Virus record (IMG/VR): IMGVR_UViG_3300025674_000024
Span: 21,660-85,659 of that record
Origin: a virus
Reading direction: 5' to 3' (one strand)
DNA length: 64,000 nt
Part shown: piece after piece, positions 1-64,000 of the stretch
Position numbering within the stretch: the stretch's first letter is position 1
Layout of the letters: each line of letters begins with the position of its first letter
Translations under genes and position numbers: made by a program
Notes under the pieces: generated by a model
Databases searched by the model: none
The model's input: only the letters and a program-made list of their open reading frames with translations
Told to the model about the DNA's origin: nothing

Positions 1-384
1 TGTAAGATCACCGATTTTGTCCTCCTCCTCATCCTCTCCTTCCTCCTCAACCATCTGAGCGGCGAGAGCTAGGAGCTCCTCGTCGGAAAGGTCGGAGAGG
101 TCGATGTCTTCCTCGATCTCATCCTCGTTCTCAGAACGGAGAGCGGAGAGAAGGTCTTCCTGACTCTGCTTGGTGTCCATGTAGTCTCCCTTTCCGTCGG
201 GATACTTCCACAGACCCGTCTTGTCGAGCCAGTCCGCTTTGAAGGGTGCGGTCTCCAACCCGAGTGTGTCACTACCGATCTTAACACCGGCGGTTTCCAC
301 ATCCTCAGCTTGGGAGAGTTGGTTAGAGTAGGCTTCCCTCAGTTGGTCGTAGGCCTCCTGAGAGAATTGACCGAAGCCTGACAT
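1..384 (-). CDS. Acidic phage protein, C-terminus outside the window
   Basis: An open frame runs from an ATG at 384 off the left edge, giving 128 codons without a stop. The N-terminal 70 residues are of mixed composition. The visible end is very acidic, with runs of E and D around residues 85-125, as in scaffold or linker segments. It follows the 53-residue gene by 58 bases that hold a GGGTAAAAC motif, so it may begin its own late transcript. It lacks the CX13C tag of its upstream neighbours, although FSQ at residues 7-9 faintly resembles their FSE motif. I do not recognise a family. Confidence 0.75.
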   Translation of the reverse strand, partial: MSGFGQFSQEAYDQLREAYSNQLSQAEDVETAGVKIGSDTLGLETAPFKADWLDKTGLWKYPDGKGDYMDTKQSQEDLLSALRSENEDEIEEDIDLSDLSDEELLALAAQMVEEEGEDEEEDKIGDLT

Positions 385-409
385 GTCGTTGTCCTAGACG
401 TACCTGAGT

Positions 410-418
410 GTTTTACCC
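410..418 (-). promoter_or_regulatory. GGGTAAAAC candidate late promoter motif
   Basis: GGGTAAAAC on the minus strand, 26 bases before the ATG at 384 and inside a short intergenic gap. The same 8-9-mer stands before many other virion genes in this window. Calling it a promoter is inference from that recurrence. Confidence 0.45.
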
Positions 419-442
419 AGCCAGTTTGGACATTGTCATTCC

Positions 443-604
443 TTAGAGGTAGGCTGCGGCGAGAGCTTCTTCTTTCGTGACCTGCCCGCGGCGCTGCATC
501 TCCTCGGCGAGGTCCAAGAGACGCTCGGCCTCTTCGTTCTTGCCTTGGAAGATGAGTTCCTTACGCTTAGCAATAAGGTCGAAGTACTTTGATTTGGATG
601 CCAT
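443..604 (-). CDS. Small helical hypothetical protein (53 aa)
   Basis: ATG at 604, TAA at 443. The product is strongly helical and charged (Lys, Glu and Ala rich), like small phage scaffold or adaptor peptides. It starts 3 bases after the stop of the tagged kinase gene, so it is probably translated from the same effector operon. No recognisable family. Confidence 0.7.
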   Translation of the reverse strand: MASKSKYFDLIAKRKELIFQGKNEEAERLLDLAEEMQRRGQVTKEEALAAAYL

Positions 605-606
605 GA

Positions 607-2322
607 TTAGATCCCGTCGTAAAGTTCGTTGATGTACCGTTCTGCGTCTTGGTCAGTCATCCTACCAAAGATCCTGTTAATTCCGTCCATGGAAGTGCGG
701 ATCTCCGCATTGACTCTGACTCCGAAGTCTTCCTCCATCTTGTCTCTCACTTTCTGAGAGTTGGACACGAAGCGTTGGACAGAGCGAGTGTTGTAGTCCT
801 TAACCCGCATACGGTCCGCTTGCCAGTCACGGCCATTGGTCGTTCCGAGAGCCTCAATGAGAGCTGCTTTAGGACTAGTCTGAGCGAGACCGAAGTCCAC
901 GAGCCCGCCCTTGCCAGTGCTCTTATCGTAGAAGAAGTTCCCGCCGTGCATGTCGTTGTGAGCGACGCCGCGAGTGTGGATCGCTTTGCGTACGCGGAGA
1001 TACTCGTCAGTCGCCGCTTCTTTCTCCTTAGAAGTCATCTGCCAGCGTTGGTCACCGTACGGCTCTCCCGCCATGCGAGACATACCAAGGTAGCCCGAGG
1101 CTTCCTTTACGTGACCACCTAAACCCCCCATCACTATCTTAGCCTTCCCAGAGACCGTGGCTCCGTGTAGAGTTGGCGTCACACCGCTTCCCTCAAGCTT
1201 TTTGATTGCAGCGGCTTCAAACTCTCCAATCTTCCCTTGCTTCGTGACTCCCGGAGGAGGACCCTCGGTCAGCTTCACTCGACCCATAGCGCCTTGGCCG
1301 ATGAGCTGTCCTGGACCAGACATGTCTTTCTTCGGGTCATAACCTTTAATTCCTTGCGGGATGTCAAAGCTTGTCTTCTCACCCACAGCTTTACCTCTTT
1401 TCGCTCTCCCTCCAGCACCCTTGGGAAAAGCACTGCTAGACACGCCTCTTTTACGAAGCTCACCTTCCACTCTCTTTCGCTGGTAAGCGTTAAGCTTCTC
1501 CTCCTTAAGGATTCGCATAAGCTCGGGAGTACGAGCGCCCTGGAGAAGCTTCTTGTTAACAACCATCGCTTTCTTAGGCGGGAGTGTTGAAAGTTTAGCA
1601 GCGGCTTTAGCGGCTTTAGCTTTGGTAACATCACCTGCTCGAGCTATCTTTTTAAGATCCTGCTGCATCGCTCTTTCAATGGAGCCGTAGAGTTTCTTCG
1701 CTACAGGATCCTTGGCTTCTTCCTTGGCCTTGCGAACTCGAGCCAAGCCCTTTTGCATTTCTTGAATCTTATTCTCTATGGCCAGTGTCCCTTCACCCTT
1801 AGGCTTAGGGGGAGTAGGGGGCGCCTCTCCCAGCACTCTCCTCACCATCTCTCGGCGAGCGGCGAGACCGCGAGACCCGGCCGCGAGCTGTTCACGCTCG
1901 AGAGACCGCTTTCCAAGCTCTTCCAGCGGACGGTCCTTGGGCTTTTGCTGTTGATCCTCGTCCTTAGGCTTTAACCTCTCTCCGAGGCGACGAGCGGCGG
2001 ACTTAAGCGGAGCACCTTTCTTAACGATCTTGGCACCGTACTTCTCACGGACCGCATCCGCTACGGACTTCACATCTGCTTGCTTCAGGCCTCTTTCCTT
2101 GGCCTTCTTCGCGATTGCGGGCATGCCCTCTCCGGGCTTCACAGAGATAGGAGTTCCTTTGCGGCATTGTCCCTGAGTGCCGTACACGCTTCCATCGCGA
2201 CGTTGGCACAGTTGCGCAAACTCGAAAGAGTCGTACTCTCCCTCGCTGAATTCTTCTACGAGAGAGTCTTTAACATACGAAAGAAGTTCTTCGTCGAACT
2301 CCCCGTGTTGCGAAAGCTTCAT
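607..2322 (-). CDS. Tagged protein kinase-like effector (571 aa)
   Basis: C-terminal protein kinase-like domain: a glycine-rich loop IGQGAMGRV at about residues 341-349, an HND catalytic loop at 455-457 with Asn 462, and DFG at 476-478, so the core residues are present. The compact form recalls Bud32/RIO-type and phage kinases. The N-terminus carries FSE at 25-27 and the tag C39 to C53 (CX13CRKG). Residues 1-120 parallel the start of the DUF3626-like protein at 4457-6226, including a shared PGEGMP segment. A Lys/Ala-rich linker fills about 120-330. The expected activity is Ser/Thr phosphorylation of host proteins. Packaging in the virion is inferred from the tag and from the late-region position. 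Confidence 0.82.
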   Translation of the reverse strand: MKLSQHGEFDEELLSYVKDSLVEEFSEGEYDSFEFAQLCQRRDGSVYGTQGQCRKGTPISVKPGEGMPAIAKKAKERGLKQADVKSVADAVREKYGAKIVKKGAPLKSAARRLGERLKPKDEDQQQKPKDRPLEELGKRSLEREQLAAGSRGLAARREMVRRVLGEAPPTPPKPKGEGTLAIENKIQEMQKGLARVRKAKEEAKDPVAKKLYGSIERAMQQDLKKIARAGDVTKAKAAKAAAKLSTLPPKKAMVVNKKLLQGARTPELMRILKEEKLNAYQRKRVEGELRKRGVSSSAFPKGAGGRAKRGKAVGEKTSFDIPQGIKGYDPKKDMSGPGQLIGQGAMGRVKLTEGPPPGVTKQGKIGEFEAAAIKKLEGSGVTPTLHGATVSGKAKIVMGGLGGHVKEASGYLGMSRMAGEPYGDQRWQMTSKEKEAATDEYLRVRKAIHTRGVAHNDMHGGNFFYDKSTGKGGLVDFGLAQTSPKAALIEALGTTNGRDWQADRMRVKDYNTRSVQRFVSNSQKVRDKMEEDFGVRVNAEIRTSMDGINRIFGRMTDQDAERYINELYDGI

Positions 2323-2325
2323 GAG

Positions 2326-4182
2326 CTACCTACTGCTTACTCCAAAGATGATCTGGAACCAAACTTCCTCATCTTTTTCAAGACTTTCGGCGAAGTCTAA
2401 CCCCTCAATTTTACCGTTCTTAATCACCCCGGTCAGCAAGTTATTTCCCTGATGCTTAAACCCAAGTTTTTCGTACGCTTTTCTACGAACGTCGCCTCCA
2501 CCATCCTCATCAAAAGCGAACGCTCTTACTTTCGTCCCGCTAGGAAGTCCGCCAAGAGCTTCATCAAACTGTCTCTTCGCTGTAAGAGCAATTCTTACCT
2601 GCTGACGACGGTCTGTGACTCCACCTTTGGTGTAGGAATCGTTGACCTTATAGCCAATCTCATAAGATCCGTCCGTCTTTGGAGTGACGAGAGTCTTAAC
2701 TTCGTTACTCCCAACCTTATCAGTGATGTACACTCCCTCAGAGTCACTAGAGACTTTGTCTTTGCTTTCTCCCTTCTTCAGTCTCTCTTCTACTTTCTTA
2801 ATTTTCTCTCCTCTCTTCTTGGCCTCTGGGCTTCCCTTTTCTTCTTGCGCCTTAATCTTTGCGGCGACGCTCATCGCTTCCCTGTTAAGTCTCAGGGCCG
2901 CGTCCATATCACCCTTAGCCATAGCCTCCTGAGCTCTCTTTGCTAAGCCAGAGTACTGAGTCTGAAGGTCGGGTTCTGCTTTCTTTTTAGTTTTAGGCTT
3001 AGTTGCTGTCGGCTTCCCTGAGAGTTCTTTCTTTGCTTGTTCCTTTGTCTTCTTTCCCTCTGCCACATCGAGAGCGGCTTTCGCTCTCTTGTTTCCAGAG
3101 GCCGCGGCTTTCTTCAGGGCCTTCATCTCTTTGGGACCCACGGGAGTACCTTTCCGACAGGTTCCCGAAGTCCCATAGAAGGTCCCGTCCGCACGCTGAC
3201 AACGAGCAAACTCAAGTGAATCCGCTTCGTTAAAGTCGTTTTTCTTATCGGGAGCTCCAAAAATAGCGATGTACCACAGAGCTGTGTCTTTGTCCTTGCC
3301 CTCTGCAAACATCAGGAGAGTGCTGCCTAAACCTTGCTCGGCCCTGTCGGAGGCACTTACTTTTCCACCTTTTCCAATGCGCCCATACTGTGTCCCAGGA
3401 TTTGCATCGGTTCCAGAAGTCGGATCTGAAAAACCCATTCGTTTATAGGCTCTAATTCGAGACGCGCCTCGCCCGTCCTCTCCCCAAGCTGTAGCTTGAA
3501 CTACATAACCTTCAGGCAAGTTTTGTCTATGAGCGTTCCAGACACGCTGAACTTGGCGAGCAATAGCCATTTGCTCTTTCCGGTCTGTGATTTGACCAGC
3601 GTCATACTTGCCGTTGACTTGAAAGTTAAAATCGCCTTGACCAAATGATGTGGTAACTACTGTTCCTCCAGGAGTTGTGAAAGTAGTTCCAAGAAATCCA
3701 TTAGACTTAAATTCAACTTTGGTTCCTTTTGGAACGTCTTTCGTGACTCCTTCCACAACTTTTTCTGAGTTGGTGATGGGCTTGAGAGACTTTTCAGCTC
3801 GCTCTTTCATGAACCCTGCAAATTCATCTTCAGGGTCTTTTTTCAAATACTCGTTTGCTTTCTTTATTTGGTCTTCATAAATCTTTTTGTCTTTTTCAGC
3901 CTTAGCAATAGGACCGAGGGTACCCTTTAGGGTGCCACCTCTTTCGTAGTCAGTAGGCTTTTTAGGAGTTGTCTTTCCTTCAACAACTTTCAAAGCTGCT
4001 TCAGCTTTTTTATTGCCGCTTTTAGCCGCTTTCTTCAGAGCATCGACTTGCTTTTCACTAACTTGCTTTCCTTTGCGGCAAGTTCCAGCAGTGCCGTAAA
4101 ATGTCCCATCGGGACGTTGGCAACGAGCGTAGTCAAGGACTGTGTAAGCGCTCTCTGAGAATGTGGAGTACGTACGTTTCAT
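2326..4182 (-). CDS. Tandem tagged GNAT-like acetyltransferase effector (618 aa)
   Basis: Two similar halves are fused. Each has a CX13CRKG tag (C21-C35 and C328-C342), a Lys-rich linker and an alpha/beta domain containing a GNAT-like R..AY[KE][RK][LM]GF motif (about 245-251 and 569-575), and each ends in a related hydrophobic strand (IAIFG, QIIFG). FSE lies at residues 8-10, and the first 10 residues closely match the ADP-ribosyltransferase at 6423-8054. Expected role: acyl-CoA-dependent N-acetylation, substrate unknown. The fold call rests on one motif and overall pattern, so it is moderate. The coding sequence looks more AT-rich than the flanking genes. Its ATG overlaps the preceding stop (ATGA). 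Confidence 0.7.
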   Translation of the reverse strand: MKRTYSTFSESAYTVLDYARCQRPDGTFYGTAGTCRKGKQVSEKQVDALKKAAKSGNKKAEAALKVVEGKTTPKKPTDYERGGTLKGTLGPIAKAEKDKKIYEDQIKKANEYLKKDPEDEFAGFMKERAEKSLKPITNSEKVVEGVTKDVPKGTKVEFKSNGFLGTTFTTPGGTVVTTSFGQGDFNFQVNGKYDAGQITDRKEQMAIARQVQRVWNAHRQNLPEGYVVQATAWGEDGRGASRIRAYKRMGFSDPTSGTDANPGTQYGRIGKGGKVSASDRAEQGLGSTLLMFAEGKDKDTALWYIAIFGAPDKKNDFNEADSLEFARCQRADGTFYGTSGTCRKGTPVGPKEMKALKKAAASGNKRAKAALDVAEGKKTKEQAKKELSGKPTATKPKTKKKAEPDLQTQYSGLAKRAQEAMAKGDMDAALRLNREAMSVAAKIKAQEEKGSPEAKKRGEKIKKVEERLKKGESKDKVSSDSEGVYITDKVGSNEVKTLVTPKTDGSYEIGYKVNDSYTKGGVTDRRQQVRIALTAKRQFDEALGGLPSGTKVRAFAFDEDGGGDVRRKAYEKLGFKHQGNNLLTGVIKNGKIEGLDFAESLEKDEEVWFQIIFGVSSR

Positions 4183-4460
4183 CCGCTGAAGAATCCTTTG
4201 CTGTAGAGAGACTCGCCGTAAAGGATGGCTGCAGCTGTGGAATTGGCAACATCCTCCAGGTCAGGTACATCATCGCCACGCTCGGCCATGCGAGTGAAGA
4301 AGGAGATGAGAGCGAAAGCACCATCTAAGTCTGTGAACTCGTCTCCGATGAAGTCTCCGCGACGAATGCCGTAGGGACTTCCATCTTTCGCGAGAGCGAT
4401 GATGATGAAGTTGGAGCCGGGGATGGAGATGGGCTCGGGAAGGTAGAAGAGTTGGTTCAT
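4179..4460 (-). CDS. Hypothetical protein (93 aa) in effector operon
   Basis: ATG at 4460 overlaps the end of the DUF3626-like gene, and its own TGA overlaps the ATG of the GNAT-like gene, so it is translationally coupled on both sides. The segment KDGSPYG near residue 27 weakly echoes the DGSxYG core of the neighbouring tags but lacks the cysteines. The helical C-terminal half may be an immunity or chaperone partner for a neighbour; that is a guess from position only. Confidence 0.7.
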   Translation of the reverse strand: MNQLFYLPEPISIPGSNFIIIALAKDGSPYGIRRGDFIGDEFTDLDGAFALISFFTRMAERGDDVPDLEDVANSTAAAILYGESLYSKGFFSG

Positions 4461-6226
4461 TTGTAGTAGCGAGAGATGGCCTCGATGTCCCGGTAGTTCG
4501 GGTCAGTGCGCTCGATCTTGAGATCGTTCATCTGAGGAGGAAGTTCCACGATCCTCACTCCCTGCTTCTCGAGCGCTCTGCGGGTAGCGGTGGGGATGTC
4601 GTGTCCTCTGTAGTATCTTACCTCTTTGATATCCGAAGTGCGTAAGCCGCCGTGGATCTGAGCTTCGACGTAGGCGGTCGGGAGGCGCATCCCGCCGTCC
4701 ATTGACGTCGTCATATTCATACGCTGACCGATCGTCCCGCCATTGTACTGGATGTCCTGCACCTGCGTGCGAGGGCTGCTCGGGTTAGCCGGGTCACGGA
4801 CAGGACTGGCCATGATGCCCCTCGGCCGAGCTGCGTCCAGAGAGTCCCCAACAGTAAAGGTCGAGCGGTCCTTAACGCTGTTGTTAAAGACGACTTGCAC
4901 TCCTCCGTACTGCGCCATCTGGTTCGGACCACCCTGCAGGGAACGAGCTCGGTCCGGGTGCTCCAGCGCTGCGTACACCGGGCGCTTTTCCGGAGCTTCC
5001 AACTTCGAGATCCCCATCACAGCCTCCTCTCCGCTCCTTCTTCCTTCGAGGTACCCGCTCTTGCCTCGCTTGATACCGCCCGTTCCAGCTTGGAACCCGT
5101 TCTTCGCCTCTCCCTCTTTGACGAACTTTGCGAAGCCTTTGGGGTTGAAGGCCATGACGGGTTCTGCACCGTCGAGAAAGTCCTTGAGGTCCTTGTCAGC
5201 ACCCCCTCTGGGGACTCGAGTCGGCACGGACGCTGCGACTGTCCCTCCACCGTCAGAAGGAGCTTTGGTGAGCTTTATTGGTTCCCCAAAGTACGCCGCG
5301 TTGACTCCGTCGCGTGGCAGGTCGTTAGCTTTGATCCTTAGGTCGGTAGCCCTGGCTTCGAGAGCTTTTGACGGGTGGTCCTTCGGCGTGTTGTACGCAT
5401 TGAATCCGTCTTTCTCGGCCAGCTCTCTAGCCTTCCGATTCAGCCGATCAGACTCGTCTGTCAGCTTCTTACGCTCTCCCGTGGCCTTGATGAACTCATC
5501 GCGGTCCTGCGCGTGGTAGGCTTGACGCATGAGGAGAGCGGCTTCGTGAGCCTTCCCGATCTTTGCGGAAAGGGCCTTGACCTCCGGATCTTTCCAGTCC
5601 TTCCCCTGCTTCGACAGCTCCGCTGCTTGCTCCTTGAGTTTAGCTTCTCGGTCGAGAGCTCGGTTGAACACCTCCTTGACTTTTTCGTCGGAGATCTTCG
5701 TCGGGCGCTTGCCCGAGTCTTGTGCCGGAGCGGAAACTTCCTCTTTCTTCTTCTCCGCTTTTGGAGTAGTAGCCTTGGGTGCCGGTGCAGGTTCTTCCTT
5801 CTTAGGCTTAGGCTCGGGTTTGACCGAGGCGGGCTTAGGCGCGGGTGTGGGAGTGAAGTCGGGCTTTACCTCCTCTCCCAACCTCTTCTTAATCTCTTTG
5901 AAAGCCGCTACGAGCTCCGGCCCCTTCTTAATCTGCTTGACGCCGAACTTCTCTCTCACTTGGTCCGCGATGGCTTTCACTTCGGCGCCCTTGAGACCCG
6001 CGGCCACGGCTTTCTTATAGAGCACGGGCATACCCTCACCCGGCTCGAGAGTGATCGGCTTTCCTTTGCGACACTGCCCACTCGTTCCGTAGACGGAGCC
6101 GTCTGGGCGCTGACACGCTTGGCCAAACTCGAGAGAGTCGCTGAGTTCGGAGTAGCGGAGAGTGAGCACTTCACGTGCTTTAGCTTCTAAGGAGGAGTCC
6201 CAGCCTCCGTGTTGTGAAAGTCTCAT
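4457..6226 (-). CDS. Tagged effector with DUF3626-like C-terminal domain (589 aa)
   Basis: YSE at 25-27 and tag C38-C52 at the N-terminus, a first 110 residues closely parallel to the kinase-like effector, then a Pro/Lys/Ala linker and helical segments. From about residue 415 the sequence resembles DUF3626: RPVYAAL, a central FTVGDS segment and YVEAQIHGG at 519-527. DUF3626 proteins are uncharacterised and have been linked to toxin-like architectures; I cite the family from memory. An enzymatic role on host targets is inferred from the company it keeps. The start codon overlaps the stop of the 65-residue gene (ATGA). Confidence 0.7.
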   Translation of the reverse strand: MRLSQHGGWDSSLEAKAREVLTLRYSELSDSLEFGQACQRPDGSVYGTSGQCRKGKPITLEPGEGMPVLYKKAVAAGLKGAEVKAIADQVREKFGVKQIKKGPELVAAFKEIKKRLGEEVKPDFTPTPAPKPASVKPEPKPKKEEPAPAPKATTPKAEKKKEEVSAPAQDSGKRPTKISDEKVKEVFNRALDREAKLKEQAAELSKQGKDWKDPEVKALSAKIGKAHEAALLMRQAYHAQDRDEFIKATGERKKLTDESDRLNRKARELAEKDGFNAYNTPKDHPSKALEARATDLRIKANDLPRDGVNAAYFGEPIKLTKAPSDGGGTVAASVPTRVPRGGADKDLKDFLDGAEPVMAFNPKGFAKFVKEGEAKNGFQAGTGGIKRGKSGYLEGRRSGEEAVMGISKLEAPEKRPVYAALEHPDRARSLQGGPNQMAQYGGVQVVFNNSVKDRSTFTVGDSLDAARPRGIMASPVRDPANPSSPRTQVQDIQYNGGTIGQRMNMTTSMDGGMRLPTAYVEAQIHGGLRTSDIKEVRYYRGHDIPTATRRALEKQGVRIVELPPQMNDLKIERTDPNYRDIEAISRYYK

Positions 6227-6420
6227 TCTTTCTCCACGCTTCGCTTTCTCAACTCCGCCTCTATTGCCTTTCGCCCGCGCTGTGCGAGTTTATCTTTCGT
6301 CTTATTTTCTTTCTCTAGAGAATCCGCTTGACTAGGAAGTCCAAAAATGTATGGATCACCAGCCTCACTTCGACCCATCCTCTCCCGCACTTCTTGAGGT
6401 CTTTTAGGTTGAATTTTCAT
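6223..6420 (-). CDS. Small charged hypothetical protein (65 aa)
   Basis: ATG at 6420 follows the ADP-ribosyltransferase stop by 2 bases and its TGA overlaps the next ATG. The product is Lys/Glu/Arg rich and probably helical, without a tag or membrane segment. Its position between two tagged enzymes would suit a small partner or chaperone, but nothing in the sequence shows this. Confidence 0.6.
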   Translation of the reverse strand: MKIQPKRPQEVRERMGRSEAGDPYIFGLPSQADSLEKENKTKDKLAQRGRKAIEAELRKRSVEKE

Positions 6421-6422
6421 GA

Positions 6423-8054
6423 TTAGACTTCCTCCACGGTGAAGATGTGCATCGGCTCGCCCTCAAATGTTTCAACGCGGTGGTTCGTGTATCTATATTT
6501 TGTGCCGCCAGGAGTTAGTATCTCTTTCTCGCCGCTCTGACCAAAGTTTTCAACTGAAGCTCCGGTTCTATTACGCGTTTCAAAGATAACTCTCGCGCGA
6601 TCTTGCACGACCTTACCGGTATATCCCGCTGAGATAAGGGCACTAGTAGACCACGAAGCCGGTGCGGGATCACTAAAAGTACTCTTAGATTGCGCTGCTG
6701 AAATCATCTGATCTAGCGCTGAACTCGGAATGTTAATTCCACGGTACTTTTCTACGTCAGGATGGTCCATTCGCGAAAGCATTTGATCGATTCTCTGCGC
6801 TTGTTTAGCCCGTATTGAATCGGACCCTGGCTGTTCAACTGCCCGTCTAATCGCTCGATAGTCATTTCGTGTGAAGTCGACGATGGAGTCAATACCTTTT
6901 TGAACTTCACGCTCGTCTCCACCGTATGCCTTAATAAGAGCTTTTGCCTGTTTAGACGTACCTAATTCACCCCATTCTCCAAAAATCGCTGTAGAGTTCT
7001 TATGCGCCCCATTTTGAGAAGGATTAGAGTCAGAATCCAGTAGTTTGATCATACTCCGCGACATTTCATATTTACTAAACCGCTCATTGGGGTCTAATTT
7101 CGCATATTCAATCCGGCGGTCTGCCTCTTCCACCCTGTCTTTAATCGGTTTCAAAAGCGCCTGTCTTTCTGTCCAAGAAGCCCCACTTTCTAAAAGTTTC
7201 ATATCGTTCTCTTTCGCGACTTTTAACTCTTTTTTTGCTTGTGTTCGGTCACGAATTGCCACAGCCATTTCTTTCAGATCTTTCGCATCTCTTAAGTTTA
7301 TGAGATTGTAATAGCGTTCTTGATTCTCATCAGAATCACCGGTAGCTTTTTTGCGAAGTTCGCGAAGACTGCTTATTTGATTGTTTATGCGAATTTGTTG
7401 GGCTTCTGTGAGTTGTTTAGGCGTAGGTCTTGAGAAGATACCTCCCTCAATTGCTTTTCTATCATCAGCGATTCTTTGGAGTTGGTCTCGGATAGTGTAC
7501 ATCCGATCGTCAGCTTCGTCACTTCCCGTCTTTTCAAACTCTTCCTTAGCTGCTTTCATTGCAGCTTTAAGTCGAGTTTCTGTGGAATTGATTAGCTGAA
7601 GAGCCTCTTTTTTCTTCGTCTCAGCGTCAGAACCATCCGTCTCCTCTTTTACCTTTTGTTCCTCTCTATTTAAGTTCCTACGTGCTTTTTTACTCTTTTC
7701 ACCAAGCTCTCCGTCTTTCTTCTCATCCTCAGCCCTACCTTGCTCAGGCTTCTTTTGGCTTTTTACGGGCTTTGGAGCGGGCTTGATCGCGCTAGAGGCC
7801 TCTTGAGTTGCTGACGGTTTGAGCCCAGGTTTTTCTGGGTCCTCCGTCCTAGAAAGTTTCTCAAGTGCTTTCTTTGCCCCGGAGTCTCCAGCTTTTGCTT
7901 TAGCCTGCAACTCTTTAATCTCTCTGGGGCCGACCTCCTTGCCTTTACGGCATTGTCCAGAGGTTCCGTAAAAGCTCCCGTCTGAGCGCTGACATCTTGC
8001 AAAGTCAAGGACTTCTAAAGCTTGCTCTGAAAATGTTGAATAAAGTCTTTTCAT
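6423..8054 (-). CDS. Tagged ADP-ribosyltransferase effector, R-S-ExE class (543 aa)
   Basis: I start this at 8054 (ATGA overlap with the upstream gene) because the first residues then match the GNAT-like effector: FSE at 8-10 and tag C21-C35. A long helical/coiled-coil middle follows. The C-terminal 115 residues carry a mono-ADP-ribosyltransferase signature: Arg 438 in KYRGI, a Ser-Thr-Ser motif at 469-471, and a biglutamate E509-K-E511. ExE enzymes of this class usually modify arginine using NAD. T4 Alt is a known virion-injected ADP-ribosyltransferase that acts on host RNA polymerase, which makes a similar role plausible here. A longer frame upstream exists but overlaps the neighbour heavily and is unlikely to be used. 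Confidence 0.82.
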   Translation of the reverse strand: MKRLYSTFSEQALEVLDFARCQRSDGSFYGTSGQCRKGKEVGPREIKELQAKAKAGDSGAKKALEKLSRTEDPEKPGLKPSATQEASSAIKPAPKPVKSQKKPEQGRAEDEKKDGELGEKSKKARRNLNREEQKVKEETDGSDAETKKKEALQLINSTETRLKAAMKAAKEEFEKTGSDEADDRMYTIRDQLQRIADDRKAIEGGIFSRPTPKQLTEAQQIRINNQISSLRELRKKATGDSDENQERYYNLINLRDAKDLKEMAVAIRDRTQAKKELKVAKENDMKLLESGASWTERQALLKPIKDRVEEADRRIEYAKLDPNERFSKYEMSRSMIKLLDSDSNPSQNGAHKNSTAIFGEWGELGTSKQAKALIKAYGGDEREVQKGIDSIVDFTRNDYRAIRRAVEQPGSDSIRAKQAQRIDQMLSRMDHPDVEKYRGINIPSSALDQMISAAQSKSTFSDPAPASWSTSALISAGYTGKVVQDRARVIFETRNRTGASVENFGQSGEKEILTPGGTKYRYTNHRVETFEGEPMHIFTVEEV

Positions 8055-8467
8055 TGTTCGTCGGCTCTGTTCATCTGTCCCTTGATCTTCTCTGCCCAGG
8101 CTTTGCCGGCATCGCCTCCCCATAACTCCCAAGAAACTTTTGAAGCGGAGGGTGGGTTGGTAGTGTGGTTCTTCTTGTAGGCGGAGTGACGAGCGAAGAA
8201 GCTGACCATGCGACCAATCGTCCCGGGAGAGAGTTTCTGACGGTTCTTCAGCGAGGCGGCTCGAGCCACTCCGCTTCCGATCCCGGCTTTCCCGGCCTCC
8301 TTAGTCGACAGTCCACCGCGTCCCACTTGTTTGCGCAGAGCGAGACCGCGAGCGGCGGCATCAGCCACGGACTGGGGAGGGCGGAAGTCTATGTTAGCAT
8401 ACTTCTCCGCCCACTCCGGATTCTCGGCCCACTCGAGAGCCTCTTCGCTGAAATGTCCGCCAATCAT
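8051..8467 (-). CDS. Conserved phage virion-associated protein (138 aa)
   Basis: The basic core reads like a small phage protein family with a GxxLRKxxGRGG segment, a LSPxTIxRMVSFFARH helix and a terminal LWGGDAGxAWA motif; I know the pattern but not a function. The N-terminus has FSE at residues 6-8, like the tagged effectors, though without the CX13C element. It overlaps both neighbours by 4 bases. The SFFARH region suggests nucleic-acid contact. It may be co-packaged. Confidence 0.7.
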   Translation of the reverse strand: MIGGHFSEEALEWAENPEWAEKYANIDFRPPQSVADAAARGLALRKQVGRGGLSTKEAGKAGIGSGVARAASLKNRQKLSPGTIGRMVSFFARHSAYKKNHTTNPPSASKVSWELWGGDAGKAWAEKIKGQMNRADEQ

Positions 8468-9069
8468 CGCGCTCTCACGACTTTGTTTTTGATCCCTCTC
8501 TTAATGGCTTCCTCAGTCATCGCTCTGCGGCGTTGCTCAGGAGTCATATTAGCGAGTTCAGCCTCGCGCTTAGCACCTTGGCCGCTCCGCATCTCCACCT
8601 TAAGGCGGTCCCCCATGGCCTTTTTGATGATCTTGAGTGTCCCCTCCTTGGCGTCAATATCTCCTTCATCCACGGCCTTCATCACAGCTTTGTGGATCTT
8701 TCCGAGGTGAGCTGTGGTCTCCGCTTTAGCGTACACCTTGTCAAAGAGTTTGTCGTGTGTGTCTCCCCACGAGTAAGCTTCCGACTTAGCGGCTTCTTTG
8801 ACCTCGGCCAATGCGGAGGAACTCATAGGCCCTGCGCCACCCTTGGGAGGCTTCACACCGAGATCCTCAGGGCTCACCTCTTTGCCCTTGCGACACTGGC
8901 CTCCAGTGCCGTACTTGGAGCCGTCAGGGCGTTCGCAGGTGGTGAAGTCGTACGCTTCGGAGAAGCTCTGGGCGCTCTCGTCGTAACTGTCTGAAGCACC
9001 GTGCTTTTCAGCGTAAGCCGCATAGAGCTGCTCGATGGATTCGGGTTTAAAGGTGCCTTGGGGTTTCAC
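8464..9069 (-). CDS. Tagged hypothetical protein (201 aa)
   Basis: FSE at 36-38 is followed by the tag C45-C59 (a CERPDGS variant). The remaining 140 residues are helical, with alternating Lys and Glu, and I recognise no enzyme motif. It overlaps the next gene by 4 bases. It could be an effector without a known fold or a small adaptor that uses the same delivery signal. Confidence 0.78.
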   Translation of the reverse strand: MKPQGTFKPESIEQLYAAYAEKHGASDSYDESAQSFSEAYDFTTCERPDGSKYGTGGQCRKGKEVSPEDLGVKPPKGGAGPMSSSALAEVKEAAKSEAYSWGDTHDKLFDKVYAKAETTAHLGKIHKAVMKAVDEGDIDAKEGTLKIIKKAMGDRLKVEMRSGQGAKREAELANMTPEQRRRAMTEEAIKRGIKNKVVRAR

Positions 9070-9172
9070 GGGTCTGAGGTAATTAAGCCTATTTTAAACC
9101 ATCTAAGCGGGTTACCCACGCTCCTTGATGATCTTGTCGATGCGACGAACTTCAACTTTTTGAGCGGCTCAT

Positions 9173-9835
9173 CTACATGCGCTCCATCTTCTTCGCACGA
9201 GCGAAGTCGGCTTTTGCCTGAGAGTTACTAGTATAAGCTAGTGCTCGCATCCATCCCACTAACTCTTTTCTGTCGTAACTATCAAGGATTCCGCCTTGAT
9301 CTCTACGCTTTTTCAAGAGCTTTTTGATGTTGTCAGCATTGATCTTAGCCTGACCCCCCTGCTCTTCTGCTCTCGCAATGGAGCTTTTCACGGCCGGCAT
9401 AAGCTTTCCTTCGCCACCACTCCCTCTTTCGACGACTCTGAGGATTGTGCGAGAGTCTTTAGACGCTTCTTTTTTGATAGCCTCGAGCTCACTTAGCGTC
9501 TTCTCGTCGCCAGCACGGCGCTGAGCTGCTCGCTCGAACATCCCCTTGGTCTTAGCGGCAGCGGTGGCCTTGTCCTTTTCGCGGCGCATGACGGCTGGGT
9601 TGCTGGCCGCGCCCTGCTTGAGCTTCTCGGTGGGGGTCATCTCTTTCGCCCCAGCCTCCTTGCCCTTGCGGCACTGACCGCCAGTTCCGTAGAAGCTACC
9701 GTCGGGGCGCTGACAGCGGGCGAAGTCGTAGGCCTCGGCGTAGGCCAGTTGGTCCTCGGGATTCTCCGAGTACTTGAGTTCGGCGAGGGCTTTGGCGGCG
9801 GCCAACGCTTCGTCTGTGAAACGGTCTTTCCGCAT
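9173..9835 (-). CDS. Tagged hypothetical protein, first gene of the effector operon (220 aa)
   Basis: YSE at 22-24 and YAE at 32-34 lie ahead of the tag C41-C55. The remainder is Ala/Lys-rich and helical without a recognised domain. It stands first in the tagged operon, 36 bases downstream of a GGGTAAAAC motif. About 100 bases separate it from the next gene; that gap holds an 18-codon open stretch ending in TAA but no start. Confidence 0.78.
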   Translation of the reverse strand: MRKDRFTDEALAAAKALAELKYSENPEDQLAYAEAYDFARCQRPDGSFYGTGGQCRKGKEAGAKEMTPTEKLKQGAASNPAVMRREKDKATAAAKTKGMFERAAQRRAGDEKTLSELEAIKKEASKDSRTILRVVERGSGGEGKLMPAVKSSIARAEEQGGQAKINADNIKKLLKKRRDQGGILDSYDRKELVGWMRALAYTSNSQAKADFARAKKMERM

Positions 9836-9870
9836 GAGTCTGCTTTAATAGGAATGGGTTCCTCTTTTGG

Positions 9871-9891
9871 GTTTTACCCATTTCAATTATA
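9871..9891 (-). promoter_or_regulatory. Candidate promoter of the effector operon
   Basis: Minus strand TATAAT at 9891-9886, then GGGTAAAAC at 9879-9871, 36 bases before the ATG at 9835. It sits directly after a factor-independent terminator, so the operon probably starts its own transcript here. Which element is used is not decidable from sequence. Confidence 0.5.
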
Positions 9892-9895
9892 CACT

Positions 9896-9918
9896 AAAAA
9901 GCCCGGGCCTCCCTGGGC
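9896..9918 (-). terminator. Rho-independent terminator after the HNH gene
   Basis: GC-rich hairpin GCCCAGG/CCCGGGC with one mismatch, followed on the minus strand by five T. It lies 20 bases past the HNH stop codon. Confidence 0.65.
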
Positions 9919-9937
9919 CAAACTACTATGAGGAGTT

Positions 9938-10594
9938 TCAATCGTCGTATCTAGCTAAGACGTGAAAGACTGAGGAGTTCTTAAGTCTTATGGACTCAGC
10001 AACGTACAAGTCTGGATCAACAATTTGCTCGAACGAGTACCCCAAAGACAAAAGCTTAACCATGTTCCCGTACGTTTTCCATTTCTTCTTTCCTAGAGCT
10101 TTAGCTATGCGATATCCCGTGGAATGCCCGCTAAGATACTCTCCCCATGCCGCCTCATACTCCCCCTCGGTCCAATGCTTCCTCTTTGAAGCCGCGGCTC
10201 TTTGAGCCTTTATCGCCTGAGAATCAGAATACTCTGGCGTCCCCCTGTGCTTATCGTGCATTTTCCTCGCTCGTTCTTGAGCTGGTTTCCACATCAAGCC
10301 TTTACTTTTTGCCTCCTTGATCTTTTCCATTAAGGCTAAACTTCCTCTTTCTCCGCCCTTCATTGCTGCTTCCACTAAGGGAAGATAGGAGTCTTTGCCA
10401 TGCCAAACATGAGCGTGAAAACTTGGAGAGCAAACGTACAGATTGCTTGGGTCATTAGTTCCACCTTGACTTTGAGGGATGCGATGGTGAACGTGCATCC
10501 CTTTCATCTGCTGATCCGTAAGACCCCAGTTCTCTTGAGCTATAGCCCTATAGTGTCTACGATCAACTTTGACTAGGCTAGACTCCTTCTTCAT
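9938..10594 (-). CDS. HNH homing endonuclease, free-standing (218 aa)
   Basis: The N-terminal third carries an HNH core: VHHRIPQSQGG at about residues 34-45, then ND.SNLY and two histidines (FHAHVWH). The C-terminal half contains basic helix-turn-helix-like segments (YRIAKALGKKKW) typical of DNA-recognition modules in homing nucleases. Its ATG overlaps the PhoH stop (TAATG). Likely a mobile gene inserted between phoH and the effector operon; the coding looks more AT-rich than phoH. Confidence 0.8.
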   Translation of the reverse strand: MKKESSLVKVDRRHYRAIAQENWGLTDQQMKGMHVHHRIPQSQGGTNDPSNLYVCSPSFHAHVWHGKDSYLPLVEAAMKGGERGSLALMEKIKEAKSKGLMWKPAQERARKMHDKHRGTPEYSDSQAIKAQRAAASKRKHWTEGEYEAAWGEYLSGHSTGYRIAKALGKKKWKTYGNMVKLLSLGYSFEQIVDPDLYVAESIRLKNSSVFHVLARYDD

Positions 10595-11409
10595 TAGTCT
10601 TCGTACCTGCTAAGGATTTTGCCGATCACGGAGTTTCTCACTACATCTTCTCGTGTAAACCTCACTCGAGCCACTTCATCAATGTTTGCCAACCGGTGAT
10701 AAGCGTCTAAGAGGCCGTTGTCTGAGTTGAAAACCTCAAGATCAACCTGCTTAGTATCACCAGTGACTACAACTCTAGAGTTTTCAGAAACTCGAGTCAA
10801 AACAGTCTTGACATTATGGATAGTACTGTTTTGAGCCTCATCAAAGATGATTAGACTATCCGCAAAGCTTCGTCCTCGAATGTCCTCCAGCAGGATTGGC
10901 TCAATGAGTTTCTTGTTCATTAGGTACTCAGCTGCACCCTGAGAGCGCATGATCACTGAGAGATTATCAAACACCGGACCTACTAACGGGGCCATCTTTT
11001 CTTCCATAGTTCCAGGAAGAGCACCACGGCCTCTTTGGTGCATAACTCCAACGTCAGAACGAAGGTAGAACACCTTATTGATCAAGTTTTTCCTGAGTGC
11101 CTCAAGTCCCCAGTGAAGAGCGACAAGAGTTTTACCAACTCCACTTGGACCAACGGCTATGGTCACAGTATGGTGGTTGATTGCTTCCCACAGATCATCT
11201 TGACGGTCAGTCAGAGGATTGAACGGGAGCAGATCCATCGTGTTGCGGTGGACGTCGCTCAACATCGCAGCTTCTCGGGCCCGACGTTCTTTACGACGCT
11301 CTTTGCAGGCTGGCATTATGTTAACGGAATTGAAGGTTTGGGTGTCGACTCGGACAACTCTTAGGCGATCATGCGAATCACCTCCATTCCCGCTTGATGT
11401 AGTATCCAT
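10594..11409 (-). CDS. phoH: PhoH-like ATPase (271 aa)
   Basis: P-loop ATPase of the PhoH family: Walker A GPSGVGKT, an LRSDVG strand, a GxLPGTxEEKMxP segment, and Walker B-like LIIFDEAQN, followed by VVTGDTKQ. These are hallmark PhoH motifs. PhoH is frequent in marine and cyanobacterial phages; its role (RNA or phosphate-stress metabolism) remains uncertain. A GGGTAAAAC motif lies 25 bases before the start. Confidence 0.9.
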   Translation of the reverse strand: MDTTSSGNGGDSHDRLRVVRVDTQTFNSVNIMPACKERRKERRAREAAMLSDVHRNTMDLLPFNPLTDRQDDLWEAINHHTVTIAVGPSGVGKTLVALHWGLEALRKNLINKVFYLRSDVGVMHQRGRGALPGTMEEKMAPLVGPVFDNLSVIMRSQGAAEYLMNKKLIEPILLEDIRGRSFADSLIIFDEAQNSTIHNVKTVLTRVSENSRVVVTGDTKQVDLEVFNSDNGLLDAYHRLANIDEVARVRFTREDVVRNSVIGKILSRYED

Positions 11410-11433
11410 GGCTCGAGAGCTTTGGACTCGAGA

Positions 11434-11442
11434 GTTTTACCC
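11434..11442 (-). promoter_or_regulatory. GGGTAAAAC motif upstream of phoH
   Basis: Exact copy of the recurring motif, 25 bases before the phoH ATG, in the gap after the terminase gene. This gap also has two copies of GAGAGGACACT on the minus strand. Confidence 0.45.
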
Positions 11443-11503
11443 GGAGAGTCCGTGAGGAGAGTAAGAGAGCCGTAAGTGTCCTCTCCTCACAGTGTCCTCT
11501 CTC

Positions 11504-13192
11504 CTAGTCAATGCCTACATCGTAACGTATATCCTGTCTCCCTCCTCTCCCCTTACCGAAGAATAGGCTGCTCTCCGCAGGTGTGAGCAACTCTCTCCTC
11601 CTCCCAGTCTTCATCTCTCCGAACTCTTTCATCAGATCTTTACGACCCGAGCTCCTGCCTAAGCTACTCCTCAGAGCGTCGTTAAGCTCCGCTCCTCCCC
11701 CGTCAAGATGGAACATGTAGTAGGTACACGCCCAGACGACGGAGTCTGTACGGTCATCATGAGGGACGTGAGGGAACGCTGTGAGTTCCTTGATGAAGTC
11801 CTGAACCCACGCCCCATCTACGAACTTCACTCGTTTGGCTTCAAAGAGCGGGCATATCGTCTGGAGTCGGATCGTCTTGGACTTCAGAGGCTTAAACGGA
11901 TGGACTTGGATCTTGCTCTCGCGTTCCAGCACCTGAATGAGTGATTGCCCAGAAGCGGCTTGCTCGATCGTCATGAAGCGTGCGCCATAATACTTCTGAG
12001 TCTGCTCCACCATGGCCATGAGGTCTGGGAATCCCCATCTCCCGTGCACAAGCTCTCGGATGTAGATGTTGTCAGGATCTTTGCGACTAAATCCCGCTAC
12101 GCATATCACACTCTCGTCAGCCTGTTGCCTCTCGGAGAACGCCGTGTCGAGTGATAGGTAGGTGATGTCAAACTCCGGACACTCGTCTGGGTCTATGACT
12201 TGGACCCACCCGGCCTTGACAATAGAGCCTTCCTGAGCCGTCGGAGTCCCTTGGTACAACGCGGCGAACTTACTGCTTCCCATCGCGCGCTTTTGCGACA
12301 AGAGCATGTCCGTCGTGAAGACGGGGTTTGATGGCCAGTGAGACTCTCCGTTCTTACGGCCTAGAGGGTCTGTAGACTCGTTCTCGCAGATCCCGGGGAT
12401 GTTGATCCAACGCCAGCCCGTCGGATTCTCCACCTCATCATACATCCCGTCGCCGTCCATGAGAATCCCGTGAAGGTCTCTTTCATGGAAGCGCGTGCCG
12501 ATGAGTATTTGCGCCCAGCGGTTGGTGCGGCGTGTGGAAGCTTGTTCACCCCAGAAAGTCTCAAGACCTTCTAAAGCGGCTCTAGAATCAGACCCCTTCA
12601 GTGGGTCATCAATAACGAGGGCCCCAACTCCGGGACTGTCCATCGCAGGTGTACCCGCCGTGAAGCCTGTAAGAACTCCTCCCACTGAAGTAGCTAGGAT
12701 GTATCCCCCTCCTCTTATCCCATACTTTTCATCTGGGATAAAGCCCTGCCACTCTGGGAATACTTTCGTAAAATATTTATGCCTTAAGTACCCAAAGATC
12801 CCTCTATGAAACTTGTTGGAGAGCTGCTGCCCGTACGAAGCAATGATGTGCTGGGTCTGTTGATCTCTCCCAAGTAGCCATGCTACAAAGAGTTGAGAGA
12901 GCATAGACTTCCCAGAACGAGGCGGGCAAGAAACGATAAAGCGTTGATAGCGCCATTCCGCCACATCTTCAAACCCAGAAGCTATGATTTCATGAAATGG
13001 CTCCACCACTAACTTCCCATCAAGCATAAGATCAGAGAAGGCTAAAAAGCAACTTCTTGCTGCTCTATACTTATAGTCTAAGATGATACTTTTCGGGGCC
13101 TCCATGACCGTGAGTTCTTGGAGCCCTCTCTTATAGACTCTCCAGGAAGAAAACTCTTCTAGTTGAGAGACATGGCTAATGATAGGCCTCAT
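11504..13192 (-). CDS. terL: Terminase large subunit (562 aa)
   Basis: DNA-packaging motor. Walker A-like CPPRSGKSM at about residue 90, Walker B VIDDP near 195, an ATPase coupling segment, then the RNase H-like nuclease with acidic residues in DTAFSE and in DDRTDSVVWA. Length and order are normal for myovirus large terminases. It follows a GIY-YIG-type gene by 2 bases. Translocates genomic DNA into the prohead through the portal encoded at 35084-36493. Confidence 0.93.
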   Translation of the reverse strand: MRPIISHVSQLEEFSSWRVYKRGLQELTVMEAPKSIILDYKYRAARSCFLAFSDLMLDGKLVVEPFHEIIASGFEDVAEWRYQRFIVSCPPRSGKSMLSQLFVAWLLGRDQQTQHIIASYGQQLSNKFHRGIFGYLRHKYFTKVFPEWQGFIPDEKYGIRGGGYILATSVGGVLTGFTAGTPAMDSPGVGALVIDDPLKGSDSRAALEGLETFWGEQASTRRTNRWAQILIGTRFHERDLHGILMDGDGMYDEVENPTGWRWINIPGICENESTDPLGRKNGESHWPSNPVFTTDMLLSQKRAMGSSKFAALYQGTPTAQEGSIVKAGWVQVIDPDECPEFDITYLSLDTAFSERQQADESVICVAGFSRKDPDNIYIRELVHGRWGFPDLMAMVEQTQKYYGARFMTIEQAASGQSLIQVLERESKIQVHPFKPLKSKTIRLQTICPLFEAKRVKFVDGAWVQDFIKELTAFPHVPHDDRTDSVVWACTYYMFHLDGGGAELNDALRSSLGRSSGRKDLMKEFGEMKTGRRRELLTPAESSLFFGKGRGGRQDIRYDVGID

Positions 13193-13194
13193 CT

Positions 13195-13797
13195 TTATCT
13201 TGGGTTCGTGTACCCACCTCTTTGAACTCCGTAATGGAGATGATATTCTTTAAAAGTCTCCGAAAGGCTGTCCGCTGGGATCCTCTCCCCGTCTATCAAT
13301 ACGCCGTATCTTGTCAGTCTTCCCTTCCTACGGAAGTACTCCCAATCTCCGTAGATTTGAAGCTTTTTCTCTTTTTGTATCTTACGGCTTTTATCCGCAT
13401 TTCTTCTGCATGCTTCTCTCTTCCTTTCCGTCCACACTTTACCAGAGGCCTTAGCAGCTTTTGTCATATGACCGGGAATAGAAGCTGTCTTAAGCCCTCC
13501 CTTTCTCCCAGCTTCTCTAATGACTGCAAGAGAATAGAAGCCTCCGCAATTCTCGTTCAAGCACAGAGGATTGTTCAAATGAGGCTTTATCAGCTCTGTC
13601 TCAGCTTTTCTTGCATCTTCCCAAGATGAAAAGACTTTTAGAATCTCTTTTTGTGGGACATATTCATCCCACTTTGCCCTATGAGTTATAGGACTGCCCC
13701 AATACTCTTCATCAAAGAATTTCTCTTTATGAACACCGAAGTAAAAGTAGTCTGAGCCAACAAATGTGATTTTGTACGTGTAGATTCTAGGCTCCAT
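13195..13797 (-). CDS. GIY-YIG-type homing endonuclease-like protein (200 aa)
   Basis: The N-terminus reads YKITF...YFYFGVHKE...YWGS, a variant of the GIY-YIG core, followed by a conserved Glu in ETELIKPHLNNPLCLNEN. The middle is basic with a repeat-type DNA-binding helix, and the C-terminus suits a recognition module. It is wedged between a 98-residue gene and terL with 1-2 base junctions, as free-standing mobile endonucleases often are. The family call is moderate since the GIY-YIG letters are degenerate. Confidence 0.65.
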   Translation of the reverse strand: MEPRIYTYKITFVGSDYFYFGVHKEKFFDEEYWGSPITHRAKWDEYVPQKEILKVFSSWEDARKAETELIKPHLNNPLCLNENCGGFYSLAVIREAGRKGGLKTASIPGHMTKAAKASGKVWTERKREACRRNADKSRKIQKEKKLQIYGDWEYFRRKGRLTRYGVLIDGERIPADSLSETFKEYHLHYGVQRGGYTNPR

Positions 13798-14093
13798 CAG
13801 TCTTCTTTGGCGTTACCTTGGGAAAGTTTCTTAATAAGTTCATCGACACGTCCACTATATTCTTTAGCGAGCTCTTTTTCCTGCTTAGACTCTGTCTCTT
13901 GAATAGAGATTATATCACTAAGGAGATCTCGATGAGCTTTGAGACTTGAGTTAAATACTTGCACGAGGTCCCTTAACGGAGCCTCACCCATCGTAGCTTC
14001 GATGTCTCCGAGAGCTTGCTCCGCGACCTTGAGGACTTTTTCGGCCAGCTTGGACTTTTGAGCGATGATCCGCTCGTTACGATCTTCAGCCAT
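13797..14093 (-). CDS. Helical protein, possible small terminase (98 aa)
   Basis: Almost entirely amphipathic helix with heptad-like spacing (Lys, Glu, Leu, Ile). Its place immediately upstream of the terminase large-subunit region and its size fit a small terminase subunit, but no helix-turn-helix is obvious, so this is inference from synteny only. Confidence 0.6.
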   Translation of the reverse strand: MAEDRNERIIAQKSKLAEKVLKVAEQALGDIEATMGEAPLRDLVQVFNSSLKAHRDLLSDIISIQETESKQEKELAKEYSGRVDELIKKLSQGNAKED

Positions 14094-14094
14094 G

Positions 14095-14271
14095 TTAGAA
14101 ACTTCTCCTGCAGCGGGAGCACCCGCGGCCTCTCGTGTTAGCGTTGTTTCGCACCGTAGTGGGTGGGCTGTGGATCTGCTTCAAGAGCGCCTGCGCTTTC
14201 TGCCTGTCACCGTTGTGAAGCGCTCTGTAGTACTCCTTCCAAAGAAGATCACGCCTAGACGGGTCAATCAT
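14095..14271 (-). CDS. Small Arg/Cys-containing protein (58 aa)
   Basis: I start at the ATG at 14271 because it overlaps the upstream TGA (ATGATTGA). The product has an N-terminal helix and a basic C-terminus ending in CSRCRRSF. Function unknown. Confidence 0.6.
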   Translation of the reverse strand: MIDPSRRDLLWKEYYRALHNGDRQKAQALLKQIHSPPTTVRNNANTRGRGCSRCRRSF

Positions 14272-14482
14272 AGCTCTCCTCCTCTTGGTCCATGGTCCCG
14301 TAGATCGCGTCAAGCAGTTCGGACAAGGCAGTCTCCTCGTCCTCAAACTTATCGAGGAAGGATTCTGGGACTTGCTGTGACAGAAGTCGTATGTGCGTCT
14401 TCTTAAGCCGCCTGTACTTTTCAGCGTCGATCTGGGAACTGAAGTCGGAGAGATCCACTCCCGCCCCTGCTACTATGCGCAT
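14264..14482 (-). CDS. Small acidic protein (72 aa)
   Basis: ATG at 14482, TGA overlapping the next gene. Acidic C-terminal half (DEEETALSELL-like). Located between the neck gene and the terminase cluster. Function not recognised. Confidence 0.6.
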   Translation of the reverse strand: MRIVAGAGVDLSDFSSQIDAEKYRRLKKTHIRLLSQQVPESFLDKFEDEETALSELLDAIYGTMDQEEESYD

Positions 14483-14491
14483 GGTGGACTT

Positions 14492-15688
14492 TTACCCCTC
14501 TCCGGTGCCGTACTCCTCGAGAGTCTCTTCCTCGGAGATTCCTGGTAGGTACTGGTCCGGGCGGAAGAACTGGAACTCGCTGGCCTTGATCCAAGCTCTC
14601 CCCAGAGGGGTGTTACCTACTCTTATGTAGGTCTCTCCTTCTATTGTCAGCTTTACTCCTGCGGAAGCTGGGAAGATGGCTCCGTACTTCACGCGAGCGG
14701 TAGCGGTGTCCGGGTCGGAGGGGTCGGTGTACAGCAGAGCCTGCTGAGTGATCACCTGGCCGTAAGCTGTGACTGGGAGGCTCGAAGCTGAGAACTCCTC
14801 GGTGTTTCCGGGAGTCTCTGGAACGTAACTCTCTCCCAAGATGCGAATCAGACCGTTAGTCAACTGCAGCAAGCGGTTACCCGTGTCCACGCCGAAGTAA
14901 GAGCGGATGGAGTTCCCATCTGAGTCCTTAATGCTGATGACCTCGAAGCGTCCACTCGTATCGAGAGTCCCAGTCGGAACCTTCACGTACTTCGCGTCGA
15001 TTTCCGCTTTGGTCATAAAGACCTGAGAAGGATCCCACTTGTAGACCAAGTCTCCGTCGTCGTTGAAAAGCACACCGCTGTAGGACGGATCGTAGTCGAT
15101 TGTATCGTTGGGGGGAGGTAGCACCGGGTCGAGGATGATGCTGTCTCGTACAGCTTGCCCGGGTTGCAGAGTGGCAAGAACGTTCTGCGGGAAGAGCTTA
15201 GAGCAGTCCCCCCGAGCGACGCATGGGTCGATGGCGATACCGCGGTAGTAGTCCTGCACTACGATCTGCCACACTTGCGTGTAGGTGTAGTGCGAGGAGT
15301 CTGTGAGTCCGGTGAAACTTTCTCTTACAAGGTGAAAGGGTTCGACGATTTCTACGCCCGTGTTACAGGGGACTGTGTTAACCAGAGTCTCGTGACTGGC
15401 CGCGAGCAATTGCACGGCAAAGTCGTGCCCTGACTGAGAGAGATACGATTGGGAAGCGATATTGACCTCGAATGTCATCGTGCGCTCCATGGTCAGAGGA
15501 GCCTGACGAATCGTCTGCACGGAGGAACCCGTATAGCGCACCACCATCGAGTTCACCATTTGGAGGATGCCCTCCTCGTCAGAGACGTCCGCGAGTCTTA
15601 CCACATTGACACCGAGGGGAACGAGAGTGGAGGACAAGAGCGCGTTGGACATGTAGCGCTCGATCTTCGTAATGCTGTCTAATCGCAT
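14492..15688 (-). CDS. Neck/tail-terminator-like structural protein (398 aa)
   Basis: The first 150 residues resemble the Mu gp37/DUF1834 group of tail-terminator-like proteins: a helical start, a beta-rich middle and a segment QVWQIVVQDYYRG. The C-terminal 200 residues are beta-rich and fibre-like, so this could be a fusion with an appendage. Its ATG overlaps a TAA in a second frame (TAATG), which is one reason to think the preceding gene extends by frameshift. Confidence 0.55.
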   Translation of the reverse strand: MRLDSITKIERYMSNALLSSTLVPLGVNVVRLADVSDEEGILQMVNSMVVRYTGSSVQTIRQAPLTMERTMTFEVNIASQSYLSQSGHDFAVQLLAASHETLVNTVPCNTGVEIVEPFHLVRESFTGLTDSSHYTYTQVWQIVVQDYYRGIAIDPCVARGDCSKLFPQNVLATLQPGQAVRDSIILDPVLPPPNDTIDYDPSYSGVLFNDDGDLVYKWDPSQVFMTKAEIDAKYVKVPTGTLDTSGRFEVISIKDSDGNSIRSYFGVDTGNRLLQLTNGLIRILGESYVPETPGNTEEFSASSLPVTAYGQVITQQALLYTDPSDPDTATARVKYGAIFPASAGVKLTIEGETYIRVGNTPLGRAWIKASEFQFFRPDQYLPGISEEETLEEYGTGEG

Positions 15689-16022
15689 TAGACTTTGCGC
15701 TCCATCATCATGGTGTTGTACACCCTGCCCGTCTTGTTGTTGCGAATGGTGAGAGCGTCCTCTTCCTCGACCAGGGCATAGTCCCTGCGGTCATTCTTAT
15801 GTAGCTCAGGTTGATATAGTCATGTGCAGGGATCTCCAGGCCGGTAAGCGTGGGGATCGGGTTGCCGCTATCGTTTTTAATTTCAACGCCATCAGCAGTC
15901 ACGCTTAGCGTCGCGCTGCCGATATTTACCGGAAGGGGATCTGCGGTCGAGGCGATCTTAGCGTCCCCGCTCCCGTCGACGAAGCTGATAAGACGGTTTG
16001 ATACGAATCTGGGCTCTGACAT
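15688..16022 (-). CDS. Small structural protein with apparent -1 frameshift
   Basis: The main frame runs from ATG 16022 to TGA 15708 (104 aa). After the phage-typical segment PAHDYINLSY the C-terminus becomes unconvincing, Arg/Thr rich. In the -1 frame a clean segment (KNDRRDYALVEEEDAL and onward, about 37 codons) continues to a TAA at 15688 that overlaps the next ATG, with no start codon of its own. Either ribosomes shift frame, the gene is broken, or there is a sequencing error; no canonical slippery heptamer is visible. Confidence 0.55.
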
Positions 16023-16420
16023 TAGACTACAGCACGGATGGATGAGATGGCGGAACCGGAAACTTTGTAAAGTCCCCCTGTAGGAACGCCACCGGCTATC
16101 GCAGCGGCCTGATCAGCATATTCGGTAAGTTCGCTGACGAGAGCGTCCACGACAGCGTCGGAATCAAGAGAGGAAGCGACAGGAGGGACAGTAGCCGTGA
16201 CCCACGCTCCCTGATAATAGACGTAGAGTTCTCCGGTGTCGGAATCCCACCACAAGTATCCGGCTTGAGGAGCTGTAGGAGGGAGAGAGTTGATGTAGAC
16301 CGGAGGAGAGACTTCCGCGGAAGCTACCGCCTCCCAGGAAGTTCCGTTCCACTTCCAGGACTGGTCTCCGACCGTGTAGATCTGGTTGAGAGTGGGGGAT
16401 GTGGGGAAAGAGAGTGCCAT
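16022..16420 (-). CDS. Fibre-type structural protein (132 aa)
   Basis: The N-terminus (PTSPTLNQIYTVGDQSWKW) and the segment WWDSDTGELYVYY are motifs common in phage tail fibre and virion appendage proteins. The rest is Ala/Val rich. It overlaps the next gene at 16022. Likely a minor appendage or attachment protein. Confidence 0.6.
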   Translation of the reverse strand: MALSFPTSPTLNQIYTVGDQSWKWNGTSWEAVASAEVSPPVYINSLPPTAPQAGYLWWDSDTGELYVYYQGAWVTATVPPVASSLDSDAVVDALVSELTEYADQAAAIAGGVPTGGLYKVSGSAISSIRAVV

Positions 16421-16422
16421 TG

Positions 16423-17463
16423 TCAGGAGCTAGAGGAGTTGCCAGATGTGATAATAGCGCCGTCGTCCGCGGGTTGCTGAGGGAGGTAGGCCTCGTCCCC
16501 GAAATCACCCCAGTTCGGCTCATCGTTGTTGTTCTCAGCGTTGAAGAAGTCCCAACGGTAGTCCGGCACGCGATCGCCGCCGGTGTCGCTCCACCAGCCG
16601 CTGAGTCCCTTGCCGCTGACGCCGTTGTAGTATTGTGGGGTGCGCCAAGAACGGAGGAGTCCCGCTCTAGAATTGATCGCCATCTCCCCGTCCGGACGGA
16701 CGGCGGGGTTGTAAGTGGTGGCGGCCTCGAGCTCCTTGATCGCTCTCTCGTAGTCCTTTAAGATGTCCTCCCGGCGTCTCACCGTGTCGAGGTAGTACCT
16801 CGCGATGATCAGAGAGGTTCGGCGACGGTTGGAGCTGACGAGCAGCTTCCCCGCTTTGGTGGACTGGTTGATGTAAGAGTCGATCAGCGCGCAAGCGTCC
16901 TGGATCGCCATCTCCAGACGTACGACGTTCGGTTGAGCGGCGTCCGCATCGTCAATGTTTGTGATCTGGATCGCTTCCTTCAGTCCGTAGGCCATGATGA
17001 AGTCGTCCGAAGTTGCCGATCTTGGGTCCGCGGAACGATCTCGCCGAGAGTAAGCTTCTCCGCTCGCGTAAGCACCGAGGTTGGACATCTCATTCCAACC
17101 TAGTTGCTCCTCAGCCGGCTTCTGAAGATTCTTTGCTTGGACCTTAAAGAACGCGCGAACCGCATTACGACGGATCGTAGCGACGGAGGCACCAGACCTG
17201 ACTGGGGCTCTGAGAGCTCGGTTAATGTCCGTAGGAGGAGTGTAGTTGACGAAGACCTTGTCACCCAGCTTAACGTTCTTCCCGAACGTGAGAGTGATCT
17301 CGTTCGTCTCAGAGTAGGCTCGGTCGGTTACTGGGATCTTCCCGTAGTTGATCGTGAAAGACGTGACTGGCACATCAATCGTATCGTCCAGAGTCTGATC
17401 AAAGACGAGAACGCCCTTGGACTGCTCCTTTATGGTAAACTCGAGTAGCTGCGGTGCCGCCAT
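16423..17463 (-). CDS. Neck protein, gp36/DUF1320-like with SwmB-type repeat (346 aa)
   Basis: The N-terminal 90 residues carry a SwmB-like beta repeat (LTFGKNVKLGDKVFVNY), familiar from cyanobacterial and cyanophage surface proteins. The middle (about 185-260) matches the Mu gp36/DUF1320 helical neck family: ALIDSYI, then RRTSLIIARYYLD and RREDILKDYERAI. The C-terminus is Asn/Asp/Gly rich. Expected role: connector between portal and tail. Confidence 0.65.
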   Translation of the reverse strand: MAAPQLLEFTIKEQSKGVLVFDQTLDDTIDVPVTSFTINYGKIPVTDRAYSETNEITLTFGKNVKLGDKVFVNYTPPTDINRALRAPVRSGASVATIRRNAVRAFFKVQAKNLQKPAEEQLGWNEMSNLGAYASGEAYSRRDRSADPRSATSDDFIMAYGLKEAIQITNIDDADAAQPNVVRLEMAIQDACALIDSYINQSTKAGKLLVSSNRRRTSLIIARYYLDTVRRREDILKDYERAIKELEAATTYNPAVRPDGEMAINSRAGLLRSWRTPQYYNGVSGKGLSGWWSDTGGDRVPDYRWDFFNAENNNDEPNWGDFGDEAYLPQQPADDGAIITSGNSSSS

Positions 17464-17466
17464 GTC

Positions 17467-18045
17467 TTACAGGTGGATGTGCAGGTAGGGATCTCCCTTG
17501 TAGTCGGGATTGAAGCCCAGGGAGGTCCAGAAAGCGTGAGGAGGATCTAGGACTCTGATTTCCGTGATGTCTCCCGGAACCTGCCCAAGGAGAGTCTTCA
17601 CACCCATGAGGATTGGAGCGTCGTCTCCCCAGTTGAGGTGTTCCCAGTTGGTGATCGTAAGGACACCGTTGAAGGTTTCGTAAGAGACAGAGCCTAGGAG
17701 GACACCAGGAGGAACGTCATCGTTCTGAGTGGTGATCCGAGTGAGTTCAATGAAGTCCTCGTCAGGGTCCGTGACGGCATCAGACGTGGCTGGGTCAGTC
17801 CCGAGGAGGCCGATAGGCTGGAGGATAGAGCTGAGTATCCCCGGAAAAGATTCCAGAGAGTCGTACACGAGAACGGTAACGAATTTTCTCTCCAGAGTCT
17901 CGGTTCCGACGGTCTCAAATAGGGTGTCCTCGGACAGGGCGTAGGTCCAAGACTTGGGATTGTACGGCTTAGGACCCTCATCACCGATCTCTTCCCACCA
18001 AGAAACCTTTCGGGTAGTCGTATCGTCGGGATCGTAAGTCAACAT
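17467..18045 (-). CDS. Structural-region hypothetical protein (192 aa)
   Basis: ATG at 18045 overlaps the upstream TGA; an in-frame TTG one codon earlier is less likely. The C-terminus FWTSLGF...GDPYLHIHL resembles the closing motif of GNAT folds, but the rest shows no acyl-CoA loop. I treat it as an unknown virion-region protein. Confidence 0.6.
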   Translation of the reverse strand: MLTYDPDDTTTRKVSWWEEIGDEGPKPYNPKSWTYALSEDTLFETVGTETLERKFVTVLVYDSLESFPGILSSILQPIGLLGTDPATSDAVTDPDEDFIELTRITTQNDDVPPGVLLGSVSYETFNGVLTITNWEHLNWGDDAPILMGVKTLLGQVPGDITEIRVLDPPHAFWTSLGFNPDYKGDPYLHIHL

Positions 18046-18278
18046 CAAAATGTCCCCAACTCAACCGTGTATCTCGTGGTGAGAAGAAGATCCTGAGTTT
18101 CTTCTTGCACTTCCGGATTGTAGTATTCAGTGAATACTTGAGCCGGATCGGGCGGCTTTACGAGAAAAGTTGGGTAGGTCTTACGAATCTCCGCCAAAAG
18201 CCCATTCACAAGATCAGCGTTTCCCAGGCTTCTCGCCCGAAAGTACTGAAATGTCAGAGCTTGGACGGAAATTCCCAT
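18045..18278 (-). CDS. Small structural-region protein (77 aa)
   Basis: The start at 18278 is chosen over an upstream in-frame codon because AAGGAAGGA lies just before it and because the longer form would overlap the previous gene. Mixed alpha/beta composition. A GGGTAAAAC motif sits 23 bases ahead of the start. Confidence 0.6.
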   Translation of the reverse strand: MGISVQALTFQYFRARSLGNADLVNGLLAEIRKTYPTFLVKPPDPAQVFTEYYNPEVQEETQDLLLTTRYTVELGTF

Positions 18279-18300
18279 GTTGACTATCCTTCCTTTGTGT

Positions 18301-18309
18301 GTTTTACCC
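18301..18309 (-). promoter_or_regulatory. GGGTAAAAC candidate late promoter motif
   Basis: Directly follows the TGA of the 89-residue gene and lies 23 bases before the ATG at 18278. Confidence 0.45.
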
Positions 18310-18579
18310 TCAGTAAACCGCAAGAACGAGATGGGGTCCAGAAATTGTTTGTATGACTGTTGGAACAAAAGTTTGTCCCCCAACACCAATGGCGGCGGGA
18401 ATGATCTCACATGAAGTTTTTACTGTGAGAGATCCATTGATGGTTACGTCTTTACAAAAAATTGTCGATCTAGCTTGTTCTTTTACTGTTGGAGCGCCAG
18501 GCACCGAACTTCCGCATCCTAATTCATCATTAGTGTTAAATTGCGGCGTATTGAACTTGTTTCCATTAATTGAAGACAT
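18310..18579 (-). CDS. Short fibre-like protein (89 aa)
   Basis: Contains a DVTINGSLTVK segment of the kind seen in phage fibre or spike tips, with Asn/Thr-rich flanks. It follows the baseplate spike gene by 2 bases. Possibly a spike-tip or needle accessory protein. Confidence 0.55.
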   Translation of the reverse strand: MSSINGNKFNTPQFNTNDELGCGSSVPGAPTVKEQARSTIFCKDVTINGSLTVKTSCEIIPAAIGVGGQTFVPTVIQTISGPHLVLAVY

Positions 18580-18581
18580 AG

Positions 18582-19319
18582 TTAGGCTCCTCCAAACCAG
18601 TCTGAGTCAAGTGGGTTATAGCTTTGATATGAGTAGGCTTCATCAGTTGTAGGAGCAACTTTATCCCAAATCGTTCCTTCATCCACGGGTTGCTCTCCGT
18701 CTCCGTCTGAGTCGGGTGGCTGTCGCCCGTCGTCTTGATCCTGATGAATGTGGTTAAGATCAATGTGTCTCACCCAAAAGTAAGTCCCCCTTCTTTTAAG
18801 ACAAACACACAACCAATCGCTGCCGCATGGTCCTCCCTCCTCAATACACATGCACCCGATATTCTCCTCCGTTGGAGGCGGAAGTTCTCCGGAGGGATAC
18901 ACCGACAAACGAGTCATAGCCGAGTTCATGGGCTGCTCGGCTTTCTCGAACTCGTTAGGGTCGAAGATTGGGTCGCCAAAGTTAAGGCGGTTGGGATCTC
19001 CGTTGCGAGGGACAATAGGAACCCGTGCCTTCTTGTCTACGAGAGCTTGAGGCTGCTTTCCTTTGAGAGGAACGATCGGATAGATCCAGTCCGTCTCGGT
19101 CGGTTCTCCCGCTTGATCGAAGTCTTTCCCTTGGAGAAACTCAGGATTGACTTCATCGAGGATGAGCCTCACACGCCCGAGTTCTTCGGGATCTTCCACG
19201 TCAATGACTGTCCCGTAGGTGTTCATCATCTGACCGCTAAGATTAGCGGCCTGCTGAGCACCACGGAACGATCTGAGGAGGACTCCGGCGAGTTGGTCTA
19301 CGTTGTGATTTGTTGACAT
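18582..19319 (-). CDS. Baseplate spike protein, gpV-like (245 aa)
   Basis: The N-terminal OB-fold signature of phage baseplate assembly protein V: GTVIDVEDPEELGRVRL followed by DWIYPIVP. The C-terminus adds cysteines (CMC, CVC) and a long Asp/Gln/Gly tail ending at residue 245. Expected to form the central spike under the tail tube. The cysteine-rich insertion may bind metal. Confidence 0.75.
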   Translation of the reverse strand: MSTNHNVDQLAGVLLRSFRGAQQAANLSGQMMNTYGTVIDVEDPEELGRVRLILDEVNPEFLQGKDFDQAGEPTETDWIYPIVPLKGKQPQALVDKKARVPIVPRNGDPNRLNFGDPIFDPNEFEKAEQPMNSAMTRLSVYPSGELPPPTEENIGCMCIEEGGPCGSDWLCVCLKRRGTYFWVRHIDLNHIHQDQDDGRQPPDSDGDGEQPVDEGTIWDKVAPTTDEAYSYQSYNPLDSDWFGGA

Positions 19320-19340
19320 GTTCCCTCTAGTTATGTCCTA

Positions 19341-19577
19341 TCAGCGATGCTTCTTCGCGCGTAGCGGGCGCTGAGAGATCTCGTACTTAGAGACGGGAGC
19401 AGCAGAAGCCTTTGGCGCGACGGCGGGTTCCGGGGCGGGCGCGGGAACTTCCGCTACAAACTCCTCTAAGTCCTCGCTCGCGGGCTCCTCCATCATCTCG
19501 TGGGTGATAAGATCCTCGGCGGGTTCTTCCTTGACGTAAGACCCAAAGCCGAAGCCACTTCCGTATGATTCTGTCAT
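19341..19577 (-). CDS. Pro/Ala/Glu-rich small protein (78 aa)
   Basis: Low-complexity: Gly-rich start, Glu/Pro/Ala middle (PAPAPEPAVAP), basic end (RPLRAKKHR). Such linkers occur in phage virion adaptors. GGTAAAAT, a variant of the late motif, lies 24 bases before the ATG. Confidence 0.6.
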   Translation of the reverse strand: MTESYGSGFGFGSYVKEEPAEDLITHEMMEEPASEDLEEFVAEVPAPAPEPAVAPKASAAPVSKYEISQRPLRAKKHR

Positions 19578-19600
19578 GGTGCTTGTGATGTGTAGCTAGA

Positions 19601-19607
19601 TTTTACC
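19601..19607 (-). promoter_or_regulatory. GGTAAAA variant of the late motif
   Basis: Adjoins the TAA of the 1259-residue gene and lies 24 bases before ATG 19577. It lacks the first G of the consensus. Confidence 0.3.
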
Positions 19608-22600
19608 TTAGGCTTGTCCGTACAGCACTGGCCCCTTGCATAAGGGAATTTCGTCGCTATGGAATAGATAACGAGACCTCGTGATGAACGGGACCTCTAC
19701 GAGCTTGGCGGGAGACGGCGTGACAATTCCTTCGAAGTCTTGTGTCAAGATCTCAAAGCCGCCCTCCGTGGTGATAGACTCATTAGAGATCTCAGGCTTG
19801 CAAATGACCTTCTCGCGGTGACAGAAGAATTTCGCCGGGTCGAACACCGGGTCGTCCGCCGCCGAAAGATCGGCGACAAAGTAAGCGTAGGAGACTGTGT
19901 AGTTTGTGAACGAGGCTTCGTCCGGATCGTCTGGAAATTCGATATTCGGGATGATTAGAGACGGAGCATCATTGACTTGGGGTTCCGTAGAGTCGTTAGG
20001 ACGGAGTCGGAACGTCTCAACGTCAGTGTCGAGGAAGCCGGTGAGTCTCTCTCCGCGGTCACTGAACTTAAAGTAAGAGCCTGGGCGAGTGCCGTCGGGA
20101 TTGAGCTTTCTCTCCTGGTACCCGTCGTAATCCAGCACAGCCGACAGAGTGAGTGGGGAAGAAGAATCAGGAGCCTCAAATGAGAGCACTGCATCCTCGA
20201 ACCCATCCTGTAGGAATGTATCGGACTTTTCCGTCGTGGAGATAAGGAAGTCCTCCACGTAGAAAGTCGCATAGTCGTCAAAGTCTTGCGGAGGCTCGTC
20301 GTACACCTCGTCGTAGAGGAGTGGGAGGACGTCCGTGACTGGCAGATTGGTATAAGAAGGCGGAAGCAAGCGCGAGAAGTAGGCTTGGTTAGCCATGACA
20401 CTCTCGGCGCGGTTCCAGAACTTCCCGTTCCGCTGGTAGTCCACCGGCAGACGAACGTGCTGGCGATACGATGCCACATCGTCTGGGCCGGTGTTCTCGT
20501 CCGCGATGAGCGGATTGACAAAAGCATTATCCAGCCCGGGATCGGAGACGTTGAGCACTCGGTTCTTCCAGATCCTGAGCGGATGCAGAGAGTGAGTCAC
20601 CGACGGGCGCATGCGCCAAGCCGGAGCGGAGAAGATGAGCTGGTCGAGACGAACTCTGATCGGCTCCACCGGGCACGGAAAGACTTCCGGATTGCCTGGG
20701 TCAAAGCATGGTTCGCAGAAGGGATCTATTTCCTTATCGTAATAGCCACTGTCCTTGTCTTCGGTGGGGAGCGGTGTGGTTTCGATGCGGCCATTGTCGA
20801 GAGTGCAAGCAACCTCGATGGGATCCGGGCTGTCGCCAGAGACACACGGGATGCAGTTTAGTGGCTCTGTGATCGGAATGAGAATGGCTGGGTCTACCGC
20901 AATGCTATCATCACCCTCAGTCGTTATCTCTAGCAAAGACTCCGTAGTAAGCTCAATGAGCACTGTGACTGCACCCGTGGAGAAAAACCCGTCATCAATT
21001 GGGGGTTCTGAGTAGGGAGTGCTAGATATAAAGGTGCTATTGTCTTGGACAACACAGTCAATTGGGGGAAGAGATCCTCCGGCAAAAGACCCGTTGTTGT
21101 AAGCGATGCAAATAAGGCCTGGAGGTTGGACTAAGTCGTACTCTGAATTGTCATAAAGAGTGCAAGTGTCAATTATGCCTCCATAGATAAGGACGGCGTC
21201 TTTTCCTGGGTCTGCGCCGTACACGTATTCCCCACCGTCAAGAGTTCCGCACTCCGCTCCGCACTCCGTATTGCTCAGGGGCGGTCGGAGAGGATTGATG
21301 CCGGGTTGGTACAATCCTCCATCAACAAATTCACAGTTAGGCGGGATGCTGCTCTCGTAATCGCAGTTGGGTACTACAATCTCGTCAAACACCCCGTCAT
21401 CAAACGAGAGGAAACCGTCGATCACCCCTCCGCTAACACAGTCGAGATCGGTCTGTCCTACGAAAGCGCGAGATCCTACTAACCTATCGTACTCTCCGTC
21501 GTCCGTACCCATCCAGGCGGCTTCAGCGGGGATCGGGAAGTAGGTGGAATTGTCGAGTGATGGGTCAAAGATCCACTCTACGCACGGGAAACGAGTCTCG
21601 CCGTAAGTCGTCTTAGCTTCGTACTCAAAGGACAGTTCTGATAGCTCGAGTCCGTCAAAAGCGATAGTATCCCCGTCATACCCGTCAGCATCAGTCCCTG
21701 ACGCCGCGATGAGGATCTCGTTCCCAACTCCCGCGTCCGTGTACAGAGTCGCTCCCGCTTCTCCCGCTACGTCTACGACGAGATCATCGAAGTCAATGGT
21801 CCTCTCGTAATCCTCAGGGAGGCCATCACAGACGGAGAAAGGATCTCGATCGTACAGACCGTCTCCTACCGAGTTGGTGAAGATGATTGGGAAGTCGTAG
21901 TCTCCACCGTCTAGGTAGAACTGCCCAAGGATCGAAGGGTACTCGCCGTTGTCGATGAAGCAGGTCGGTGGGAATAGAAATTGAACGCCGTTGCACCCGA
22001 TCGGGATACTCGTCTCTGGTCCCGGATCGGTCGCTATCTCGTTCGGTTCGGAATCAAAGTACTGCCTCAGAGTGAGGACATAGTTCGGTGTCTCGCATAC
22101 TCCGAACTCTGCGTCGGGCGGCTCGTAACACTCGCTGAGGTCCATCGAGCGGTCATCGATGGTAATCGCATCATCCCTCTCAGTAAAGAGCTCGGCTCTG
22201 CCCTGGTTGAATATCCCGACGTCCTCGATCGTTGATGTAGCCGTGCTCGGGTAGTCTCCGTTGTCTAGGAAGTCTACGGGAGGGTTGGTGATCAGCGCCT
22301 CGAAAGTTCCGTTGTCCGTGATCGTCGTAGACTCTTCGGGCCCGTCAGTCTCGAGTCCAAGGCCTACAAAGACTTCCGTGGTGCACGGACCGTCATCGAT
22401 GGACAGCTCCTGCCCGTTCTCTAAGAGAAGCTGCTCAAGATTCTGAGTCTCCAGGCGAATGATCTTCGTTTCCAGAGAGACTGTGGGTTGGTACAGCTCG
22501 TCACAGTCCTCTACCTTAAAGTTGTAGTGATCGGTAAGATAAGCAGTGGCCGGTCCGGGTTTCAGACCGACCATGTTTAGGAGGTCGACGATCGTCAGCT

Positions 22601-23387
22601 GAGAGAGAATGTCGTCAAGGCTGAGACCTTCTTCCTCGCTGAAGCCGTGAACGTCAAGAGCATCAAGAAGGAAGTGTGCGGAGATATGATTACCTTTGTT
22701 GCCCCAGACTCCGAAGAACTGTGACAGGAGCTGCTGGGAAGTCCAGTCGGAGATGTCACTCCACTCCTCGACAAAGAAGAGGAACGGCTTAGCGTCTGAG
22801 CCGTCCAAGAAGATTTGGATGCCAGACGGAGCCGCGTCGAGTAGGCGGACCGAAGTGATCCCCTGAGCGAGGTCCTGAGTGACAAACAGGGAAGAGTCAG
22901 TCTCGTTCGTAGTCCTCGCGTCCACGAGGCCGTCAAAGATGTACTCTCCTCCGGAGATCAACACCGGGGTCTCGGAGTATAGCAGTTCCTCGGGCTGGCC
23001 TAGCGGTACTAAGCCGACTCTCCCATCCTTCTCGAAGACGTGGAAGAGAAAGTCAGCCGAGGCTCTTACCTCGTCCCGACGGAACGGTGCTGGCCTATCT
23101 TCGTACGGCTTATCTTTGTCATATACACCAAACGTACCGACTTGGACCGCTCTCTTCTCAGACACCGTCTGAGGCAGTCCTTTCCACTTATATGAACCGT
23201 CCGTCGTCTGGATGCGCTTGCCCCAGTATCCGTCTCCGTTGAAGCCGAGGAGTTGGGCATTCCAATCCAACTGCCCGTTGACTCGGGAGAGAACTTTGTT
23301 GAGAGTTTCCTTCTGCTTATCTGTAAAGACCTCTGGCAGATGGCCTCTCAGCTCATACTGCTCCTTGTCAAATATAGGACGTGGCAT
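19608..23387 (-). CDS. Large tail/baseplate appendage protein with [DN]NG[EST][YF] repeats (1259 aa)
   Basis: The N-terminal 200 residues look like a baseplate attachment domain. Residues about 320-900 contain at least a dozen short degenerate repeats of the form x-D-[DN]-G-x-[YF] (for example FLDNGDYPS, FIDNGEYPS, TLDGGEY), interspersed with many Asp, Pro and Cys. The C-terminal third is a mixed beta domain. Its place between gpV and the J gene indicates a tail fibre or baseplate wedge. The high Asp and Cys content in a virion protein is unusual. Confidence 0.65.
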   Translation of the reverse strand: MPRPIFDKEQYELRGHLPEVFTDKQKETLNKVLSRVNGQLDWNAQLLGFNGDGYWGKRIQTTDGSYKWKGLPQTVSEKRAVQVGTFGVYDKDKPYEDRPAPFRRDEVRASADFLFHVFEKDGRVGLVPLGQPEELLYSETPVLISGGEYIFDGLVDARTTNETDSSLFVTQDLAQGITSVRLLDAAPSGIQIFLDGSDAKPFLFFVEEWSDISDWTSQQLLSQFFGVWGNKGNHISAHFLLDALDVHGFSEEEGLSLDDILSQLTIVDLLNMVGLKPGPATAYLTDHYNFKVEDCDELYQPTVSLETKIIRLETQNLEQLLLENGQELSIDDGPCTTEVFVGLGLETDGPEESTTITDNGTFEALITNPPVDFLDNGDYPSTATSTIEDVGIFNQGRAELFTERDDAITIDDRSMDLSECYEPPDAEFGVCETPNYVLTLRQYFDSEPNEIATDPGPETSIPIGCNGVQFLFPPTCFIDNGEYPSILGQFYLDGGDYDFPIIFTNSVGDGLYDRDPFSVCDGLPEDYERTIDFDDLVVDVAGEAGATLYTDAGVGNEILIAASGTDADGYDGDTIAFDGLELSELSFEYEAKTTYGETRFPCVEWIFDPSLDNSTYFPIPAEAAWMGTDDGEYDRLVGSRAFVGQTDLDCVSGGVIDGFLSFDDGVFDEIVVPNCDYESSIPPNCEFVDGGLYQPGINPLRPPLSNTECGAECGTLDGGEYVYGADPGKDAVLIYGGIIDTCTLYDNSEYDLVQPPGLICIAYNNGSFAGGSLPPIDCVVQDNSTFISSTPYSEPPIDDGFFSTGAVTVLIELTTESLLEITTEGDDSIAVDPAILIPITEPLNCIPCVSGDSPDPIEVACTLDNGRIETTPLPTEDKDSGYYDKEIDPFCEPCFDPGNPEVFPCPVEPIRVRLDQLIFSAPAWRMRPSVTHSLHPLRIWKNRVLNVSDPGLDNAFVNPLIADENTGPDDVASYRQHVRLPVDYQRNGKFWNRAESVMANQAYFSRLLPPSYTNLPVTDVLPLLYDEVYDEPPQDFDDYATFYVEDFLISTTEKSDTFLQDGFEDAVLSFEAPDSSSPLTLSAVLDYDGYQERKLNPDGTRPGSYFKFSDRGERLTGFLDTDVETFRLRPNDSTEPQVNDAPSLIIPNIEFPDDPDEASFTNYTVSYAYFVADLSAADDPVFDPAKFFCHREKVICKPEISNESITTEGGFEILTQDFEGIVTPSPAKLVEVPFITRSRYLFHSDEIPLCKGPVLYGQA

Positions 23388-23392
23388 AACTC

Positions 23393-23596
23393 TCAGTAAG
23401 TGCCGTTGTTAGCAAGAGCGGGAAGCGCGGATTCTATCAACTGCCTCTGATAGTCCACGTAGGCTTTAGTAGCTCCGTCATCATCCGCGTTGGGATAGAC
23501 GTTGACATCAGGCTCGAGCCCGGTGATGCGATTCCCTCTCATATCGAGAGTGCCGGTGATCTGTACTTGGGCTCCTGAGACTCTAGTATCTGCCAT
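23393..23596 (-). CDS. Short fibre N-terminal-like protein (67 aa)
   Basis: ATG at 23596 overlaps the upstream stop by 14 bases. The motif LDMRGNRITGL followed by DGATKAYVD is the classic attachment segment at the N-terminus of tail fibres. It ends at 67 residues, so it is either a minimal adaptor or the remnant of a longer fibre. Confidence 0.65.
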   Translation of the reverse strand: MADTRVSGAQVQITGTLDMRGNRITGLEPDVNVYPNADDDGATKAYVDYQRQLIESALPALANNGTY

Positions 23597-25079
23597 TGTC
23601 AAGTGATGGGATCAGCTTAAAGTCCACGTAAAACTTCGTGGCAAGGTCTTCGTCCTCCGCGGGCTCGGAGAGGAAGATAATCTCTGACGGCTTAACCGAA
23701 GAGTTGGAGCGGTAGAAAGTTACGGCGTCTGCGAAGATGTCTACTCCGCCCGGGTCGGACCTGACCGTACGAGCGAGAGGGTCATCTTGAAGTTCGGCGT
23801 CTAAGATGACTTCCCAGCCGGGCTCAAGCTCGACGTAATCTGGGAAGATGATCTCTGCTCTCTGGATCTCCGACTCAAGCAGAAAGGTCTCCGAAGAGAG
23901 CTCGAGATACATATCTTCCGCCGCCGTTGGCGGAGCCATGTATTTAGTTGCGTACTCCGCTATATCAGTAACGAGAGAACGAAGGCTTGTATCTTGAAAG
24001 TCCGTAAGCCACTTCGCTACGGGTTCGTATTTCGTAGAGGTCTGACGGCGGAGGTCGTTGACTGTGACTACCTGTTGATCTTTTACCTCAATCTGAGCGA
24101 GGAGGATATAAGGACGGTTTATCTCGGCAAATTGATCATCCTCCAGAAAGGGTTCCACGGATGACACAGGGCCGCTAGGGCGCTGGTTGGGATAGAGCGC
24201 CTCGCCGGTGTAGCGAATGTCGGTGACATCCGCGATCCCATCCCAGAAGAAGAATCTCCAATAACGAGCCGGAGTATCACGTGAAACGTTAAATCTCCAG
24301 CTTCCGTCAAAGTATCTCTGATCGTCGAGAGTCCAGACAATCGCGTCGTTAGACGAGTATAGAGCGCATCGCCCTGTCGAGATTGAAGATCCGTTGAGAA
24401 AGAACTCTTCAGCCGTGACAGGGAGAGTGAAATCCACAGTGATGGAAGATCCCGTGAAGTAATTTCCCGTCGCTCCGTCCGGGTCGGGTCTCCAGCTACC
24501 GTCATCAACTTCCGAGAATGCGTACTCTACCGGAAAGTAGTTGGCTTCCGTAGATGCTTCATATAGGGATGGAGTGTTGCTAAGAGAGTAGTTTTCTACG
24601 CGGTAAAGGGCGTAGGAAGGATTTTCAGGTTGAGTGTAATTTAAGTAGTACCCTACCTGATAAACACCATCTTGGGCTCCGCCATCTACAATGGAGCGGA
24701 GATCGATAGCTAAGCCCGTGGTTAGGATTTGCCCGTAGGACCAAGTGATGGTGCCGCTTTGAATGACAAGTAAGGATCCATCATCCGGCAATCGACCTAC
24801 TTCCAAAGATCCGGGACCGGAAAGCTTTCCGAATTGCGGATCGATGTAAACTAAGCCAGTCTTAGCATCGCCGAAGTAGTCTAGACGATATTCTTCAGAA
24901 ACTCCAGGAAGACGGTCGTAAATTGGTCGACCGCTTGAATATCCCCAGACCGTAGGTTCTGGCTGTAATCTCTTAACTTCTCGAGACTCATCGGAAATGA
25001 TGTCAAATCGGGATAGTCCCGTAGACGCAGGAGCTACTTGTATCGGACCCAGCAAAGATTCAGGGAAAACTTCCGTCAT
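23583..25079 (-). CDS. Tail fibre or baseplate protein (498 aa)
   Basis: Beta-rich, with a carbohydrate-binding-like segment around 180-280 (ARYWRFFFWDG recalls F5/8-type discoidin folds) and a C-terminal EDEDLATKFYVD fibre motif. Its ATG overlaps the J stop by 4 bases. Probably a receptor-facing or connecting appendage. The discoidin-like reading is tentative. Confidence 0.55.
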   Translation of the reverse strand: MTEVFPESLLGPIQVAPASTGLSRFDIISDESREVKRLQPEPTVWGYSSGRPIYDRLPGVSEEYRLDYFGDAKTGLVYIDPQFGKLSGPGSLEVGRLPDDGSLLVIQSGTITWSYGQILTTGLAIDLRSIVDGGAQDGVYQVGYYLNYTQPENPSYALYRVENYSLSNTPSLYEASTEANYFPVEYAFSEVDDGSWRPDPDGATGNYFTGSSITVDFTLPVTAEEFFLNGSSISTGRCALYSSNDAIVWTLDDQRYFDGSWRFNVSRDTPARYWRFFFWDGIADVTDIRYTGEALYPNQRPSGPVSSVEPFLEDDQFAEINRPYILLAQIEVKDQQVVTVNDLRRQTSTKYEPVAKWLTDFQDTSLRSLVTDIAEYATKYMAPPTAAEDMYLELSSETFLLESEIQRAEIIFPDYVELEPGWEVILDAELQDDPLARTVRSDPGGVDIFADAVTFYRSNSSVKPSEIIFLSEPAEDEDLATKFYVDFKLIPSLDNGRY

Positions 25080-28000
25080 AAGGCAAGTGTACCTTCACCA
25101 TAGTTCACAGGCTTAAACTGAGTCTTATCCGGAGAGTAAGACAGCTCCAGAGGAGACGTAGAAGTAAGTGTGCTTTCCCAGACGTAGTTATAACTTGCTT
25201 TCTCGTTAGCTTTCGAGATGACACGTAGGCTAGTGATTCCTAACTTGGACGTAGAGATGGATGGCCCTAAGCGCGAGATTATCCTCTCAGCTCCCTCGGC
25301 TTTCACGGTGAACTTCAGGAGATTACCGAAGACCTCTTGAACTCGCGGAGAGTTTGGTTGGACTCCGGCCCATGAAGTGGTTGTGTCGGGAGGAGTGAAA
25401 GATCTTGTGACACGATAGAACTTCTGTGAGTAAGTCGTCGTGTCAAGGATGACATCCTCGTAGCGGTACGATGGATCGTAGTATCGGACGTTCTCTGCTC
25501 TGTCAGACCTCACGAAGACGCCGTTGTCAAAGTAGGTCTCGAGGTTCATAAGCGGAGTTACGTGCTCGGTAGCCTCGTACACGCGAACCGAAGAGCCGTT
25601 GCGGAAAGCCGCTGCGTCTCCCGGAGCGAAGCGGAACATCTCTCTGAAAGTCGGGATCCCGCCTCTTTCCTCGACCCACCTCTGGGAATTCCAGAAGTAA
25701 GTGCCGTAGTCCTCTCCGGCGGGTCCTAAGACTCTCAGAGTCTCTCCCGTGATAAGATCTCCTTTCGTCTCTATTTGTTCCTCGTCGATGAGGATTGATG
25801 TCAGAAGATCTGCGTTGATGATACGAATGGAGGAACCAGCATAGATCGTATAGTCGTAGCGGAACACGCTAGGCTCGACTTCCACGATGAGTCCTTGCTC
25901 AACCATCTCATTCACGTCCGTTGTGATCGGAGTGAAATCTACCAGAGCTTGGAAGTACCGAGGCAGTGGAAGGTTGCTCTCCAGAAGTCTCTTACAGCTT
26001 GGCGTAACATTGTCACACTCAGAAGCCTGGAGGAAGCAATCCTCAAGAGTGGAGGAATCAAACCCGCCGCGAGAACGGAAGCGGACATACTCTCCGAGAG
26101 CAAACCTAGACTTATACCTAAACTGCTTATTGGCAAACAAGGGACGAGCTGCGCAGTCCAAGTACTCGACGACTTGGATCACCTTCACTAGACCCGCCTC
26201 TACGAGGAGATCCACAGCTTCTTTGAAAGTCTGCTCTTCCTTCTTAGCGAAAGTGAAGTCTGTCAGTACTTCCAAGTAGACCTTTCTGAACCCTGTGAGA
26301 CGATCGGCGTAACATACGTCTTCGGAGACAATCCCAGTCAGGATCTGCTCTGGGTCGGGAGTGGAGAGGAAGTCCCCGGAAGAGTAGGATTCTCCCTGAG
26401 TGAGAAGCTCGATTTGGATCCTACGTGTCCCAATGTACCCCTCGTTCTGAGCGGTCCCTAAGTTAGTCAAGTCTGAGAGAGGAGTGAAGTTTCTTTTAGC
26501 CACCCAGACGGGATAGCCGGGACGACGATTAAGAGGGACAGCGGTGGGAGTGCGAGGCTCAAACACTTCGGTATTAAGATCCTCTCTTTCGAAAGCGATG
26601 ATCTGAGGATCGTATGCTCCGGCGCCATTAAGCGCTGTGATCCCCTCTCCGACGACATAATCTGAGAACGTCTTAGCCTCAGACAGCAGACCGTCTAGGA
26701 TGAGCGTGCTGGGAGTTCTTCTTCCGCTGAAGGTGAAGTCAACTAGGACGACGTGAAGAGTCGTGTCCTGATCGTTGAGGTTAGCGACGACATCGCCGGC
26801 TCTGTACTCTCCAACTTGAAGGTCTCGGATGATGCGGAAGTCCAAGTCTCCAATGTTGGAGTGGTAGGACTTAGTACCAGTGACGGGCGTGAAGTCCTGC
26901 TCGACGTTATAGTAGACCGGAAGAGTACCCGTGGAGTTCACCACGAGGTCTCCTGCCTTCAGGACCGTGCCAGTCTCAAAAGGCTGCGGTTCTGTGACCT
27001 CAAACTCTGACACGGCGATCGTACGTGGAGAGTGGTACGCCGTGAGAGAGGCGATGTCTGGGTCGATGTACCGCGAGGTAGTACCCAGAGTCAGAGAGAA
27101 AGCAGTTGCTAAAGCGCCTTCAACATCTGAGACGTTCGGTTCGTAACTGACCGGAAAGACTGCGTTGGGTGTGAGAATACCAAAGAGATCGTCCCGGACC
27201 GTACGAGTAAACTCCCTGAGATCCGCGGCGTAAGGCTTATTCGGGTCGTAATCGAGTGTCAGGGAGATGTCGACATCGTCCACTTCCATGGAGTAGACGG
27301 TACCTGTGAACTCTGTGGGGAGAGAGAAACGCAGAAGGTTCTGAAGTGCTCTGCGCTGACCGCTAGTGAGTGGAGTGCCGTCTGGGTTAAGGAGGAAGAA
27401 AGCAACGGAGGGCGTTCCACTTACGAAGTCTTCCGTGTAGCGGAAAGCGTCTTTTTCGGAACGACGTGGGAGCACGTTCACCGAGGCTCCGGCTCCGAGT
27501 GCATCTGAGAAGAAGTCGACCCAGTCCTCAGCGGACACGGGGTTGCGACGGCGGATGAGCGTGAAGAATCTCTCTTTGACTTCCGAGAGAAGCTCGACGT
27601 TCTGTCCGCCTACCGCCGCTTCCTCGTTTGTGACACCGAGGACTCCGGCCAGGGAAGTGACAGGCCGTATGATGGAATTCTTAGGGACATTTCCTCTTAC
27701 GCCCTTGAGGACGGCTACGGCTTGGACTTTACCCGTCGTCTCGTTGGGTGGGATGCGTAGCAATTCCGTAGTGACAAAAGAGATGGATTCACCTCCTGTC
27801 AGGTTGGGATCTGTGGCAACTTCAAATCCCGCAAAGATTACGAAATCTTGACTACGAGGAGCGATCTCAAATGTGAGATCAACTACACTTCCGGCACCCG
27901 TGCGTCGTTGAGCACCAAGAAATGGACCGATCCACTCGACGAGAACGGATTCCGGGAAGGAATTAGCGAATGAGAGAAGCTCGGCTTGAGCGAAAGCCTG

Positions 28001-28153
28001 ACCCTCCAATAGGGCCATGATCGGGGATCCGCTCGAGAAGTCGTTGATAGTCGCCCCGGATGTTTCATACACACGTTGGGCAGCGGCTGCGACTAGCTCG
28101 GACTCGTTCCTCGGGTCGAGCTCAATAGGAGGAAGAGGAGCGTAGTTCGGCAT
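25076..28153 (-). CDS. Baseplate J-like wedge protein (1025 aa)
   Basis: The N-terminal 280 residues follow the baseplate J/gp47 pattern: SPIMALLEGQAFAQAELL near 43-60, a SVVDLTFEIAP strand, and an EDWVDFFSDALG helix. The family is usually 300-650 aa; the extra 600 residues include repeated DxTPxT-type beta modules (VDFTPIT, QDFTPVT, RNFTPLS, RSFTPP), which look like fibre-docking repeats. Forms the baseplate wedge with gp25 (36495-36848). Confidence 0.8.
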   Translation of the reverse strand: MPNYAPLPPIELDPRNESELVAAAAQRVYETSGATINDFSSGSPIMALLEGQAFAQAELLSFANSFPESVLVEWIGPFLGAQRRTGAGSVVDLTFEIAPRSQDFVIFAGFEVATDPNLTGGESISFVTTELLRIPPNETTGKVQAVAVLKGVRGNVPKNSIIRPVTSLAGVLGVTNEEAAVGGQNVELLSEVKERFFTLIRRRNPVSAEDWVDFFSDALGAGASVNVLPRRSEKDAFRYTEDFVSGTPSVAFFLLNPDGTPLTSGQRRALQNLLRFSLPTEFTGTVYSMEVDDVDISLTLDYDPNKPYAADLREFTRTVRDDLFGILTPNAVFPVSYEPNVSDVEGALATAFSLTLGTTSRYIDPDIASLTAYHSPRTIAVSEFEVTEPQPFETGTVLKAGDLVVNSTGTLPVYYNVEQDFTPVTGTKSYHSNIGDLDFRIIRDLQVGEYRAGDVVANLNDQDTTLHVVLVDFTFSGRRTPSTLILDGLLSEAKTFSDYVVGEGITALNGAGAYDPQIIAFEREDLNTEVFEPRTPTAVPLNRRPGYPVWVAKRNFTPLSDLTNLGTAQNEGYIGTRRIQIELLTQGESYSSGDFLSTPDPEQILTGIVSEDVCYADRLTGFRKVYLEVLTDFTFAKKEEQTFKEAVDLLVEAGLVKVIQVVEYLDCAARPLFANKQFRYKSRFALGEYVRFRSRGGFDSSTLEDCFLQASECDNVTPSCKRLLESNLPLPRYFQALVDFTPITTDVNEMVEQGLIVEVEPSVFRYDYTIYAGSSIRIINADLLTSILIDEEQIETKGDLITGETLRVLGPAGEDYGTYFWNSQRWVEERGGIPTFREMFRFAPGDAAAFRNGSSVRVYEATEHVTPLMNLETYFDNGVFVRSDRAENVRYYDPSYRYEDVILDTTTYSQKFYRVTRSFTPPDTTTSWAGVQPNSPRVQEVFGNLLKFTVKAEGAERIISRLGPSISTSKLGITSLRVISKANEKASYNYVWESTLTSTSPLELSYSPDKTQFKPVNYGEGTLAL

Positions 28154-28584
28154 TAGAAGAAGCCTTCGTCGACGACCGGAAAGTTATTGATTCTTTCGTT
28201 GAGAATTTGTTTTGTGATTGTGTCTTGTTGGTCTAACTGAGCGTACTTCACAAGAAAGCTCTGACCCGAACCTCCCTGACTGTACTTAGCGTTAGTACTC
28301 CAGAAGAGAGGAGCGCTCGCCGGGTTAGTGTTGACTTGGTCCCCGAACTGCACGAGGCCCATAAAGCTCTTACGTCCGGTGATCGGAGTAGACCCGTAGC
28401 TTTGGTCAGTCTCGAGAGTCATGAAGACTCTATCTAAGCCCGTGTCTCCACCGCGCTGAATGTCGTTCGCGTTAATCGGGGAGAAGTGCCAATCCGTATC
28501 GGCGCCATCGAATTTTAGTTCCCGGGCCCCATTTAGCCACTGAGACGTGACAATTACTCCCGGCCCAAACAGGGTTTTACTCAC
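28153..28584 (-). CDS. Structural-region protein, GTG start (143 aa)
   Basis: The start is GTG at 28584, 30 bases after a GGGTAAAA motif. Gly/Asp-rich beta protein with a WFSTNAKY-like segment, immediately upstream of the J gene (ATG overlap). Probably tail or fibre-associated. Confidence 0.6.
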   Translation of the reverse strand: MSKTLFGPGVIVTSQWLNGARELKFDGADTDWHFSPINANDIQRGGDTGLDRVFMTLETDQSYGSTPITGRKSFMGLVQFGDQVNTNPASAPLFWSTNAKYSQGGSGQSFLVKYAQLDQQDTITKQILNERINNFPVVDEGFF

Positions 28585-28613
28585 AGTTTACTTCTGATGG
28601 GGTTCTCTACGAA

Positions 28614-28621
28614 TTTTACCC
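28614..28621 (-). promoter_or_regulatory. GGGTAAAA candidate late promoter motif
   Basis: Lies between the terminator after the tube gene and the GTG start at 28584 (30 bases). Terminator followed by this motif supports a new transcription unit beginning here. Confidence 0.5.
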
Positions 28622-28628
28622 TCACACT

Positions 28629-28651
28629 AAAAAGCCCCGCCGAAGCGAGGC
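28629..28651 (-). terminator. Rho-independent terminator after the tail tube gene
   Basis: Minus strand GCCTCGC-TTCG-GCGGGGC, a 7-bp stem with one G-U pair and a UUCG loop, then five T. A textbook terminator. Confidence 0.85.
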
Positions 28652-28694
28652 CGAAGGGATAAGTTTAAGCGGACCAACTATGGGGCTAAGTACC

Positions 28695-29117
28695 TCACGA
28701 ATATGTCCAGTCATTGACTGTGAACACCAGTTCGATGGTGCCCACGTCGCCGGACTCCCGGTCCATCTCAGCCACGGTCAGCTGTTGAAGCTGGCAGCCG
28801 CTGAGAACGTAGGGGGTGCTGTTGCTATTATCGCCGTTACATGTCGTCGGTTGGACCGTGATGGTGATGAACTCGCAGTTGTAATCTGCCCAAACCTGCT
28901 CGATCGCGTGAGCGAGAGCGGGATCGTAAGGTGCGGTGAGGGTGACGTCGTCCACGGAGCGAGGACCCACAACTTTGTAGATGCGGTTACCGGTGCCGTT
29001 GGCATACTGTCCGCTCTCCGCCGTATCCACGATCCCAGAGAACTGAGTCCAGATCGTCTCCAGTCCGGAGATGGTGACGATGAACGCTGACTTTGGAATT
29101 GGAATGATGACTGGCAT
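28695..29117 (-). CDS. Tail tube protein (140 aa)
   Basis: Size, beta-rich pattern and position right after the capsid gene fit the contractile tail tube (T4 gp19-like). The central VDDVTLTAPYDPALAHAI segment and the C-terminal ELVFTVNDW strand match how tube proteins look. It is the last gene before a strong terminator, consistent with high-level expression together with the capsid. Confidence 0.7.
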   Translation of the reverse strand: MPVIIPIPKSAFIVTISGLETIWTQFSGIVDTAESGQYANGTGNRIYKVVGPRSVDDVTLTAPYDPALAHAIEQVWADYNCEFITITVQPTTCNGDNSNSTPYVLSGCQLQQLTVAEMDRESGDVGTIELVFTVNDWTYS

Positions 29118-29155
29118 TGGAGATTCTCCTTATGAGTATGAATGTAAAGGAGAGA

Positions 29156-30188
29156 TCAAGCGAACACGTCGTTGATATAGAAGCCAGAACCGAAACCGCC
29201 AGTGGAGCCCATGCCAGTGATGTTCACGGCACGCTCTACGGTGATCTCAGCACGGACCACGCGACGCTCACGGATGTAGTACTCAGGACGAACGGCGGGA
29301 GTGCCGGTCAGCTGGTAGGTGTAAGCGAATGCGGGAGTCGCGGCGTTGGCACCACCTGCGGGCATCACGGAATCGGAAGCGCTTAGCGGGCTGTAGAACA
29401 GCAGCACGGCGTTTTCGGGGAACACCGGAGTCAGAGTGCCGTCATCGGCGAGACGACGACCTTCAGCCACGCGGATACCGCGCTCGAGACCGAAGTAACG
29501 TGCGAGCACGTCCACGTCTATCGAGTCGGCGGTCGTGAACTGAATGCGATCCAGAATCGCGGCGTTGGTCAGCAGGCTGTCGAACACAGCGGTGCCGATT
29601 ACGGCGCCATTGGGACGAATACCGATCTGATTGGATACGGCACGCTTCCAGTTGAGAACGTCGGAGATGGGGTTGTTGCCAGCTGCACCCCAGCTAGCAC
29701 CACCGGAGGAGATGCCGATCGTGGTGGCGTTAGCATCGTAGGTGGTCCAGTTAGCGTAACCGAGTCCCAGGGTACCACCGGCGACAATGTTGCCGGCTTC
29801 GTAGTTACCTGTGGTGCTCACCGCATTGGACACGGTCACCTCGTAGCTGTTCATGAGGCGGGACATCGCGTTGCGTGTCTCAATGGCGCGCAGGTCGACT
29901 TGAGCAGGGCCCTCACCGGCGTTCTCGATCACTTCCTCGGGAAGTTCCCAAGCGATCACTTCTTGCTCGAGAGCGTAAGCGTCGGTGTCGAAGCGGCTTT
30001 GAACGGCGGGGATGTTGGTGCCGTAGGCGCGACGGTAGTCGGAGATAGCGAAGGCTTCCTTGCCGAAGCGCAGGATTTTACCGGCGCGGGTGGGGGTGTC
30101 CACCACAGGGGCAATGAAGTTTGCGATGCTGGTCTCGGGCAGCATGAAGCCCTGAGCCAGGGTTGTGAGAATAGGCAGTATGTTATCG
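29156..30188 (-). CDS. Major capsid protein, 3' exon
   Basis: The frame is open through 30188 to 29156. The first internal Met is at 30145, but in-frame coding (LPILTTLAQGF) continues upstream to a group I intron 3' end. The sequence matches HK97-fold major capsid proteins in length and pattern: an N-arm, an ENAGEGPAQVDLRAIETRNAM spine-helix region, a GAVIGTAVFDSLL P-domain and a YYIRERRVVRAEITVERAVN C-terminal strand. The N-terminus is presumably supplied by short exons at about 31091-31162 and 31418-31431. No other capsid candidate exists in the window. Confidence 0.8.
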
Positions 30189-31095
30189 TAAAAGAGTTTA
30201 GCTTTTACTTCTTACGGTTTTCATTCCCGTAAGTTCAGACTATATCATCATCCCTTGAATACGCCTTTAATCCATCCATCTCCAGGACATTCTTTACTCC
30301 TGGTTCTCTCTACGATACCGTCTTCTGCAATTCGGTACCAGCGAGTTTTTCCTTTAGACATCTTGCCACCTTTAGCGGCAAAATATTTTCCTTGGGGCCC
30401 TCTACCTCTTTCCCAGCCGTCACCCGGACAGGAATGAGATCTTGTAACTTGATCCTCTTTATGCCACCATAGCATTTTGCCAGTAGCTAGTCCGCCCTTT
30501 CGAGAGTTTTCTCGGGCGGTCGGATCATTCTCCATCAGAGCCTTCATAAACTTAGAATTAAGTTTCTTATGCTCTTCAGAAATAGTTTTGTTCTTGTGGG
30601 CTTTCCCTATGTTTTTTCTCCATTCTTCAGAGAAATTTCTCCCTAAGTTTGTTTTTAGACCGTCTAAACATTTTGTTCGTAGGTCTAAGTATTCTTGAGG
30701 AGAAAGTTCTCGTCCGTCTAGATGAGACATAAACCAGTAGGCTTGCTTAAGTTTGACTTCTTCTGGGAAAGCGTCTATAAGCAGCTTATGCGCTTGTAGG
30801 TGCTCTATTGGAGTAAGCCAAACTAAGTTTGAAGTATCGTCAGAACCGCCAAGACATCTTGAAATGATGTGATGAAGTTCGTGATACCCCTCTGGTTTTT
30901 CTTTGCGATAAAGGAAAGATGAAATGAATTCTGTGTACTCAGGGGAGCTGGGCGCTCGTGGGAAGGTTATTGTTGGGTCACTCACTTCCTAGTCGTTGAA
31001 CCTTTTTATCTCAATCTATTTTACAAATAGACACCCGAGATAAACTTGGCTGCTGATTCCCATTTCAGGGTTCCAGCAATTCACCCAGTTCTCGC
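30181..31095 (-). ncRNA. Group I intron B in the capsid gene, with HNH ORF
   Basis: Minus strand order: GGTGAATTGCTGGAA (P/Q-type core) near 31086-31070, GAATCAGCAGC, then TTCAACGACTAGG at about 30998-30986, the HNH gene, then GATGATATAGTCTGAAC (S/P7 core) near 30252-30236 and a paired CTTACGGG...CCGTAAG 3' hairpin. These are the conserved core strings of phage group I introns. Boundaries are approximate. A related intron lies just upstream. Confidence 0.78.
30248..30985 (-). CDS. Intron-encoded HNH homing endonuclease (245 aa)
   Basis: GTG start at 30985 and a TGA embedded in the intron core. HNH signature at about residues 34-80: HELHHIISRCLGGSDD, then TSNLVWLTPIEHLQAH. The C-terminus contains repeated Lys/Gly DNA-binding modules, including two copies of a CPGDGW.[KR]G element. 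Its position in a group I intron within the capsid gene fits intron homing. AT-rich relative to the capsid exons. Confidence 0.85.
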   Translation of the reverse strand: MSDPTITFPRAPSSPEYTEFISSFLYRKEKPEGYHELHHIISRCLGGSDDTSNLVWLTPIEHLQAHKLLIDAFPEEVKLKQAYWFMSHLDGRELSPQEYLDLRTKCLDGLKTNLGRNFSEEWRKNIGKAHKNKTISEEHKKLNSKFMKALMENDPTARENSRKGGLATGKMLWWHKEDQVTRSHSCPGDGWERGRGPQGKYFAAKGGKMSKGKTRWYRIAEDGIVERTRSKECPGDGWIKGVFKG

Positions 31096-31168
31096 ATCCT
31101 TCTTACGAAAGAGCGGGACCGTTTTCACAATCGACACCACCGTAGGTGTCACGAAGCAAATGTGTTAT
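31091..31168 (-). other. Probable middle exon of the capsid gene
   Basis: About 70-80 bases between the 3' end of intron A and the 5' end of intron B. One frame reads LLRDTYGGVDCENGPAL without a stop over this span and another is also open, so the phase cannot be fixed from sequence. Edges are uncertain by some 10-20 bases. Confidence 0.45.
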
Positions 31169-31419
31169 CGTAAGAGAGTTTAGCTCTTACTTCTTACGGT
31201 TACTGTTCCCGTAAGTTCAGACTATATCATCATCCCGATCGTCTTTGCAGTTGATCGGGAGCCGGGCGCTCTTGGGTGGAGTTATTGTTGGGACTCATCC
31301 ACCTAGTCGTTGAACGTTCCACAGAACCTAAGCCCTCTGTGGCTTCGCTGCTGATTCTCCTTTCAGAGTTCCAGCAATTCACCCGGTGTTCGACGCGGAT
31401 CACTCCACGAAGGAACCTA
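31163..31419 (-). ncRNA. Group I intron A in the capsid gene, ORF deleted
   Basis: Has the same core strings as intron B: GGTGAATTGCTGGAA near 31385-31368, TTCAACGACTAGG near 31315-31302, GATGATATAGTCTGAAC near 31238-31220, and the same 3' hairpin ending in TTACGATAACA. Between the second and third strings lie about 70 bases that still match the first codons of the intron B endonuclease, so it looks like the same intron after deletion of its ORF. Confidence 0.75.
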
Positions 31420-31450
31420 TCGATTCATCATTGACTTTAAGTCTCCTTCT
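31420..31450 (-). CDS. Capsid gene start: RBS and first exon
   Basis: A strong Shine-Dalgarno AGAAGGAGA at 31450-31442 precedes tandem ATG codons at 31431 and 31428. The frame meets TAG after only four codons, just where intron A should begin. A good RBS leading into a four-codon frame is best explained by a very short first exon of the capsid gene. Confidence 0.5.
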
Positions 31451-31513
31451 GCAGAAGATATAGTTTGTCCCTGGACTTACACCAACCCCAAGAGGTTAGA
31501 TGCCAGGGTGAAA

Positions 31514-31960
31514 TTAGCTGAAGCTGACGAGCACGTAATCCTCACCGCCTTGGGTGAGAACTTCGCGGATGATCGGGGTTGTGCCGTTGACAGTCACAGC
31601 GGCGCCGGCAGCGTTAGTCACTGCCTGACCGTTGGCGTTCACCTCGAGAGCGGTACCGATGTCAGCGGCCACGGGCACGTTAGCACCGGCCTCGGCGGAA
31701 ATTAGCAGCAGACCGGAGGTAGCCACGGTCAGCATGCGAGTCTCGTCGGTTGCGAAACCGGTCGCGGGAACGTTGTCGTTCATCGTGAACTGTGCCACGC
31801 CCACGGATTCGCCGCCGTTGGACTGTTGAACGAGCAGGGGTACGGTGCCGGGAGCCGCGGTCAGTTCGACCACACGGAATTCATTAACGGCGGTGCCTTG
31901 AGCGACCTGGAAACTTTCTGCAAATCTTACATACTGACGCCCATAAACAGGTGCAGCCAT
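31514..31960 (-). CDS. Capsid decoration/stabilisation-like protein (148 aa)
   Basis: Ala/Val/Thr/Gly-rich beta protein of the small head-stabiliser type (DUF2190-like in composition and position), directly upstream of the capsid gene. RFAES at residues 12-16 resembles the F[AS]E motif of the protease/scaffold and the tagged effectors, so maturation cleavage near the N-terminus is possible. A GGGTAAAAC motif lies 67 bases ahead and AGGAGAAAAC near the ATG. Confidence 0.65.
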   Translation of the reverse strand: MAAPVYGRQYVRFAESFQVAQGTAVNEFRVVELTAAPGTVPLLVQQSNGGESVGVAQFTMNDNVPATGFATDETRMLTVATSGLLLISAEAGANVPVAADIGTALEVNANGQAVTNAAGAAVTVNGTTPIIREVLTQGGEDYVLVSFS

Positions 31961-32026
31961 GTGTTTTCTCCTAAGATGAAAAGGATATCAATTGCCGTCT
32001 TTTCTTAGACGGGTCTTCACAGTGTT

Positions 32027-32035
32027 GTTTTACCC
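32027..32035 (-). promoter_or_regulatory. GGGTAAAAC candidate late promoter motif
   Basis: In the 103-base gap before the decoration gene, 67 bases from its ATG. A hairpin (GTCTAAGAAAAGAC) lies between motif and start. Confidence 0.45.
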
Positions 32036-32063
32036 ACCCCTAACATGGGACAGGTTTCAATAG

Positions 32064-32984
32064 CTACCTATACTTGATCACACACCGGCAGCGGTCATGG
32101 CACCTACACCCCACTCCTGGCATAGGGAGAGATCCGATTGGCACCCAGCCGAGAGAGTCGTAGTATTTGCAGTCCTCACACACTCTCCTATCGTGCTTTG
32201 AGCTGCGCCGCATCTCTTTGAATCCCTCGGTTCTCTTCTTGGAAGACTCCCCTGTGACGAACCATCTCCAGAGAGGAGTGACTAAGAATCTCTTAAGACG
32301 AGCGCCGAGTCCATTCCAGGTAGCGGGGCCTCTCTGCCTTTGCCTCGGTTTGGATTCCTTTTGAGCTTTCTCAGCCTGAGTGTCGGTCTCAGCGGTAGGA
32401 CTAATCTTACGGCCTTTGCCCTCTTTCTGAGTGTCTTTAACTGTAGTCTTAGCCGCTCGAATTGCCGCTTTGGTAGCTCGAGCCCCTGTGAGGGGGATGA
32501 CAAGAGATGTGGGAGCAGAGACTACCGGAGCTTCGAGATTTCTTTCATCTTGGGACACAGTGAGGGGTTGGTCTTCTCCCGGGACAGGATAGTACCAATC
32601 ATCATCCTCCTCCTCCTGGTAATTCTCCTCATCTGAGAGACGGTCATTATCCAGGGAAAGCTTGATGTCGTCAAAGAAGTTCCAGAGGTACTTCATCTGA
32701 CCCATCGTCTCGGAGTAGAGAGTCTGTGGGATCTTTGTCTCTCCCAGTCCTAGCATCACAGCTGCAACTGATGAGATAAGAGTATCCTCTGCAGAAGCCC
32801 TCTGGAACTCTGAGAAAGTGATCTTATTGGCTTTGAGCTTTCTTGTGAGGGCCTCAGCTCGGCCTTCCATCTCCGCCTCTAGGCCCTCAAGAGAGGTGAA
32901 GGATTCAGCTAAGCGCTGGGCACGGTCGATGTAACTCTCCCGGCGCTTAGCCGCCTGACCAATAAAGGACAGAAGCTCCATCAC
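32064..32984 (-). CDS. MuF-like minor head protein (306 aa)
   Basis: Helical N-terminus, an acidic linker (EEEDDDW) near residue 125, a basic Lys/Arg/Gln linker, and a C-terminal Cys-rich module of MuF type: CEDCKYY, then GWVPIGSLPMPG and CRCHDRCRC. MuF-like proteins sit at the portal vertex and are ejected with DNA in SPP1-like phages. FSE occurs near residue 57. Overlaps the protease/scaffold gene by 4 bases. Confidence 0.65.
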   Translation of the reverse strand: MMELLSFIGQAAKRRESYIDRAQRLAESFTSLEGLEAEMEGRAEALTRKLKANKITFSEFQRASAEDTLISSVAAVMLGLGETKIPQTLYSETMGQMKYLWNFFDDIKLSLDNDRLSDEENYQEEEDDDWYYPVPGEDQPLTVSQDERNLEAPVVSAPTSLVIPLTGARATKAAIRAAKTTVKDTQKEGKGRKISPTAETDTQAEKAQKESKPRQRQRGPATWNGLGARLKRFLVTPLWRWFVTGESSKKRTEGFKEMRRSSKHDRRVCEDCKYYDSLGWVPIGSLPMPGVGCRCHDRCRCVIKYR

Positions 32985-35044
32985 TCAGCGGTGAAAAGAA
33001 CGCGCTTAAGAGCCTCCGTGTAATCGATCTCTTCTTCGCGGGAGATCTTCAGCGCTTTTTCGTGGGGATCAAGATCCTCCTCTCTCACCACAGACTCGCC
33101 ACCTGCAACTTCCTCGAAGCAAACCTGGGAAGGAAGGTTTTCTAGGATACGCATCAAAGGGGTAGCGGCGGTCTCGCCTTCCGAAAACTCGAGAGTACCA
33201 AGCTCCAAACCCTCCATGTAGTCTACAAGGTCCTCAGCAGCCACTACAGCCTCGGTCAGCCTACCCGTCTCGTAGAGACCTTCGGCAAACTGCTCGAGTT
33301 GCATGCGGTGAGCCTTACGCTCAGAAAACTCCGCTTCAGATTTGAGCTTAGCGTTAGCGGCTTCGAGTTCCTCGAGGCGTGCCATCATCTCCTCAATCTT
33401 GGAAACGGGAGCTTCCTCGGAGTGGTTCACGTACATCACGCGAACACCCTTGCCTTTTGCTTGCTTGCCTGTGCCGCCGCCATTAGCGAGATCTAAGTAC
33501 TTATCAGGGTAGCCCTTCATCTCAGGGGCTTTGCCGGTCTTCTTACGGTCTTTCTCCATCTTAGAGGACTTACCGGTCTCGCCGTCGTAACCGTCGACTT
33601 CCTCGTCGGTTCCCTTCTCGTCGCCTTCGAAGCCCTTGATCTCGGGAGCAGTTCCCTTCTTACCGCGGCCAGTTTCGCCTTCGGGACCAGCTTTTCCAAC
33701 TTCGCCGCGACCGCTCTGATCGTTGTTGGGATCGAGGGCCTTGCGACCCTTCATACCGTCCTTGCCACGCTTAGGCTCAGAAGTCTTGTCGACGTACTTG
33801 TTGTCGTCGGTCTCAGCATAGCCGAGATTGATACCCTTGGACGGAGACTTAGTGCGCACAAGACCACCGGGGCCATCCTCTTCGGGAGTCACGCCAGTGT
33901 CAGACGAAGCCACGCTGTCCATGCCACGCTTCTTCTTGCTAGGCTCAAAGGTGGGGTCCATGTACATCTCTTCATCCTCTTCCTCCATAGCCTCGCCATT
34001 TTTAGGCTGCTTTTTCACCTTGGAGGCGACGGGACCCTCTCCGTCAGCTTCTTCAGACTCCATGCCGGACATACCCTTGGGAGCGGGAGCCTTGAGGCCC
34101 TTTACCTTGCCGTCATGCTCAGCGGTGGCTTCACCGTGCTCCTCAGAATCAGACTCCTCGTAGGACATGCCCTTCTTCTTGGAGCCGCATGAACCGTAGT
34201 CCATGTCCTTCTCTTTCATAGCCTCGTCCATGGACTTACCACTGGCCTCAGCTTTCTTTTTGGCGGCTTGCTTCTTAAGAGCGTCGGGTAGATCTTTACC
34301 TTCCATCTCCTTGGACATCACGGAGTCATCGTCCTCCTTTTCTTCGGAGTCGCCCTCCTCGCCCATCTTTTCGCCCTTGACTTTCTTGGGCTTTTTCATA
34401 CCCATCATCTCACCTTCGGCGAATTCGCCTTCGATGGTTTCTTCTTTAACTTCGGCGGGAGCTTCGAGTTGCTGCTCCATCACCTCTTCCTGAGTGTTCA
34501 TCTCAGCGCGAGCCTCATTGAGTTTTTCTTTAAGGAGTTCAAGAGGTCCCATGTCCTTCTTGAGTGTAGGTCCGAGTTCCGGATCGAACACGGCGTCTGG
34601 AGTAAGAGTTGTGGCGAAATCTACGATCCCGTCATCACTCTCCTCGTAAGCGAAGCCTTTAAGCCCTTTCACAGCCGGAGGTTGGGCCCCCAGCAGAGCG
34701 ACGTGGCGCAGTGACCACTTACCCGGCTCTGGGTTGATCTTGGACTCGGGAGAATAGAAGGATGCGCTCACCTTCTTATAGAGTCCGTTCTGAATGTAAT
34801 CCTTAGCTAAGGGAGAGAAGTCAATCTCAGCAAAGAGTTTGTCACCCTTAACTTTGACGTCCCGAACCCATCCCCATGAGGGAACTTTGTCATTGTCCTC
34901 GTGGCCAATCCGAATCGGAGCCTCGTGAACACTAGGATTATAGGAGGAAGCGATCTCAGAGAGGTCTTTCTTTGTAAACTCTCTTGTCACCCCTTGCGCC
35001 GAGGTCTGGGTCCCGGCTTTAAAGATGTGTACTTCTTTGATCAT
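32981..35044 (-). CDS. Prohead protease fused to scaffold, Mu-I-like (687 aa)
   Basis: Residues 1-130 resemble Mu-I-like head maturation proteases (APIRIGHEDNDKVPSWGW, KKVSASFYS, LRHVALLGAQPPAVKGL; His and Ser are candidate catalytic residues). The long middle, residues 160-530, is low-complexity Glu/Lys/Gly with repeated EMKGY/EIKGF and GKTG-type units, and the C-terminus is helical, as in internal scaffolds. F[AS]E/YAE tripeptides recur (EFAEG, GYAET, EFSER, QFAEG, EFSEG), suggesting self-cleavage sites. A GGGTAAAAC motif lies 30 bases before its ATG. Confidence 0.75.
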   Translation of the reverse strand: MIKEVHIFKAGTQTSAQGVTREFTKKDLSEIASSYNPSVHEAPIRIGHEDNDKVPSWGWVRDVKVKGDKLFAEIDFSPLAKDYIQNGLYKKVSASFYSPESKINPEPGKWSLRHVALLGAQPPAVKGLKGFAYEESDDGIVDFATTLTPDAVFDPELGPTLKKDMGPLELLKEKLNEARAEMNTQEEVMEQQLEAPAEVKEETIEGEFAEGEMMGMKKPKKVKGEKMGEEGDSEEKEDDDSVMSKEMEGKDLPDALKKQAAKKKAEASGKSMDEAMKEKDMDYGSCGSKKKGMSYEESDSEEHGEATAEHDGKVKGLKAPAPKGMSGMESEEADGEGPVASKVKKQPKNGEAMEEEDEEMYMDPTFEPSKKKRGMDSVASSDTGVTPEEDGPGGLVRTKSPSKGINLGYAETDDNKYVDKTSEPKRGKDGMKGRKALDPNNDQSGRGEVGKAGPEGETGRGKKGTAPEIKGFEGDEKGTDEEVDGYDGETGKSSKMEKDRKKTGKAPEMKGYPDKYLDLANGGGTGKQAKGKGVRVMYVNHSEEAPVSKIEEMMARLEELEAANAKLKSEAEFSERKAHRMQLEQFAEGLYETGRLTEAVVAAEDLVDYMEGLELGTLEFSEGETAATPLMRILENLPSQVCFEEVAGGESVVREEDLDPHEKALKISREEEIDYTEALKRVLFTAE

Positions 35045-35073
35045 ATTAGTAAGACTGGGACAGCCTCAAGGTG

Positions 35074-35082
35074 GTTTTACCC
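35074..35082 (-). promoter_or_regulatory. GGGTAAAAC candidate late promoter motif
   Basis: One base after the portal stop codon and 30 bases before the protease/scaffold ATG. Confidence 0.45.
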
Positions 35083-35083
35083 G

Positions 35084-36493
35084 TCATTCTCCTAGTATCT
35101 CGTCGATCAGGGCATTGAGCGCATCATCATCGAGATCCTCATCTTCCTCTTCTTTCTTAGTGGGAGCGGGAGTTGGAGTCTCATCTCCCACTCTCTCCTT
35201 CTCGTTCTCCTCAGTCTCTTCCTCCTCGGGAGGAACTTCTGGGAGGGGACCCTTAGCTTGGGTGTCTTCAGGTTCCTCGAGTTCCACTTTGAAGTTGGCT
35301 TCGATCCAGTCTCGAGTGGGACGGAACCCGACTTTCTCGATCATCACGCCGACGTCAGTCATCGTCAGAGAGGACTTGTCCTCGGTCACAAAGTGGCGAC
35401 GGATCTTCGGTGCCACAACGTTAGTACCGAAGTTGAGATCTACGATCCAGCGAACGAGGCTCTCGTTGAGAGTAGCGCACAGGAGTTCGGAAAGCTCCTG
35501 AGCTCGGACCTCTCTCACGGTCTGAGCGACCTCCGAAGAAGCTCTCGAGCCAGCCTCAGCGCTCCCTGCTTCGTCCTCTCCCGCGATGAGAAGGTTGATC
35601 TCTCTGATCAGAGAGTCTCGCAGCTGGGAGAAAGTCTCTGGAGAACCCTGCGGATTGATGAACTCGAGTTGGTAGCCCTCCGGGAGGATCAGCGCGGTCT
35701 CTTGGGAGAGGTTGGTGAGGTGATCGTAGAGAGTGTCAATTTCAGAAGTCGTAGCGGACAGAGGAGCGGTAGCTACAGCTGTCGGGTTCGCGAAGCGGTC
35801 GCTGTAAAGAAGTTGAGACTCGAGAGCTCGCCGCTTGAACTTGACGATAGGATAGAGGATCCGGCCCAGACCGCAGCCGTACGGATCTCCGTTGGCCTGA
35901 GCCCAGTAACGAAACACCATGAACTTGCGAGCGGGGAGATCTTCCCCCTCGAAAGTGTTGGCGCGAGTTACGAGCTTCATTGTGAAGCCCATGTCAGCAT
36001 CCTTGTTTTCTTGAAAGAGGAAGCGGCGCACGTCCCTGGGTCGCACGTCGTAGGCCTTCACTCCGCTCTTCGTGCGACGCCACATGATCTCGCCGACGGA
36101 GAACCCGACAACGTAAGCCTCGAGCATCGCCTTGAAGATCTCGTCCATCGGGAGATCGTAGATCTGACCCTCGACAAACTCTTTCACGGCTTGGTCCCCG
36201 GGAGAATCCGAGGCCGGTTCTACAATGAGGTCTCTCGCTGTGATCTCTTGGACCACCTTCTCCCAGGCTGCTTGGACGTTAGAGTCAAAGAGCAGTCTCT
36301 GATAGATGATGAGAGCAGCGATACCGCCCTTCTGAAGGAGAAGCTCATCGTTGGGACGGACGATGACGTCGCCAGTCCCGGTGTGCATAACACCTGGGAA
36401 GTATCCGTAAACCGTCTGCCTATTGTAGGGGTTGGCTGAATACTGGGCTACCTCCCCTTTGGGGATAGCTGGGATTTCAAAGCGCTTTGCCAA
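35084..36493 (-). CDS. Portal protein, DUF935/Mu gp29-like (469 aa)
   Basis: Matches the DUF935 portal pattern: VQAAWEKVVQEITARD, an AYVVGFSVGEIMWRR segment, a FVFRYWAQANGDPYGCGLGR-like core, IVKFKRRAL, and GEDEAGSAEAGSRASSEV near residues 305-325. The C-terminal 70 residues are an acidic tail (EEEETEENE, EEDEDLDDD). Forms the dodecameric DNA portal and docks the terminase. It lies immediately after gp25 by 1 base. Confidence 0.85.
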   Translation of the reverse strand: MAKRFEIPAIPKGEVAQYSANPYNRQTVYGYFPGVMHTGTGDVIVRPNDELLLQKGGIAALIIYQRLLFDSNVQAAWEKVVQEITARDLIVEPASDSPGDQAVKEFVEGQIYDLPMDEIFKAMLEAYVVGFSVGEIMWRRTKSGVKAYDVRPRDVRRFLFQENKDADMGFTMKLVTRANTFEGEDLPARKFMVFRYWAQANGDPYGCGLGRILYPIVKFKRRALESQLLYSDRFANPTAVATAPLSATTSEIDTLYDHLTNLSQETALILPEGYQLEFINPQGSPETFSQLRDSLIREINLLIAGEDEAGSAEAGSRASSEVAQTVREVRAQELSELLCATLNESLVRWIVDLNFGTNVVAPKIRRHFVTEDKSSLTMTDVGVMIEKVGFRPTRDWIEANFKVELEEPEDTQAKGPLPEVPPEEEETEENEKERVGDETPTPAPTKKEEEDEDLDDDALNALIDEILGE

Positions 36494-36494
36494 T

Positions 36495-36848
36495 TCAGAT
36501 CACCAGTGAAAGAGACAGAGGAGGTTGAAGATCTCCCGAGACACTGTAAGTGATCGTCACAGAGTAAATACCCGTCTCTCCGTTAGTCCAGTTTCCACTT
36601 ACAGATAAGTCTTGCACGGCTCCTACTTGCTCCGCGATCGCATTGGAGATCTTCGCGTCGATCGCAGCGGGCTGCATGGTCTCAAAAGTATCGTCAGGAA
36701 GGCCGTAGTCCGCTCTCATGATCCTCTCGAAAGGCCGTGTCTCCAGCACAGAGATGATCCTCTCTTCCACCAACTGGGCATCAGTGGACAAGCTCAAGCC
36801 ACCACCAGAGACTTGCAGAGGGTATGTGAGACCGCGGATGTTTGTCAT
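36495..36848 (-). CDS. Baseplate wedge protein gp25-like (117 aa)
   Basis: GPW/gp25 family by size and pattern: LVEERIISVLETRPFERIM followed by DYGLPDD and a helical then beta C-terminus. gp25 starts sheath assembly on the baseplate. Unusually, it is between the sheath and portal genes rather than next to J. Overlaps the upstream gene by 4 bases. Confidence 0.75.
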   Translation of the reverse strand: MTNIRGLTYPLQVSGGGLSLSTDAQLVEERIISVLETRPFERIMRADYGLPDDTFETMQPAAIDAKISNAIAEQVGAVQDLSVSGNWTNGETGIYSVTITYSVSGDLQPPLSLSLVI

Positions 36849-37144
36849 GAGATCCTATATCGTCTGACGATCTCGGCATTGATCTTTCTTACGTAAGTAT
36901 CCCATCCTTTGGGCTGCTCTTTGCCGAGACTGAGCGCCTCCTTTCGCAACTCGTCGAGTGCGATGTTGGAATACATTGAAGGGTCTATCGGACCTTTCTT
37001 TTTAACCTCAACGTCGTTCTCCATCCCGACGACAAGAAGGGAAGAGCACAGAGTCCCGAGTGAGACCTTGTGCTCCGCCGCTCTCGCCTTTAGTTCGGAA
37101 TGGAGAGACTCTTCGACGTCGAACGTCAGGCGTTTCTTTGCCAC
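36845..37144 (-). CDS. Ribbon-helix-helix-like small protein (99 aa)
   Basis: The N-terminal 45 residues read like a ribbon-helix-helix DNA-binding unit: KKRLTFDVEESLHSELKARA, then a VSLGTLCSSLLV helix. The C-terminus is a basic helix. Sited between the sheath and gp25 genes, it may be a late regulator or a mobile insertion. RHH assignment by pattern only. Confidence 0.5.
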   Translation of the reverse strand: MAKKRLTFDVEESLHSELKARAAEHKVSLGTLCSSLLVVGMENDVEVKKKGPIDPSMYSNIALDELRKEALSLGKEQPKGWDTYVRKINAEIVRRYRIS

Positions 37145-37165
37145 TGTAGTCTCTCCTTGTGTTTA

Positions 37166-40100
37166 TCAGTTCAGGCCTTGCTGAGAAAGAGTGTCGGGAA
37201 TGCCGCCAATACCGACGCGGACAAGATCCACTTCGATACGCTCCAGTGTGGGTGCGGGAACCACAAACAACTTTACGTTGACGAAGCCGTTCTCCAGGTT
37301 GCCGCCGGGGTTGTTCCGCTCGTCGCAGACCACCTCGAAGGCCTCCGCGGGAGTGGAACCGAACAGAGCACCTGGAATGTAGAAGTTTTCGTACAGAGTG
37401 TTGTGAGCGATCGCGCGGATCTGGTTGAACGTAACGGCCCGTCCGTCGATGATGTTGAAGATTTGACCGTCGAAGGCGGAAAGCATGCTTCCGTAAATGA
37501 CGTTCAGAACCACACGGGTGTTGACAAAGGAGTAGAGAGCCTGCGTCGCATTTCCGCGGTTCACGCGAGTGCGGGAACCCCAGACGAACACAGGACCGAA
37601 CACCTCCCCGGTGTCGGCATCCACGGTGCTGTAGCCAGGCAGCTGACGCAGAGCGTTGAGACCCTGTGGGTTGCTGACTTCCTGCTGCGCGGTAGAGATC
37701 TGGATCTCCACGCCGCGAGCACCGGCCAGGCTGTACTTCGCTCCTGCGGGAGGCAGTCGGAAACCGGAAGCCTCGTCGCGGTAGCGGCGAAGTGCGAGTC
37801 CTGTGACGTAGGAAGTGGGTTGGATGAACACACCCACGTCGTTCTTGACGTAGGGAGCGTAGTAGGCGAGGAAGCCTTGCGTGGTCGAGTAGGACAGAGC
37901 CTCCTCAAACAGACGGTTGTGGCTGTCCATGCCCTTCTCGATGACGGCCATCTGGGGAACGCCGCCGTTGTTGACTCCGCGGAGCGCCTCGCTAACGAGA
38001 TCACCAGCGGTAACGGCGAGGAAGTTCCACAGGTTGTTGGGAACGTCAGCCTCGGGCTCGAGCAGCTCAGCGGTCACGTAGGCACCGTAGAGGGTGTCGT
38101 AACTCTGACCAGTCTGCAGCACGTAGTGGATGAAGATGTCATCGAACGACGTGTTGGCCTGCTCACCTGTGCTTAGGGGCACGCAGACGAAGTTGTTCTC
38201 GCCGGCGAAGTCCTGAGCGGGGTTCAGGGGGACGGCAAGATCGTCTTCTGTGTACTGGAAGGTGTAGGGGTTGGAGGTCGAGGTCACCAGGAATTCCACA
38301 CCACCGGCATTATCCACACCGGCATTGGTGATGGTGACGGCGGTACCGGCCACAGCATCAGCGGCGGACTCAGCGAAAGAGATGGTGTTCGCATCGACCT
38401 TGATCACAAAGTAGGTCGCGTCGTCGGTCAGGCCACTGGCGAGAGTAGCCCCCGTAGCGGTGTTCACCGTCACTTGGTCTCCGGTCAGGTAACCGTGGGA
38501 TGTGATGGTAACTTCGTCAGCGGCGAAGGTCACGTTGGCCGCAGCTACCTCGTACACCGGCACACCCTCGGGAGTGCGGCTGTAAGAGAAGCGAACGTCG
38601 GTGCTGATATCAGCGGCGTAAGCAACGCCGTAGGGGTCGTTCACGCCGGTCTGAATTGCCACATTGGCCTCGTCGCGAACACCGGCCACGGCGAGAGTCA
38701 CGTCGAGTTGGTACTTGCGACCGCGGATGTAACGCAGGACTCCGGCATCGCTGAACTCACCACCATCCAGACCCACGGCCATCTTCTTGTAGAAGCGGAC
38801 GGGAGTGGAGGTCGTGATAGCGGAGGTCGGGTAGTCCGCGAAGGCCTCGGAAGCAAGATCAGAAGCGGAGCGAGCGAGACGGAATAGGTTCCGGTCGATC
38901 TGCTCAGCGAAGTACACGTCGGAGGACGTAGCCGTGGTGCCTTCGAAGATGGTCTCCGTGGCGGTGGCGATATCTCCGTCGAAGTACAGCTTGTCAGCAG
39001 TCTTCACAGGGTGGTTAGCCGAGAAGATGAGGGCGTCACGGCCGCTCATGATCACGGATTGAGTAGCGGCTCCGGCAGGGTTCAGAACCGTGGTGGAATC
39101 GGTACCCGCGGTAGTCAGAGTGATCTGAGTGCCGGCGACTGCGTTGGCGAGCGAAGTGGCGAGCCGGATGGTGTTGTCATCCACCTTGATCACAAAGTAC
39201 TCTGTGCCAGTGCTGAGACCCGTGGGGGAAGCAGAACCGTCGGAGGGCAGCAGGTAGTAGTTGATTGCATCGCCGGTCGAGTAACCGTGAGCGACCACGG
39301 TGATCTCGTCAGTGACGGTGTCTACATCAGCGGCGTTGAAGTAGAACAGCGTCAGACCGCCGCTGAAGACAGCGGAGGAGGGATCGGTCACCTGACGAAC
39401 GAGACCCTTGAAGTCGTGCTGAGCAGTGGGCTTCTGGAGAGTACCAGGCAGGTGTAGAGTGTTGAACGACACATCGTCAGCACCGCCGTTGGCTTCGACC
39501 AAGCTGGAGGTCTTGCCCTTGATCTCTACGGTGAATTCCCATGCGGGATCAGCGTAGGTGAACACGAGCATGCCGCCACCATGGGGAGTACCACCGGTCG
39601 TCAGATCGATCGGCTGGTCAGCGGAAGCGCGGGCCTTAGATGTGGCGAGCTTGATCTGTGTGCTCGACAGCGTGTTGTCGATGTCGCTGGCGATGACGTA
39701 GAACGAACCTTCCAGAGGCTGGCTGGTGACACCAGTGGGAGTGTCAGAGTACAGCGGAGCGGTAGGCAGAGGCGTGTTCTCGAAGATTGCGACGGACACC
39801 AGAGTACCTGAAGGCAGAGCATCCACGTCCCACTCTTCGGCGAGAGTGATAACGTCGGTCGCGGGAGTTACGGCAACGTCAGCGCGGACCTTCTGGTCAT
39901 CCTTCATCGCGTAACGGATACCGTCGGCGATGGCGGAGTTGGCGCTGAGGATTCCGCTAGCGGGATCGTAGTTGGCCTGGGTGAAGTTGAGTGGGCTGGT
40001 GTCAGTCCACTCGTAGATCACGTTGTCCACGAGGTAGAGACCGCCGGTCTCGAAACCGTTGGAGGGATTGTGATCCTCGAAGTTCTTGTAGGTCTGGATG

Positions 40101-41062
40101 TTGGTCACGAAGTACGGACCGCAGTCCACCAGAGCCATCCACTTGTGGTCAGCGTCAGAGCAGACTTCCTCCATCGTCTGACCCAGGTTCACCCGGTCGG
40201 ACTTACCGAACTTACGGAAAGCCGGAGGAGCGATCATGTAGCCCTGAGGCAGGTTGGTACCGTCAAACGCGGTACGAGCGGTCTGCACGTAGTCAGCGAT
40301 CGTCTCTTCGCTCTCCTCCACGTTGCTGATGCCGTAGCCGGCAGCGGCGAGGATGTACTGAGCACCGGTGATGGCGTTGGAGTTCACCACTTCTACGACG
40401 GAGTTGAACACTCTGCCAGTGATGTGGAAAGCCGCTTGGTCTCCGCTTTCCGCGGTCTTACGGAGGTAAGCACCGGCGGAGATGTCGCGGTTAGCGTCGA
40501 TGGCGTCCACGACGGCGTCGCGCATCGCCTTGGAGATCAGCAGGTTGTTGGAATCATTTCCAGCAACGTAATCTACAGGTGCGGTCACCTTCACGCCAAG
40601 CCAAGCACCAGCGGAGTTCACGTCACCCAGTTGGATGCCGTTGATCTCGAGCTTGATGTAGAACTCGTCGCCTTTGGAGACCTTCTTAGGAGCGGCAACA
40701 CCGTTGTCGATGTTAGCGCTAGGATCGAAGGAAACACCGACGATGATGGAGGGGATGCCCACGCGAGTCACGCGAAGGTCGCCCACGCCGCACTGCTGGA
40801 AGAAGGCCTTCACAGCGTAGTACGAATCGAGCTCAGCGCCACTGGTCGGCAGTTCGCCGATCAGGTTCTCGTACTCGTTCAGGCTCGACACGAAGATCGG
40901 GCGGTTGTACGGGAAGGTTGCCACAGATGCGGTCTGAGGAGCCTCAACCATCATGTAGACGGTGCTGAAGCTAGCAACCGAAGCACGAGAAGCTACAGCC
41001 GATTCGTAGATAAAAGTACCCGGAGCACCGCCACGGGCGCCCCCAAGGGAAATTGTTGCCAT
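37166..41062 (-). CDS. Giant tail sheath protein with inserted beta repeats (1298 aa)
   Basis: The start GGARGGAPGTFIYES and the C-terminal 350 residues (NLWNFLAVTAGDLVSEALRG, SRTRVNRGNATQALYSFVN, QIRAIAHNTLYENF) are contractile sheath-like. Typical sheaths are 380-700 aa; the surplus here is a central block of repeated beta modules with HGY.TGD, T.YFVIKVD.NTI and A..G.. LTTAG units, at least two clear copies (about residues 575-665 and 870-950) and two diverged ones. These would decorate the tail outside. Follows the LysM protein. Confidence 0.85.
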   Translation of the reverse strand: MATISLGGARGGAPGTFIYESAVASRASVASFSTVYMMVEAPQTASVATFPYNRPIFVSSLNEYENLIGELPTSGAELDSYYAVKAFFQQCGVGDLRVTRVGIPSIIVGVSFDPSANIDNGVAAPKKVSKGDEFYIKLEINGIQLGDVNSAGAWLGVKVTAPVDYVAGNDSNNLLISKAMRDAVVDAIDANRDISAGAYLRKTAESGDQAAFHITGRVFNSVVEVVNSNAITGAQYILAAAGYGISNVEESEETIADYVQTARTAFDGTNLPQGYMIAPPAFRKFGKSDRVNLGQTMEEVCSDADHKWMALVDCGPYFVTNIQTYKNFEDHNPSNGFETGGLYLVDNVIYEWTDTSPLNFTQANYDPASGILSANSAIADGIRYAMKDDQKVRADVAVTPATDVITLAEEWDVDALPSGTLVSVAIFENTPLPTAPLYSDTPTGVTSQPLEGSFYVIASDIDNTLSSTQIKLATSKARASADQPIDLTTGGTPHGGGMLVFTYADPAWEFTVEIKGKTSSLVEANGGADDVSFNTLHLPGTLQKPTAQHDFKGLVRQVTDPSSAVFSGGLTLFYFNAADVDTVTDEITVVAHGYSTGDAINYYLLPSDGSASPTGLSTGTEYFVIKVDDNTIRLATSLANAVAGTQITLTTAGTDSTTVLNPAGAATQSVIMSGRDALIFSANHPVKTADKLYFDGDIATATETIFEGTTATSSDVYFAEQIDRNLFRLARSASDLASEAFADYPTSAITTSTPVRFYKKMAVGLDGGEFSDAGVLRYIRGRKYQLDVTLAVAGVRDEANVAIQTGVNDPYGVAYAADISTDVRFSYSRTPEGVPVYEVAAANVTFAADEVTITSHGYLTGDQVTVNTATGATLASGLTDDATYFVIKVDANTISFAESAADAVAGTAVTITNAGVDNAGGVEFLVTSTSNPYTFQYTEDDLAVPLNPAQDFAGENNFVCVPLSTGEQANTSFDDIFIHYVLQTGQSYDTLYGAYVTAELLEPEADVPNNLWNFLAVTAGDLVSEALRGVNNGGVPQMAVIEKGMDSHNRLFEEALSYSTTQGFLAYYAPYVKNDVGVFIQPTSYVTGLALRRYRDEASGFRLPPAGAKYSLAGARGVEIQISTAQQEVSNPQGLNALRQLPGYSTVDADTGEVFGPVFVWGSRTRVNRGNATQALYSFVNTRVVLNVIYGSMLSAFDGQIFNIIDGRAVTFNQIRAIAHNTLYENFYIPGALFGSTPAEAFEVVCDERNNPGGNLENGFVNVKLFVVPAPTLERIEVDLVRVGIGGIPDTLSQQGLN

Positions 41063-41140
41063 TAGAGTTTAACTCCTTCTTTGATGTTGAGAGAGCTGAG
41101 GGCTTCGGACAGTCCCACCGTGGTCCCACGTAGGGGTCTC

Positions 41141-41572
41141 TCAACCACTTTGAGTATCGGAGGATGCCTGAGGCGAGTCCAAACCGTACCCGTTGATTCT
41201 GTCCCGCTTGAGAGTGGCAAAAGCCGTGTACTCTGACAACCTCTCTGTGAAGTTGTTTAGAGTATCCCAAGGGAAGATGGCACTTGCGATGTCCACTTTT
41301 TCTGGGTTTGCGGTGTCAGGCGAAAAGTTGATCGCCGTGTCTAGTTGATTAAGAGTTCCCGGAGATCCAGCCGCAGTGCTCGAAGTGTTTTTACCCGTTT
41401 CGCCGTTGGGTCCTGTGACGAACACAGGCACTCCGATGGCTGGTTTGTTGCGGATGTCGAAGCTTTCGTTGTATTCTAGGATCTCTCGGAAGTTCCGAGA
41501 ATCACCCGTGTAAGCGTAAGCTAGCTTATTCCAGGAGTCACCCTGACTCCAAGTTCTTGTCTGTCCTGGCAT
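41141..41572 (-). CDS. LysM-domain baseplate/hub protein (143 aa)
   Basis: Residues about 7-55 form a LysM-like unit (GDSWNKLAYAYTGD, FREILEYN, IGVPVFV). Such proteins occur at the baseplate hub of myoviruses (gp53-like). The C-terminal half is Asn/Thr rich then helical. Overlaps the upstream stop by 1 base. Confidence 0.7.
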   Translation of the reverse strand: MPGQTRTWSQGDSWNKLAYAYTGDSRNFREILEYNESFDIRNKPAIGVPVFVTGPNGETGKNTSSTAAGSPGTLNQLDTAINFSPDTANPEKVDIASAIFPWDTLNNFTERLSEYTAFATLKRDRINGYGLDSPQASSDTQSG

Positions 41573-41994
41573 TAGAACCTCCGATTACGACCTCTTAGGA
41601 TGGCTTTGGCGACAGCCGCCTCAACTCTCGGCATTGACATCACGGGGATCCCGAGCCAAGGACGTGCTGGCATCTTGGATGTCCCAGTCATGTGATAGAT
41701 ACCGTAGTCCGCTCCCATACGAGCCGAGAAGATGCCTCGAGCAGCCTCTGGGCGGATACGAGTGCGATCTTGCATACGCCCGGTAAGGCGTAAGATAGGC
41801 TGACCTGGATAGGCCTGGCTTTTCCAATCTCGGTACTTAGCGGAGAGAGGAGCCCACTTCTTACCTTCCTGTGGGTCTTTTTCCTCTCCCCATGCCGCTC
41901 GGTTGTCTTCTTGAAGTATCCTCGCGATCTCGTTACGAGAAGATTCCCACCAGTTCTCGTTGAGAGTCGGGACACTCAGCTTAAAGCTGATCAC
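41572..41994 (-). CDS. Virion morphogenesis protein, gpG/gpS-like (140 aa)
   Basis: Pattern of the phage virion morphogenesis family: KWAPLSAKYRDWK, PILRLTGRMQDRTRI, ADYGIYHMTGTSKMPARPWLG. The family acts in tail completion or head-tail joining. Overlaps the chaperone extension by 4 bases. Confidence 0.75.
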   Translation of the reverse strand: MISFKLSVPTLNENWWESSRNEIARILQEDNRAAWGEEKDPQEGKKWAPLSAKYRDWKSQAYPGQPILRLTGRMQDRTRIRPEAARGIFSARMGADYGIYHMTGTSKMPARPWLGIPVMSMPRVEAAVAKAILRGRNRRF

Positions 41995-42439
41995 TTCTTC
42001 CTCCGTGCCGCCCGCTTAGTCTCCTCGTTCTGCTTCTCGACGAACTCCGATTGGATCCTCGCCATGAGAAGAACTTTGGACACAGGCTGATCTTCCAACC
42101 ACTCGACCGACGAGTCCCATCTCTGCTTACACAAGTGAAAGGCGAGCTCCAACCACTTGTCTACGTGCATCACACGATCGTTGAGAAGCTCGGGTCCCAT
42201 CCAGTCGGAGAGAGGCTTCACGTACGAAGCGGGAATCACGGAAAGATCATCCTCAGTCAGTCCTCCTAGTCTCATTATGAGAAGAAGAGAGAGGTGAGGC
42301 TGAGTGATGTCGGGATAGTCGTTGTTTATGAGGCTGAAGAAGTAGAAGTCTTTAGGCTTGAGTTCCCTGAACTGCAAAACGAGGCGACCCGCTAGAGTCA
42401 CCTTGTAAGTGAAGTCCTCGTTAGAGACCGCCTTTAGAA
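41991..42439 (-). CDS. Tail assembly chaperone extension (-1 frame)
   Basis: The frame is open back to the slippery site at 42440-42446, and the added residues (LLKAVSNEDFTYKV and on) are coding-like, so it is probably made only as a fusion with the upstream chaperone. An in-frame GTG at 42401 is a weaker alternative start. Helical C-terminus ending in Lys/Arg. By analogy with lambda G/GT, the fusion would chaperone the tape measure or tube. Confidence 0.75.
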
Positions 42440-42805
42440 GTTTGGGTCCTCTTCGTCCTCTTCATCGGTCCCACCCGCTTTAGCAAGTAGTTCCGTGACC
42501 TTCTTCAGGTCTTTCATCTTGAGCTTCTGAAGCTCATCGAATGTAATCTTACCACTCCCAACGGACAGTCGGGCTGCGAGCTTCAGAGAACGTTCCATGT
42601 CTCCGATGCCGCCGAGTGTCTTCTCGAGGTAGAGAAGATCGCTGGCCATCATCTCGCGGAGGACGACCTCCTTTCCAGATGACAGAGTCGCGAAGTATGT
42701 TTCTTCGGCGGAGTCGAGAGAGGATTGAGGACGGTTAGCACCTTCCGCGAGTTCTTCAGCGGACTTGCGCATGACACGCACGCCTGACTTCTTCTCTTCT
42801 TCCAT
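42434..42805 (-). CDS. Tail assembly chaperone (123 aa)
   Basis: The central segment TYFATLSSGKEVVLREMMAS followed by a helical half fits the gp41/gpE-type tail chaperones. It ends in an acidic tail (DEEDEEDPNF). A C-CCA-AAC heptamer lies at its 3' end. A GGGTAAAA motif is 26 bases before the ATG. Located at the head of the tail operon. Confidence 0.78.
   Translation of the reverse strand: MEEEKKSGVRVMRKSAEELAEGANRPQSSLDSAEETYFATLSSGKEVVLREMMASDLLYLEKTLGGIGDMERSLKLAARLSVGSGKITFDELQKLKMKDLKKVTELLAKAGGTDEEDEEDPNF
42440..42446 (-). promoter_or_regulatory. Programmed -1 frameshift site C CCA AAC
   Basis: Heptamer CCCAAAC in the zero frame as xxC CCA AAC, exactly the X XXY YYZ form, two codons before the TAA of the chaperone gene. 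The -1 frame then continues for about 150 codons. Confidence 0.8.
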
Positions 42806-42830
42806 GGTTTATGTTGTAACCTGTAGTAAC

Positions 42831-42839
42831 TTTTTACCC
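42831..42839 (-). promoter_or_regulatory. GGGTAAAA candidate late promoter motif
   Basis: GGGTAAAAA in the gap between the thymidylate-synthase-family gene and the tail chaperone, 26 bases before the latter's ATG. It marks the likely start of the tail/head transcription block. Confidence 0.5.
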
Positions 42840-42843
42840 CAGC

Positions 42844-43734
42844 TCAGTTGACGTTGACCTTGATCGCTGGGTGGGGATCATAGTCGGTTAGGATGAAGTC
42901 GTCCAAGGTTAGATCCTTAAGAGTGCGGCGTTGGAGCCATTCATCAGAGAGTCTCGCTTGGCACTCATCCTTCCACGGGAGTTTGAGCATCTGCTCAACG
43001 AGATGGTAGCAGTTCTCATAAATATGAGAATTTGCGCTTGGCATATAGACAAACCGAGCGGTCTTGTCCGTGCAAGCCGCAACAACTTTGAGCATGATCG
43101 CGTAGCGAGCGATGTCAAGAGGGAAACCGACAACCATGTCGTTTGACCGAGCGGGAACCATCAGGTCTAGCCAACCATCCTTCGCGGGCATGAACTGCAT
43201 ACCGATGTGACACGGCGGGCAAGCCGGATCGATAACGGTCGGATTGTGAGTGATGACGGTCGCTTGCCGAGTGTTCGGGAAGTGAGTCAGGGTGATGATG
43301 GCGTCCTGCAGCTGGTCAACAGACCGATCGGTCTCCAAGACCTCGTTGGGCATCTCCATCCCAGAGGCGGACGGTGGCCACTGACGCCACTGACGACAGT
43401 AAGCGGAGGCGCCAAGCTCACCGTCCTTGTCGGCTAGGAAGTCCCAGAAGTGCTTGGCGGGGCCCAGCGCATCGACGTTGGTATTGAACCCAATGTCGAA
43501 GAGGAATTCCCTACAGGTGTTCTTCCAGGGCAGTTTGCGGAGGCGAGTCAGAGGGAATCCCTCACGGAGATCCACTCTCACGGAACAACCAAAAGCTGCT
43601 CGAGTCTCGCCGTTACGACCTTCAAAAGTATCTCCCGCCTCCATCAGAGCACGGAGATAGTTGGCGTAGATGCGATCCCAATTCCCAGAGATGATGGACT
43701 TTCCGTTGAATGAAAGAGAGTGTCCGGCGTTCAT
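42844..43734 (-). CDS. Thymidylate-synthase-family enzyme, probably dCMP hydroxymethylase-like (296 aa)
   Basis: Clear ThyA fold family: catalytic PPCH with Cys 175, Arg/Ser/Asp in RSND at 196-199, HIY at 237-239 and a C-terminal YDPHPAIK. The residue that in thymidylate synthase is the uracil-reading Asn (E. coli N177) is Asp 207 here, in GFPLD. T4 gp42 dCMP hydroxymethylase also has RSND, GF and this Asp, and that residue is known to select cytosine. I infer action on dCMP (5-hydroxymethyl- or methyl-dCMP). A nucleotide kinase and a DNA polymerase follow on the upstream side, suiting modified-base synthesis. Confidence 0.85.
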   Translation of the reverse strand: MNAGHSLSFNGKSIISGNWDRIYANYLRALMEAGDTFEGRNGETRAAFGCSVRVDLREGFPLTRLRKLPWKNTCREFLFDIGFNTNVDALGPAKHFWDFLADKDGELGASAYCRQWRQWPPSASGMEMPNEVLETDRSVDQLQDAIITLTHFPNTRQATVITHNPTVIDPACPPCHIGMQFMPAKDGWLDLMVPARSNDMVVGFPLDIARYAIMLKVVAACTDKTARFVYMPSANSHIYENCYHLVEQMLKLPWKDECQARLSDEWLQRRTLKDLTLDDFILTDYDPHPAIKVNVN

Positions 43735-43943
43735 GAGTAGATTTTGGCGGATGTTTCGTGGTAGTATTTCTCGAACTCCTCGTCCTTGATGCCGGGAGGA
43801 AGCTTTACGTACATAGCAGCCGCAGTGCGAAGACTCTCCTGAGCCATCGCTCTGTGGCCCATGTCGTAGCGATCGTTCGCATCATCGACCCAGTCTCTCG
43901 CGTAGATGAGGAGGGCTTCGGGGTCTTGGCGCGGAGGAATCAT
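43731..43943 (-). CDS. Small hypothetical protein (70 aa)
   Basis: Helical, with an N-terminal amphipathic helix and a Tyr-rich C-terminus. Sits between the nucleotide kinase (1-base gap) and the ThyA-family gene (4-base overlap). No recognised family. Confidence 0.6.
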   Translation of the reverse strand: MIPPRQDPEALLIYARDWVDDANDRYDMGHRAMAQESLRTAAAMYVKLPPGIKDEEFEKYYHETSAKIYS

Positions 43944-43944
43944 C

Positions 43945-44514
43945 TTAGGACTTTCTCAGAGCTTCGGCACAGCGAGAAAGGACTGCGCGAGCGGTGACGT
44001 TCTCGTTCATAATCTGAACGTTCGGGAACATAGTGATGTTCTCGTAGAAGTTGAGAATCTGCTCCGTGTACACTTGGTGCTCTTGCATACGGGCGATGTA
44101 CTCATCACGGATGAGCCACGGCGCGGCTTCGGGATTCTCCGCTCTTACTTCCTCGATGTGGAGCGGAGCGGACCAGTGCCAAGGACGGAACAGCCCAACG
44201 TGGACCACCGACCCGTCTGTAGCATCCGCAAGCTCGATCTCGAAATCGATGACATCCTCGAAGTGACCGGCATTGCGGCGACGATGCTGCTCGAGGATGT
44301 AGCTGCAAGGATAAGCTCGGTCAAAGATCGCGTAGGTCTTCTTGGAGTTCTTCCAAGTCGCGATGTCCTCTCGGTAGAAGTCGAAGATGTTCTCTTGGTC
44401 CTTGGGCGGAGGGCCGTGGTGAGCGATATAGCAGTCGCCGGCAAGTTCCTGAGTCATGACGTCAATCAGAGTTGACTTGCCAACTCGGTCTGGGCCTGAT
44501 ACGATGATGAGCAT
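43945..44514 (-). CDS. P-loop nucleotide kinase, dNMP/thymidylate kinase-like (189 aa)
   Basis: Walker A GPDRVGKST at residues 7-15 on a leading beta strand, a FDRAY segment near 73 that fits the DR(Y/H) motif of thymidylate and deoxynucleoside kinases, and a LID-like Arg/Glu region. Expected to phosphorylate dNMPs. Next to a dCMP-hydroxymethylase-like gene it may raise the modified dCMP to the diphosphate, as T4 gp1 does. Confidence 0.75.
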   Translation of the reverse strand: MLIIVSGPDRVGKSTLIDVMTQELAGDCYIAHHGPPPKDQENIFDFYREDIATWKNSKKTYAIFDRAYPCSYILEQHRRRNAGHFEDVIDFEIELADATDGSVVHVGLFRPWHWSAPLHIEEVRAENPEAAPWLIRDEYIARMQEHQVYTEQILNFYENITMFPNVQIMNENVTARAVLSRCAEALRKS

Positions 44515-44567
44515 GGTTGGTTCTGTACAGACGGATTGTAGTGGGGAGGAGATGATAGTATTCTCAG

Positions 44568-44747
44568 CTAGCGGGAGATGATGTAGCCTAGGATGAGGCT
44601 GTCGTCAAGGTAGTCTAAGTTGAGGATTACTTCCACTGAGGACATCATTCTCCTTTCTTTGCTGTCAAAAAAGTGCATCCTAGCAAGGCTCTGCTTATTT
44701 CCTGGGAGTGGTTCCAGAGTGTAGAAGCGGGCTTTCTTTTTGCTCAT
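44568..44747 (-). CDS. Small hypothetical protein (59 aa)
   Basis: ATG at 44747 overlaps the upstream TGA (ATGA), TAG at 44568. Basic N-terminus, hydrophobic C-terminal half (VEVILNLDYLDD, LILGYII). Not recognised. Confidence 0.55.
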   Translation of the reverse strand: MSKKKARFYTLEPLPGNKQSLARMHFFDSKERRMMSSVEVILNLDYLDDSLILGYIISR

Positions 44748-44911
44748 GAGAGGGGAAGGGAGAGTTGGACGGGATGGGATGGGGAACAGCGGACTTTATC
44801 TAGGAGAAGCCTCTTCATTGTATCCTGATCAACTTCGGAGATCTCACAGGCTGTGATAAGGTTGCAGTGTCCCGAATAGAGAGCCGTCAGGGCCCTTTCT
44901 ATCTTTGTCAA
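44744..44911 (-). CDS. Small hypothetical protein, TTG start (55 aa)
   Basis: TTG at 44911 overlaps the polymerase TGA, with AAGGG just upstream as RBS. The product has a helix-turn-helix-like stretch (ALYSGHCNLITACEISEVDQ). Coupled between the polymerase and the next small gene. A longer frame exists but would overlap the polymerase by about 140 bases. Confidence 0.5.
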   Translation of the reverse strand: MTKIERALTALYSGHCNLITACEISEVDQDTMKRLLLDKVRCSPSHPVQLSLPLS

Positions 44912-47832
44912 AGCAGTCCCTTCTCGATCAGGTCTATGCGGGTCTTGAGCTTCTTGACCCACCCGTTCTCCGCCATCTGCAGCATAGAGTACTCTGACCC
45001 GTTGGGCTCTTCCGACCCGTCTGGGTTGGATGGAGTCACAGTGCACTCACTGGGAGACTTACGGAGCCGGTCGTCAATAGCGACCGAGGAGAAGAAAGCT
45101 CGAGAGAGCGGTACGTCGTTGATCCCCACACCCGCTTGGAACCTTGCCCACGAGTAAAGGTGGGCCATCTGGAAAGTTACGGAGAAGACCTCCGCATACT
45201 TCTCAGGGACCATGAACCACATCTCATCGTGAATGGACAGGATGAACTGCGCTGGGATCTTGTACTTGCGAGCCAACCAGTGAGTCGCGGTGAGAATCAC
45301 AGCGAGCATCTCCGCACCCGACGACTGGATTGTCCAGTTAATGCGACCTGTGTGAAAGTCATCTCCCACCGCAGAGGGACGCAGAGCGGTCGAGATCTTC
45401 GTCCCGAGGCAAGGCAGAGTGGGAACCTTGGCCCTTAGCGCGATGCCCTCCATGAAGTTATAGCAGCCGCTGTCGCTGCCTCCTTCGTAGTACCCGTCTG
45501 GGCTCTTACGACCTTTCTTGAAAGCCAAAGCTTTGGTGCCGTACCGACGGAGCTCCTCGGATCCGCGATCCTTGTACTTCTTCTGGATGGTGTTAGCTAT
45601 GGTTCTCACGCCCGCGCCGTACAGCATAGCGAAACCTACACCCTTAGCCGTGTCTCGGTCAATGCCGATTGCACTCGCGAGCTTAGTGTGCGCGTCGGTA
45701 CCCTTCTCTTTGGACCCAGCGAGGACGGTATGCGCCATCGGAGATGCACCCACGAATCCTCCCTCCCAGGAGTCTGCATAGATGCTTGCGATCTGCAGCT
45801 CCTGACCGTCAAAGTCAGCGCCTACGATCTTCCAGCCCGGAGGACACTGGACCCGAGTCTTGAGCTCAGTGCCGATTCTCCAGTTCTTCGTGGAGCACAT
45901 GGTGACCATGAGGGATTCCACAGTCCGGCGAGTCACAGTCCCGTGAGCGATGATCTCGGGCATTATCATGTTCCAAGCACCACCGTGAGGGTTCTCGACC
46001 TCTAGGAAGATGCGGTCCATGACACGCTTACGAACCGAAGTCCAGTAAGACGTGGCGTTAGCAATGTCGAGAGCGCGCTTAGCCTCGGGAATATCGCTGC
46101 TGAGCCGACCGTTCTCCATGTCCACGAGAAAGTCTTTGGACAACAGCACACCGACGTTCTCACCGGTACCCTTAGGATGAGGGATCTTCTGCAGCTTACC
46201 TTCAACGTCGCGGTAGCACCAACCGTCTCCCTTGATGTTCTCGATCGGAGACCCCTCCCACTTGAGCTTCAGCAGGAAGTGAGAGACCGTGGCTTTCGTC
46301 GTGACCTTCTTGTCAGAGTCCGTCAGGTACTCGGAAGCCCACTTTGGTTTGAAAGCGTACTTGCCTGTGTAAGACCGAGGTGTCCAAACTAATTGGGACA
46401 ACCAAGGATCTTTCTTAGCCCACTCGTCCGCATTGTGCCTCCACACGTGCTCTTGCTTATCAAACCCACGGAGAACGTCCGTGAACTTGACCGTCTTCTT
46501 GTGGCCAAGACTGGCAAGAGCTATGCAAGTCTCAGGATCTTCCTCGAAGAGCTTCTGGGCGGTGACAATGTCCTTATCCAGTTCTGTGTTCCACTCCGCT
46601 ACGTACTTTTGAATGAGAGAGCGACAGATGTCCGTCATCTCCTGAGCGTGAGCGTGAAACACTTCTTCAGTGTGAGAGATCCAATCCGACCACTGCGTGG
46701 AGATCGGGATGCGCGATCCGTTGAGGAAGTAGTGACCGGCAATCCCCACCTTTGAGGGAGTCGCGTTAAGGTACTTTGGCCAAAGGGCTTGGAAGAGCTC
46801 AGTCGTGTAGAAGGCGTCCTTCATCGCGTACTCGAGCAGGTCCCGACGATTTGCGAGTTGGTGCATCTCCGTGGCTTTCACGAAGACGTTTCGGATCTCC
46901 TTGTCGGCATCCTCCATGCGATGGACTTCCTCGCCGAAGTATTCCCTCACGGCCGCGACGTGGAAGTTGTAGACATTCACCAGGGCATTCGTGGAACCTT
47001 CGCTAGCCCATCTAGGACGGAACTGAAGTTTCTTCTTCTCTTCCTCGCTGAGTTCCTCGGGATCCTTGCCCGCGAGGACATAGAGCCACCTCTGGCCCGA
47101 CGCGAGGCCGGAGACCGCGACGTGAGCTGAGAGCGTGTCAAAGTAGAAGTTCTCCGGCTCGCTTTCAGTAAGCGTGTAGCCGTCACGAGCGCGAACGCGA
47201 TCATAGGAAATGTTATGACCGACAACAAAACTTCCTTTGCCAATAGGTATGAGGTCATACTGGGTCCATTCCTCTTGCGGTAGAGTTGGGTCGCACATCT
47301 CCGCTGCGAGCCATACATAAGAGGCCTTAGCAGAGAAGCAAGTACCAATCACTGGGAAAGCGCCTCCGACCACGAAGGTCTCAGTATCATACGTGAACGC
47401 TTTCTCGAGAGGATGCGGAACCTGCTCTGTGATAAACTTCTTCCCGTCCCACTCGTATCGGGTCCATCCGGGCTGGAAGATGAAGTCGTCGTACCCGGGG
47501 CACTTAGGAAGCTTTGCTTTGGAGAATTCTTCTGCTTTGGTAAGATACTCGTCAAGAAACTCTCCGGCCATGTGTTCGAAGTGATCTTTGATGTCGTTTC
47601 CCACAAGATCTGGGAACGGAAAATCACCGTCGTAGAGGTTCTCGGGATAGTCCACAGGAACTGGGACATCGAACCTACTTAAAAGCCGCCGCGACCGTTC
47701 GAGCGTGCTGCTCTTAACCGTCGGGCGGCTCAGGTTGCCGAAAAGCTTCTTATGAAGAAAATCGCTGAGGACGGGATAGCCGTGTTCGTTCTTCATAGAC
47801 GATGCAGTCATCCGATAAATTGTCGATTCCAT
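44908..47832 (-). CDS. Family A DNA polymerase, mitochondrial Pol gamma-like (974 aa)
   Basis: 3'-5' exonuclease motifs (TYDTET; VGHNISYDR; YAMKDAFYT) precede the polymerase motifs A (GADFDGQEL, Asp 673), B (R726..K730......Y738) and C (IHDE, 868-870). The finer details are those of Pol gamma: GAD.D.QEL.IAS, IHDE, and the C-terminal [SA]FFS.V.ID..LRK...TPSNP run. The arrangement and length fit Pol gamma rather than E. coli Pol I or T7 polymerase. It is presumably the replicative polymerase of the phage. The start at 47832 follows the upstream stop by 8 bases. Confidence 0.92.
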   Translation of the reverse strand: MESTIYRMTASSMKNEHGYPVLSDFLHKKLFGNLSRPTVKSSTLERSRRLLSRFDVPVPVDYPENLYDGDFPFPDLVGNDIKDHFEHMAGEFLDEYLTKAEEFSKAKLPKCPGYDDFIFQPGWTRYEWDGKKFITEQVPHPLEKAFTYDTETFVVGGAFPVIGTCFSAKASYVWLAAEMCDPTLPQEEWTQYDLIPIGKGSFVVGHNISYDRVRARDGYTLTESEPENFYFDTLSAHVAVSGLASGQRWLYVLAGKDPEELSEEEKKKLQFRPRWASEGSTNALVNVYNFHVAAVREYFGEEVHRMEDADKEIRNVFVKATEMHQLANRRDLLEYAMKDAFYTTELFQALWPKYLNATPSKVGIAGHYFLNGSRIPISTQWSDWISHTEEVFHAHAQEMTDICRSLIQKYVAEWNTELDKDIVTAQKLFEEDPETCIALASLGHKKTVKFTDVLRGFDKQEHVWRHNADEWAKKDPWLSQLVWTPRSYTGKYAFKPKWASEYLTDSDKKVTTKATVSHFLLKLKWEGSPIENIKGDGWCYRDVEGKLQKIPHPKGTGENVGVLLSKDFLVDMENGRLSSDIPEAKRALDIANATSYWTSVRKRVMDRIFLEVENPHGGAWNMIMPEIIAHGTVTRRTVESLMVTMCSTKNWRIGTELKTRVQCPPGWKIVGADFDGQELQIASIYADSWEGGFVGASPMAHTVLAGSKEKGTDAHTKLASAIGIDRDTAKGVGFAMLYGAGVRTIANTIQKKYKDRGSEELRRYGTKALAFKKGRKSPDGYYEGGSDSGCYNFMEGIALRAKVPTLPCLGTKISTALRPSAVGDDFHTGRINWTIQSSGAEMLAVILTATHWLARKYKIPAQFILSIHDEMWFMVPEKYAEVFSVTFQMAHLYSWARFQAGVGINDVPLSRAFFSSVAIDDRLRKSPSECTVTPSNPDGSEEPNGSEYSMLQMAENGWVKKLKTRIDLIEKGLL

Positions 47833-47840
47833 TATGGGAG

Positions 47841-48008
47841 TCAGGCAGGCTGGTAAACTTCCTCTTTCTTATCTCGAACCGCCTCAGCGAGTTCCTCAGC
47901 TTCTATGAAGAGCTCAGCGGCATCTTGCTCATATCCCTGCTCTCCGAGTATCCAGGCTTCGTCAACAAGCTGGTGAATGCGGTCAATGATCGGGTCGTAG
48001 GGAGTCAT
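47841..48008 (-). CDS. Small acidic helical protein (55 aa)
   Basis: ATG at 48008, TGA at 47841. Almost wholly amphipathic helix rich in Glu and Ala. It resembles, in composition, the 58-residue protein at 57853-58029 (helix with repeated EAL.L). Function unknown. Confidence 0.6.
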   Translation of the reverse strand: MTPYDPIIDRIHQLVDEAWILGEQGYEQDAAELFIEAEELAEAVRDKKEEVYQPA

Positions 48009-48162
48009 GGTGTGAAGTCTCGTGATAAGCTTTACAGATTTCGATGTCCTTTATCACTTGCTCCATAGAGGCAGCATTTCCGCTGTAGTGTTCTTGGGCG
48101 CCGTCTAGGTAGAGAACCCAGCGGTAAAGCTCAAGTTTCTTGCTGAACCAGATCGTCTGCAT
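47983..48162 (-). CDS. Small WVLY-family protein (59 aa)
   Basis: The pattern Y-x-WVLY-x-DG...Y.G.A.S.EQVI recurs in the protein at 55577-55762, so the two are likely paralogues. Start at MQTIW is preferred; an earlier Met would overlap the neighbour by more than 50 bases. Unknown function. Confidence 0.55.
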   Translation of the reverse strand: MQTIWFSKKLELYRWVLYLDGAQEHYSGNAASMEQVIKDIEICKAYHETSHHDSLRPDH

Positions 48163-48541
48163 CTTTAACTCGTAAACTACCACCTCGCAAGGCGTAACCT
48201 GAGTCTCTCCTCCAGTTGTATCCGTTGGACATGTTCACAGCCTTTTCGGGCGGGATATCCCAAAAAGTTTTACCGATCTCTTCGTCATAAAGACCAATCT
48301 CGAAGTATTCGTTAAGCTGCTCGAGGAACTCAGGGTGAGAGTTCCACTTGCGGTGGAGCCGCACTCGCCACTTCATATACTCGTCTCGTGACCGACGGGA
48401 CTTTCCCTCTTGCCACTGGGAGTACCAGTTCTCCAAAGCGTCGATGATTCCCACTCCGGCTTTCATCTTAAGCTGGCCGTAAGATCGGTTGAACTCACGA
48501 GTCTCTTGGTTCCACTGTTCGAGTCCTTTGATGTCATTCAT
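48131..48541 (-). CDS. Hypothetical protein (136 aa)
   Basis: Trp- and Arg-rich, helical, with segments WYSQWQEGKSRRSRDEYMKW and FWDIPPEKA. Overlaps the upstream stop by 1 base. Might bind nucleic acid; no family recognised. Confidence 0.65.
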   Translation of the reverse strand: MNDIKGLEQWNQETREFNRSYGQLKMKAGVGIIDALENWYSQWQEGKSRRSRDEYMKWRVRLHRKWNSHPEFLEQLNEYFEIGLYDEEIGKTFWDIPPEKAVNMSNGYNWRRDSGYALRGGSLRVKDADDLVQQET

Positions 48542-49452
48542 TAGATGGGTACCTCCAGGCGAGTTTGGATTGCGGTCTTGTTGAAATTGGGAAGGCCAGT
48601 CTCTTCCCTGATATGGTCTCGGTGCCTCTCAACACCGCTCATCCCATCATAGATAAGAGGGAATGAGAGAGCACGGTTAGCGGGATAGTCTCGCCAAGCG
48701 ATCATCTCTGTGAGAGCGAAAGGAACATCCTCCTCCCACGCTGGGTCTCTCGCCTCGTAGATGAGAGCGAGAGCATCGTTCACCCACCAAGACCTCACAC
48801 TCTCTATGTTGTCTTTCCAAGTGGTGGGATCAACTAGGGAGAGCGGACATACCTCACGAAAGTACCTCACCCATTCTCTCCCTCTCCTCACGACCTCGAG
48901 AGCGGACACTGGAACAGCGTCTAAGAGGTAGGACTCTTCGCCATTCATCACTCTCTCGTACACAGTCGGGAATAAGATAGCTTGAGATGCGAGTTCAAAG
49001 TCGGGAGCTGTGTCCCCTGACTTTGACCAGTTGGAGATGTTGAAGAGGACAGCGTCAAAGATCGCGAGAGTCTTGGCCTTGTTGACCTCGACTCTGTTCA
49101 CAGTGACTTTATCAACCTTCTGACCCGCTGCCTCAAGCTGAGTCTCGAGGTCCTTGATCTGCTTTCGCAGTCGCCTAGCCTCCGCGTTGGAGAGACGGCT
49201 CACGTGGGCTTTGTAGGCCTCAACTCCGCGCTGGATCTCAAGGGTGTTCTCCTCAATCTCTGTGCAAAGCGTCGAGATCTTAAAAGTCTCAGCGGAGAAG
49301 TCTTCGGTCAGCTTCTCCAAAGCTTGCTTAAACGCCTCCTCTAGGCTGTTCACTCGACCAATGAACTTGTCCTCGAGCTTCTTAACCTCTCTATTGAGAG
49401 AGTCTTTTTGCTTTAGGAGGCGTGTTGTCTTTGTGTCGACCCAGTGATTCAT
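48541..49452 (-). CDS. Coiled-coil protein (303 aa)
   Basis: Residues 1-125 predict a long coiled coil with repeated KKLE and KQIKDLETQLEAAG segments. The C-terminal 170 residues are a globular Trp-rich domain (WVRYFREVCPLSL, SWWVNDALALI). Function unknown. Confidence 0.7.
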   Translation of the reverse strand: MNHWVDTKTTRLLKQKDSLNREVKKLEDKFIGRVNSLEEAFKQALEKLTEDFSAETFKISTLCTEIEENTLEIQRGVEAYKAHVSRLSNAEARRLRKQIKDLETQLEAAGQKVDKVTVNRVEVNKAKTLAIFDAVLFNISNWSKSGDTAPDFELASQAILFPTVYERVMNGEESYLLDAVPVSALEVVRRGREWVRYFREVCPLSLVDPTTWKDNIESVRSWWVNDALALIYEARDPAWEEDVPFALTEMIAWRDYPANRALSFPLIYDGMSGVERHRDHIREETGLPNFNKTAIQTRLEVPI

Positions 49453-49479
49453 TAAAGTAGTTTCTACAGATCAATGGTA

Positions 49480-49653
49480 TTACAGAGGAGTCCCCGGTAA
49501 ATTGAGGAGCCAAGCGGCCAACTCAATCGCTTCTCTGCGACAAGTTCCCTGCTTCTGGTAAGTCAAGAACGAGATTTCGTATTCTCGTGCTCTTCCTTTC
49601 TCTCTCGCTAGCCCTAAAAAGTGGTGGTAGCGTTTGTCTAAGTCTTCTTTCAT
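49480..49653 (-). CDS. Small basic protein (57 aa)
   Basis: ATG at 49653 overlaps the upstream TGA. Basic helix then a WLLNLPG end; one Cys. Not recognised. Confidence 0.6.
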   Translation of the reverse strand: MKEDLDKRYHHFLGLAREKGRAREYEISFLTYQKQGTCRREAIELAAWLLNLPGTPL

Positions 49654-50213
49654 GGGGCTCGCTTAACCGAAGCTTTGAGAATGTCAGTAGCGAGATCCAC
49701 GATCTCCACGTTGAAGTCGTACACCTCCTCTGGGTCGGAGAGACGGTGGAACTGTCCGGAAAAGCAGTCTTTGGACAAATCTCTCAGGAAGGCGTTAGCG
49801 GGAGTAGGAGGCTCGCACAGAGCGATGTCGTCCTTAAGCTGAGGAGCCGCTTCCTCGATTGCTCTTACAAGACGCCCATAGATTGTTGACGTGATTGCGA
49901 ACTCCTCTTCGGTCTTGATCGAGGAGTAGCGCTCTTCGCCTTCGGTTGGGCGCAACTCCAACGCATTACCGTCTGGGAGAATGATCTGAATGGTATCATA
50001 TTCCTCCGGCTTTCGTCGGAAACAGACTTCGGGCGAGTTGAACGCTACCTCTTCCTGATTTTCCTCGTTAAGGATGTCGTGCTCGATGAGATCGTAGAAG
50101 GCGTTAGCGATCGTCTCCCAGTCTGGACCCTCGAACTCGGCCGCAATGGCCATGAACACCTTTGGGTTAGCTAGAAGCCGCGGGACGGGATAAATGATCT
50201 GTTGGGACTCCAT
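49650..50213 (-). CDS. Hypothetical protein (187 aa)
   Basis: Acidic soluble protein with a mixed alpha/beta pattern and no recognised motif. It precedes the 57-residue gene with a 4-base overlap. Upstream, minus strand GTAGTAAAATTAACGTAGATCC may contain its promoter. Confidence 0.65.
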   Translation of the reverse strand: MESQQIIYPVPRLLANPKVFMAIAAEFEGPDWETIANAFYDLIEHDILNEENQEEVAFNSPEVCFRRKPEEYDTIQIILPDGNALELRPTEGEERYSSIKTEEEFAITSTIYGRLVRAIEEAAPQLKDDIALCEPPTPANAFLRDLSKDCFSGQFHRLSDPEEVYDFNVEIVDLATDILKASVKRAP

Positions 50214-50219
50214 GACTCC

Positions 50220-50438
50220 TCACTTGGTAGGATCTACGTTAATTTTACTACAAATGAGCTTAGCTTGCTTCATGTAGTGTGCGTGTTCGGCTTCGCGATC
50301 AACATCTGCATAGACTCGCGCCCAGCTGCCCTGCTCGAGAGATTCGGCATAGCGAGAGGCTTCGAGAGCATCGTCAAAGCGGATCTCTTCTCCGTTACGG
50401 ACTCCGTTGCAGATGAGGCGCTGGACTTTCTTGTTCAT
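50220..50438 (-). CDS. Small hypothetical protein (72 aa)
   Basis: The start MNKKVQRLICNG at 50438 is favoured, since codons before it are Ser/Pro low complexity. Helical C-terminus with DREAEHAHYMKQA. Unknown. Confidence 0.55.
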   Translation of the reverse strand: MNKKVQRLICNGVRNGEEIRFDDALEASRYAESLEQGSWARVYADVDREAEHAHYMKQAKLICSKINVDPTK

Positions 50439-50529
50439 AGCAGAGAGAGGACTGTGAGGAGAGGAGCCGGGAGAGGACATCACGTTGCAGTGTCCTAGCT
50501 ATTAGACTTTTAAGTTGACAAACTTTAAG

Positions 50530-51246
50530 TCAACTGGGATAAAAGGCAACACCCGTGATAACACCCGTGTAGTACGACCCAGTGTCGAGACGTACGACCT
50601 TACCCGTGGGAGTGTCGTAGATCATCGGCTTACCGTTCTTTTGGATCGTGTGACCGTGTACGGTAAGATGCTTCGTGCTGTAGCCGTTGATGTGACGGTC
50701 CCAGTAGAGGACCTCGGGATCTTGCTCATTGAGGGCTAGGCCAGGTGTGACTGACGCGTGAGTGACTAAGAGAGTGAGCATCTCTCCCTCCCATGACACA
50801 GGAGATGAGTGCTCATAGTATAGCGGAAGAGACTCGAGCCACCCCCACAGGCCATAGTTCTCCGCGTGCTCAAAGTCCTCCAGCTGCCCGCCGTTCATCC
50901 TCCAGAGGCGGTAGTCACCACCGATCGTTGGGATACCGCGGTCGACCTGTCTCTTAGCATCTAGGAGCATCTGCTCGTGGTTACCGCGGAGGACGTGCAC
51001 AGCAGACAGTCCCCACTTCTCCGGGTCTGTGTGAAGGTCGTGCACGAGTGATAGGACAGCTCCACCCTCTTCACCGCGGTCTATGAGATCCCCCACGAAC
51101 ACGAGCGTGCAGCCCGTGTTGATCACCTCCGAGAGAAGCTGCCTAAGACCGTGAGCGCAGCCGTGTATGTCGCCGATGACTACGACCGCGTCCTCGTCGA
51201 GAGGCTGATCGCGAAGTAAGATGCCTTGTTGTTTTAGCTTTTTCAT
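50530..51246 (-). CDS. PPP-family metallophosphatase (238 aa)
   Basis: Serine/threonine phosphatase signature: GDIHG (residues 25-29), GDLIDRGEE (52-60), RGNHEQ and later a VTHAS and HGH histidine pair. Lambda phosphatase-type length. The start at 51246 is just 6 bases after a TATAAT box, so the message may be leaderless. It may counter or complement the phage protein kinase-like effector. Confidence 0.88.
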   Translation of the reverse strand: MKKLKQQGILLRDQPLDEDAVVVIGDIHGCAHGLRQLLSEVINTGCTLVFVGDLIDRGEEGGAVLSLVHDLHTDPEKWGLSAVHVLRGNHEQMLLDAKRQVDRGIPTIGGDYRLWRMNGGQLEDFEHAENYGLWGWLESLPLYYEHSSPVSWEGEMLTLLVTHASVTPGLALNEQDPEVLYWDRHINGYSTKHLTVHGHTIQKNGKPMIYDTPTGKVVRLDTGSYYTGVITGVAFYPS

Positions 51247-51252
51247 ATTTCC

Positions 51253-51258
51253 ATTATA
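51253..51258 (-). promoter_or_regulatory. TATAAT -10 box, 6 bases before ATG
   Basis: TATAAT on the minus strand immediately after a terminator T-run, 6 bases ahead of the phosphatase ATG. Transcription would begin at about the start codon. Confidence 0.5.
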
Positions 51259-51261
51259 CAC

Positions 51262-51286
51262 TAAAAGAGCCCGCGTGAGCGAGCTC
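51262..51286 (-). terminator. Rho-independent terminator
   Basis: Minus strand GAGCTCGC-TCAC-GCGGGCTC, 8-bp stem with one G-U pair, then TTTTAG. Follows the 66-residue gene that ends at 51298. Confidence 0.8.
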
Positions 51287-51297
51287 CAGTGTTACAC

Positions 51298-51498
51298 TTA
51301 CCGAGTTGGTCCGTCCCCGTCTCCCTTTCCCGCAAGGCTCTTAGCCATAAGGTGGGACCATTCTTCGAGCTCGCGCGTAGACATCCTCGCGAGTCCCACA
51401 CTGCTCATCACACGGAAGAGTTCCTCCATGCGGTCGTAGTCAGGCGCAGAGTCCGAGATCTGCAGAGTACCGTCCGCGGTCTCCCTTCTTAAGCTCAT
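51298..51498 (-). CDS. Small hypothetical protein (66 aa)
   Basis: Charged helical protein with an STRELEEWSHLMAKSL helix. Overlaps the upstream gene by 59 bases in a different frame, so the true start may be later, at the internal Met near residue 24. Confidence 0.45.
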   Translation of the reverse strand: MSLRRETADGTLQISDSAPDYDRMEELFRVMSSVGLARMSTRELEEWSHLMAKSLAGKGDGDGPTR

Positions 51499-51640
51499 TG
51501 GCTAACCTCAGTGTGGTGTTTTCCGACAAAGTTTTTACCTCTCCGATGAGCTCGTCGAAAGGATCCGTTACTCTCGCGCAGAAGAACACTCGGTGAGGGA
51601 CCGTGTGGTCCTCCCAGACCTCGTACTTGTATCCTGTCAT
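51440..51640 (-). CDS. Small hypothetical protein (66 aa)
   Basis: ATG at 51640 overlaps the upstream TGA. Beta-rich N-terminus (YKYEVWEDHTVPHRVFFCAR) and helical end. Unknown. Confidence 0.6.
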   Translation of the reverse strand: MTGYKYEVWEDHTVPHRVFFCARVTDPFDELIGEVKTLSENTTLRLANELKKGDRGRYSADLGLCA

Positions 51641-51849
51641 TGAGGTTGGTAGCCTTCAGTGGTCATCTCCAACGCGATCCTGCGCAGGTCGGTGGAGGTC
51701 ATATACTCGAGTCCGTTCTCGTCCATTGTGTCGGCCACGCTCTTGAGGTAACCGACAATGGCCTCGAACATGCTCTGAGCAATGTACTCCTCGAGCAGCT
51801 TCTCGAACTCATCCTGAGTGAAGCCAGGAGGAACTTGGATCTCGATCAC
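51637..51849 (-). CDS. Small acidic protein (70 aa)
   Basis: Helical protein, ATGA coupling on both sides. The pattern EKLLEEYIAQSMFEAIVGYL is amphipathic. Unknown. Confidence 0.6.
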   Translation of the reverse strand: MIEIQVPPGFTQDEFEKLLEEYIAQSMFEAIVGYLKSVADTMDENGLEYMTSTDLRRIALEMTTEGYQPQ

Positions 51850-52241
51850 TTATTCATCTGCAGTGTAGGAACGGGCATACCGCCCTCGGTGGGCACATAG
51901 ATCGTCACGTTGCCTTTCTGGCTACCTTCCTCCAGGCCGGTGATATAGAGATACTGCAAGTACTCCCGGTTACCCTTGAGGCTGTCACCGATGATCTGGT
52001 TGGCCTGAGCTACGCCCTTCGCGCGCTCGACCTCAGCTTGCGCGAGTTCCTTTGCCGAGTCGAGCTTAGCCTTAGCCTCCAAGACTGCGACTTGGCGAGT
52101 GAACTCGGCTTCTTGCAACTGCGCCTTACCGTTAAGCGTCTTCGTGTACACTCCGTATTGCGGCAGGCCGAAAGCGAGACCGCCAATGACGATCGCTCCG
52201 AGGAGCCCGATGATGATGATGCCCTGACTTTGATTGTTCAT
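51846..52241 (-). CDS. Membrane protein with prohibitin/HflC-like coiled-coil tail (131 aa)
   Basis: Start set at MNNQSQG (52241), because codons before it overlap another gene. One membrane segment at about 8-28 (GIIIIGLLGAIVIGGLAFGL). Residues 45-100 are the Ala/Glu/Lys coiled coil typical of the C-terminal tail of SPFH proteins (QAEVERAKGVAQANQII), followed by YLQYLYITGL. The SPFH (band 7) globular domain itself is missing. It could insert into host prohibitin/HflKC assemblies and disturb FtsH control; inference only. Confidence 0.65.
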   Translation of the reverse strand: MNNQSQGIIIIGLLGAIVIGGLAFGLPQYGVYTKTLNGKAQLQEAEFTRQVAVLEAKAKLDSAKELAQAEVERAKGVAQANQIIGDSLKGNREYLQYLYITGLEEGSQKGNVTIYVPTEGGMPVPTLQMNK

Positions 52242-52269
52242 TTGATCGAGTTGATTGCGAATGAGTTGC

Positions 52270-52473
52270 TTAAAGGAAGGAGTCCCAGAAGCTGTCTCCC
52301 AGCCCGAGAGCTGCTGCCATTGTATCGAACTCCCCCACGGAAGTATATCCCGAGTCTCTCCAGCGGAAATAGGCGCACTTGTACACACCCGCCCAGATCC
52401 TCTGCTTTTCCGTGTTAAAGAAGTAGCGGTAAGTCTCCATGTATTGAGCTCGGTCCAATTCGTTGAGGAACAT
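52270..52473 (-). CDS. Small hypothetical protein (67 aa)
   Basis: ATG at 52473, 6 bases after the previous stop. Tyr/Trp/Phe-rich (YRYFFNTEKQRIWAGVYKC). Unknown. Confidence 0.55.
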   Translation of the reverse strand: MFLNELDRAQYMETYRYFFNTEKQRIWAGVYKCAYFRWRDSGYTSVGEFDTMAAALGLGDSFWDSFL

Positions 52474-52478
52474 GAGTC

Positions 52479-52733
52479 TTAAGAGTCTACCCAGATCCAC
52501 CCTAACAGGAACTTCGTCATCTTGCGATGGAACCAGCTAGGTTTTTCGGTAACGTGAACGTGGAAGTTTCCGCTCATGCGCCAACATCCCACAGTGTTGG
52601 GGACTACCACCTTAAACCCAGAAAGAGTCAGGGTGTTAGCGTCATAGCCGCCAGCAAAGCTTTCTCCGCCACCGTCGTCAATGTTGATCTCCCTCTTATT
52701 CTCCCAGGAGTCGGGTACACTCAGTCCGTTCAT
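52479..52733 (-). CDS. Hypothetical protein (84 aa)
   Basis: ATG at 52733 overlaps the TGA of a preceding short membrane-peptide frame. The middle is beta-rich with Gly and Asp. C-terminal FLLGWIWVDS is hydrophobic. Unknown. Confidence 0.55.
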   Translation of the reverse strand: MNGLSVPDSWENKREINIDDGGGESFAGGYDANTLTLSGFKVVVPNTVGCWRMSGNFHVHVTEKPSWFHRKMTKFLLGWIWVDS

Positions 52734-52832
52734 TCGTTGCTTGCCTCGATAATGATCACAGCGATGACTCCGGCGACGAACAGCAGGCCGACGCCGACGA
52801 AAATGTTGACGCTCCACACAGCTTCGTTCATT
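52730..52832 (-). pseudogene. Short membrane peptide gene with frameshift in a T5 run
   Basis: ATG at 52832 overlaps the upstream TAA (TAATG). After nine codons a run of five T shifts the frame; in the next frame a clean membrane segment (VGVGLLFVAGVIAVIII) follows and ends in a TGA that overlaps the next ATG. With four T the product would be a 33-residue one-span protein. Homopolymer error, real mutation or programmed slip cannot be separated. Confidence 0.45.
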
Positions 52833-53142
52833 AGTCCGGCCTACCTTCGTTGGGACGGCGACAGAACCACTCAGCTAGCACGTCAGGGTCTTGCGGTCCG
52901 ACGAGATGATTAGAGGGGTCTGGGTCACCGAGGTCGAGGCTGTTGAGTAGTTCGTCAAGCGAACCTGGCTCAGCCTTTCCCTGGATGGCTTCTCTTCTCG
53001 CTCGGTTGAGGATGCGGGCGGCGGAGCTGTGATGATCCGCCCACTTCTGGGCCCAAGTCATTTCTTTGAATGAGACTTCAATCCCTCCTGCGATGCGTGC
53101 CGCGATGTCTTCGAGGCGAAGCCTAGTCTGAGTCGAGAGCAT
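52831..53142 (-). CDS. Hypothetical protein (103 aa)
   Basis: Helical N-terminus with a DNA-binding-like ILNRARREAI helix, acidic C-terminus (DPDVLAEWFCRRP). Preceded by a TGTGGTAAGATCT promoter-like element. Confidence 0.65.
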   Translation of the reverse strand: MLSTQTRLRLEDIAARIAGGIEVSFKEMTWAQKWADHHSSAARILNRARREAIQGKAEPGSLDELLNSLDLGDPDPSNHLVGPQDPDVLAEWFCRRPNEGRPD

Positions 53143-53160
53143 GGAGGCTGTTCAGTTGGT

Positions 53161-53173
53161 AGATCTTACCACA
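53161..53173 (-). promoter_or_regulatory. Extended -10 promoter-like TGTGGTAAGATCT
   Basis: Shares the TGTGGTA core and the AGATC tail with elements near 56030, 57805, 59115 and 61785. About 20 bases before the ATG at 53142. Confidence 0.4.
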
Positions 53174-53204
53174 AAGGGAAGGAGGGCCGAAGCCCTCCGT
53201 TACG

Positions 53205-53741
53205 TCACGCTGCGACGGCTTCTTTGGTCTCTACGGGAGCGTCAGCATCCCGCTTAGCTTGCAAATACTGCACCACGCGAGCGGGAGTGGAGGCCTCGTA
53301 GGGATCGTCAGAGGCGTTATCACGCTTGCCCTCTTCGACACCGGACCACTCCAGCTCGCCGTTGTTCACGACAATAGCGTAGCGCCAGCTGCGGATCGCA
53401 AAACCGAGGTTGGTCTTCTGCACAGCCATGCCTGCCGCGGCAGTGAAAGCACCGTTACCGTCGGGCAGAGCTTTGACTTTCTGGATGCCGAGGGACTCGA
53501 ACCACGCGTTCATCACAAAAGCGTCGTTCACCGACAGGCAGTACACTTCGTCGACATCGAGCGCGCGGATCTCGTCGTAGGCGGCCTCGAAGCCCGGGAG
53601 TTGCTGCTCGGTGCAGGTGGGAGTGAAGGCGCCGGGCAGTGAGAACACCACCACGCGCTTACCAGAAAAGATCTCCTTGGAGGTGCGAGTCTCGAACTCG
53701 CCGCCCTCGCGGAAGATGAAATCTACGATGGGAAGGTTCAT
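53205..53741 (-). CDS. Type II peroxiredoxin, thiol peroxidase (178 aa)
   Basis: PRX5/type II family: GAFTPTCTEQQLPGF with peroxidatic Cys 43, and CLSVNDAFVMNAW. It reduces hydroperoxides using thiol donors. Residues 104-118 and the glycine pattern are normal for the family, so the enzyme is probably active. This is a host-type gene, common in cyanobacteria; in a phage it could protect replication and photosynthesis during infection. Likely an auxiliary metabolic gene gained by transfer. Confidence 0.93.
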   Translation of the reverse strand: MNLPIVDFIFREGGEFETRTSKEIFSGKRVVVFSLPGAFTPTCTEQQLPGFEAAYDEIRALDVDEVYCLSVNDAFVMNAWFESLGIQKVKALPDGNGAFTAAAGMAVQKTNLGFAIRSWRYAIVVNNGELEWSGVEEGKRDNASDDPYEASTPARVVQYLQAKRDADAPVETKEAVAA

Positions 53742-53809
53742 TTGGTTTTGATCGTTTCTTACTCATGGGTAGGAGGAACTCTTCAGTCCCTCCGAGATCT
53801 ATACTAGCT

Positions 53810-54454
53810 TTACACCTCGAGTGTAAACCTGCGAGTGTAGTCGTAAGCGTAGTGAGTGCGGTAGCCGTGATGGCCCCAACCGATCCAAGTGTAAGCGTAA
53901 CTCATGTACTGCGGGATTGTCTTCCCCGGTGTCATCATGTGGGGCTCGATCCTCTTCCACTGCGGTTCGTTCACCATGTAACGGAGTTGAGTGTGGAGAG
54001 TAGACGGGTCGCCGCCGTAGCGGCTCGCGAAGGATCCCAGACCGTGATAGCGGTTCGCAGATGTCCACTGGATGAGGCCAAAGCCCCCAGAGTGGCATCC
54101 GTAGTATCCAGTGCGGGTACCACCTTCGCAGATGTTGGGTACGAAAGTGGATTCTTGGCGGATGTTCCCCATGACGGTCGCCAGAGCGTTCCGGTCGGAT
54201 AAGCCGTGTTCTTGGAGCGTGGAGAGCGCGATCTTCTCGTTTAGATTGCAGCTCTTACAGACGAGCCGTGGTTCCACAGGTTCTGGAGCAACCTCCTTTA
54301 CAGCCACCTTGTCGTCCTCCACGGGAGAGGGAGGAGTAAGGGGGATGGTTATGCCAAACGCGGGTAGGATGGCGATGGAGGCTGCGGCAGTTCCCGCTAG
54401 AGCGGCGACTGCGGGTGTAAGAGATTTCAGCATGGAAAGAATTGAACTCAGCAT
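53810..54454 (-). CDS. Tail-lysozyme/endolysin-type protein (about 214 aa)
   Basis: C-terminal 130 residues resemble the phage tail lysozyme domain: LSDRNALATVMGNIRQESTF with the catalytic-type Glu, then GGFGLIQWT and a C-terminal YAYDYTRRF. The N-terminus carries a hydrophobic segment (about residues 12-35) that may be a signal anchor, then a Pro/Val linker. The start is uncertain (54454 or an in-frame GTG at 54508). Either endolysin for lysis or a virion murein hydrolase. Confidence 0.75.
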   Translation of the reverse strand: MLSSILSMLKSLTPAVAALAGTAAASIAILPAFGITIPLTPPSPVEDDKVAVKEVAPEPVEPRLVCKSCNLNEKIALSTLQEHGLSDRNALATVMGNIRQESTFVPNICEGGTRTGYYGCHSGGFGLIQWTSANRYHGLGSFASRYGGDPSTLHTQLRYMVNEPQWKRIEPHMMTPGKTIPQYMSYAYTWIGWGHHGYRTHYAYDYTRRFTLEV

Positions 54455-54616
54455 CCCGTTATGTAAGAGTGTCACACCCGCTGTCTCAAGCGGCATCTTA
54501 CCGGGCACAAGTTTGGTCTAAGGGACTTATCATCCCCGAGTCTTCCCCAACGAGTTGGGCGCCTCTCATAAAGACGTCCGAGCCTTGGCCCGAAAGAAAG
54601 ACTTTTCAATTTTACA

Positions 54617-54648
54617 CCAAAAGAGGGAGAAGCGGTAACTCCTCCCTC
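54617..54648 (-). terminator. Rho-independent terminator
   Basis: Minus strand 10-bp stem GAGGGAGGAG/CTTCTCCCTC around a 6-base loop, then TTTT. Closes the structured RNA region to its right. Confidence 0.8.
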
Positions 54649-54774
54649 GGATTCGTCACGGGTGGGTCGCTCAGGCGGCGACGGCCACGCGCTCGAAAGC
54701 TACGATGTTGTTGGCGCTTATGCCAGAACCCTCTCGCTCGTCGAAAGCCTTTCACCCCCGAGTGAATAAGATCT

Positions 54775-54810
54775 GCGCAGTAGTTATCACTAGAGTAGTA
54801 ACTACCGCGC
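54775..54810. repeat. 12-bp inverted repeat hairpin
   Basis: GCGCAGTAGTTA paired with TAACTACCGCGC around a 12-base loop, one G-U pair. Not followed by a T-run in either direction, so not an evident terminator. Lies in the structured non-coding block. Confidence 0.6.
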
Positions 54811-54823
54811 TAAACCTATTCAT

Positions 54824-54878
54824 GGAGATGCGGAGAGTCGAACTCCGGTCCGAACGAGATTGTTGCTCCGAAGAGCAA
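54824..54878 (-). ncRNA. tRNA 3'-half-like element and UUCG hairpin
   Basis: Minus strand: a 6-bp hairpin TTGCTC-TTCG-GAGCAA (54878-54863), then a perfect T-arm CGGAG-TTCGACT-CTCCG (54847-54831) and CATCTCC. The 5' half of a tRNA is missing, since an apparent complete tRNA-like unit ends directly before. Possibly a tRNA fragment. Confidence 0.4.
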
Positions 54879-54955
54879 TTCGCGGGGCGAGGACTCGAAC
54901 CTCGCAATTCTATGCTATGTGCATAGCGTGTTACCGTTCGGTGCACTACCCACGA
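54879..54955 (-). tRNA. tRNA-like, anticodon CAT (degenerate)
   Basis: 77 bases fold into a cloverleaf: acceptor TCGTGGG/CCCGCGA with one G-U, U8-A9, D-arm with GTG/CAC, anticodon stem CTATG/CATAG with loop CACATAG, and T-arm CGAGG-TTCGAGT-CCTCG. Position 33 is A instead of the near-universal U, and one extra base sits before the acceptor 3' strand, so function is uncertain. CAT would read Met or, if lysidine-modified, Ile. Confidence 0.55.
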
Positions 54956-55415
54956 GTGACCCCTCTGTTTGAGCTTCATCCGGCGTCCCGGGGTAGGCTT
55001 GAGGGGTGTTGAACCCAACCAACCGCCAAGCTTCCCGAAGGAGAGGCATCGTTGACTGGGAAGGCAAGACTGGGGGATCGAACCCAGGTGCGAAACACGA
55101 GGTGATCAACTCTCGCGTAACCACGTCTTCCAGACCCTCGCAGAAGGCCCCATTGATCACGTGAGACGCCTCAAGGACGCACAGAGGTGGAGGCTCGTTG
55201 GGGTGCCGCTACTTCCCCCTGTTGCGGCGTGTATGGTAGGAGGGGCGGCCTCCTGAGTGCATTACCGCCCGCTTTTGCATCACCCAGCAGTACCGGGGAG
55301 AGGCATCGCACTTCCTACGGGGTGGGCCCGGATATGATGATCCCGGACCCGTTGCCAAGACAGTAGCGACCCGCCTTGGACTTCAGCCCGATGCTTTCGC
55401 AGAGCGGGAACATCA
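54956..55415 (-). other. Structured, mostly non-coding region
   Basis: 460 bases without a convincing gene. Contains a second T-arm-like string CTGGGTTCGATC..CCCAG near 55070-55087, with a possible acceptor GGAAGAC/GTCTT-G-CC and an arm with loop TTGATCA upstream (degenerate tRNA, perhaps Ile-like), and two copies of CGATGCCTCTCC (near 55051-55040 and 55307-55296). An open frame of 81 codons overlaps the tRNA-like strings and is probably spurious. A TACAAT box near 55421 could drive the block. Confidence 0.45.
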
Positions 55416-55586
55416 CTATTGTAACACGTCTTTCTCGTCAGTAAACTTCCTCGCTCTCTGAAGCTTCAGCCACTGCAGCAACTGCTTCATCTGGACGATG
55501 GCGGGATCCTCGGGATCCTCTCCCTCCACTACGATGCCGAGAGCTGTGATTGCAAGGTCGTGATCTTGCCGAGAGATTAGAGACAT
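55416..55586 (-). CDS. Small hypothetical protein (56 aa)
   Basis: ATG at 55586, TAG at 55416; overlaps the upstream gene by 10 bases. Helical, acidic middle then basic end. Last coding gene before the structured RNA block. Confidence 0.55.
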   Translation of the reverse strand: MSLISRQDHDLAITALGIVVEGEDPEDPAIVQMKQLLQWLKLQRARKFTDEKDVLQ

Positions 55587-55762
55587 ACTTGAGCCTCAGA
55601 GTCGTGACGGTAGAAGCGAGCGTTCTCCACTCGCTTAGAGATGATCTGCTCCATGGCGCAGCCAAGAGAGCTAGCGGCTCCCTCGTACTGGTCAATACCG
55701 TCCGGGCCGTCGTAGAGGACCCAGTAGTAGTGACCGTTGCGATGGAGGATTTCGATCTTCAT
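55577..55762 (-). CDS. Small WVLY-family protein (61 aa)
   Basis: Contains YYWVLYDGPDG and a helix with CAMEQIIS. Paralogue of the protein at 47983-48162. Start at 55762, 5 bases after the previous stop. Unknown function. Confidence 0.6.
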   Translation of the reverse strand: MKIEILHRNGHYYWVLYDGPDGIDQYEGAASSLGCAMEQIISKRVENARFYRHDSEAQVCL

Positions 55763-55766
55763 AGTT

Positions 55767-56024
55767 TTAGTCGAAGCGGGAACCGAGGTCGGGACCCGGG
55801 TTTTCGTAGCGGTTGACGGCGTCGGCAATGTCCTTCTCTTCGAAGCAGAACTGCACGAGGCGACCGTTGAGGATGATGTCGTACTGCGTGTAGTCCACGC
55901 GGTACATGGGGCAGTTCTCCATGAACCCGCCGGCCATGCGCCACATGGACTTAGGAACGACGTCGTACTGGGTGCCGGTCTGAGGGGAGGTGTAGGTGGT
56001 CTGCATGGGGTGGTTGTTTTCCAT
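55767..56024 (-). CDS. Small hypothetical protein (85 aa), leaderless candidate
   Basis: The start at 56024 (MENNHPM) stands 6 bases after TATAGT. Beta-rich with Tyr and Asp. Several other small genes with the same promoter also begin MEN or MEH, hinting at a shared early class. Confidence 0.65.
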   Translation of the reverse strand: MENNHPMQTTYTSPQTGTQYDVVPKSMWRMAGGFMENCPMYRVDYTQYDIILNGRLVQFCFEEKDIADAVNRYENPGPDLGSRFD

Positions 56025-56026
56025 AG

Positions 56027-56046
56027 ATCTACTATACCACACCATC
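56027..56046 (-). promoter_or_regulatory. Extended -10 promoter TGTGGTATAGTAGATC
   Basis: TGG-TATAGT extended -10 with TTGCAT 17 bases upstream as -35. The ATG follows 6 bases after the -10. Confidence 0.55.
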
Positions 56047-56060
56047 CGTGAGGATGCAAC

Positions 56061-56240
56061 TCACATGACGTCGTTCGGGAGGAAGATCTCGTCGGGAGCC
56101 ATCGTATGGTTGATGAGCGCGTCGATCTGAGCCTGAAGTCGGTTCTCCAGCTCGTAGAGCGCGTTAGTCGTCTCGACGTTCTCCCGTTCGAGTTCGTCAA
56201 TCCGATCTTGGAGTTGGTCGATGTGCCATTGAGTGATCAT
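56061..56240 (-). CDS. Small coiled-coil protein (59 aa)
   Basis: Start MITQWHID at 56240, 4 bases after the previous stop. A heptad-rich helix (QLQDRIDELERENVETTNAL) suggests dimerisation. Unknown. Confidence 0.6.
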   Translation of the reverse strand: MITQWHIDQLQDRIDELERENVETTNALYELENRLQAQIDALINHTMAPDEIFLPNDVM

Positions 56241-56244
56241 GGTC

Positions 56245-56757
56245 TCAATCCCAGAATGAATCAAGCGTGTCAATCACGCGGCGGTAGTGGCTCCACGGCG
56301 CGAACCGCCCCCTGTACATGTGCTCTCCGAGCTTTAGCATATTGAGCTCGTGAATGCACGCCTGCGTGATTGCGTTGGACTCGGTGAAGCCCCAAGACCT
56401 GAAGCAGTCAAACTTCTCGATGTAGTACACGAATGGGAACTGCCTCTGCCAGCCCTTATGGTACACGGCATCGCGTCTCAGCCCGTCCCTCTGGACGATC
56501 TCGCACTTGGCATAACCAAACTGGTTCTCGATCTCAGTGCACGAGAAATCGAGCCCGTTGATGTACTCGTCGGCGAGCTCCTTGTCAAAGACGACCTCCG
56601 TCTCTGTCCATTCTGCCGCCATGCCCTCACAGAGGGACTTGAACTCTGGGTCGAGCGCACGCCACACGAGATTGTGGACGAAGTACGGATACTGCCCCGC
56701 ACCCTTCGGGTACCTCACGGAGAAGTGAAGGATCTCGAAAGAACGTTCTTTAGTCAT
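56245..56757 (-). CDS. Hypothetical protein (170 aa)
   Basis: Alpha/beta protein rich in aromatic residues; C-terminal FAPWSHYRRVIDTLDSFWD. Overlaps the 56-residue gene by 8 bases. Unknown family. Confidence 0.65.
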   Translation of the reverse strand: MTKERSFEILHFSVRYPKGAGQYPYFVHNLVWRALDPEFKSLCEGMAAEWTETEVVFDKELADEYINGLDFSCTEIENQFGYAKCEIVQRDGLRRDAVYHKGWQRQFPFVYYIEKFDCFRSWGFTESNAITQACIHELNMLKLGEHMYRGRFAPWSHYRRVIDTLDSFWD

Positions 56758-56920
56758 TGCAGTTAAGAAGGCAGTCGAGGAGATCTCTAAGGTATATCAC
56801 GTCATCCTTGGAAAGTCCCGAGAGCGAGATCAACTGCTCGGACTTCGGATCGAGAACGAAACCGATGCTGTAGCCGTCATCAGGATTGTAACCTCCGGTC
56901 GCTTGGATCGTCGTAGTCAT
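56750..56920 (-). CDS. Small hypothetical protein (56 aa)
   Basis: ATG at 56920 overlaps the upstream TGA and its TAA overlaps the next ATG by 8 bases. GYNPDDGYSIGFVLD then a helix ending DCLLNCND. Unknown. Confidence 0.6.
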   Translation of the reverse strand: MTTTIQATGGYNPDDGYSIGFVLDPKSEQLISLSGLSKDDVIYLRDLLDCLLNCND

Positions 56921-57165
56921 CTTCCTAACCTCAGTTTACGTTCAGGGCTTACGGTCGCATTGTACCAGTCGTCGTATGGCCAAATATACTCCTCCATCCA
57001 ACCAGCGTTTAGATCCTCCCAGAGATCTGTACGCGCGCACTCGCACCAACAGTCGCTCGATTGGGGGAGGCGTAAGAGAAAGCACCACCACTCGAAGGCA
57101 ACTGCAAGTCCCTCGAATCCGTCTAAGAATCTGGTTAAGAGTTTGTTTGTCTTGCCCCACATCAT
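56917..57165 (-). CDS. Trp-rich small protein (82 aa)
   Basis: Contains an aromatic cluster (FEWWCFLLRLPQSSDCWCEC) and WMEEYIWPYDDWYN. ATG overlaps the preceding TGA. Unknown. Confidence 0.6.
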   Translation of the reverse strand: MMWGKTNKLLTRFLDGFEGLAVAFEWWCFLLRLPQSSDCWCECARTDLWEDLNAGWMEEYIWPYDDWYNATVSPERKLRLGR

Positions 57166-57410
57166 ACTCCTCCAAACATAAGTTCTGGGTCACCATGATC
57201 AATCTCGAAGGTGACGCCAAAAGAGTCGCTCAAGTAGCGGTGGTACCTCATCAAAACGAGTTCTCCATCATCGTCCATGTGGCGAGAGAGCGTCTTAGCT
57301 TCTCGTAGGAGGAGCTCACCGTCGCGAGTCCTCCTCTCCTTGCTTAGCACCGCAGCTCTCACGCAGAGGTGCTCGATTCGACCCAAGATAAGGTTGTCAA
57401 CTTCGGCCAT
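57162..57410 (-). CDS. Small hypothetical protein (82 aa)
   Basis: Helical N-terminus with LCVRAAVLSKERRTRDGELL, acidic end. Two bases after the previous stop. Unknown. Confidence 0.6.
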   Translation of the reverse strand: MAEVDNLILGRIEHLCVRAAVLSKERRTRDGELLLREAKTLSRHMDDDGELVLMRYHRYLSDSFGVTFEIDHGDPELMFGGV

Positions 57411-57412
57411 TC

Positions 57413-57616
57413 TTATTGAAAGGGTTTAGGCTCTACGGACTTTACGTAGTCCCACATCACCTTAAGATTGGTGTCGATGCAGGTCTGACATTCTAAGTCT
57501 GGGAACCAGTGGTCTTTGTCCGTGTAACACACCCACTGATCCGCTTCCTTCTCCAGGTAGGAGACCCCGGGCAGAGCGAGGATCCGCTGCGCGAGCTTCG
57601 GGAGAGTGCGAGTCAC
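57413..57616 (-). CDS. Small hypothetical protein with CxxC (67 aa)
   Basis: Contains CQTC and a preceding C, so a metal site is possible. Starts 3 bases after the previous stop. Unknown. Confidence 0.6.
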   Translation of the reverse strand: MTRTLPKLAQRILALPGVSYLEKEADQWVCYTDKDHWFPDLECQTCIDTNLKVMWDYVKSVEPKPFQ

Positions 57617-57619
57617 GAC

Positions 57620-57799
57620 TCAGTACCCGTTGAGGAAGTTGGCGAGAGCCTCGTCATACTCTTCCTGAGTATTGAAGGCACGAGCTCCAATGGTACACGG
57701 GAAGGTCTTTTTCGTAGCTTTCGTCGAGGCGGCCTCAGCGACTGTGAAGCCTTTGTCGACGGCATACTGGATGTACGGGTTGAGGTTGGTATTTTCCAT
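57620..57799 (-). CDS. Small hypothetical protein (59 aa), leaderless candidate
   Basis: Start MENTNLNP at 57799, 6 bases after TATTAT. Helical with an FNTQEEYDEAL segment. Unknown. Confidence 0.65.
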   Translation of the reverse strand: MENTNLNPYIQYAVDKGFTVAEAASTKATKKTFPCTIGARAFNTQEEYDEALANFLNGY

Positions 57800-57801
57800 G
57801 G

Positions 57802-57815
57802 ATCTATAATACACA
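57802..57815 (-). promoter_or_regulatory. Early-type promoter TGTATTATAGATC
   Basis: TATTAT box ending 6 bases before the ATG at 57799, followed by the AGATC string shared with other elements. Confidence 0.5.
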
Positions 57816-57852
57816 GCGGTAGCCTTAATACACGGTCCGCTATTCCACTTTC

Positions 57853-58029
57853 TCAATTGTCATGAAGGTAGTCGAGGTCGTGGTCAAACCCAAGAGGAGC
57901 GCGCATCCACTCGTGGAACTCTCGACCGAGGTCGAGTGCCTCGGCCATCATCCCCTGATTAACGAGGTACTCCATGCGCTCCTCAGCCCAGTCAAGAGTA
58001 GCCTCTATGAACTGCGTCTTCTCGTCCAT
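57853..58029 (-). CDS. Small acidic helical protein (58 aa)
   Basis: ATG at 58029, TGA at 57853; overlaps the upstream gene. Helix rich in Glu, Leu and Met. Composition recalls the 55-residue protein at 47841-48008. Confidence 0.6.
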   Translation of the reverse strand: MDEKTQFIEATLDWAEERMEYLVNQGMMAEALDLGREFHEWMRAPLGFDHDLDYLHDN

Positions 58030-58244
58030 GTGTGATTGTGCGGGATGGGCTCGGTTCCGTACTCCCAGTCGTCGTAGTCGTCCGCGTTACGGACCGAGGA
58101 CGGGTCTGCGAGGCGTTCCAGGGCTTCTTTGTAGGTCTCGATGCCCTGGCGGGTGTGGTCGAGAGCGTTATAGTCGGTGATAAGTTTTGTCGTCCCGTGC
58201 GTGGTGTACATGTAGGACGGGTCTCTGTCAGCGGGTTTTCCCAT
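58005..58244 (-). CDS. Small hypothetical protein (79 aa)
   Basis: Tyr/Asp/Thr-rich. Overlaps the upstream gene by 17 bases. Unknown. Confidence 0.55.
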   Translation of the reverse strand: MGKPADRDPSYMYTTHGTTKLITDYNALDHTRQGIETYKEALERLADPSSVRNADDYDDWEYGTEPIPHNHTWTRRRSS

Positions 58245-58500
58245 CTGAGATCTCCGCGTAGGTCTGGAGCCCGAGGGCCTTCCTCAGGGCATTGTTCTCC
58301 CTCACGAGTAGTTTTACCGCATCGAGGGTCGTGATCTCGCACTCGTCGGGGATCGTGTCCTCGACCGCCATCCCGATGAGGGTAACGTAGTGCCTCCAGT
58401 CGCGCTCCTCAGCCTCGATCATCGCTAATCTCCTTAGCCCGTCGCTGTTTTCCTTGTAAGGGCGCTCGACCGCGGCCAAGGCTCCCTCTTCCCCTCTCAT
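58228..58500 (-). CDS. Small helical protein (90 aa)
   Basis: Start MRGEEGAL at 58500, ATGA overlap with upstream gene. Leu/Glu-rich helices (LLVRENNALRKAL), likely a coiled coil. Unknown. Confidence 0.6.
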   Translation of the reverse strand: MRGEEGALAAVERPYKENSDGLRRLAMIEAEERDWRHYVTLIGMAVEDTIPDECEITTLDAVKLLVRENNALRKALGLQTYAEISDGKTR

Positions 58501-58790
58501 CACTGACCTCCGATATGGGTGGTCGCGATGAGGCAGGGGTTGCGCGGCACGCACTCGATCCACTCAGCTCCGTCGTACACGGCCGGGAAGTAGACATATT
58601 TCCCTCCCCATGCTGTGAAACTGCAGCCTTCTGAGCCGCCGTAGCCGCCGTCAAACTCGCGGTCGAAGACACCATAGTCGATGGGGACCGCAACGGGAGC
58701 CATAGGCCTTCTTTCCGACTTGATGACTAGCATCTCGAGCTCGTCCTCGTTGTCAATGAGCATCTGCTCCAGTTCGGTACGCCAGTTCAT
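58500..58790 (-). CDS. Hypothetical protein (96 aa)
   Basis: Helical start (LEQMLIDNEDELEMLVI), then a Gly/Tyr-rich beta half with two Cys. ATG at 58790 overlaps the upstream TGA. Unknown. Confidence 0.6.
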   Translation of the reverse strand: MNWRTELEQMLIDNEDELEMLVIKSERRPMAPVAVPIDYGVFDREFDGGYGGSEGCSFTAWGGKYVYFPAVYDGAEWIECVPRNPCLIATTHIGGQ

Positions 58791-58927
58791 CACTTCATCC
58801 CGTCGAGAAAGGTCTTAATGAAGATGACCGCCGCAACGACCATGATGGTGGTCAAAAGCCAGGGGGCAAAGTGCCCGATGAAGACGCCTAGTCCTACGAA
58901 GAGGAAGGCCTTGAGGTAGTTTTTCAT
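58790..58927 (-). CDS. Small membrane protein (45 aa)
   Basis: Start MKNYLKAFL at 58927. Two hydrophobic spans (FLFVGLGVFIGHFA and LLTTIMVVAAVIFI). ATGA overlap with its upstream neighbour. May act on the host membrane. Confidence 0.6.
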   Translation of the reverse strand: MKNYLKAFLFVGLGVFIGHFAPWLLTTIMVVAAVIFIKTFLDGMK

Positions 58928-59088
58928 CGCTCCAAAAAGGCGAGGTAGTCTTGAGCTTCTTGAAGAGTGGTGAAGGTCGCCACGGAGTAGCGGTAGTTCA
59001 TTAGCTCCGTGACGGCCTCCCAGCACTCGATGTTGTACTCTCCGCTTACGCGGTCTTGAGTTATGGTGTGGCCAGACGACTTAGACAT
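58924..59088 (-). CDS. Small hypothetical protein (54 aa)
   Basis: Start MSKSSGHTI at 59088, 25 bases after a TATAGT box. Beta-rich then helix (TLQEAQDYLAFLER), the usual form of short phage accessory proteins. Unknown. Confidence 0.6.
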   Translation of the reverse strand: MSKSSGHTITQDRVSGEYNIECWEAVTELMNYRYSVATFTTLQEAQDYLAFLER

Positions 59089-59111
59089 GATGGATCTGTC
59101 GGACTGGAATC

Positions 59112-59123
59112 TACTATACCACA
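59112..59123 (-). promoter_or_regulatory. Early-type promoter TGTGGTATAGTAG
   Basis: Extended -10 TGG-TATAGT overlapping the stop region of the topoisomerase gene, 25 bases before the ATG at 59088. Confidence 0.5.
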
Positions 59124-61105
59124 ACTTCCTCCGCTTTGGCAAGTTTGCTACCCTTGCCGTGCACGGGTCGAGCTTTGAGAGTCTTAGCGGAACAGACCTT
59201 AGGCTTCTTCCGCTTGGATTCGAACTTCAGCTCGTATGAGTCTGTGCCGATGTGGAGTAGTTCAGCGCCCTCAGGCAACCAACGCTTGCCCCTCGAGGTC
59301 GTTCGTAGCAGTTCATCCCACGGAATAATATTTCCAAAGATGCCCTCTGCAGATTTCCACACCGCGACAATTGGATCTTGAGGTAGATTCGTTGTTGAAC
59401 CTCTCAGGAGAACTTTCGTCGGAGAATCTGACAGTGGACCGCGATGTCGAGCGTTAACCTTATAGAAGTAGCCGTTGTTGCAGACGAAAACCATCTTTTG
59501 ATCGTCCGGGATCACAAAGTTGGCTCCGCGAGGTGCCTTGAGTTGTGTGAGAATACCCTTCTCCTCGTCGACCATGACGTAGCGGGGCTTTGGACCGCTC
59601 TGAGCGAGTTGGACTTTCCGTCCCTCGACCTTCACTGTCTCCACAGCGACCTCCTTGGGAGGATCTATGCCTTCGCTGCGACGAGCGTTCCCATGTCGCT
59701 CCGCGAGTTCCTCCACCTCACTAACAATGTACTCTCCGCGCTTTTTCTCCGAGGAAGTCAGAGAAATGATCTCCTTGATGCGCTTCTGCACATCCTTGGC
59801 TTCCTGTTGCAGCTGCTTGTCATCCAGCTTCGTCAATTGAGCAAGTCGCATGTCGAGGATGGCGTCCGCCTGCCTTTCCGTGTACTGCATCTTGACCAAG
59901 CGGGCTTTAGCATCAGCACGTTCCTTAGCGAGTCGGATCTGCGCGATGACCTCGTCGATCATCGTGATCGCGGTGATCAAGCCTTGGACCACCTCAAGCC
60001 TACCGCGTCGCTTCTCGAGTTCGGCTTTGAGAGAAGCTAAGAGGCGCTGGTCCCGCCATCCCGCCCAGCGGATGAGCATGTCGTGCGGCGCGAGCTGCAC
60101 CGGCTTCAAGTTGTCGATGACAAGATTCCGTGCGGAAAACTTCGTGTCAAGCGACGTGTTCTTGAAGATTTCAGCTCGAGCACGTGCTTCGTCGGCACTC
60201 GCCTTAAGAACGACCACTAGGCGGATCCCGCTGCGGTCCGTCTCGTCTCGGACGTCTGCGACCGTAGTGATTTTGCCTTTCTCAATCCCTTCTTTGATCT
60301 GATCCCCAACCTGCTCCGTGTTGGTGTGTAGAGGCAGGTTCGTGAACACGAGAGCGGTGCGCTTGGACTTCTTCCCGTAGTCGATCTGCTCGGAGGAGCA
60401 GTGGGCGCGCATGCGGACGGAGCCGACACCTGTGTTGAGGTATTCGACGAGACCTTCGTCCTTGACCACGTGGCATCCCGTAGGGAAGTCCGGAGCGAGA
60501 GAGTTCTTCGCCGTGATCATGTCATCATCAACAAGAGCTCGGAGAGCCTTGGCGACGCCGCGGAGGTTGTGAGTGGGGATCTTTGTAGCAAAGCCTACTC
60601 CAATCCCTTCCGCTCCGTTAAGCAAGATAAGAGGGACTCTAGCGTTTAGTTGCACCGGCTCCTGTAAGCTCCCGTCATAGTTAGGACGAGTGACCCAGGT
60701 ATCTGAGTCTTGAAGCAAAGCATCCCAGGCAAACTGGGAGATCTTTGACTCAGTATATCTCGGAGCAGCGGCGTTGTCCGTCGGAGACCCGCCGTTCCCA
60801 TGGATGTCAATAAGAGGGTGATTGTTGGTCCACCATGCGGCAGCCGTAACCATTGCGCCGTATGCACCGCCGTGAGGATGATACTTACCGGTGGTCTCGC
60901 CTTCAACACGAGCGCACTTCATATAGCGCCCGTCAGGACGAAGGTTAAGGGCCTTCATCGCGGCCATGATGCGCCTAGTGACCGGCTTTAAGCCGTCATA
61001 AAGATCTGGGATTGCCCGACCAACGAGCACAGCCATGCTGTACTCAAGGTACGCGGACTTCATCTCTTTAACGAGCCCTGCTTGGACAGTTGTTCCTTCA
61101 GTCAT
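59114..61105 (-). CDS. Type IIA topoisomerase subunit A, GyrA/ParC-like (663 aa)
   Basis: DNA-cleaving subunit: catalytic Tyr 117 in AAPRYTES, helix region TGKYHPHGGAYGAMV, and the tower and coiled-coil segment with LAQLTKLDDKQLQQEAKDVQ. The C-terminal beta-pinwheel is short (about 150 residues), so it may be closer to ParC or T4 gp52 than to full GyrA. It needs an ATPase (GyrB-like) partner, which is not in this window. Start at 61105 overlaps the HNH TGA by 8 bases; earlier codons duplicate that gene. Confidence 0.9.
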   Translation of the reverse strand: MTEGTTVQAGLVKEMKSAYLEYSMAVLVGRAIPDLYDGLKPVTRRIMAAMKALNLRPDGRYMKCARVEGETTGKYHPHGGAYGAMVTAAAWWTNNHPLIDIHGNGGSPTDNAAAPRYTESKISQFAWDALLQDSDTWVTRPNYDGSLQEPVQLNARVPLILLNGAEGIGVGFATKIPTHNLRGVAKALRALVDDDMITAKNSLAPDFPTGCHVVKDEGLVEYLNTGVGSVRMRAHCSSEQIDYGKKSKRTALVFTNLPLHTNTEQVGDQIKEGIEKGKITTVADVRDETDRSGIRLVVVLKASADEARARAEIFKNTSLDTKFSARNLVIDNLKPVQLAPHDMLIRWAGWRDQRLLASLKAELEKRRGRLEVVQGLITAITMIDEVIAQIRLAKERADAKARLVKMQYTERQADAILDMRLAQLTKLDDKQLQQEAKDVQKRIKEIISLTSSEKKRGEYIVSEVEELAERHGNARRSEGIDPPKEVAVETVKVEGRKVQLAQSGPKPRYVMVDEEKGILTQLKAPRGANFVIPDDQKMVFVCNNGYFYKVNARHRGPLSDSPTKVLLRGSTTNLPQDPIVAVWKSAEGIFGNIIPWDELLRTTSRGKRWLPEGAELLHIGTDSYELKFESKRKKPKVCSAKTLKARPVHGKGSKLAKAEEVVV

Positions 61106-61550
61106 TACGTGTTGAAATGAAACGACCTCGGCTATCACGCAGCCGTTCTGAGAATCTCCCTGCGTCGTAAGCCGCTTGGATGTTTTCTGAGTTGTTGACC
61201 CACTCTAAGTTGGACACATGATTGTTTTGCTTATCATGGTCTACGTGGTGAACAATCGGCTTAGCCTCCGCTAAGGGGACCCAGGCACGAGCTGTGACTC
61301 GATGAGAAAGATCTCCAGTAATCAGCCTGATGTAGCCTTTTGTGTTAGGAGATCCTTTGACCCACTTAGCTCGTCGAAACTCATGTGTTGTGATGAACAC
61401 GGAGTTCCAACGGTCCCAAACTTGCTTCTCCGTTAGAAAAGCGGGTTCTGCTACTCGGCCATCCAGAGTAGACCAAAGAGAGGTTTCTTGGTCCAAAGCC
61501 CATGGTCCAGGGTCCAAGTCAAGAAGACTGTCCGTGTCGTAGAGTCTCAT
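61098..61550 (-). CDS. HNH homing endonuclease, NUMOD4/HNH_3-type (150 aa)
   Basis: C-terminal HHVDHDKQNNHVSNLEWV forms the HNH core and an NSENIQAAYDAGRF helix completes the usual mobile endonuclease unit. The N-terminal half has a NUMOD4-like ITTHEFRRAKW region. Sits immediately upstream of the topoisomerase gene, which is a frequent homing target in phages. Confidence 0.82.
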   Translation of the reverse strand: MRLYDTDSLLDLDPGPWALDQETSLWSTLDGRVAEPAFLTEKQVWDRWNSVFITTHEFRRAKWVKGSPNTKGYIRLITGDLSHRVTARAWVPLAEAKPIVHHVDHDKQNNHVSNLEWVNNSENIQAAYDAGRFSERLRDSRGRFISTRND

Positions 61551-61777
61551 ACGGGAACCTCTTGAAGGTCGAGTTGCAAATCATTGATCACTCCCTCGAG
61601 CTCGAGGATGGCCTCATCATAGTCGAGAGGTTCATAGCCCTCATCGCGAGAAGCGGTGTCCGTGTAAGCCCCGTTGGGATCGTTCCACTGAAGGAACTCG
61701 AGGATGGCCTCCCGTGACCCACGGTCGTAGAGCCGCTGAGCGTAGGGGAGGATGTTATTAGGATTAAGGTGTTCCAT
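61547..61777 (-). CDS. Small acidic protein (76 aa), leaderless candidate
   Basis: Start MEHLNPNN at 61777, 6 bases after TATTAT. Acidic and helical (DYDEAILELEGVINDLQLDL). Unknown. Confidence 0.65.
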   Translation of the reverse strand: MEHLNPNNILPYAQRLYDRGSREAILEFLQWNDPNGAYTDTASRDEGYEPLDYDEAILELEGVINDLQLDLQEVPV

Positions 61778-61779
61778 GT

Positions 61780-61797
61780 AGCTATAATACCACACCC
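61780..61797 (-). promoter_or_regulatory. Early-type promoter TGTGGTATTATAGCTA
   Basis: TGG-TATTAT extended -10 six bases before the ATG at 61777; part of the family seen near 56030 and 57805. Confidence 0.5.
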
Positions 61798-61836
61798 GAG
61801 GTGGGTGTAACTTGGTATGTACCACTTTTTAGACTG

Positions 61837-62055
61837 TCACTTATCACCGAGGACGGTGGTTGAATGGGAAGAATCGTGCATAGGATACTTAAGCCACGAC
61901 AGGTCGTCACCAAAGTTCTGCGGACCGTAACCCACTTGCTCGAGAAAAGCTTCTATGCGGTTACGAAGTTCCTTTCCAGATAAGCCTCCGGGCAGAGTTA
62001 CCTCGAGTCCCATCTCGCTATCTTCATATTTGAGTGTGAAGGTTTCGTCATTCAT
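61837..62055 (-). CDS. Small hypothetical protein (72 aa)
   Basis: Start MNDETFTL at 62055, ATGA coupling to the upstream gene. Beta-rich (LKYEDSEMGLEVTLPGG) then helix. Unknown. Confidence 0.6.
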   Translation of the reverse strand: MNDETFTLKYEDSEMGLEVTLPGGLSGKELRNRIEAFLEQVGYGPQNFGDDLSWLKYPMHDSSHSTTVLGDK

Positions 62056-62282
62056 TTGGAAGATGAAGCAGGTTTGATGAGTTCCCAGATCGCCAGGAGC
62101 CCGAGGATCTGCCAGTAAGTGAGGTTTCCGATGAAGGCCATACTGAGGATGAAGTGGATCACCCACGCCCTGCCAATAATCGTAATGGAAGCAACGACGG
62201 CTACACCTAACGCGATTCCCAGTCCCTCAGCGATGCTCTCTAGGGTAAGCCTTTTCTTCATGATGTCGTCGATGGTGGTCAT
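62052..62282 (-). CDS. Small membrane protein (76 aa)
   Basis: Start MTTIDDIMKK at 62282. Two hydrophobic spans (about 20-40 and 46-66). Unknown; perhaps host-envelope directed. Confidence 0.6.
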   Translation of the reverse strand: MTTIDDIMKKRLTLESIAEGLGIALGVAVVASITIIGRAWVIHFILSMAFIGNLTYWQILGLLAIWELIKPASSSK

Positions 62283-62446
62283 TGTTGGTAAATCCCGAAC
62301 TTGGTTACGCAGAAGTTCCGCTGGTTGCAGCACACTTTGACGCGCTCCCCTCCCTGCCACACCCAGAAGGAGTAGTTGCAGGATTGCTGGGCGAGCGCGG
62401 CGTTGCCGATCGTCAGCGATATTATGGCAAAGATCGCGGCCCTCAT
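62279..62446 (-). CDS. Secreted cysteine-containing small protein (55 aa)
   Basis: Start MRAAIFAI at 62446. Residues 1-19 form a signal peptide with an ALA-QQ cleavage site. The short mature part has four Cys (CNY, VCCN, FCV), suggesting disulphides in the periplasm. Unusual for a phage early gene. Unknown role, possibly at the envelope. Confidence 0.6.
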   Translation of the reverse strand: MRAAIFAIISLTIGNAALAQQSCNYSFWVWQGGERVKVCCNQRNFCVTKFGIYQQ

Positions 62447-62667
62447 AAAGGAGTGTCCTCTCCTAGATACTCGTGTTGGTGCGCCTGCCATCGCAGTAGG
62501 GCCGGGATGGAGCTCGGCTGGATACCGATGTTGTCGAGGACCTTCTCGAACCAGTCCGCCGTGGTATCGATCACAGCTTGAGCCAGCTCCTCACGGCCAG
62601 AGTCGCGCTCGCAATGGAAGTTGATTACCTCAGTGATCTCTCTCATGAGTTTAGTCTTGTCAGTCAT
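62443..62667 (-). CDS. Small helical protein (74 aa)
   Basis: Two helices with Glu/Lys pairs. ATGA overlap on both sides. Unknown. Confidence 0.6.
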   Translation of the reverse strand: MTDKTKLMREITEVINFHCERDSGREELAQAVIDTTADWFEKVLDNIGIQPSSIPALLRWQAHQHEYLGEDTPL

Positions 62668-62892
62668 TCTGGGAGTTGCTCTAGTGCGTGACGGATGGTA
62701 TTGAGTGAATCCAATTCAATGGATGTAACATCCCACCTCTCCTCTAACTTGTCCATCTCTTTTAGCGCCTGTTTTTTCAAGCTCGGTGGTTTCGGGAGGC
62801 GGATGGCACGTAGATCTGTTGCAACGTGCTTACCCTCTTCTTACACCCTCCTCAATCGCCATCTCGAGGATCACTCTCACTTTAGGTTTCAT
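62664..62892 (-). pseudogene. Conserved small phage protein, frameshifted
   Basis: ATG at 62892 opens a frame of 20 codons (KPKVRVILEMAIEEGVRRG) that stops at TAA. Omitting one T there joins it to a clean 55-codon frame (KHVATDLRAIRLPKPPSLKK onward) ending in a TGA coupled to the next ATG. The family look (MKPKVRV.LE..IE.G) is one I know from cyanophages. Broken gene, +1 slip at GGG-TAA or read error. Confidence 0.5.
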
Positions 62893-63103
62893 TCCACACT
62901 CTCCGTTGTGCTGCGTAGGAGATCCGCATGATCTGCTCGCACTCGTCGTACGACAACCCTGTGATCTTCCTCACCCAGTCAAGCTCACAGTCGTCCGTGA
63001 GCTGCGCGAGTGCGTAGGCGTAGTCATCAGCCGTGTAAGATCCGCTTTCTTCTTTATTAACAAGAATGGCGTAATCGCCAGTCAGTGGGTGTTGGTTAGT
63101 CAT
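62882..63103 (-). CDS. MTNQHP-type small protein (73 aa)
   Basis: Start MTNQHPLTGDY at 63103; the MTNQHP[IL]T opening is common in small cyanobacterial and cyanophage proteins. Overlaps the upstream gene by 8 bases. Function unknown. Confidence 0.65.
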   Translation of the reverse strand: MTNQHPLTGDYAILVNKEESGSYTADDYAYALAQLTDDCELDWVRKITGLSYDECEQIMRISYAAQRRVWNET

Positions 63104-63422
63104 TGTTGTTTTCCTGTGTTGTTGTTGTTGGGCGCATTGCTTCTCGAAGGTCTTCCAGAAGTTCGTCCTCTTTAATGTAAACATTTGGAAAATTATCGTA
63201 GAGATAAGCATAACCTTTGTAAAAGTCATGATTCATTAGGTTTACTTCCATCCACTCAATCACCTGCTCCAACTGGGCATCACGGCCTAAATCGTAAGCA
63301 GCTCGCATGTCATCTTCAGCGTACAAAACTTCACCTTGGTCAACATGTGGTGGCCATCGAAAACAAAGGTTATTGGCGATGTCACGGCATTTTGCGTCAG
63401 TCAGTGGGTGTTGGTTAGTCAT
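63096..63422 (-). CDS. MTNQHP-type small protein (108 aa)
   Basis: The same opening as its neighbour, then a helix with LGRDAQLEQVIEWME and a C-terminal REAMRPTTTT encoded by ACA triplets. The partial gene at the right edge shares both elements, so this is a local paralogue. Function unknown. Confidence 0.65.
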   Translation of the reverse strand: MTNQHPLTDAKCRDIANNLCFRWPPHVDQGEVLYAEDDMRAAYDLGRDAQLEQVIEWMEVNLMNHDFYKGYAYLYDNFPNVYIKEDELLEDLREAMRPTTTTQENNND

Positions 63423-63439
63423 TAGATTTCTCCAGTTGA

Positions 63440-63529
63440 TTAATTGCTGAATAACAAAACTCTCGTCAGCACAAAGCCAATTGCAAAGCAGCTAACCGCG
63501 ATAATAAGATCTTTTCGTACATGTTTCAT
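63440..63529 (-). CDS. Single-span membrane peptide (29 aa)
   Basis: ATG at 63529, TAA at 63440. Basic start then a span IIAVSCFAIGFVLTRVLLF. Too short to be certain, but a plausible phage membrane peptide. Confidence 0.45.
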   Translation of the reverse strand: MKHVRKDLIIAVSCFAIGFVLTRVLLFSN

Positions 63530-63531
63530 GA

Positions 63532-63738
63532 TTAATACCGATAACCTTTGTAATCACACTTGGAACAATGAACACTCCATTGCGGAGGACAAGTAGTCAA
63601 GCACACTGAAGGATTAGAATTCATTAGCTCGGATTTGCATTCAGGACATGCAAGTCCATTAAGCACTGGTTCCGTTGAGAAATACCGTGCTCGATTGCAA
63701 GCTTTGCTGTTGTGAACGTCTAGAGGAATTAGTTCCAT
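63532..63738 (-). CDS. Zinc-ribbon-like small protein (68 aa)
   Basis: Two CxxC pairs (CPEC at about 31-34 and CSKC at about 58-61) around a Pro/Ser loop suggest a zinc ribbon. It lies in a visibly AT-richer stretch. Might modulate host transcription; inference only. Confidence 0.6.
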   Translation of the reverse strand: MELIPLDVHNSKACNRARYFSTEPVLNGLACPECKSELMNSNPSVCLTTCPPQWSVHCSKCDYKGYRY

Positions 63739-63799
63739 GGGTAATTAGTGGTAATGGTTACTGGGCTTCAAGCTCATCGGCGATGGTGAGGAGTTTTCA

Positions 63800-64000
63800 T
63801 CAGTTGTTCTCCTGTGTTGTTGTTGTTGTTGGGCGCATTGCTTCTCTGAAGGCATTGATTACTAAGTAGCGATCACTCCGGTATTCACCGTCATAGCTCA
63901 GGCTATGGTTCATATTGCAGTTCTTAAGCCAATCAATCACCTGCTCCAACTGCCAATCGGCAGCGGCTCGCATGGTTCGTCGAGTCGCTGGGCAAGGTTC
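63800..64000 (-). CDS. MTNQHP-family paralogue, 5' end outside the window
   Basis: The frame enters from the right edge and ends at TGA 63800. It has the DWQLEQVIDWLK helix and the REAMRPTTTTT tail shared with 63096-63422. Partial. Confidence 0.6.
   Translation of the reverse strand, partial: EPCPATRRTMRAAADWQLEQVIDWLKNCNMNHSLSYDGEYRSDRYLVINAFREAMRPTTTTTQENN

What the first reader, a model, noticed from the sequence alone, without database searches (positions are those of the whole stretch)
44908..47832. Phage DNA polymerase closely resembling mitochondrial Pol gamma
Motif A GADFDGQEL.IAS, motif C IHDE, and the C-terminal AFFS.V.ID..LRK...TPSNP run correspond, by my knowledge of animal POLG, to its polymerase domain down to the tail. 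Mitochondrial replication enzymes (RNA polymerase, Twinkle) have T7-like phage relatives; a Pol gamma-like enzyme in a phage bears on where the mitochondrial replicase came from.
Basis: partly seen in the sequence, partly recalled or inferred. Interest (0 to 1): 0.88.

Follow-up and report, generated by a model that had tools for sequence, protein, structure and literature searches.

The report
Cyanophage polymerase of mitochondrial Pol-gamma type
A tailed virus that probably infects cyanobacteria copies its DNA with an enzyme of the same family as the polymerase that copies our mitochondrial DNA; such phage enzymes have been known since 2011, so this is a good new example rather than a discovery.

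Summary
ORF 44908-47832(-), 974 aa, is a full-length homologue of mitochondrial DNA polymerase gamma: Pfam DNApol_Exo 196 bits; human POLG and yeast Mip1 are the only strong PDB hits (yeast 659 bits with the family profile, bacterial Pol I at most 50); the predicted fold matches POLG (TM 0.77, E 6e-54) and only weakly T7 polymerase (TM 0.38). All exonuclease and polymerase residues are intact.

The kind is already known: cyanophages A-HIS1/2 (Chan 2011), S-TIM5, S-CBWM1 and Mic1 carry it. The window belongs to an 85.7-kb IMG/VR contig of the S-CBWM1 lineage (Pol 49.7%, capsid 63%, terminase 51% identical).

Phage and eukaryotic enzymes form one clade (100/100), but the window's clade is not the sister of Pol gamma (rejected, p=5e-7); a Mic1-like clade is (98/100). 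The data do not settle whether the gene passed from phage to mitochondrion (p=0.33 and 0.04 in two data sets). The animal-type spacer is missing. Eleven Pol-gamma phage records, four of them deposited as complete genomes, lack Twinkle-type helicase and T7-type RNA polymerase, so they do not supply the mitochondrial trio together.

The parts
44908..47832 (-). Pol-gamma-type family A DNA polymerase, 974 aa
47380..47388 (-). Exo I motif D149-x-E151 (TYDTETF)
   Evidence: D and E in 28 of 28 relatives with letters there; aligned to POLG
47200..47214 (-). Exo II motif N207-D211 (GHNISYDR)
   Evidence: N and D invariant in 29 of 29 relatives
46816..46830 (-). Exo III motif Y335-D339 (YAMKD)
   Evidence: Y and D invariant in 29 of 29 relatives
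46408..46593 (-). Insert in the spacer (residues 414-475) found only in the window's own subclade: about 61 aa, against 10-24 aa in all other phage relatives
   Evidence: Alignment A7; confidently predicted, helical
45799..45822 (-). Motif A G671-E678, catalytic Asp673
   Evidence: D invariant in 29 of 29
45619..45657 (-). Motif B R726-Y738; Phe734 at the place of the POLG tyrosine (Y951)
   Evidence: F in 18 and Y in 11 of 29 relatives
45223..45231 (-). Motif C H868-D869-E870
   Evidence: HD invariant in 29 of 29
45022..45099 (-). C-terminal AFFSSVAIDDRLRK...TPSNP run shared with animal and yeast Pol gamma
59114..61138 (-). DNA topoisomerase II / gyrase A-type subunit, upstream of the polymerase gene as in S-CBWM1
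   Evidence: PF00521 371.6 bits; same position in S-CBWM1
42844..43734 (-). Thymidylate synthase family protein, nucleotide metabolism next to the polymerase
   Evidence: PF00303 172 bits

Best explanation
The gene encodes the replicative DNA polymerase of a contractile-tailed cyanophage of the S-CBWM1 lineage. It is a single-chain enzyme of the Pol gamma branch of family A: an N-terminal DEDD proofreading exonuclease of the mitochondrial type, a short spacer/thumb, and a palm-fingers domain ending in the Pol-gamma-specific C-terminal run. Shown here: homology, complete catalytic residues, fold, phylogenetic clade and phage context. Inferred: that it copies the phage genome in a cyanobacterial host, with proofreading, without a POLG2-like partner, and together with a helicase that is not of the T7 gp4/Twinkle type. 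Phe at the POLG Tyr951 position predicts resistance to dideoxynucleotides, as in E. coli Pol I and unlike T7 polymerase or POLG (residue rule from my own knowledge of Tabor and Richardson's work).
For: Pfam PF18136 196 bits and PF00476 43 bits; phrog_22619 'DNA polymerase' 778 bits; POLG the only class of PDB sequence hit with a single query and far ahead of Pol I with a profile (659 against 50 bits); AlphaFold model pLDDT 86.7 and pTM 0.83 with Foldseek E 6e-54 and TM 0.77 to human POLG against 1e-12 and 0.38 for T7 polymerase; catalytic residues invariant in 29 relatives; clade 100/100 with yeast and human Pol gamma; nearest isolate S-CBWM1 for polymerase, terminase and capsid with the same gene order; cyanobacterial-type tmRNA tag.
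Against: No biochemistry exists for this protein. The record is incomplete (85.7 kb, linear), so helicase, primase and clamp cannot be listed with confidence. The host is inferred, not shown: the only cellular assembly carrying a near relative is a Microbacteriaceae MAG, although there the gene lies on what look like mis-binned phage contigs.
Confidence: 0.94

Rival explanations
1. It is an ordinary phage PolA (T7-like or Pol I-like) whose motifs look like POLG only because all family A enzymes share them.
For: T7-like cyanophage polymerases do appear as weak hits (24-28% identity over the palm, E about 1e-6 to 1e-8), and T7-like enzymes are the nearest outgroup (98/91).
Against: DNApol_Exo domain and full-length match to POLG; fold TM 0.77 to POLG against 0.38 to T7; clade with POLG at 100/100.
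Confidence: 0.02
2. The window's phage lineage is the direct phage source or closest living relative of mitochondrial Pol gamma.
For: It is a full-length homologue at 32-33% identity to yeast Mip1.
Against: A window-clade plus eukaryote group is rejected (AU p=0.0015; p=5e-7). Mic1-like L175 is 42% identical to yeast Mip1 and is sister to the eukaryotes at 98/95 and 98/100.
Confidence: 0.03
3. The gene moved the other way: an early eukaryotic Pol gamma was captured by cyanophages and then diversified.
For: The tree in which all phage enzymes form one group apart from the eukaryotes is not rejected on full-length data (p=0.33) and only borderline on the polymerase domain (p=0.043).
Against: Four deep phage clades lie in phages of different virion types and hosts; the best trees nest the eukaryotes inside the phages; the family is absent from the sampled bacteria except a mis-binned phage. 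Cyanobacteria, not eukaryotes, are the hosts.
Confidence: 0.2

Closest known systems
DNA polymerase gamma of Synechococcus phage S-CBWM1 (NC_048106, gp120)
   Same: 49.7% identical over 99% of the length; same place between topoisomerase II and the neck/tail genes; Phe at the Y951 position; permuted tmRNA in the same genome
   Different: The window's enzyme has a 61-residue spacer insert that S-CBWM1 lacks, and lacks S-CBWM1's insert of about 40 residues between motifs A and B
Pol gamma of Microcystis phage Mic1 and L175-like contigs
   Same: Same domain plan and fold family
   Different: A separate clade, sister to eukaryotic Pol gamma; Tyr at the Y951 position; in most members the gene is split by an insert at motif A, a group I intron in L256
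Mitochondrial DNA polymerase gamma (human POLG, yeast Mip1)
   Same: Exonuclease and polymerase motifs, C-terminal run, fold
   Different: Animal spacer insertion absent: Exo III to motif A is 336 residues here, 348 in yeast, 493 in human (numbering); Phe instead of Tyr951; about 32% identity to yeast
T7 DNA polymerase (gp5)
   Same: Family A, exonuclease plus polymerase, nearest outgroup in the tree
   Different: No DNApol_Exo-type exonuclease; fold similarity only TM 0.38; T7 works with gp4 helicase and an RNA polymerase whose families are absent from Pol-gamma phages

Membership tests
DNA polymerase gamma (family A, mitochondrial type) | Mitochondrial-type DEDD exonuclease domain (PF18136) | tested here: met
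   196 bits against a cut-off of 26.7; Exo I-III residues conserved
DNA polymerase gamma (family A, mitochondrial type) | Family A motifs A, B, C with catalytic Asp pair | tested here: met
   D673 and D869, R726, K730 invariant
DNA polymerase gamma (family A, mitochondrial type) | Common descent with animal and fungal Pol gamma to the exclusion of T7 and Pol I | tested here: met
   100/100 clade
DNA polymerase gamma (family A, mitochondrial type) | Pol gamma fold | tested here: met
   TM 0.77, E 6e-54 against 8v5r; T7 at TM 0.38
Animal POLG (with POLG2) | Long spacer with accessory-interacting subdomain | tested here: not met
   336 residues from Exo III to motif A against 493 in human; human 468-532 and about 589-708 (5c52 numbering) have no counterpart
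Animal POLG (with POLG2) | Dimeric POLG2 accessory subunit | not tested
   No search for a POLG2-like protein was made, and the record is incomplete
Eukaryotic Pol gamma | Mitochondrial localisation | not testable with these tools
   Phage gene; not applicable to a bacterial host
Cyanophage Pol gamma family (S-CBWM1, S-TIM5, A-HIS, Mic1) | Pol gamma homologue in a tailed phage genome of a cyanobacterial phage lineage | tested here: met
   Phage structural genes; S-CBWM1 nearest isolate for three genes
Cyanophage Pol gamma family (S-CBWM1, S-TIM5, A-HIS, Mic1) | Cyanobacterial host | tested here: inconclusive
   tmRNA tag ANNIVAFERVAVAA is of cyanobacterial type (tag comparison from memory); no host proven
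T7-like phage DNA polymerase | Clusters with T7/P60/Syn5 polymerases | tested here: not met
   T7-like rows form their own 98/95 clade
Bacterial Pol I | N-terminal 5' nuclease domain and Pol I-type exonuclease | tested here: not met
   Only DNApol_Exo and DNA_pol_A found above cut-off

The most novel reading that the evidence does not exclude
Mitochondrial Pol gamma of animals and fungi was acquired from a cyanophage-like virus of the Mic1/L175 clade. The eukaryotic enzymes nest inside a phage family of at least four deep clades, to which the window adds a well-populated branch. The gene was acquired apart from Twinkle and the mitochondrial RNA polymerase, since Pol-gamma phages carry neither.
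Probability: 0.45. Interest if true: 0.7.

Novelty: new member of a known kind. Interest (0 to 1): 0.32.

Why it matters
The origin of mitochondrial Pol gamma, which is not alpha-proteobacterial, is still open. The phage family containing this protein is its closest known non-eukaryotic kin, so extra deep branches help to root it. The results here sharpen the question in two ways: the Mic1-like clade, not the S-CBWM1/S-TIM5 clades, is the phage group nearest to eukaryotes; and Pol-gamma phages lack the T7-type helicase and RNA polymerase, which argues against a one-step take-over of the mitochondrial replisome from a phage of this type. For this window alone the result is confirmatory.

Tried and rejected
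Looked for a phage group even closer to eukaryotic Pol gamma with yeast-led and L175-led profiles in IMG/VR: only the Mic1/L175 clade turned up.

Looked for cellular bacteria carrying the gene: only a Microbacteriaceae MAG, with the gene broken over two contigs, several PolA types in one bin and a tmRNA hit on the same contig. Rejected as host evidence and read as mis-binned phage.

Looked for Twinkle-type helicase (PF03796) and T7-type RNA polymerase (PF00940) in 11 Pol-gamma-bearing records: none. The searches work, since T7, P60 and Syn5 score strongly.

Rejected the reading as ordinary PolA (trees, fold). Rejected the window's clade as sister of eukaryotic Pol gamma (AU tests).

Full report
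What is there. The window is bases 21660-85659 of an 85,659-base virus record from IMG/VR. ORF 44908-47832 on the minus strand codes for 974 residues. Pfam finds the 'DNA mitochondrial polymerase exonuclease domain' PF18136 (196 bits, residues 70-354) and DNA_pol_A PF00476 (43 bits, residues 656-885). Against the PDB, a single-sequence search returns only mitochondrial Pol gamma chains (best E 6e-104). A profile of ten phage relatives gives yeast Mip1 659 bits in one unbroken stretch, human POLG about 608 bits, and bacterial Pol I no more than 50 bits.

Catalytic residues. In 29 diverse relatives the Exo I (D149, E151), Exo II (N207, D211) and Exo III (Y335, D339) residues, and the polymerase residues D673, R726, K730, H868 and D869, are conserved without exception where the sequence is present. 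The position of POLG Tyr951 is Phe734 here; it is Phe in 18 and Tyr in 11 of the 29. The Mic1 paper had noted the absence of this tyrosine in S-CBWM1 and A-HIS (PMC7156551). From my own knowledge of family A enzymes, Phe at this place predicts discrimination against dideoxynucleotides.

Fold. AlphaFold2 with 29 aligned relatives gives mean pLDDT 86.7 and pTM 0.83. Foldseek against the PDB ranks 36 Pol gamma chains first (best E 6e-54, TM 0.77), then T7 DNA polymerase and Klenow at E about 1e-12 and TM 0.35-0.38. In a library of viral structure models the only strong matches are a 959-residue and a 608-residue protein that the tool does not name; their lengths equal those of A-HIS2 polymerase and Mic1 ORF86. 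The distance from Exo III to motif A is 336 residues here, 348 in yeast and 493 in human (numbering), so the spacer insertions that carry the accessory-subunit contacts of animal POLG are missing. The window's subclade has its own 61-residue insert at 414-475, where other phages have 10-24 residues.

Known relatives. Among 50,697 phage records only A-HIS1/2, S-TIM5 and its three relatives, S-CBWM1 and Mic1 match over full length (11 records cover at least 80% of the query), then T7-like polymerases weakly. S-CBWM1 is nearest for polymerase (49.7%), terminase (50.6%) and major head protein (63.4%), and it has the same order topoisomerase - polymerase - neck/tail - terminase - PhoH. Pol gamma in cyanophages was first reported in 2011 (Chan et al., cited in PMC7156551, PMC3914683 and PMC4928673), and PMC4928673 cites it as support for a phage origin of mitochondrial DNA polymerase. 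The finding is therefore a new member of a known kind. IMG/VR holds many more: 160 confirmed hits in one scan and 177 in another.

Phylogeny. With Pol I, T5-like, SPO1-like and T7-like outgroups on the polymerase domain, the phage enzymes plus yeast Mip1 and human POLG form one clade (100/100), sister to the T7-like enzymes (98/91). With T7-like outgroups and 857 columns there are four phage clades: A-HIS; S-TIM5-like; S-CBWM1-like including the window (100/100); and Mic1/L175-like. The eukaryotes are sister to the last (98/100). AU tests reject the eukaryotes as sister of the window's clade (p=5e-7), of the S-TIM5 clade (4e-8) and of the A-HIS clade (4e-4). They do not reject all phage enzymes as one group apart from eukaryotes (p=0.33), though an earlier test on the polymerase domain gave p=0.043. 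On the polymerase domain alone with T7-like outgroups, the order of the clades is unresolved when both eukaryotes are present, and euk+Mic1 has 94-95 bootstrap when either is left out. Eukaryotic sampling is only two sequences, read from PDB alignments, and both have long branches. Direction of transfer is therefore not settled here.

Replisome context. Twinkle-type helicase (PF03796) and T7-type RNA polymerase (PF00940) are absent from 11 Pol-gamma-bearing records, including four deposited as complete phage genomes (S-CBWM1, S-TIM5, A-HIS1, Mic1), while T7, P60 and Syn5 score strongly in the same searches. The Mic1 helicase is an SF1 UvrD/RecD-like protein, and A-HIS1 has a DUF5906 protein annotated as primase. 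So the three phage-like enzymes of mitochondria are not found together in the Pol-gamma phages known so far.

Host. The phage carries a permuted tmRNA with the tag ANNIVAFERVAVAA; S-CBWM1 has one with ANKIVAFHRQAVSCA and two near relatives share the window's tag. From memory this ANNIV-F-R style is cyanobacterial. A Microbacteriaceae MAG holds a 76% relative, but its contigs look like mis-binned phage. A cyanobacterial host is likely but not proven.

Verdict. The system is known, the protein is a new member, and the evolutionary inference is supported only for the family as a whole.

Noticed in passing
window 54671-54869 (-): Permuted (two-piece) tmRNA, Rfam RF04321 57.5 bits, tag ANNIVAFERVAVAA, next to a predicted tRNA-Met at 54879-54955; also present in S-CBWM1 (72 bits) and in near relatives. 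Two-piece tmRNAs in aquatic phages are already known (PMC9004378).
   Followed up: partly
window 31193-31449 (-): Group I intron (RF00028, 60.3 bits) followed downstream by a homing endonuclease ORF at 30248-30985 (phrog_655) and the major head gene at 29156-30145; the interrupted gene was not identified.
   Followed up: partly
L256 5767-6070; L009 about 4822-5119; L252-L254 about 5813-6707; L255 about 4282-5175: In Mic1-like phages the Pol gamma gene is interrupted exactly after the motif A codons GADVDS, by a group I intron in L256 and by inserts of about 300-900 bases in the others; L175 and L251 lack it.
   Followed up: partly
L175 4001-6607: Uncultured virus polymerase 42% identical to yeast Mip1 over its length, the phage sequence nearest to eukaryotic Pol gamma seen here; its motif B reads INYSRRYNAG.
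   Followed up: partly
window 37166-41062 (-): Unusually long tail sheath protein (1298 aa) with sheath similarity at its C-terminus and repeats resembling baseplate wedge and tail fibre proteins in the middle.
   Followed up: no
window 53205-53741 (-): Redoxin/AhpC-TSA peroxiredoxin-like protein in the phage (91.6 bits), a possible auxiliary metabolic gene.
   Followed up: no
L093, L094 (CALGUV01 contigs): Pol-gamma phage contigs binned into a Microbacteriaceae MAG and so held in a bacterial species genome set.
   Followed up: partly
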